Shown piece after piece: positions 1-21,829 of a stretch of DNA of 21,829 nucleotides. The first letter of the stretch is position 1, and every line of letters starts with the position of its first letter. The notes beneath the pieces were generated by a model. It made no database searches, had not been told where the DNA came from, and saw only the letters and a list, made by a program, of their open reading frames with translations. This stretch comes from a virus. The DNA lies in IMG/VR virus record IMGVR_UViG_3300027865_000337, positions 1 to 21,829 of that record; one strand, given 5' to 3'. A program made the translations under genes and the position numbers.

Positions 1-64
1 CAGCAATCCCGCTCCATTTGCTGTCAGCTATCCCACCCCATGTACCACTCCAGACTAGTGCCAT
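1..64 (-). CDS. 5' end of a further fibre-type protein (partial)
   Basis: An ATG at 64-62 overlaps the stop of the preceding 55-aa gene as TAATG, and the frame stays open for 21 codons to the window edge. The visible residues begin MALVWSGTWGG and are rich in Trp-Ser-Gly, with WSGT and WSGI repeated. This is the kind of Trp/Gly composition seen in propeller or tail-fibre repeats, and it loosely recalls the TPW.G motif of the 954-aa protein in this window. The tight coupling to the upstream gene supports translation. Only the start is visible, so the function is an inference from composition and from its place downstream of two fibre-type genes. Confidence 0.55.
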   Translation of the reverse strand, partial: MALVWSGTWGGIADSKWSGIA

Positions 65-231
65 TATTTTTCTATTATTTGCATCGTTGCGACTACTTTT
101 AATCTATGTACTATCCATTCGGTGAATTTCGAGTTACAGACGATGGTTGACCTAAAATCAAAACCATACTTACCTGTTAATTTACCATATTCTGACTTAA
201 ATTTCTCTAGTTCTGTCTTTTTTGTTTTCAT
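64..231 (-). CDS. small hypothetical protein, 55 aa
   Basis: A short frame starts at ATG 231-229, 2 nt after the stop of the 346-aa gene, and ends TAA at 66-64, overlapping the next start. An AGGAG ribosome-binding site lies at 242-246, 10 nt before the ATG, one of the better sites in the window. The product begins MKTKKTELEKFKSEYG, a charged and probably helical segment, followed by FDFRSTIVCNSKF and EWIVHRLK. It has no signal peptide or membrane segment. No family was recognised. Its position between fibre genes suggests a small chaperone or accessory protein, but nothing in the sequence proves that. Confidence 0.6.
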   Translation of the reverse strand: MKTKKTELEKFKSEYGKLTGKYGFDFRSTIVCNSKFTEWIVHRLKVVATMQIIEK

Positions 232-233
232 AA

Positions 234-1274
234 TTAGTCTACTCCTATATTTAATAATGGTTCTCTGGTAGTTGTATTAGCTTTCAATACTGTCCTGTCA
301 TAGTCTATTGGTGAAATACTAGCACTTGGTGATACCGACGCACTAGTGCTGGCTGACGGTGAATAACTAGCACTAGATGATGCCGATGGACTCCTGGAAG
401 CACTCGGTGAACGGCTCGCACTAGCACTAGACGATGGGCTGATACTAGCTGATGGAGAGGCGGATGCTGATACACTAGCACTCGGTGATCGTGACGCGCT
501 GGGTGAATAACTGGCGCTCGCACTAGCAGATGGAGAAACGCTTGCCGATGGGCTATAAGAGGCACTTGCACTTGCTGAAGGACTAGTAGATGCAGAAGGA
601 GAGTACGAAGAACTTAATGAAGCACTAGGAGACACTGAAGCGCTAGGAGAGGCTGAGGCGCTGGGACTTACTACTGCTGCATGAGTAACCCTCAGTATAG
701 GTTTGTTTCCTGCTGCATCCGAGTATGCCTCCCACTGCGTCCATGCTGCTGTACCTGCTGCCGGATCTGAACCACTCCTGTCACTCTCAAACACCAACAT
801 TAAGTCTGTTACACCACTTTTGTTTATGTCACTTCTACCTGAAGCATTTAATGTGAAGGTAATGTAATTAGTCGCTGTCATTGCTGACAAAGCAACTACG
901 TCAGATAAAGCTGTAGTAGCTCTTGTCTGGTAATCTGCTGCTATTACTGTTGAGGCTGCATCTGGGGTACATCCAACCACTACCTCACTGAGACCTCCCA
1001 TGTCATCTGCTTTTGCCTCCAAGTATAGCTCTAGTGTAGCTGCGCTGATTGCATCAGTACCTATTGAGGAGGTATCAAACTGAAATATCGCCCTCCTGCA
1101 AGCTGTATAATCTGACCCTGACCGAGTAAAGTATGGTGCTTGTATGTCGTTGTCTGAATCATTAGCCGCAGTTCCATTAGCACCGATTATAGTTGCGAAA
1201 GACTCAGTGACGCTATCTCTAAACGCCATTCCATCTTCCTCTGTTGCGGTTGGATTGAAAACTGTTTCGGCCAT
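234..1274 (-). CDS. fibre-type protein with jelly-roll-like N-terminus and Ser-Pro-Ala tail, 346 aa
   Basis: Residues 1-200 look like a beta-sandwich of the DNRLRE/CBM-like type. The motif RRAIFQFDTSSI, followed by AISAATLELYL and a later DLMLVFESD-type strand, matches the usual pattern (R-x-F-x-FD-x-S-x-I, A-x-L-x-L). Residues about 201-321 are a low-complexity Ser/Pro/Ala tail (SPSASxSPSAS), and the last 25 residues leave the repeat with SPIDYDR and TTREPLLNI. The C-terminal REPL motif also ends the upstream 954-aa protein. There is no signal peptide. It starts 9 nt after the 954-aa stop, so it is probably co-transcribed. The role is probably an accessory fibre or surface-binding protein on the virion; the enzymatic or binding specificity is unknown. 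Confidence 0.75.
   Translation of the reverse strand: MAETVFNPTATEEDGMAFRDSVTESFATIIGANGTAANDSDNDIQAPYFTRSGSDYTACRRAIFQFDTSSIGTDAISAATLELYLEAKADDMGGLSEVVVGCTPDAASTVIAADYQTRATTALSDVVALSAMTATNYITFTLNASGRSDINKSGVTDLMLVFESDRSGSDPAAGTAAWTQWEAYSDAAGNKPILRVTHAAVVSPSASASPSASVSPSASLSSSYSPSASTSPSASASASYSPSASVSPSASASASYSPSASRSPSASVSASASPSASISPSSSASASRSPSASRSPSASSSASYSPSASTSASVSPSASISPIDYDRTVLKANTTTREPLLNIGVD
310..673 (-). repeat. SPSAS mucin-like repeat region in the 346-aa protein
   Basis: About 120 codons encode almost only Ser, Pro and Ala with occasional Val, Tyr, Arg, Leu or Ile, in units of the form SPSASxS. The codons are varied, so the repeat is exact at the protein level but degenerate in DNA. 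Alternating Ser with regular Pro is the composition of O-glycosylated mucin-like stalks. Confidence 0.9.
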
Positions 1275-1283
1275 AGTTCTATG

Positions 1284-4148
1284 TTAGCTTATATCTATTA
1301 AAGGCTCTCTACCGTACTCTATGGGCGATATACTAGGTGAAGCACTAGCTGTTGGGACATATAACGGTTCTCTACGATGTGATATAGGCGATATGCTAGC
1401 TGACGCAGAGGAACTAGGACTAGGACTCACACTAGCACTTGGCGATAATGATGCCGAGGGTGATCTGGACGCAGATGCAGAAGCAGAGGGTGATCTAGAG
1501 GCAGAAGGTGATCGTGATGCTGACGCAGAGGAACTAGGAGATACTGAGGCACTTGGTGATGCCGATTTAGAAACACTAGAGCTTGGTGAACTTGATGCGG
1601 ATGGACTTAAACTCGCTGAAGCGCTAGCAGATGGAGATGCACTGGCGCTAGGTGACCGTGAAGCAGAGGCGCTGGAACTGGGAGAAACCGAAGAGCTAGG
1701 AGAAACCGATGCAGATACGGAGGCTGACGGACTTCGTGAAGCGCTAGGAGATACAGAGGCACTCGCGGAAGCGGAGGGTGACAGACTGGCAGATGGCGAT
1801 ATTACGGCGCTGTCGCTAGCTGATGGTGACAAGGATGCACTAGGAGATGACGACGCAGATGGACTAGCACTAGCAGAGGCCGATGCAGAAGGCGAGACAG
1901 ATGCCGAAGGGCTACGACTTGCTGATGGTGATTGTGAAGCTGAAGCTGAAGATGAAGGTGACTGTGAAGAGCTGGGTGATACAGAAGCCGAAGCGGACGC
2001 GCTAGGACTACGACTGGCGCTTGGGCTTCGTGATGCGGAGGCACTAGCACTAGGGCTTCTAGAGGCCGATGGTGAAAGACTTGCAGACGCGCTAGCTGAT
2101 GGACTAGCAGAGGCCGATGGTGATCTACTTGCGCTAGCGCTTGCACTAGGGCTTGCGCTTGCACTAGGGGAGCGTGATGCTGATGCACTCGCTGATGGAC
2201 TAACACTGGCCGAAGGAGAAGCTGATGCGCTGGGTGAGCGTGAGGCACTCGCACTTGCTGAGGGTGAACGCGATGCACTAGGGGAAAGTGATGCACTAGC
2301 AGAGGCAGACGGTGACCTGGACGCAGATGGTGATCTAGATGCACTAGCAGAGGCGCTGGGTGAACGTGAGGCACTGGGCGACCTAGAAGCACTAGGTGAT
2401 ACCGAAGCACTCACGCTAGCACTAGGGCTACGAGAGGCAGACGGTGATCTGGACGCAGATGCAGAAGCAGAAGGGCTAGCAGATGCCGAGGGACTAACTG
2501 ATGCAGAAGCCGACGCACTAGGAGACACGGATGCCGAAGGCGATCTACTTGCGCTCGGTGAGCGCGAAGCAGAGGCCGATGCAGAAGGACTTGCTGATGC
2601 AGATGGTGATCTTGATGCTGACGCTGATGCGGATGGGCTGGCACTAGCACTTGGAGATACAGAGGCGCTAACACTGGCTGAGGGGGAGGCTGATGCAGAA
2701 GGGGATGTTACTCCTGCCGGTACTCTTGAATCGAAGTCATTGGTATCTATACCTTCTGGAGCAGAATCTATCCCAGTGACAGATACACTAGCTCTGATAG
2801 TTGTAGTTAGTTGTCCCGAATTAAGATAAAGCTTATCCCCAGAAGACCCTGTCCAGGGAGTATGGGTACCATCATAAGAAACATCTCTTGGTACGCTTTC
2901 TACGGCATTAACATCAACACTATCCTTTACAGTTGAACTAAATTGTCCCGATACTAAGTGTAGTTTTGTAGTTGTACCTGTCGAGTTATCTCCACAAGTA
3001 GGAGTATTAGTCCCGTCCCATGAAATACCTTGTGGTTTGGCTTCATTCCAAGCTGATGTGACTTGAGATGTTTTTATCGTGCTAGTAAATTGTCCGGATT
3101 GAAGATAGAGTTTATCACCTCCTCTACCAGACCAAGGTGTATTAGTTCTGTCATAACTAATACCATCTGTAATACTATCTATAGCCCCTACATCCTCTGA
3201 GTCCTTAATTGTTGATGTGAATTGACCTGAAAGTAATACCAACCATTCTTCCGTTCCATCATCTGCTGTATAGGGGGTGTTGGTTCCGTCCCAACATACG
3301 CCTGTTGGATTACCTCTATTAGCGACACCCCCGCGAGCATTGCTAGTCTTTAGAGTTGACGTAAACTGTCCAGATTGGAGATAAACTTTCTCGCCAGCCG
3401 TACCTGACCAAGGAGTGTTTATTGTGTCTGGTGGGCCAGCTCCTCCATAACGAGATACATCGTCGTCTGTCTCTATACCTTGCACTGAAGCATCTACGCC
3501 GCTTACATCTTCAGAAGTTTTTAATGTTGAAGTAAACTGGCCGCTTTGTAGATATAATTTATCCGATTCTCCACCACCCCAGGGTGTATTAGTACCATCC
3601 CAAGATATACCTACCGCTATATTATCTACTCCGCCAACACTTTCACTGTCCTTGTTAGTTGAAGTAAACTGACCTGATTGTAAGTAAAGTTTATCTGCTG
3701 TTGCTCCAACCCAAGGGGTGTTAGTCCCATCATACGAAATATCTTCTACTGCAGTATCTACACCACTTACGTCTTGGCTAGTTGTCAATGTTGAAGTAAA
3801 CTGGCCGCTTTGTAAGTAAAGCTTGTCTGCAGATTTACCTGTCCATGGCGTATTAGTGCCATCCCAGGATATACCAGTACCAGTTGTATCAATTGAATGC
3901 ACATTTACGCTAATTTTTACAGTAGACGTAAATTGTCCTGATTGAAGATAAAGACTCGCATCAGCTATTGAAGATGTGTTTGCTCTTCTCATCCACGGGG
4001 TATTAACACCATCCCAGCTAATACCCATTACGATTAATCCATGACCACTTACATCTTCACTGTCCTTAATCGTTGAAGTAAACTGGCCGCTTTGTAGATA
4101 TAATTTATCTGCAGATGTTCCTATCCACGGTGTATTAACTGTCGCCAT
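1284..4148 (-). CDS. giant repetitive fibre protein: ten propeller-like repeats plus Ser-Pro-Ala stalk, 954 aa
   Basis: Residues 1 to about 480 contain ten repeats of 44-57 residues, each of the form NTPW.G....[12 protein letters not shown] followed by S..V...D and GISWDG. The conserved Trp, the strand-like KLYL and the SGQFTST core suggest blades of a beta-propeller or a stacked beta repeat; this fold is inferred. Residues about 482-917 are a stalk of roughly 435 residues, nearly all Ser, Ala and Pro. The C-terminus carries two REPL motifs (HRREPLYV and YGREPLIDI), matching the tail of the next gene. No signal peptide is seen. It lies just downstream of the glycosyltransferase island and an antisense HNH gene. 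It is likely a host-binding fibre or capsid appendage, and its stalk is a plausible substrate for the island enzymes. Confidence 0.8.
1399..2705 (-). repeat. SPSAS mucin-like stalk of the 954-aa protein (about 435 codons)
   Basis: Continuous Ser/Pro/Ala low complexity in units such as [15 protein letters not shown], with Arg, Val, Leu or Gln at the variable position. It is the longest of three such regions in the window. The opposite strand stays open here (1321-2829) only because of the biased composition. Confidence 0.9.
2720..4136 (-). repeat. ten tandem 44-57-residue repeats (NTPW...SGQFTST)
   Basis: The SGQFTST core, or a close variant (SGQFSST, SGQLTTT), occurs ten times in the 954-aa protein. 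Most copies differ in DNA, but copies 1 and 5 share a 38-nt identical stretch at 4072-4109 and 3526-3563, which suggests recent exchange between repeats. Copy 5 carries an insertion of about 12 residues. Confidence 0.85.
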
Positions 4149-4205
4149 AGTTATTTCATCTCATTAAATGCTCTAATCTGACTCAGTAAGTCAGTCTCGA
4201 CACTA

Positions 4206-4240
4206 TTGTAATATCTGTTGTTTCGCCTTATACTATAATC
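4206..4240 (+). promoter_or_regulatory. predicted sigma70-type promoter giving a leaderless HNH mRNA
   Basis: TTGTAA at 4206-4211 (4/6 of the -35 consensus), a 17-bp spacer, TATACT at 4229-4234 (5/6 of the -10 consensus), then exactly 6 nt to the ATG at 4241. A start about 7 nt after the -10 would fall on the A of the ATG. There is no Shine-Dalgarno site. Confidence 0.55.
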
Positions 4241-4741
4241 ATGAAGTGCAAAGATATTCCCAATTGGCCTGGTTATCGTGCTTGTACTAATGGAGATGTT
4301 TACTCCAAAAGATGGGGTACTAAAAAGAAATGGAAAAAACTCAATTCTAATACTCTTATAAGTGGTCATAAACATCTGAACATGAGAGATGGCAACAAAA
4401 CAACTTTTCGCTATGTCCATCGTCTTATTCTTGAAACATTTGTAGGTCCATGCCCAAAAGGGAAAGAATGCTGTCATTACAATGGTGACCCTGGAGATAA
4501 CCGACTCAGTAATCTTAGATGGGATACTTTTCAAGCCAACAGGAAAGACCTTGCTAGGCACGGCACTTTTAAGGGGGAGAAAAACCCTCAAGCCAAACTC
4601 AATACCAGCAAGATTAATAAAATCAGACAACTTCATTCTGAGGGGAATAACTTTACTCAAATTGGAAAATTGTTTGGTGTTCATAGACATACTATTGCTC
4701 ATATTATTTATCGCCGGACATGGGCTCATATAAAGCCTTAA
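4241..4741 (+). CDS. HNH homing endonuclease with NUMOD4-like N-terminus, 166 aa
   Basis: Residues 5-25 (IPNWPGYRACTNGDVYSKRWG) fit NUMOD4, a module common in homing endonucleases. The HNH_3-type core follows with VHRLILETFVGP, CCHYNGDPGDNRLSNLRW and a helical tail. The C-terminal part (LNTSKINKIRQL, FTQIGKLFGVHRHTIAHII) is a helix-turn-helix-like DNA-binding segment, and the protein ends TWAHIKP. This whole architecture is typical of phage free-standing HNH genes. It is transcribed against the structural operon and sits between a GT gene and the 954-aa fibre gene. Its last 38 nt overlap the 3' end of the convergent GT. The promoter places the start at the first ATG. It likely nicks or cleaves a phage target to spread itself. 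Confidence 0.9.
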   Translation: MKCKDIPNWPGYRACTNGDVYSKRWGTKKKWKKLNSNTLISGHKHLNMRDGNKTTFRYVHRLILETFVGPCPKGKECCHYNGDPGDNRLSNLRWDTFQANRKDLARHGTFKGEKNPQAKLNTSKINKIRQLHSEGNNFTQIGKLFGVHRHTIAHIIYRRTWAHIKP

Positions 4742-5354
4742 AAGCTTGTACAACACTATGTACGCCTAGTTCGTTGTAATGCTCGCATGGATAGTCAAAA
4801 TGAGAATAAACCTTAAAACCTGCTTTCTGTACTTTTTCACAAAAAAGATAATCATGTCCTCGTTCTACTATCCCATCATCGTCATATTCTCGCATAAACC
4901 AGGGACGAATAACCGTTTCTATTACTCTGCGATGAACTAACATACACCCTGACCCAACTACATCCACTTCGGTCAAACCTTCCCCATGCTTAGGTTTCCA
5001 TCCATCTGTTCCTACTTTTTTCTCTAATGCGTTCCAATATACAGGTTGATCTCCTTTTACTGCGTCATGCCAAACTGGAGTTGGTAGCCCAATCATATCC
5101 TTATTCAATTCTATTAAATCTAATGGGTTATTAACTGGTGGATTGTCAGCGTCTATGTTCAACCAATAGTCGTGATCTTTATATGTTGTAAGTAAATCTT
5201 TACACACCCTATTTAGTGCCTGTTCGTATGGTTTATGTGTTGGTAATATTATTGTGGTTTCGTATCTGGGATCGTTTTGTAATCTAAGCAAAGCAAAGAC
5301 CACGCGCTTGTGCACATATGGTGGTTCACAGCATACTGAAACGAGGACTTTCAT
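4704..5354 (-). CDS. GT-A-type glycosyltransferase, 216 aa
   Basis: The protein starts MKVLVSVCCEPPY and has YWLNIDADNPP at about 64-73, with D68-A-D70 as the likely metal- and nucleotide-sugar-binding DxD. Later come VVGSGCMLVHRRV, GHDYLFCEKVQKAGFKV and FDYPCEHYNELG, a pattern seen in small phage and bacterial GT2-like enzymes, where ED/HD and a late His help in catalysis. There is no membrane segment. AAAGAGG stands 3 nt before the ATG. The C-terminal residues YEPMSGDK lie inside the region overlapped by the convergent HNH gene, so the native tail may have been altered by that insertion. The sugar specificity is unknown. Confidence 0.8.
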   Translation of the reverse strand: MKVLVSVCCEPPYVHKRVVFALLRLQNDPRYETTIILPTHKPYEQALNRVCKDLLTTYKDHDYWLNIDADNPPVNNPLDLIELNKDMIGLPTPVWHDAVKGDQPVYWNALEKKVGTDGWKPKHGEGLTEVDVVGSGCMLVHRRVIETVIRPWFMREYDDDGIVERGHDYLFCEKVQKAGFKVYSHFDYPCEHYNELGVHSVVQAFKALYEPMSGDK

Positions 5355-5366
5355 TGTCCTCTTTCC

Positions 5367-5879
5367 TTACTGGACTATATTAAAACCTCGCTTCGTCTTA
5401 AAATCAACGAATTTTTTGTTTGGATTTTTTCTGACACCTCTCTCCTCTTTGTTTGGGTCGAGAGCGTCTTGTTGCTGCTTAGTCAGGGTTTGGCCTAAAT
5501 CCTGTTTTAACTTAATTCCTTGCAAGACTTCATTATCTATCTCTTCATCTGGTTGCTCTATCGCGTGCTTGTTATCATAGAAGTCTTGGGTTGCAGTCTC
5601 GTTTAGTTTAGTGACATCTCCTGGATATCTTGTGACTGCTTCGTCAGCAAACTCTTTTGGCACTAACACTAGTCCCCACTGTTGTCCTCTTGGTGAGTCT
5701 ACATCTTCGTCTTGATGACCACATTCATCATATAGCCATCCCGACCCATGAACATCTATGTATTTAGACCAGTCCATTCCCGTGTTCTGGACTGTCTGCA
5801 TGGAATTGAAGTTAGGATACTTGGCCTGTCCTGCTTCATTTAATCCTATTTTGACTTTGATCGGTACTAAGTTCTTCAT
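5367..5879 (-). CDS. phage hypothetical protein, 170 aa
   Basis: The N-terminal half reads DWSKYIDVHGSGWLYDECGH, then DVDSPRGQQWGLVLVPKEFADEA, then FYDNKHA. The conserved-looking Trp, Gly, His and Asp residues resemble unnamed proteins often found near fibre or GT genes of uncultured phages. Residues 110-170 are charged (QPDEEIDNEVLQGIK, KEERGVRKNPNKKF) and probably helical or disordered. No catalytic motif was recognised. It lies between two GT genes, with 12 nt to the next and 24 nt from the previous one. The upstream gap holds a GTCGC element also found before several head genes. That hints it may be a virion protein rather than an enzyme, but this is only an inference. Confidence 0.7.
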   Translation of the reverse strand: MKNLVPIKVKIGLNEAGQAKYPNFNSMQTVQNTGMDWSKYIDVHGSGWLYDECGHQDEDVDSPRGQQWGLVLVPKEFADEAVTRYPGDVTKLNETATQDFYDNKHAIEQPDEEIDNEVLQGIKLKQDLGQTLTKQQQDALDPNKEERGVRKNPNKKFVDFKTKRGFNIVQ

Positions 5880-5903
5880 AGTTAATTTTAATATGCGACA
5901 TCT

Positions 5904-7481
5904 TTAGTATAACACTAAATCATTCCATCCTGGTATATCTTTTATGGTACTTTCTTGCCAATTAACACAACCTGATTTATCGCGAAAGTCTTTTAACCCT
6001 CTCCACTTATTGCCGGTGAGTGTTCCTTTGTGTCTGATGTCTATGTAGGGGACTTCAGAGTTCCAGACTTCGTACTTGGTTTTGTCTCTTCCGCCAGGTT
6101 CATAACTTCTATTAAATCCTTGTTGGTTAACATGTGTTAACCTATCTCGGTAATGGTTAACAAGATGCTCGCGGTACGCACATAGTCCCGAAACTTGGTT
6201 AGCGTCCCAATGTACCGCGAACCCATCTTCTCTTACCTTCCACCAATTCTGGTTGTAATAAAATTTGTCCTTTTTGGGTGGCGTGAAATCAAAGTGTGAT
6301 GGGTGATAAAGACAGTCGTGTTCACACATGAAGATTATATCCTCTTCCATTGCTTCTAGACCCGCTAGTATTTGCTTGAACATGGTTAAATAACCACGTT
6401 CCGCTTCTATATGTATATTATGCCCAAATCCCTCCATTGGCTTCAACGACACGCTGGTTATTGGTAGACCTATACTTTTTAGCTGCCTCTGACATTTCTT
6501 AGCTGTGCTTACCTTCAACTGATTATCAGTATAGTACAACAACCCTTTTAGTGTCTCTCCTTTGAGTTTGGCTATATAATTCTCCTCCCAGCCAGGCACA
6601 GGCCAAAACTTTTCTACTAACCACTCCAGGTTCCTTGTTTGCTTATGCCACTTGTTATTGTGGAACGTATCTCTCAGCTTGTCTTTAGCCCTCTTTTGCT
6701 CATTACCAGGATTGGAATACGGGAACCCAAAGTCTTTCCCTTGTGTCCTGAACAAGTGTGCGTACCAGGTCCGTTTGTCGCAGATAACACTCCCCCCAGA
6801 CAACCATGTTTTTAACGCCACCTCTGCACCTTGCCCTCCCCAACTCCCCCATGAAGCGTCACACAATTCTCTCTCCCAGTAATTCTCCCGTGTAGTCATA
6901 AAGCACGATCCTTGCAAAGACATAGTTTCTACTAAGTCCCCTTTCTGCTTGGCCTTGTATTCATTGAAGTAACAAAACTCTAATTGATCGTTTACATGAT
7001 ATGAAGTGCTTTGTGGACTTGGCTTACCAAACCATTTCATGTCTCTAGTTGTTTCTTTCCCACACTCCTCACATGGCCCCATTGGTCCTTGATACCTTCT
7101 GTGTCCGTCAGGGCATAACCAATCAAAGGCGTGTAAGTTTCTCATTACTGGTACTATCGTCCAGTCGTCTTGCATATCCTCCATGAGTATCCGATCAAAG
7201 CCTTTATCAAACGAACAGTGTGCGTCTACCTTCATTACATACTTAGCCTTACTAAGTTGACATGCTAGGTTAGTTGCTGCTCGTTGCCCGATTGTTTCAG
7301 GAAGCCTTACTATTGTTACTCTCTTGTCGTCATCTATTGGTGGGTCTGACCAGGCCCCATCTAGGACGACGATTACCTCAGTCTTGCCTTCTATGTTTTT
7401 AAGGATGTCATCAACAGTATTTTTCAAGAACATCTCGTTACGCGAAGGCACTAATATACTTAAGTCATATTTACCTTTCAT
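5904..7481 (-). CDS. two-domain glycosyltransferase: GT27-like domain fused to a second GT-A domain, 525 aa
   Basis: Domain 1 (residues 1-300) resembles polypeptide GalNAc transferases. It has LSILVPSRNE, GQRAATNLAC, VMKVDAHCSFDKGF with a D86-A-H88 DxH metal motif (the GT27 hallmark, unlike the DxD of most GT-A enzymes), LQGSCFM, and WGGQGAEVALKTWLSGG followed by TWYAHLFR. The last piece aligns with the family WGGEN...WQCGG...HVGHVFR segment. An insertion with C123, H127, C137 and C140 looks like a zinc ribbon. Domain 2 (about 310-525) has FMCEHDCLYHPSHFD and is homologous to the 228-aa protein at 9259-9945. Domain 1 is paralogous to the protein at 12626. The start lies 23 nt from the divergent HNH start, with no Shine-Dalgarno site. 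Confidence 0.85.
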   Translation of the reverse strand: MKGKYDLSILVPSRNEMFLKNTVDDILKNIEGKTEVIVVLDGAWSDPPIDDDKRVTIVRLPETIGQRAATNLACQLSKAKYVMKVDAHCSFDKGFDRILMEDMQDDWTIVPVMRNLHAFDWLCPDGHRRYQGPMGPCEECGKETTRDMKWFGKPSPQSTSYHVNDQLEFCYFNEYKAKQKGDLVETMSLQGSCFMTTRENYWERELCDASWGSWGGQGAEVALKTWLSGGSVICDKRTWYAHLFRTQGKDFGFPYSNPGNEQKRAKDKLRDTFHNNKWHKQTRNLEWLVEKFWPVPGWEENYIAKLKGETLKGLLYYTDNQLKVSTAKKCQRQLKSIGLPITSVSLKPMEGFGHNIHIEAERGYLTMFKQILAGLEAMEEDIIFMCEHDCLYHPSHFDFTPPKKDKFYYNQNWWKVREDGFAVHWDANQVSGLCAYREHLVNHYRDRLTHVNQQGFNRSYEPGGRDKTKYEVWNSEVPYIDIRHKGTLTGNKWRGLKDFRDKSGCVNWQESTIKDIPGWNDLVLY

Positions 7482-7504
7482 ATAGTTTGCGGTATAATGT
7501 TTAT
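7470..7504 (+). promoter_or_regulatory. predicted sigma70-type promoter giving a leaderless HNH mRNA
   Basis: TTTACC at 7470-7475 (4/6), a 17-bp spacer, a perfect TATAAT at 7493-7498, then exactly 6 nt to the ATG at 7505. The -35 element lies within the start of the divergent 525-aa GT gene. The geometry is the same as for the HNH gene at 4241. Confidence 0.6.
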
Positions 7505-7981
7505 ATGGTATATCTTAAAGTTGATTTTTCTAAAAAAGAGAGTAGCAGGATTTTTACTAAAATTAGGAAAACCAAAACCTGCTGGCTTTGGGAAGGTAGT
7601 GTTGATTGGCTTGGGTATGGCATGACCCATTATAGAGGTAAGACAGAAAGAACCCATCGACTTCTTTATGCTTATTTTATAAACCCCATACCAAGAGGAA
7701 TAAAAGCACGTCAAGATTTTCAAATAGATCATCTCTGTAAAAACAAGAGATGCTGTAATCCAGATCACTTGGAGCTTGTTTCTCAAAAGATAAATTGCAT
7801 TAGGGCAAACAGTAAGACTCACTGTAAACACGGGCATCTTCTCAAAAAGACCAGAAAACGGAAATACTGTCCATTTTGTGATACCATTCGCCATAAAAAG
7901 AGAATGGAGGGCTCGCAGCGCGAATACTGGTTGAAAAAACAACGCCAAGCTACTGCACGATATTATGCTAAAAATAAATAG
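7505..7981 (+). CDS. HNH endonuclease with C-terminal zinc-finger segment, 158 aa
   Basis: The start was set at the second in-frame ATG (7505) because TATAAT lies 6 nt before it; an earlier ATG at 7487 would precede the predicted transcript start. The core is TCWLWEGSVDWLGYG, THRLLYAYF, FQIDHLCKNKRCCNPDHLELVS, an HNH with structural Cys and the DH...NPDHL signature of phage HNH proteins. Downstream C-x-HGH and YCPFC form a likely zinc finger. The Lys/Arg-rich C-terminus (about 30 residues) suits DNA binding. It is antisense to the operon and fills the gap between two GT genes almost exactly (23 nt to one, 5 nt to the other). It is likely a free-standing homing-type nuclease. Confidence 0.9.
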   Translation: MVYLKVDFSKKESSRIFTKIRKTKTCWLWEGSVDWLGYGMTHYRGKTERTHRLLYAYFINPIPRGIKARQDFQIDHLCKNKRCCNPDHLELVSQKINCIRANSKTHCKHGHLLKKTRKRKYCPFCDTIRHKKRMEGSQREYWLKKQRQATARYYAKNK

Positions 7982-7986
7982 GTAGC

Positions 7987-8667
7987 TCATATTACATTCT
8001 CTGCTCCTATGTGTTCGTCGTACCATCTCAGTCCTTTCTTTAGCCTATAATCTATCACTTCGTCAGTCTTGTCTTTGCGCGGGTAAACTAGGCGTGATCG
8101 CTCAAAATAGTATTCTTTGCCTAGATATTTGTAGTGAAGTAGCTTGATCCTTGATTGTACTGGCTGCACTAGCATCCCATTCCATCTAGCTTCGGCTGTA
8201 TGTCTGCCGTTACCAAAAATTACATCTATTTGAGGATTAAACATTACCGGCTTATCGAATGACCTCATCCTCACTCCGGTTTTAATCTCATCATATATCT
8301 GTTCATCTGTTGTGGGTGGTTTCTCGGAGATCATCATGTAGGCTACCGGCTTGACTATTCCTGATAGTAAAGATAATTGACTTACTGGTTCGTATAGGAA
8401 CTCGTCCGCATCCACGCATATAACCCAGTCTGCCTTCCGGCTGTACTTCTTATAGGCCCACTCAAACGCTGCGCTATGATCCCCCTCTGTGAATGGTCTG
8501 TCAAATGGGTAGTCTAATATCCTAGCCTTACCCTTTGCTATGCTTAAAGTTTGGTCAGTACAGTGATGGTTTATTAAAGTTATCTTAGCGAACTTTGAAT
8601 AGTGACGTAAGAAGTACGGTATTATAAGCTCCTCGTTCCAAATTACGCTGTAAACGTGAATGTTCAT
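7987..8667 (-). CDS. GT2/GT92-like glycosyltransferase, 226 aa
   Basis: The N-terminus VYSVIWNEELIIPYFLRHY is the WNEE-x-PYFLRHY signature of the Glyco_tranf_2_4/GT92-like group. INHHCTDQTLSIA follows, then ADWVICVDADEFLY with D86-A-D88-E-F as the DxD-type metal site. GNGRHTAEARWNG and IKLLHYKYLG match the later substrate and base region. The length is normal for the core domain, with no membrane anchor. Its ATG overlaps the sulfotransferase stop (ATGA), so the two are probably translationally coupled. Donor and acceptor are unknown. Confidence 0.88.
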   Translation of the reverse strand: MNIHVYSVIWNEELIIPYFLRHYSKFAKITLINHHCTDQTLSIAKGKARILDYPFDRPFTEGDHSAAFEWAYKKYSRKADWVICVDADEFLYEPVSQLSLLSGIVKPVAYMMISEKPPTTDEQIYDEIKTGVRMRSFDKPVMFNPQIDVIFGNGRHTAEARWNGMLVQPVQSRIKLLHYKYLGKEYYFERSRLVYPRKDKTDEVIDYRLKKGLRWYDEHIGAENVI

Positions 8668-9269
8668 ATACTATAAAATTTATCTATCACCCACTTTTCG
8701 TTTTCAGTAATTCTCTCTGTTAACTCTTTACTTAATTCTACTTCATTGTAATTTGCTACATTGACTGCTGGCTGGTTTCTTATCATATCTTCATCAAACT
8801 TCTCTCCCGCTAGAGTTAATGCTGTTATTAAATCCTCCCTAAGATTCTCATGCCTTCCTATAAAATCAACATTATCAAAATACCGATACATCTGGGTAAG
8901 AAAACCCTTTGGGTATTTATTTAATGAGTTACTTACAAACTCCTCGAATGAATTACTCCAACAATCTGCCAGTGCGAATCTCTGATCTATTCCCCTAGTC
9001 CTTCCCATCACAGCTCTCCACAAAGAGGCATACCAAGCAATAGGATGTCTTACGAAGCAAAATGAGAATAAGTCATCTTTCAGCTTTGGTGCTGTGTGTC
9101 TATTGAATAACCCAAACAGATATTTGGTGTAATTCTCATTCTTCACCTTGGCTGGTCTTTCTGTGACATCTTTAGCGTTCTTGTTGTTGACACGAATCAT
9201 CTCACTAACCCACACACTTCCAGTCCTGGGTATATAGTAAAATACACTTTTGTCTGTTTTAAGGGGCAT
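8664..9269 (-). CDS. PAPS-dependent sulfotransferase-like protein, 201 aa
   Basis: YYIPRTGSVWVSEMI (residues 11-25) fits the 5'-phosphosulfate-binding loop that reads PKSGTTW in classical enzymes. CFVRHPIAWYASLWRA (71-86) fits the 3'-phosphate-binding Arg and Ser (R74, S82). RHTAPK at 58-63 and FIGRHENLREDLITAL further on are also usual for carbohydrate sulfotransferases of this size. It would transfer sulfate from PAPS to a hydroxyl, here perhaps on a sugar added by neighbouring GTs. It overlaps the upstream GT by 11 nt and the downstream GT by 4 nt, so it belongs to the same translation unit. A kinase-type P-loop was considered but the RHP...S motif argues for sulfotransferase. Confidence 0.8.
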   Translation of the reverse strand: MPLKTDKSVFYYIPRTGSVWVSEMIRVNNKNAKDVTERPAKVKNENYTKYLFGLFNRHTAPKLKDDLFSFCFVRHPIAWYASLWRAVMGRTRGIDQRFALADCWSNSFEEFVSNSLNKYPKGFLTQMYRYFDNVDFIGRHENLREDLITALTLAGEKFDEDMIRNQPAVNVANYNEVELSKELTERITENEKWVIDKFYSI

Positions 9270-9945
9270 AGAGTTTTAACACATCTTCCGCGCGCCCCCA
9301 AGTCGGAATATCGTAAGCTCTTATTTTAGAGTGAGCTTTCCTTGTTCCTAAATGCCCAAAACCCAACGCCTCTTTCGTGCTAAATACCACACTTGGATAA
9401 TCAGACTGACTCGCTTCCTTATCTACAGGGGTAAGCCCCATCCTTTCATTGTATCTACCTGGTTCTCCCCACAAGTGCTCCGGGATGTTTTCGGGGTTGG
9501 GGTATTTCTCGAATCTCTCCTTTAGTGTTTTTATTAAGTCTTTTCTAGTAACTATAAGGTGGGTCATAGTTTCCCTTGCGCGATATGAATACAATGGTGG
9601 CTTCACCCATGTGAAGAGGCTCCATTTAAGCAAATTGTAAGAAAACACACCTTCTCTTGGTCGATAGTCAAAATATCCCTCAGGATACAACACATCATCT
9701 TCCGCCGTGGCTACATACTTTGTCTTGGCTGCTTCTGCACCTATTAATACTTGATTATAAATATTGTAAATACTCCTGCCTATATCACCTACGCATATAT
9801 TGTTCCCTAGTTTTATAGGTTTATGCGAAACACTAATAATAGGGTTGTCCCCAGCAGCTTTCTTTAACTGCTTAATCACGTTCCCCATAAAGTAATCGGA
9901 GATATGGTTTGCTGTATAGAAAATTACGGTTAAGTCAGAGTTCAT
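9259..9945 (-). CDS. GT-A-like glycosyltransferase, stand-alone paralogue of the second domain of the 525-aa GT, 228 aa
   Basis: The N-terminus LTVIFYTANHISDYFMG is followed by PIISVSHKPIKLGNNI and YVATAEDDVLYPEGYFDYRP, where E82-D83-D84 is the likely metal site. The same order occurs in residues about 315-400 of the 525-aa protein (YYTDNQL, ITSVSLKPMEGFGHNI, FMCEHDCLYHPSHFDF), showing common origin. FSYNLLKWSLFTW and SYRARETMTHLIVTRKDL continue the fold. It overlaps its neighbours by 11 nt on both sides. This family is common in phage GT clusters; the specificity is unknown. Confidence 0.75.
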   Translation of the reverse strand: MNSDLTVIFYTANHISDYFMGNVIKQLKKAAGDNPIISVSHKPIKLGNNICVGDIGRSIYNIYNQVLIGAEAAKTKYVATAEDDVLYPEGYFDYRPREGVFSYNLLKWSLFTWVKPPLYSYRARETMTHLIVTRKDLIKTLKERFEKYPNPENIPEHLWGEPGRYNERMGLTPVDKEASQSDYPSVVFSTKEALGFGHLGTRKAHSKIRAYDIPTWGRAEDVLKLYAP

Positions 9946-10387
9946 ATTTGTTGCTCAGTATTGTCGTATTCGGTCTTTGTTTTACAGAGTCAGTTCGGTA
10001 TTTGAACGATGGCAGTTCTAATTTCTCACTATCGTGAACAACTATATAGTCAGCATAGTTCGCTAACCTACTAACCTCTATTGCTCTACGCTCCTCTGGC
10101 GCATGATCTACGAACGCCATCCCCCATGTTCTTTGCACTACGATACTATCCCAGTCGGTTACAAAATGTATTGCATGTAATCCTCGAGCAAAGTTCTTGT
10201 AATGTATATAGTATTTTAAGTCGTTCTCGTAAGATACTAGTTCCCTGTTCTGGTCTACAGCTAAACTATGCAACAATGCTGTGCTGAATGGCCCTGTACC
10301 TAGTTCTAATATCGGGCCTTGTGATATGGATAAGACCTGTACGAGTGTTGGTATATGACTTGCTCCTGCTGGTCTGTTGTCTCTCAT
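9935..10387 (-). CDS. SAM-dependent methyltransferase-like protein, 150 aa
   Basis: GPILELGTGPFSTALLH (25-41) is motif I (E/D-x-G-x-G). LVSYENDLKYY fits motif II, with an acidic residue at the strand end. FVDHAPEERRAIEVSRLA and YADYIVVHDSEK fit the post-core region. At 150 residues it is a minimal Rossmann core without a substrate lid. It is ATGA-coupled to the upstream DUF616-type GT and overlaps the next GT. A sugar or glycan O-methyltransferase is plausible from context, but the substrate cannot be read from the sequence. Confidence 0.65.
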   Translation of the reverse strand: MRDNRPAGASHIPTLVQVLSISQGPILELGTGPFSTALLHSLAVDQNRELVSYENDLKYYIHYKNFARGLHAIHFVTDWDSIVVQRTWGMAFVDHAPEERRAIEVSRLANYADYIVVHDSEKLELPSFKYRTDSVKQRPNTTILSNKYEL

Positions 10388-11016
10388 CGTCTTGGAGTTA
10401 AGTACGGAGTATTCATAAAGTCATCTTCTATCACGTTCACCTTACACCTAGACCAGAATAGACAGTAGGGTAAAGACAGTTGATCTATCGTATGGTAACG
10501 CGATATATGATACCACCAGTTAACCATCATATCTTTTACCTTATCCTCGTTGCGGTATATAAGTGCTGTCGTAGCATATAGTCTGTCATCATGATAACCC
10601 CTGACTGCCTCTATTTGCTCCTCTAAGAGTTCGTTTTCGTATCTAGGTGTTATATAGTCACATTTATCTTCTAAACGCTTCCTGAGGTATTCTGCTTCCT
10701 CGTAGATGGTCTTACGGTGAGGATGTCTGAATACCGCTATATCTGCATCTCCTAGTTTGTCCCTAAACCACTTCACTGAATCTTCGTGCCTTAATTGGCA
10801 AGATCCATCTACCCATAAGTAGATTTCGTGCTCCGGTACCATCTGCCATCCAAAGCATTTAACTATACGCGCCTGTAAGCGCGGGGTCATTGAACGATGT
10901 CTAGGTGGAAAGTTCTTATCAGTGAAAGAGTAATGGTCACACGGGACAGACTGCTTGACCGGCTTATACAACTTGTCGAAGTTGCCTAGACTAGCTGTTA
11001 TCGTACAAACAGCCAT
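10384..11016 (-). CDS. DUF616/TOD1-type glycosyltransferase, 210 aa
   Basis: ARIVKCFGWQMVPEHEIYLWVDGSCQL (from residue 49; WVDG at 68-71) fits the K...F..Y...IWIDG motif of PF04765. AVFRHPHRKTIYEEAEY (95-111) matches the HP-x-R...Y-x-EA motif. The late segment NWWYHISRYHTIDQLSLPY matches the family WW...S-x-RDQLSF. The family includes plant TOD1/MUCI70-type proteins and bacterial GTs. It overlaps the upstream methyltransferase gene by 19 nt and the next by 4 nt, so it sits inside a tightly packed operon. The sugar and acceptor are unknown. Confidence 0.85.
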   Translation of the reverse strand: MAVCTITASLGNFDKLYKPVKQSVPCDHYSFTDKNFPPRHRSMTPRLQARIVKCFGWQMVPEHEIYLWVDGSCQLRHEDSVKWFRDKLGDADIAVFRHPHRKTIYEEAEYLRKRLEDKCDYITPRYENELLEEQIEAVRGYHDDRLYATTALIYRNEDKVKDMMVNWWYHISRYHTIDQLSLPYCLFWSRCKVNVIEDDFMNTPYLTPRR

Positions 11017-11609
11017 GATCTGCTTGAATCTCTTACTAGACTTCTAGATTTTTTTGACTCTAATCCTAATACCATCAACTTAATATCGTTCCTCTTTACA
11101 TATTCCATAACCGCTCTCTTAACAGCCGGCAGCCTGTTGGTGAAGTCATGTCCAGCTACAATGCCGTCTTTTCTTACCTTTGGTGTCCATATCTCCATAT
11201 CCTCCAATACTGATTCGTGGCTGTGGTTGCCATCGATATACACAAAGTCTATCGAGTTATCCTTGAACCTCTTTACTGCATCAACGCTAAACTCCTTAAT
11301 CACCTTGAAGTTGGGATAGGCTTTTACAGTTTCTTCTATTTCTTTCAACATCCTGTCGTACGTCCCTTTCTTTTGATAGTCGTTATAGCCCTGATACTGT
11401 ACCCACGGGTCTATACCGTATAGTGTCATTCCTGGATTATTCCTCATAATACGTCTGGCGTACTTACCAAATGCCACTCCCACTTCCACCCCCACTCTGA
11501 AGTTAAGGGTATTTAACCATTTAGATAAGTCAGCGCGTCCTACATCGGGTATCTCAAGGTAGTCACTATGAACACCGTATTCCTCGTATAGTTTTTGTAA
11601 TGTGTTCAT
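10998..11609 (-). CDS. class I SAM methyltransferase (Methyltransf_24-like), 203 aa
   Basis: VGVEVGVAFGKYARRI (39-54) is motif I. LYGIDPWVQYQGY fits motif II with the Asp that binds the SAM ribose. SIDFVYIDGNHSHESVLEDM, with the Y-I-D-G-N-H signature, and GGHDF-like GIVAGHDF are typical of Methyltransf_24, which includes many sugar O-methyltransferases. It is clearly paralogous to the 179-aa protein on the other side of the HNH gene at 11648 (shared LYGIDP, WxPKVR, DGIV/GGIV). No Shine-Dalgarno site precedes its ATG; the HNH insertion now supplies its upstream sequence. Confidence 0.85.
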   Translation of the reverse strand: MNTLQKLYEEYGVHSDYLEIPDVGRADLSKWLNTLNFRVGVEVGVAFGKYARRIMRNNPGMTLYGIDPWVQYQGYNDYQKKGTYDRMLKEIEETVKAYPNFKVIKEFSVDAVKRFKDNSIDFVYIDGNHSHESVLEDMEIWTPKVRKDGIVAGHDFTNRLPAVKRAVMEYVKRNDIKLMVLGLESKKSRSLVRDSSRSWLFVR

Positions 11610-11613
11610 ATTA

Positions 11614-11647
11614 TTGTTTTATTGGTCATGTTTGTTACACTATTATT
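11614..11647 (+). promoter_or_regulatory. predicted extended -10 promoter giving a leaderless HNH mRNA
   Basis: TGT-TACACT (extended -10, hexamer at 11636-11641, 4/6 matches) lies exactly 6 nt before the ATG at 11648. A TTGTTT sits 16 bp upstream as a weak -35. It is the weakest of the four such promoters, but the -10 to ATG spacing is identical. Confidence 0.45.
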
Positions 11648-12100
11648 ATGCAATTAACTATTTACAAGAACGATGTCCCTTTCACTATTCTGTTTGATAA
11701 CGTAGATGCTAATAAAGTATCTCGCTATCGTTGGTATATTCATACGCTTGGCTATGTTTGTGCACGCGCTAATGGTAAATATCTTTATCTTCATAGACTA
11801 ATTGCTAATACACCAGATGGTATGGTTACTGACCACATCAACCACAACAAATTAGACAATCGTAAATCTAATCTTCGTGTCTGTACTACTAGAGAGAATG
11901 TCATAAATTGCAAGTTATCTAAGAATAATAAATCTGGTTTTCGTGGTGTGTCTTTCAGGAAAGACAGAAATAAATACAGGGCATATTTGATGGTTGATCG
12001 TAAACAGGTTTTTCTTGGTTATCATAGTCACTATAAAGATGCTGTTAAGGCTAGGCTAATAGGCGAAAAAAGGTACTTTGGTATCTATGCTCCCACTTAA
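11648..12100 (+). CDS. HNH endonuclease with AP2 DNA-binding domain, 150 aa
   Basis: The start at 11648 was chosen over an earlier ATG at 11600, which would overlap the divergent methyltransferase and precede the predicted promoter. The HNH_3-type core runs YLYLHRLIANTP, VTDHINHNKLDNRKSNLRV, and is followed by an AP2-type domain: SGFRGVSFRKDRNKYRAY and FLGYHSHYKDAVKAR. HNH plus AP2 is a well-known phage homing endonuclease architecture. It is antisense to the operon. Its TAA interlocks with the stop of the convergent 179-aa methyltransferase (12097-12100), so the insertion is tight on that side. Confidence 0.93.
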   Translation: MQLTIYKNDVPFTILFDNVDANKVSRYRWYIHTLGYVCARANGKYLYLHRLIANTPDGMVTDHINHNKLDNRKSNLRVCTTRENVINCKLSKNNKSGFRGVSFRKDRNKYRAYLMVDRKQVFLGYHSHYKDAVKARLIGEKRYFGIYAPT

Positions 12101-12636
12101 TCAGTCTTATAATACCACGCATCCGGCTGACGATCATCAACGTAGGCTTCCTCATCCCACTCTGTTGTCTGCAAATCTATCCCCATTTTCTCCACCCACT
12201 CATCTATAGCCCTTACCACTCCTCCACCGGCACAACGCTTGTAATAATCGTGCATTGACACTATCCCACCTTCCCTGACTTTTGGATGCCATGTTTCTAT
12301 ATCTTCTTTCACATCTTCGTAATCATGCTTTCCATCTATAAATACAAAGTCCAGCGATCCATCCTCTACTAGCTTTGCTGCCTCTACACTACGCGCTATT
12401 ACTAGCACATAGTCTTCATACTTGCTTAGTCGGTTCTTAGCGTCCTCTAGTTTTCGGTCTATCCTCTCTTGTGGATAGCCTGGGTACTCGGTGTATGGAT
12501 CAATCCCATACAGCTTTAATCCTGGTATATTCTCCATTAGCTTCTCTGAGTACACACCATCGCATACTCCTACCTCTACTCCCTTCTTGTATCCTAGTTT
12601 GGCAAAGTGCCCGGCTAGTTCTATTCTATTCTTCAT
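12097..12636 (-). CDS. class I SAM methyltransferase (Methyltransf_24-like), 179 aa
   Basis: KKGVEVGVCDGVYSEKL (17-33) is motif I and KLYGIDPYTEYPGY is motif II. SLDFVFIDGKHDYEDVKEDI carries the F-I-D-G-K-H signature, and GGIVSMHDYYK follows. It is the paralogue of the 203-aa protein next to it across the HNH gene, and the two have diverged strongly in sequence. It overlaps the upstream GT27-like gene by 11 nt. Glycan O-methylation is a reasonable reading from context; DNA or protein methylation is not supported by any target-recognition domain. Confidence 0.85.
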   Translation of the reverse strand: MKNRIELAGHFAKLGYKKGVEVGVCDGVYSEKLMENIPGLKLYGIDPYTEYPGYPQERIDRKLEDAKNRLSKYEDYVLVIARSVEAAKLVEDGSLDFVFIDGKHDYEDVKEDIETWHPKVREGGIVSMHDYYKRCAGGGVVRAIDEWVEKMGIDLQTTEWDEEAYVDDRQPDAWYYKTD

Positions 12637-13576
12637 ATTTTTTTGGTTCCTTAGAAAATCTAAAATCGTTTTTACTATCTTCTTCTATCCTATCCTGCCA
12701 ATTATCGGGCCACGTAGGGACAGGTGAGAATTTGTCTATTAACCACTTCCAGTCGTGTATTGCCTTCTCCCATCTATTATTAAGCCAGTAATCGATGCAG
12801 TATTGTCTGCCCTTCTCTTTGTCTACCATAAATTGATTGTACTGCGCATTGGAGAAACCATACTTCTTACCTGTCTTCCCCTTATGAAAGTGAGCATAGT
12901 GGGTGTTCTTATTCACCACCAATCGACCTCCGCTCAGCCAGGTCTTATTGCCTATCTCTTGGGCTTCGTTATTGAACGGTCCATAACCGATACTGTCCAT
13001 CTCCCCGATATTATCCCAATGTTTTCTAGACATTAAATAACACGAACCCTGCCAGGACATCGTGTCATCTATTGGTATCTTTTTGTTGTGGTGATATTTT
13101 TCTCTCCACTCCTGTCCATACAATCCCTTCCGCCAATCAAATCTATTTACGAACGGATAGGTTATAAACATATAATCTATTGGTAATCGCTTATCATTTT
13201 CTGTTTCAGTTGTCAGCTTCCACTTCTCGGCATCCAGTCTGTATCTCCTTGGGACTACAACCCAGTTATCCTCCATTTCTGAGATCATTCTGCGGTCATA
13301 CCCTTTGTGGAATAAACAGTGTTCGTCTGTTTTCATTATGTAATCCCCAGTAGATACTGCTACACCACGATTGATTGTCTCTCTCATACCATAGTTATCG
13401 TGGACTGTACCATGATGGACTATCTTCACTTGTTTGTTTTCCTCCAACATTTTTTCTGGCCAGTGCCCGTCTAGCACTACGATGACTTCCACTTCTCCTT
13501 CAGCTTTATTGATCACATCGTCTACGGTTTTCTGTAGATACTCATCGCACCTTGATGGTATTATTACACTAAGCAT
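12626..13576 (-). CDS. GT27-like (polypeptide GalNAc-transferase-like) glycosyltransferase, 316 aa
   Basis: The start was moved to the ATG at 13576 because two GGAGG sites (13580-13584 and 13588-13592) stand just before it; an upstream ATG at 13606 lies inside the previous gene. Numbering from this start: LSVIIPSRCDEYLQKTVDD at 2-20, IMKTDEHCLFHKGYDRRM with DxH at 84-86, WQGSCYLMSRKHW, then NEAQEIGNKTWLSGG and NTHYAHFHK near 203-232. The DxH motif and the later acidic/TWLSGG/H pattern are those of GT27 enzymes. It is paralogous to domain 1 of the 525-aa protein, including the C-terminal NNRWEKAI...WLIDKFSPVP segment. Related folds in phages also include GTs that decorate DNA bases, so the acceptor is not settled. 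Confidence 0.85.
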   Translation of the reverse strand: MLSVIIPSRCDEYLQKTVDDVINKAEGEVEVIVVLDGHWPEKMLEENKQVKIVHHGTVHDNYGMRETINRGVAVSTGDYIMKTDEHCLFHKGYDRRMISEMEDNWVVVPRRYRLDAEKWKLTTETENDKRLPIDYMFITYPFVNRFDWRKGLYGQEWREKYHHNKKIPIDDTMSWQGSCYLMSRKHWDNIGEMDSIGYGPFNNEAQEIGNKTWLSGGRLVVNKNTHYAHFHKGKTGKKYGFSNAQYNQFMVDKEKGRQYCIDYWLNNRWEKAIHDWKWLIDKFSPVPTWPDNWQDRIEEDSKNDFRFSKEPKKYEE

Positions 13577-13593
13577 ACTCCTCCTTTCCTCCG
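13577..13593 (-). promoter_or_regulatory. double Shine-Dalgarno site deciding the start of the GT27-like gene
   Basis: GGAGGAAAGGAGGAGT occupies the 17-nt gap after the adaptor stop, with GGAGG at 13588-13592 (spacing 11 nt) and 13580-13584 (spacing 3 nt). It is much the strongest ribosome-binding signal in the window, at the entry to the glycosylation island. Confidence 0.7.
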
Positions 13594-14319
13594 TTATACG
13601 CTCCAACCGTTGTCGTACAAATCAGATGAGTTTGGTAGCTGTGCTATGTACTCAGCTGAATTGTCTACTCTAGCTATAGCGTCTAGTTGCTTCTCTAAAT
13701 CGACCTCGTAGTTGTTTTCTACTGGTGACATTGGTAGAGGCTTAGGCTGCCTACTCTTGTATTCTATGCCTACCCGCCTCGCCAGTAGCTCGTGGAATTG
13801 TCGTGGGAATCCGAAGGTAGTGGTTGATGGGTCTACTTCTAGCCCCACAGTATTATCTGTCATGTTACCCAAATCCTCTGGATAGACATGCGCCCACATC
13901 CTTACACCGTCAGTTACATCTATAATTGTCCCTGACAGTATTAAGATAGCTCTACGTCTAATAGTGTAAGCAAATCCTCCCTGACTGTTTGTGAACTCTT
14001 TAACTATTTCACTCTCAGTTTCTGAGCCGTGAAAGTCCTTGATAAACTCCGCTGGGAATCTTGAAGTAGTCGTACTAAACCTAATCTCTACTTTGTGGAT
14101 TCGATTTAAGACATCATCACCGACGGCATACTCGCGCTGATCCGCTACTAGGTTGAATGTATAAGGGACTAAAAACATCCCATTATTGCGCTCTACTATT
14201 TTAGAGGCCATTTCATCTTTATACATGTTTACATCTGCTAACATGTCCGCATCAGTATATGTCGTAGTATTTGTTCGAGTTTTTCTTCTTATTGTGTCTG
14301 CCAATCCTTTTGCTTTCAT
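13594..14319 (-). CDS. head-tail adaptor/connector candidate, 241 aa
   Basis: The N-terminal part (LADTIRRKTRTNTTTYTDADMLADVNMYKDEM) is helical. Beta-rich segments follow: GMFLVPYTFNLVADQREYAVGDDVLNRIHKVEI and FAYTIRRRAILILSG. Helices resume around FPRQFHELLARRVGIEYKSRQ. That order (helix bundle, REY-type strand, helix near the end) is usual for phage adaptor proteins placed between the head and tail genes. It follows the head genes here, which fits. The start overlaps the stop of the 43-aa NUMOD3-like frame (ATGA). The assignment rests on pattern and position, not on a diagnostic motif. Confidence 0.6.
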   Translation of the reverse strand: MKAKGLADTIRRKTRTNTTTYTDADMLADVNMYKDEMASKIVERNNGMFLVPYTFNLVADQREYAVGDDVLNRIHKVEIRFSTTTSRFPAEFIKDFHGSETESEIVKEFTNSQGGFAYTIRRRAILILSGTIIDVTDGVRMWAHVYPEDLGNMTDNTVGLEVDPSTTTFGFPRQFHELLARRVGIEYKSRQPKPLPMSPVENNYEVDLEKQLDAIARVDNSAEYIAQLPNSSDLYDNGWSV

Positions 14320-14447
14320 AATGTATACTTTAATGCAACTTTTTGATGATATAATCCTTCGTATTTATTTTCCTTTCCTTTTATTTTTTTGTGTGCATCA
14401 GTGAGCTTCTTGCCTTTATTCCACGGTACATTTCCTTTATTAAACAT
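14316..14447 (-). CDS. 43-aa NUMOD3-like fragment of a homing endonuclease
   Basis: A short frame in an otherwise geneless 178-nt gap, beginning MFNKGNVPWNKGKKLTDA, followed by HKKIKGKENKYEG. This matches the NUMOD3 module (G..PWNKGKKLS..HK.KI) and the KGxxNxxxxG stretch that precedes the catalytic part in some HNH enzymes. No catalytic residues remain: the frame stops at TGA overlapping the adaptor start (ATGA). It may be a decayed endonuclease remnant or a real mini-gene. A perfect TATAAT lies 6 nt before the ATG, as in the three intact HNH genes. Unlike them it lies on the same strand as the operon. Confidence 0.6.
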   Translation of the reverse strand: MFNKGNVPWNKGKKLTDAHKKIKGKENKYEGLYHQKVALKYTL

Positions 14448-14459
14448 AATTCTATTATA
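14448..14459 (-). promoter_or_regulatory. predicted leaderless -10 element before the NUMOD3-like frame
   Basis: On the minus strand TATAAT (14459-14454) is followed by six bases and then the ATG at 14447. No good -35 is seen at 17 bp, where a GC-rich hairpin (14466-14489) lies instead. A transcript from here would also read through the adaptor gene and into the GT island. Confidence 0.45.
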
Positions 14460-14465
14460 CCATAT

Positions 14466-14489
14466 CCCGCCCAAATTTAATCGGGCGGG
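14466..14489 (-). other. GC-rich hairpin after the SPSAS head protein gene
   Basis: CCCGCCC, a 10-nt loop, and GGGCGGG form a perfect 7-bp stem beginning 8 nt after the stop of the 295-aa gene. No U-run follows on either strand, so it is not a standard intrinsic terminator. An attenuator or an mRNA-stabilising structure is possible. Confidence 0.6.
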
Positions 14490-14497
14490 TATGATAG

Positions 14498-15385
14498 CTA
14501 CTCCTTTGCTATTGCGTAAGCAGAATACGATCCACTTGCTGCTCTGTTACACTGCACCCTAATTGCCTTTAGGGCTAAGAACTCATCTAGCCACACCATT
14601 ATTGAATCAGCTGGAATTGCTGTTATGGATGGGCTTGGTGATACGGAAGCACTTGCGCTCGGTGAAGCTGACGCACTTGGAGAATAACTTGCTGATGTGG
14701 ATGAACTAGGAGATCGTGAGGCGCTAGGTGATGCACTCGCGCTAGGAGATGCTGACGCGCTAGGTGATCTACTGGTTGACGCACTTGGAGAATAACTTGC
14801 TGATGTGGATGAACTAGGAGAAGCCGAAGCCGATGGAGATCGTGAAGCACTCGGTGATGCCGATGCACTAGGTGATCTGGACCAGCTTAACGATTCTGAA
14901 GCGCTAGGAGATCTGGATGCACTAGGTGAACCAGATGCGCTGGCGCTTGGTGAAGCGGAAGCGGATGGTGATGCCGAGGCACTCGGTGAACTTGACGCAG
15001 ATGCGGATGAACTAGGTGAAGCGCTGGCGCTTGGTGAAGCTGATGCAGAAGCAGAAGAACTAGGTGAGCGTGACTGAGACGCACTTGGGGATCTGCTCTC
15101 TGACGAGCTTAGTGTTACCCCTTGTGTCCTTGTCAAACTCTGACTATTGCTATCTGCTGTGTTGTTAATCAGCATGTTTAGCTTTACCCAATCTCTACCG
15201 TTAATAGTTCCATCAACAGTAAATGTCCCACTACCACCTGCGGTAATGCCATCCGCCGTGAATTGCAGTCCTACCTTGTTGTATTCTTCGATATTGAACG
15301 GATCAGACACCGTAAGGGCTGCCGTTACTGCTTCGAAGAATGCATTTTCTCTGAATTTCATAGGTTTTTGTTTAGTTTGCGACAT
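14498..15385 (-). CDS. virion-type protein with an SPSAS insertion inside a compact domain, 295 aa
   Basis: Residues 1-95 look like the first half of a small beta domain: FFEAVTAALTVSDPFNI, YNKVGLQFTADG, GTFTVDGTINGRDWVKLNML. Residues about 252-295 look like its second half: IPADSIMVWLDEFLALKAIRVQCNRAASGSYSAYAIAKE. Between them sit about 155 residues of Ser/Pro/Ala repeat (SPSASxS). The repeat is therefore internal, like a long loop protruding from a capsid-type protein, rather than a terminal tail. It follows other small head genes. It is probably a capsid decoration or surface protein that displays the mucin-like loop. GC-rich hairpins flank the gene on both sides. Confidence 0.7.
   Translation of the reverse strand: MSQTKQKPMKFRENAFFEAVTAALTVSDPFNIEEYNKVGLQFTADGITAGGSGTFTVDGTINGRDWVKLNMLINNTADSNSQSLTRTQGVTLSSSESRSPSASQSRSPSSSASASASPSASASPSSSASASSSPSASASPSASASPSASASGSPSASRSPSASESLSWSRSPSASASPSASRSPSASASPSSSTSASYSPSASTSRSPSASASPSASASPSASRSPSSSTSASYSPSASASPSASASVSPSPSITAIPADSIMVWLDEFLALKAIRVQCNRAASGSYSAYAIAKE
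14629..15100 (-). repeat. SPSAS mucin-like insertion in the 295-aa virion protein
   Basis: About 155 codons, nearly all Ser, Pro and Ala, with some Arg, Glu, Tyr and Thr. A unit reading SPSSSTSASYSPSAS occurs twice with closely similar DNA (around 14680-14705 and 14775-14815), which suggests internal duplication. It is the same repeat type as in both fibre genes over 10 kb away. Confidence 0.9.
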
Positions 15386-15395
15386 TGTTACCCAC

Positions 15396-15411
15396 CCCGC
15401 CGTTAGGCGGG
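15396..15411 (-). other. GC-rich hairpin before the SPSAS head protein gene
   Basis: CCCGCC, a 4-nt loop and GGCGGG, a perfect 6-bp stem in the 42-nt gap between the 165-aa and 295-aa genes, 10 nt before the ATG. No U-run follows. It could slow ribosomes or polymerase and lower expression of the downstream gene. Confidence 0.55.
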
Positions 15412-15427
15412 ATAGATAACTAGTGGA

Positions 15428-15925
15428 TTAGGCAGCTACTATGTTTCCGTTAGCTTCTGCTGGAGCCCAGATGACGTAGTAATCGATTTGACCAGCGGTA
15501 ATGTCCGTTGTGTCAGTAGTTTCGATTATGTCTGCGCCATCATTGATGAAGTTCAAACCTGCTGCGGCCTGTATATCTGATCCGGCTTCTGTGCCAGCGT
15601 CAGTATAGATGTCACCATCATCGAGGGTAGTTGTGTCAGCGATCTGTGCTAACAACTGTGCGGTGTTACCTGCTACTCCTACCTCAAGAGTCGCTGCTCC
15701 TGTCAGGCTGGTATTACAGACACCCCAGATTGCCTTAATGATTACGTCACCAGTAACAGTGAATAAGGTGTAAGGATCTAGTGCGCCACCGTCGTTACCG
15801 TGAGCATCTCCTGTTCCTCCAGTAAACGACGTTGATGACTTTTTAACTACTCTCCATACCAACTTTTCGTGTTGGTTTTCTTCTCTGTCTATTAGATTGT
15901 CTACTAATCTTTCTTGAAAACTCAT
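15428..15925 (-). CDS. small virion-type protein, 165 aa
   Basis: The N-terminus MSFQERLVDNLIDREE is charged and helical. The rest is Gly/Thr/Asp/Ala-rich and probably beta: LFTVTGDVIIKAIWGVCNTSLTG, then ATLEVGVAGNTAQLLAQIADTTTL, then QIDYYVIWAPAE. The GDV..IWGVCNTxLTG and LEVGVAGNTA stretches are typical of uncharacterised head proteins encoded near the capsid gene in uncultured phages. No catalytic motif. It lies between two other small head genes, probably as a decoration or head-completion protein. Confidence 0.65.
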   Translation of the reverse strand: MSFQERLVDNLIDREENQHEKLVWRVVKKSSTSFTGGTGDAHGNDGGALDPYTLFTVTGDVIIKAIWGVCNTSLTGAATLEVGVAGNTAQLLAQIADTTTLDDGDIYTDAGTEAGSDIQAAAGLNFINDGADIIETTDTTDITAGQIDYYVIWAPAEANGNIVAA

Positions 15926-15937
15926 AATTTTTGTTTG

Positions 15938-15978
15938 TTTACCCTATTGAGAAGTGTGTCGCCTGCACTAATAGGGGT
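15938..15978 (-). other. imperfect hairpin between two head genes
   Basis: On the minus strand CCCTATT-AGTG pairs with CACT and, after a 4-nt bulge, AATAGGG. The stem of about 11 bp lies in the 78-nt gap upstream of the 165-aa gene. No U-run is present. It may set the relative expression of the head proteins. Confidence 0.35.
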
Positions 15979-16003
15979 TCTAATTAAGCGACTTTTGGCG
16001 AGT

Positions 16004-16333
16004 TTATCCCATTGCGAGCCACGAGATCTGCTCGTCCTTTGCATTGACGTCGGTATCCAGACCAATAGTGAACCCGCTGTTAGCTACAGGAGTGATACCT
16101 AGAGTTGTAATAATAGAACGAGTACCGGCTGTCACTTGCTTTAACGCTTCTGCGTCAGCCATGCTCTCAAACCATTCATACATATCTCCACTTGTTTCGT
16201 TACATACTCGGACATAACGAGGTGTAAAGCCACAAGTGATCGTTACTGCTACAGCGGTATCATCTTCGATGTATGTACCAGTAGCTAAACGAGTCAACGT
16301 TAGTGGGTTTACTTGTGAGGCTGTATTTGCCAT
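16004..16333 (-). CDS. small virion-type protein, 109 aa
   Basis: The sequence runs TGTYIEDDTAVAVTITCGFTPRYVRVCNETSGDMYEWFESMADAEALK, then a Thr/Gly-rich part ending ISWLAMG. The GFTPRYVRVxNxTSGDxxEWFExMAD block is recognisable from unnamed phage head proteins lying just downstream of N4-gp56-type capsid genes. It is short, beta-rich and has no membrane segment. It follows the 190-aa gene by 28 nt, with a GTCGC element in the gap and no Shine-Dalgarno site. Probably a decoration or head-surface protein. Confidence 0.65.
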   Translation of the reverse strand: MANTASQVNPLTLTRLATGTYIEDDTAVAVTITCGFTPRYVRVCNETSGDMYEWFESMADAEALKQVTAGTRSIITTLGITPVANSGFTIGLDTDVNAKDEQISWLAMG

Positions 16334-16361
16334 AATTTTTATTTAACTGATCTTATTGCGA

Positions 16362-16934
16362 CTAAAGAAGAGCGTCTCCAAATGTCACACCATCTTTTCT
16401 TGCCTCATAGTCTATTTGACCTTCGGCGATAGCATCATCGGTTTGCTGTTGGGATCTCGTTATAACTTCTGCCACTTGCTGAGGTACTTCGATGTACGTC
16501 TGCTTGGGGAAGTCCATACGGTATCCGTTGAGTTGCACCGATTGCATTATGGATGGGTCTTCTTTCGGCGCCCGTGGGACAATAATGCGTACTTTATGTT
16601 GTTTAAGTAACTCTTCCTTCATCATTGCCGATTTACTTTCGGGGATAGGATCAGATTCTTTCGAACCTGGGACTGTACCTTTTCTTACTTGATACTGACG
16701 CAGATAATCAGTTGGGACGCTCTCCAGAGCCACCCCGTCTAATTCCTGATCTTCTGTGTCTGTTCCCTCTGAAGTGATACGTTCCTCATCCGCATCCTCT
16801 GATACTTCCTCTTCGGGCGCATTCTTTTCTTTGGCTTGTGCCAATCTCTCCTCCAATACCACATTGGTATCTTTTACCGTCGTAGCTACACCTAACGCCT
16901 TTAGCTCGGCGAATAGTTCGCTTCTTTTTGTCAT
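16362..16934 (-). CDS. head-associated protein with SAP/HeH-like N-terminus, 190 aa
   Basis: Residues 8-37 (FAELKALGVATTVKDTNVVLEERLAQAKEK) fit the small SAP/HeH helix-extended-loop-helix fold, found at the ends of several phage head and tail proteins. An acidic linker follows (EEEVSEDADEERI). The C-terminal domain holds HKVRIIVPRAPKEDPSIMQSVQLNGYRMDFPKQTYIEVPQQVAEVI, the pattern V-x-V-x-x-NG-x-x-x-x-x-P-x-x-x-x-x-VP seen in small proteins next to capsid genes. It follows the major capsid gene by 97 nt. The role is probably head completion or scaffolding; no enzyme motif is present. Confidence 0.6.
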   Translation of the reverse strand: MTKRSELFAELKALGVATTVKDTNVVLEERLAQAKEKNAPEEEVSEDADEERITSEGTDTEDQELDGVALESVPTDYLRQYQVRKGTVPGSKESDPIPESKSAMMKEELLKQHKVRIIVPRAPKEDPSIMQSVQLNGYRMDFPKQTYIEVPQQVAEVITRSQQQTDDAIAEGQIDYEARKDGVTFGDALL

Positions 16935-16974
16935 AATTTATAACTTAGGTTGTTAAGGTGCTGATACGACCTTC

Positions 16975-17030
16975 AGGTGGGATGTCCTCCTCACCCCACC
17001 GTCATGTAGTCATGTACTGTCAACTTGACA
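16975..17030 (-). other. inverted repeats after the major capsid gene
   Basis: The 97-nt gap after the capsid stop holds a near-perfect palindrome TGTCAAxTTGACA (17018-17030), starting 1 nt beyond the stop, and a GGTGGG/CCCACC pair around 16976-17000. Neither is followed by a U-run. They could protect the 3' end of the abundant capsid mRNA or act as weak terminators. Confidence 0.4.
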
Positions 17031-17031
17031 A

Positions 17032-17997
17032 TCACGAAGAGACACTATGTTCTATCCTCGCTGCAAAGTTCTCATTCAAACGCACGGTTACGTGAGTAAC
17101 CTTCCAACCTGAGGTTGAGCGTTGGTCGAGGGGATCTGCAGTACCGGCTGAGCCTAGTGGCTTGACAATGTTCTTCACTGCCTCACCAGAGATTCTGGTA
17201 ATCCCATAATAATCTTGAGCCAAGATCATTGTTCGATGTACGTCCTGACTGTCTGCACCGCCAGCTGCGCTGACAGAAGCATTAGTGGTCATTACGAATC
17301 GTACTTCATCTAACTTACCTACTTCACCATCCATTACTCCCTTTTGGGAAGCATACTCTTCTACTGGTACCCATCCTGTTGCATCTTTTAGATCAAACAG
17401 GGTGTCCTCTGAAATGATACCAACATAACAAGCGTTGATTGGTGACGTGTTAAAGCCAGTTGATGGATTAACCATTCTGGTAATTTTGCGAGCATTGTTG
17501 CCTTGCAAGGTTCTAACAGCTTCTCTGATTTCATCACGGTTCAACTTGTCTGCGTTTGTAACCGTGACAGTAGAAGTAGCTGCTCCTGCATACTGGACTG
17601 TCGTACCAGCGATCATTACGTTACGTGTCAACTGATCTATTGTATTTCCCATTTGCTGTCCCAATAAGTCTGCTGTTTCAGTCAAGACTGGGTCAGGTGT
17701 GGACATTTGCAAGAAATCAGTCAAGGTAACGAAATCACCATACTGTGCAACTGTGCCAGTCACATCGGTTGTCGATAGACTTGTTCCAGATGGCGTAACA
17801 CCTTCTGTTAAAGAAGTAGTGTTAGCCGAAAGGAGCGTGTAACGACGGAACTTGATTATGTTAGTGTTGCCTCGTGGAATGTCCTTTACCTGCGCCCACC
17901 TTGTGTGTAGGAGCAATGGTCGGGCAGCCTTAAGCATCATCCGAACGTAAAAGTTATTGAAACCATCAGTGATCTGGGTTCTCGTTGTATTTGCCAT
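17032..17997 (-). CDS. major capsid protein, N4-gp56 family (HK97 fold), 321 aa
   Basis: The family signature is clear: LLLHTRWAQVKDIPRGN, then IIKFRRYTLLSANTTSLTEGVTPSGTSL (48-74), TVAQYGDFVTLTDFL (82-96), DPVLTETADLLGQQMGNTIDQLTRNVMIAGTTVQYAG (102-138). A later NACYVGIISEDTLFDLKD and TMILAQDYYGITRISG complete it. The N4-gp56 family forms the icosahedral shell with an HK97-type fold. The length matches the family (about 300-400 aa). It follows the scaffold-like gene by 40 nt, as expected. No Shine-Dalgarno site; the leader ends GAATT-ATG, similar to the other head genes. Confidence 0.93.
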   Translation of the reverse strand: MANTTRTQITDGFNNFYVRMMLKAARPLLLHTRWAQVKDIPRGNTNIIKFRRYTLLSANTTSLTEGVTPSGTSLSTTDVTGTVAQYGDFVTLTDFLQMSTPDPVLTETADLLGQQMGNTIDQLTRNVMIAGTTVQYAGAATSTVTVTNADKLNRDEIREAVRTLQGNNARKITRMVNPSTGFNTSPINACYVGIISEDTLFDLKDATGWVPVEEYASQKGVMDGEVGKLDEVRFVMTTNASVSAAGGADSQDVHRTMILAQDYYGITRISGEAVKNIVKPLGSAGTADPLDQRSTSGWKVTHVTVRLNENFAARIEHSVSS

Positions 17998-18037
17998 AAT
18001 TCGTCATTTTTTAATAGGCCGCGACGTGCCTTTCTAA

Positions 18038-18679
18038 TTATTCTTTTAGGAATCCACCTCGTCTTGCTTTCAGCTCTACTGCTTCGAATTCTGCTTCCGA
18101 CATATTGTCCAGCTCTTCCGGTGTTGGAAATCCTCCTGCTGATTGTTCTGCCGGTCTAGCACTAGAACCTGCACCTCCCATTTGTTCCGCCTCGAGGTCC
18201 GCTACTTGCCTTTCTTGCGCCCCTTTGCTCTCTGCTTTCTCGAAGGCTAAATGGTGGTATATGACTGACGGTGGTACCCCCTGATAACTGTCATGCTTCA
18301 TGTATTGCCTGATCTTAGTCTCGTAGCCTTTAGCGTCAGGCTCTTGCCTCATTAACCCTTGCAGATCATTCTCGTCAGTATTAGCTGACAAGGCGTCCTC
18401 TAGGGCTGCTACGCGAGTGTTGATGCCACTTGGCTCCTCAACAACTTCCTCCTTTCCTTCCTCTCGTTCCTCCAGCTCTCTTATGCGGTCATCCTTTTCT
18501 CGTAAGGCTACCCGCTGAGCTGCGAAGGCTTTGTTTGAAGCATTATCTCTAACAGGAACCTCGACGTTATCATCTTCGACTTCCTGCTCCTCCTGTTCTT
18601 CTTCGACGGTTTCAGTCTCGTCTTGACTCTCGATTGGTGCTTCTTCTTGCACTTCCTCGGTTTCGGTCGTGTCTGTCAT
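18038..18679 (-). CDS. scaffold-like acidic protein, 213 aa
   Basis: Residues 1-45 are almost all Glu, Asp, Thr and Val. Residues 46-95 are helical and probably coiled coil (AFAAQRVALREKDDRIRELEEREEGKEEV). The C-terminal region has a GGAGSSARPAEQ linker and FPTPEELDNMSEAEFEAVELKARRGGF. Acidic, coiled-coil-rich proteins between portal and capsid genes are the scaffolds of P22-like and other tailed phages. The C-terminal basic/hydrophobic segment would bind the capsid protein. It has no protease motif. Confidence 0.7.
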   Translation of the reverse strand: MTDTTETEEVQEEAPIESQDETETVEEEQEEQEVEDDNVEVPVRDNASNKAFAAQRVALREKDDRIRELEEREEGKEEVVEEPSGINTRVAALEDALSANTDENDLQGLMRQEPDAKGYETKIRQYMKHDSYQGVPPSVIYHHLAFEKAESKGAQERQVADLEAEQMGGAGSSARPAEQSAGGFPTPEELDNMSEAEFEAVELKARRGGFLKE

Positions 18680-18795
18680 ATTTTTGTTGGTTACGCAGCT
18701 TCATGTGAAATGACGAATAAACACATTTGGCTGGAATAGCTAAGCGACTTTAGCTCGAAGTTACGGGCCTAGGAGGATAGGACCGCAACTGCGAA
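18680..18795 (-). promoter_or_regulatory. 116-nt gap before scaffold-capsid genes with hairpin and shared element
   Basis: It holds AGCTAA (18738-18743), a 6-nt loop and TTAGCT (18750-18755). The 11-mer TAAGCGACTTT at 18741-18751 recurs exactly at 15985-15995 in another late-gene gap. The gap is the longest within the head operon, so a promoter or RNA control site for the scaffold and capsid genes is plausible. No canonical -35/-10 pair was found. Confidence 0.4.
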
Positions 18796-19095
18796 CTAAC
18801 GTTCATATGGATCAAACTCTGGCTCCGATTGATCCGGTGTTTGTAAATGATCTATCAGCAATTGGGGTAATTCTAGCATACTCCGCCATATCTTCTTACG
18901 ATGACGCAAGTTCTGCATCTTGCTTTTATACTCCTCGGCTGGGAGGTCATCGTTTTCGTCATGCTCTATTTGTATCTCTATGTTCTTTATGTTGTTCTCT
19001 ATTCCCTGCTTTACCACCAACCAAAACTCAGACTCTTGCCCTACGCGTAAGGTCTCTTGTATCACTTCTTTATCTTTTGAGTCGTTAATGTTCAT
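18796..19095 (-). CDS. small protein between portal and scaffold genes, 99 aa
   Basis: ATGA overlap with the portal stop (19092-19095) shows translational coupling. The product is all helical and charged (VIQETLRVGQESEFWLVVKQGIE, then QIEHDENDDLPAEEYKSKMQNLRHRKKIW, then LLIDHLQT). It has no catalytic motif. A short gene at this place is common in phages with this head-gene order, and its role is unknown. It may help portal or scaffold assembly. Confidence 0.7.
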   Translation of the reverse strand: MNINDSKDKEVIQETLRVGQESEFWLVVKQGIENNIKNIEIQIEHDENDDLPAEEYKSKMQNLRHRKKIWRSMLELPQLLIDHLQTPDQSEPEFDPYER

Positions 19096-21065
19096 GCTGT
19101 CGGCGTTGCTGGTACCGGCAATCCAGCACCGGGTCTCTGATCGTTTACTGGCTGAAATCCTTGCTCTGGCTGTTCTGCCTGCTCTCCTGGTTGTGGTACT
19201 AATCCTGCTAGCTCTGGTCTACGTTGTGTCATTAGCATTTCCTTATGCTCTTCCAAGTGTGCCTTTTGCGCGCTAGTATCATTGGCTTTAGCGTGTACCC
19301 GTATGTGTGTCCTGTGATCTTCCAGCATGTCTATCTCTGGTAGTTCGTTCTCGTTGATCTGCTCATTCTCTTCCTCTGCGTCCATCTCATCTACCGTTTT
19401 AGGATGTGCTAGATCTAGCTCTTCCTTACTTAGCCCATTCAACTTACCTAGTTGCCTTTCGATAAAGTTCTTATTAGTCTCTGGGTTTTGTAATGCCACT
19501 GACGCATACACCGCAAATCCCTGTTGATCCCTTTGCCTCTTAGCTTCGCTTATCACTTTAGATTCTATCCTTACGTCCGGGTCTACTTCCGCAATTATAT
19601 TCTCTCTGGTTAGTGGTCTCCAGGTAGGTGCTATTGGGCCTCTTATCCTGACTATCTTCTTATCAATGCCCTTCTTGAAGTGGACTTTGTACTGTCTGTA
19701 CCACTGCCTCCAGAAGTCTCTCTCACTCCATCCAAACACTTTAGCGCTCATTGAGTACCGAGTGTCTACCTTGCTGGATACCAAGTTAATCTCACCCAGT
19801 GTCTTACGCTCGTCACTAGGCACTCCTTGTTGTGTCTCTGGTGTTGCTGTGGCCCTTTGTGCCGCTTGATCTAGTACATCCATGACTACATTGACGTGTT
19901 GGTGAACTGATGACTTGTTAACAGGTTGGATAGCATTGTCTACTGTCCCATCTACCCCAATAAACTTGTCATGTTTCCAGTTAAGATCGTTCTTGTTCTT
20001 TACGCGTGTCTGGTCATAAAGGTATTGCGGCATAGCCTCACTCTTAGCCGACTTTAAGCCAAGGTTGAGTAAGACGGCTCTGGCTCTTTGTTTGTCCTCT
20101 GTCAGATCAGGTATAGATACCCCATCCCAGTCATGACTCATTGGGTAGATAGTTCGATCGAACAGTGGCCAGTTGCCGTTATACTTATCTACATCTACCA
20201 GTCTCACTATCGTCCTTCGTCCATTACCTAACGTTACTAGATACTTGTGTCCCTTGATCGTAGTCATCCAGTTCATTAGCTGGAACTCGTAGTTGTTGAA
20301 CTTGCCCAAAGCTTCCTCCCTAGCATCAAACCTATCTCTCTTTTGAGCTGAGTCTCTCTCTTCTGCCACCTCATCCATCAATGACTGAGGTGTGTCCTTC
20401 TCCTTCCTTAGCTGGTCTATGTTGAAGAATCCTTTTGTCTCCTTTAGCTCGTAGTGCGTAGCTCCAATAGGCCATCCACCAAACCTCATAGCTCCTTCTC
20501 GTCTTATCCCGTAACCATTCACGCTCTTGGCTTTTGGATCTCTTATGAACGTTGCTGGGTCTAGCACTTGTGGTACCGGGGCCATTACCCCCGATGTACG
20601 ATCAAAGTCCATCATCAACATCAACCCTCGCCCAAAGAAGCCTGCATCCCAATCCCAGTAGTAATCCAATTCAGCCTTACCCATTATATCATAGTCGTAC
20701 GTCGCTAGAGCGTTAAGGTTGTCCTCCACTTCCTCATCACCTTCTTCTCGCCCTTCCCACTCATGTAATAGTCTATCGTCATACAGTGATGCCAGTACGG
20801 TATTGAACACCGTGAACAGTAATGGATCACCTACTGCATCATCATCGCGACGTTGGTTGTTATACAGCCTCAAGCGCTGTAGTATCGTATGTCTTTTCCC
20901 CTCGTTGTATTTGAAAGCCAGATCGTATTCCTCGTTGACCTGGTGAATGATCGCTCTCTGCGTATCTCCGTCTATTGTCTCCTTGACTACCTTCCCGTCC
21001 TTAACTATTTCTCTTTCTATGTCTTTGTATGCCTCCTTTAGCTTTTTTGCTGTTGCGTTTGGCAT
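19092..21065 (-). CDS. portal protein, 657 aa
   Basis: Size, position after the terminase and before the scaffold, and sequence pattern fit a long P22-like portal. It has an N-terminal helical region with LRLYNNQRRDDDAVGDPLLFTVFNTVLASLY (65-95), then DAGFFGRGLMLMMDFDRTSG (140-159) and VLDPATFIRDPKAKSVNGYGIRREG (167-191), typical of the portal wing and stem entry. The central part has LTEDKQRARAVLLNLGLKSAK. The C-terminus is rich in His (DHRTHIRVHAKAND, HLEEHKEML), a tail common in portals of this type. It ends in a Pro/Gln-rich linker. It would form the dodecameric DNA channel at one capsid vertex. Confidence 0.8.
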   Translation of the reverse strand: MPNATAKKLKEAYKDIEREIVKDGKVVKETIDGDTQRAIIHQVNEEYDLAFKYNEGKRHTILQRLRLYNNQRRDDDAVGDPLLFTVFNTVLASLYDDRLLHEWEGREEGDEEVEDNLNALATYDYDIMGKAELDYYWDWDAGFFGRGLMLMMDFDRTSGVMAPVPQVLDPATFIRDPKAKSVNGYGIRREGAMRFGGWPIGATHYELKETKGFFNIDQLRKEKDTPQSLMDEVAEERDSAQKRDRFDAREEALGKFNNYEFQLMNWMTTIKGHKYLVTLGNGRRTIVRLVDVDKYNGNWPLFDRTIYPMSHDWDGVSIPDLTEDKQRARAVLLNLGLKSAKSEAMPQYLYDQTRVKNKNDLNWKHDKFIGVDGTVDNAIQPVNKSSVHQHVNVVMDVLDQAAQRATATPETQQGVPSDERKTLGEINLVSSKVDTRYSMSAKVFGWSERDFWRQWYRQYKVHFKKGIDKKIVRIRGPIAPTWRPLTRENIIAEVDPDVRIESKVISEAKRQRDQQGFAVYASVALQNPETNKNFIERQLGKLNGLSKEELDLAHPKTVDEMDAEEENEQINENELPEIDMLEDHRTHIRVHAKANDTSAQKAHLEEHKEMLMTQRRPELAGLVPQPGEQAEQPEQGFQPVNDQRPGAGLPVPATPTA

Positions 21066-21315
21066 GTTTGTCTTTTATTTTCTCGATGCTTGCGACAGCA
21101 CCTTGTAACATTGAATCCTCTGCTGAGTTCTTTTCCTCCTTGCCGTATAGTTTACCACCAAACGGCAACATCAACCACCTCCACCATGGAGGCCATGCGT
21201 ATGCGTACTGCATATAACTGTCACTCTCGTATGTAAAGAAGTATTGCCATAGCACCATGTGCTGAATAACCATGATCGTTGATCCTTCGTATTCCATTGT
21301 GCGAGTTACTTGCAT
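21001..21315 (-). CDS. small hypothetical protein between terminase and portal, 104 aa
   Basis: The frame fills the gap between the terminase stop (40 nt away) and the portal, overlapping the portal start by 65 nt. The middle is very rich in aromatic residues (MVLWQYFFTYESDSYMQYAY, WPPWWRWLMLPFGG). The C-terminus is basic (KHAKRNSKKAKGG, RHRKRNS). No Shine-Dalgarno site was found and the overlap is long, so the start or reality of the gene is uncertain. It might be membrane-associated or nucleic-acid-binding; nothing more can be said. Confidence 0.45.
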   Translation of the reverse strand: MQVTRTMEYEGSTIMVIQHMVLWQYFFTYESDSYMQYAYAWPPWWRWLMLPFGGKLYGKEEKNSAEDSMLQGAVASIEKIKDKHAKRNSKKAKGGIQRHRKRNS

Positions 21316-21354
21316 AAATGCATTTGAATAAGACTTTACGCTGGGAAAGTATCA

Positions 21355-21829
21355 TTATACATGATATGGATCCAATTCCAGTTCCTCCTTAACGAGGTCG
21401 GGTGATTGATTACCCTTCCCCCAAGTATACGGGATAAACGTAGGTTCAGCTAATAACAACCTGTGTAGATTCTCCGGCATGTGATCATCTCTATCGCGCG
21501 GTTTAGCGCTTTGTTTCTTATCATCCCTGCTGGGACCTTTTATTTCCACCCACACATACTCATCCAACTGCTTGATCGTAATGGGACAAGTATCGAATAT
21601 GTATATCTCTGGCTGCCTTATCAATGTCCCTTCCTTTAGCTCATAGTTTAACGCGTCATTGGTGCGCTTAATCCCGGCCATTAAGTCCTTAGCTCCCCTG
21701 ATATAGTCTGTCTCTCCTAGGTCAAATAACTGCTTGCCTACACTTGCCTCTCTATTGTGTTGATCGTCCACGTAAGCTGCGGGGTCTATGATCCTGCCCT
21801 CAATGCGGTAGTTCATTTCGTTCTCATGT
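21355..21829 (-). CDS. terminase large subunit, C-terminal nuclease part (5' end beyond window)
   Basis: The frame is open to the window edge (four codons, HENE, precede the first visible Met), so this is the 3' part of a longer gene. RIEGRIIDPAAYVDDQHNR, then SVGKQLFDLGETDYIRGAKD, then IKRTNDALNY and IYIFDTCPITIKQLDEYVW match the RNase H-like nuclease domain of phage terminases (DPAA, the LFxxxG segment, F-x-x-CP...EL-x-x-Y-x-W). The closing KPRDRDDHMPENLHRLLLAEP fits the K-x-x-DD/DH-x-x-D-x-x-RY end. It cuts concatemeric DNA during packaging and is followed by the portal gene, the usual order. Confidence 0.75.
   Translation of the reverse strand, partial: HENEMNYRIEGRIIDPAAYVDDQHNREASVGKQLFDLGETDYIRGAKDLMAGIKRTNDALNYELKEGTLIRQPEIYIFDTCPITIKQLDEYVWVEIKGPSRDDKKQSAKPRDRDDHMPENLHRLLLAEPTFIPYTWGKGNQSPDLVKEELELDPYHV

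Follow-up and report, generated by a model that had tools for sequence, protein, structure and literature searches.

The protein encoded at positions 14,498–15,385 of the window (the whole stretch of DNA that was analysed, a virus record of 21,829 bases) is a single domain that is interrupted by a long SPSAS tract of the form (Ser-X)n. Alignment of natural homologues lacking the tract establishes both the continuity of the domain across its two halves and the site of insertion, while the codons of the tract demonstrate that selection acts on it at the protein level. Additionally, SPSAS tracts go with glycosyltransferase genes across the records surveyed. The tract probably forms a mucin-like loop that is glycosylated by phage enzymes and displayed on a virion beta-sandwich, where the head location is suggested by gene position and the glycosylation by the adjoining cassette of genes.

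Table 1. Positions in the window of the split-domain gene, its parts and the neighboring genes
Feature	Positions	Strand	Details
Third SPSAS protein	234..1274	(-)	346 aa, 14 SPSAS units
Second SPSAS protein	1284..4148	(-)	954 aa, 49 SPSAS units
GT2 glycosyltransferase	5904..7481	(-)	PF00535, E 1.7e-12
Glycosyltransferase (Glyco_tranf_2_4)	7987..8667	(-)	PF13704, E 1.5e-14
Sulfotransferase	8664..9269	(-)	PF03567, E 3.9e-9, above cut-off
TOD1/MUCI70-type glycosyltransferase	10384..11016	(-)	PF04765, E 4e-6, above cut-off
Methyltransferase (Methyltransf_24)	10998..11609	(-)	PF13578, E 6.2e-18
Methyltransferase (Methyltransf_24)	12097..12636	(-)	PF13578, E 5.8e-17
GT2 glycosyltransferase	12626..13606	(-)	PF00535, E 8.4e-14
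Probable head-tail adaptor, next after the split-domain gene	13594..14319	(-)	SU10_adaptor, E 1.5e-4, below its cut-off; conserved order
Virion-module protein, beta-sandwich split by SPSAS tract	14498..15385	(-)	295 aa, ATG start
C-terminal part of domain, residues 254-295 and stop codon	14498..14626	(-)	Aligned to tract-less homologues
SPSAS (Ser-X)n tract, ~residues 96-253	14627..15100	(-)	158 residues; turn between two predicted strands
N-terminal part of domain, residues 1-95	15101..15385	(-)	Aligned to tract-less homologues
Small gene between capsid protein and split-domain gene	15428-15925	(-)	
Small gene between capsid protein and split-domain gene	16004-16333	(-)	Kept in most relatives
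Small gene between capsid protein and split-domain gene	16362-16934	(-)	Kept in most relatives
Major capsid protein	17032..17997	(-)	phrog_1357, E 4.8e-72; PF25209 above cut-off

Domain Organization and Homologues

The earlier note on this DNA proposed that an N-terminal part, extending to about residue 95, and a C-terminal part flank the SPSAS repeat and together form one compact domain. The layout stands except for the length of the tract, which is 158 residues and not 155. Relatives of the protein were reached via the major capsid protein (65 related loci) and then via alignment searches. Among the ORFs of the capsid-protein-related loci, L013 (119 aa, E 5.3e-19) and L005 (122 aa, E 9.7e-18) match both halves of the window protein; a third tract-less homologue, L188 (122 aa), came from a capsid-protein scan of bacterial genome contigs, and further homologues were added by alignment search. 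Duplicates were dropped (L203, the same as L202; L205, the same as L206; L208, the same as L005), as was L211, which is near-identical to L210, and L207 was kept out of alignments A5 and A6 owing to its different insert. In alignment A6, 14 distinct tract-less proteins of ~120 aa can be aligned over their full length to the window protein, running through both halves, and the SPSAS tract is the sole large gap. The two halves are thus covered by one continuous protein, as the single-domain proposal predicted. Of the outcomes that had been named as counting against it, neither halves encoded as separate proteins nor a prediction of unrelated domains was seen.

A second carrier of the tract is found in record G003, whose 203-aa homologue has ~80 residues of SPSAS inserted at the same site. 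An L188 query matches this protein at residues 6–87 and again at 86–118, within one open frame. The presence of both tracts at the same place indicates that the insertion site is common and the tract length variable. The window and G003 have diverged, with capsid proteins 48%, portals 60% and adaptors ~60% identical.

The homologue in L207 (positions 7104–8324) contains an insert of ~240 residues made up of two similar copies of a non-SPSAS sequence, located near profile position 20 and away from the SPSAS site. Apparently, the domain can accommodate inserts in at least two of its loops. L188 is encoded on JAGLNE010000073.1, a contig binned as Candidatus Parcubacteria, on which the relative of the capsid protein is 72% identical; this hints that the phage group infects Patescibacteria, with an error of binning possible.

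Searches with the whole split-domain protein gave no match in phages or viral contigs. With the tract removed, the joined halves gave no match in viral contigs and only five weak matches in phages (best E 0.1), and searches of the protein and its homologues against PHROGs and Pfam gave weak matches only.

Predicted Structure

The structure of the window protein was modeled with a three-sequence alignment. The pTM of this model is 0.38 with no PAE given, so it is the fold matches and the homologues that indicate how the two halves are placed relative to each other. Block-mean pLDDT values are 69–84 at residues 11–70, 74–84 at residues 261–295 and 35–44 in the tract, which is bordered by strands at residues 85–89 and 260–265. 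The model orders both halves around a disordered tract, and solved single beta-sandwich domains align over both halves, supporting the single-domain claim from the structural side. VIA-align places YomS first (Z 10.9, rmsd 2.2, 102 of 112 YomS residues, spanning both halves), with XepA also at Z 10.9. A lambda tail-tip chain is next (Z 9.5), a Klebsiella phage baseplate chain also matches, and a capsid chain of phage 7-7-1 is among the next matches (Z 9.0, rmsd 4.2). The aligned ranges of the model for YomS, XepA and the 7-7-1 chain start at residues 1–4 and end at residue 295.

The natural tract-less homologue L005 folded poorly (pLDDT 57). In this weak model the insertion site corresponds to the turn between strands 80–84 and 88–92. 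The model did not match YomS, its best matches being general beta-sandwiches with none at a Z of at least 8, and a fold assignment from it was dropped as the model is too weak. The comparison of A6 with YomS by hhalign was not significant (E 0.12, probability 0.5%), profiles A3 and A6 yielded no credible solved relative by sequence, and a Foldseek search against viral models returned nothing at E 0.001 or better. Due to the poor L005 model and the hhalign result, a YomS-like fold is regarded as likely for the modeled domain, and membership in the YomS/XepA family is not claimed.

Composition of the Tract and Selection

The codon pattern for three consecutive SPSAS units has nine matches in the window, three of which fall in the split-domain gene, compared to a mean of 0.00 in 100 dinucleotide shuffles. 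Serine occupies 98% of alternate positions in the tract and 7% of those in between, which are filled by proline, alanine and other residues. Codon identity between SPSAS units is 0.30–0.33 in the split-domain gene (0.26 expected at random codon choice), 0.22–0.23 in the second SPSAS gene (0.23 expected) and 0.23–0.26 in the third (0.25 expected), and both serine codon classes, TCN and AGY, are used throughout the tracts. Serine at 98% combined with near-random codons indicates that it is the protein and not the DNA that is selected. It is highly improbable that the tract is instead functionless and arose as a neutral expansion through DNA slippage. The split-domain gene does contain traces of duplication in keeping with slippage, namely a 108-bp partial duplication in which 79% of positions match and an exact self-repeat of 45 bp, but most SPSAS units have distinct DNA (14/16 in the split-domain gene, 47/49 in the second SPSAS gene, 14/14 in the third), and serine is kept although TCN and AGY codons mix. 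This codon evidence led to the rejection of pure slippage.

Other SPSAS Proteins

Ahead of its tract, the second SPSAS protein of the window contains about ten repeats of ~45 aa with a common motif that begins NTPW (11 further protein letters not shown), which possibly form a propeller-like or fibre part. A 502-aa open frame at 1321–2829(+), antisense to the SPSAS tract, looks like a by-product of the repeat and not a gene.

Across records, SPSAS is found on many different proteins, including a tail sheath stabiliser in L070 (phrog_227, E 1.3e-66), a phrog_14065 protein in L103 and a phrog_18503 protein in L112. The split-domain profile matches 0/47 and 0/28 of the other SPSAS records (a comparison with no positive control and with G003 left out), indicating that SPSAS usually occurs on other proteins. 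In L018, a capsid-protein relative, an SPSLSPSAS repeat lies at 12868–14733, shortly after the adaptor, on a different protein that is LamG-like by eye. A second, unrelated small SPSAS protein is encoded in L076 (1202–2287(-), 361 aa) and L200 (5001–5801(+), 266 aa). The two proteins have both flanks in common (68% identity in the N-flank), and the tracts enclosed by them differ in length. A tract-less relative was looked for and not found, and the pair is only suggestive of a second case of internal SPSAS insertion.

Gene Order and Probable Virion Location

In all eight distinct relatives with both genes (L013, L005, L188, G003, L202, L204, L205/L206 and L207), the split-domain gene follows that for the capsid protein, and no other matched gene lies between it and the adaptor; in L013 it is separated from the adaptor by a few further ORFs. 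For the more distant homologues (L209–L217), the stretches examined contained no match to either the capsid protein or the adaptor of the window, and the gene order is therefore established for one phage group only. Based on this position, the product most likely decorates the capsid or belongs to the neck, and a location on the head is likely.

It is less probable, with odds clearly against it, that the protein belongs to the tail, the neck whiskers or an attachment structure and that the tract binds the host or a surface there. The fold matches to the lambda tail-tip and Klebsiella phage baseplate chains are consistent with such a location, as are the position of yomS among the tail genes of SPBc2 and the adjacency of the split-domain gene to the adaptor. 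Against this, the gene sits between the capsid protein and the adaptor, ahead of any recognised tail gene, and the decoration protein of phage 7-7-1 has the same fold and lies beside its capsid protein gene. This protein, gp002, is reported to be a 135-aa beta-rich decoration protein that bridges capsomers (PMC12796354). The matched 7-7-1 chain is 135 residues long, and the gp002 gene follows that of the capsid protein.

Putative Glycosylation Cassette

The cassette of modifying enzymes sits between the adaptor and the second SPSAS gene. All seven enzymes listed in Table 1 score above their Pfam cut-offs, and the other genes have no family. G003 keeps the order GT2, methyltransferase, methyltransferase, TOD1, GT-like, GT2 at 45–68% identity; no counterpart of the sulfotransferase or of the Glyco_tranf_2_4 gene turned up in the G003 stretch searched. 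Three opposite-strand ORFs within the cassette (4241–4741(+), 7487–7981(+) and 11600–12100(+)) resemble HNH homing endonucleases by eye.

The association between SPSAS and GT2 genes was probed across records. The 119 stretches from the SPSAS search include 80 loci with an ORF holding at least three SPSAS, representing 76 distinct records, all of which were scanned for GT2 (L147, L169 and L183 were omitted as parts of included records, and L135 shares a record with L087). PF00535 passes its cut-off in 26/48 and 18/28 of these records, and a GT2 gene is present in 41 of the 57 that are 10–80 kb in length. GT2 is absent from all 44 of the 65 capsid-protein relatives on contigs of at least 10 kb, among which only L018 carries SPSAS, with no GT2 match in its 40.5-kb record. 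Decoys with other low-complexity matches, comprising 30 records from the loci of L069–L148 without three SPSAS (nine such loci of L149–L187 were left out), contain GT2 in four cases, all in records of at least 94 kb, and in 0/23 at 10–80 kb. GT2 is likewise found in none of the 16 records of tract-less domain homologues, three of which exceed 41 kb and belong to the same phage group. Fisher tests give p values of 2e-15 and 6e-10 for the GT2 association, which serve as a guide only as the records share ancestry and the counts are not independent. Taken at the level of records, the SPSAS tract goes with glycosyltransferase genes.

Proposed Function

In the favored mechanism, one beta-hairpin turn of a small virion beta-sandwich would be replaced by a long unstructured (Ser-X)n tract, such that each copy of the protein projects a flexible loop from an otherwise intact domain. 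The glycosyltransferases that the phage encodes next to this gene would most likely O-glycosylate the serines of the tract, with the glycan completed by the sulfotransferase and methyltransferases. The resulting mucin-like brush could shield the particle or mediate weak attachment to surfaces. Glycosylation of the tract is considered likely in view of the adjoining cassette; the exposure of the copies and the purpose of the brush are presumed.

Alternatively, the tract could be an unmodified disordered spacer or entropic bristle, with the glycosyltransferases acting on phage DNA or the host surface, which is judged unlikely. In favor of this reading, glycosyltransferases of phages have been reported to act on DNA or to alter host serotype (PMC12619734), and 16 of the 57 SPSAS records of 10–80 kb have no GT2 match. 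GT2 genes nevertheless accompany the tract and are absent from tract-less relatives in the same phage group, and serine at nearly every alternate position exceeds the needs of a generic spacer. Both points argue against the spacer. More broadly, there is an even chance that these features reflect a phage virion-mucin system, in which several virion proteins that are unrelated to one another, across many lineages of phages, bear (Ser-X)n acceptor tracts as loops or tails. Such tracts would be built together with phage-encoded glycan cassettes (including sulfation and methylation in cases such as the window) and would leave free particles with a mucin-like coat.

Few phages have documented virion glycosylation, and a sequence seldom reveals where the glycans attach. 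In the window, the acceptor tract is obvious, and together with matched tract-less relatives and an adjoining cassette it makes both acceptor and enzymes predictable from the genome. If the proposal is correct, a decorated mucin-like coat would be a common and overlooked surface of environmental phages, with a bearing on attachment, aggregation and particle survival. The split-domain family also provides a natural pair with and without the tract for structural work. A literature search for SPSAS in phages, serine-rich repeats on virions and mucin-like capsids returned nothing relevant, most subscription journals being outside its scope.

Comparison with Known Systems

The serine-rich repeat glycoproteins (SRRPs) of Gram-positive bacteria, such as GspB and Fap1, resemble the window protein in having a long serine-dominated repeat tract with glycosyltransferase genes nearby. 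SRRPs are, however, bacterial cell-surface adhesins exported by accessory Sec, whereas the window protein is a phage protein with its tract inside a folded domain. The glycosyltransferases of SRRPs are GtfA/GtfB, in contrast to the GT2-type enzymes of the window. The LPXTG cell-wall anchor motif is absent from the 295-aa sequence, read directly, and consequently the protein is not filed as an SRRP.

YomS and XepA (of SPBc2 and PBSX) have a beta-sandwich that the model of the window protein matches over both halves, whereas the L005 model did not match YomS. They differ in having no significant sequence similarity to it and no serine tract, and in being encoded among tail genes in SPBc2. YomS and XepA are reported to form pentameric discs, for which a location at the capsid vertex has been suggested (PMC6834076). 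Agrobacterium phage 7-7-1 gp002 is similarly a small beta-rich protein encoded beside the capsid protein gene, and the capsid entry matches the fold; the fit is looser, and the available part of the source describes no repeat tract.

In mycobacteriophages, virion proteins are reported to be modified by phage glycosyltransferases, with glycans at the C-termini of capsid and tail-tube subunits (PMC12619734). The window phage would be alike in the modification of its virion proteins by phage glycosyltransferases, which is a prediction from its genes, but its candidate acceptor is an internal (Ser-X)n loop rather than a C-terminus.
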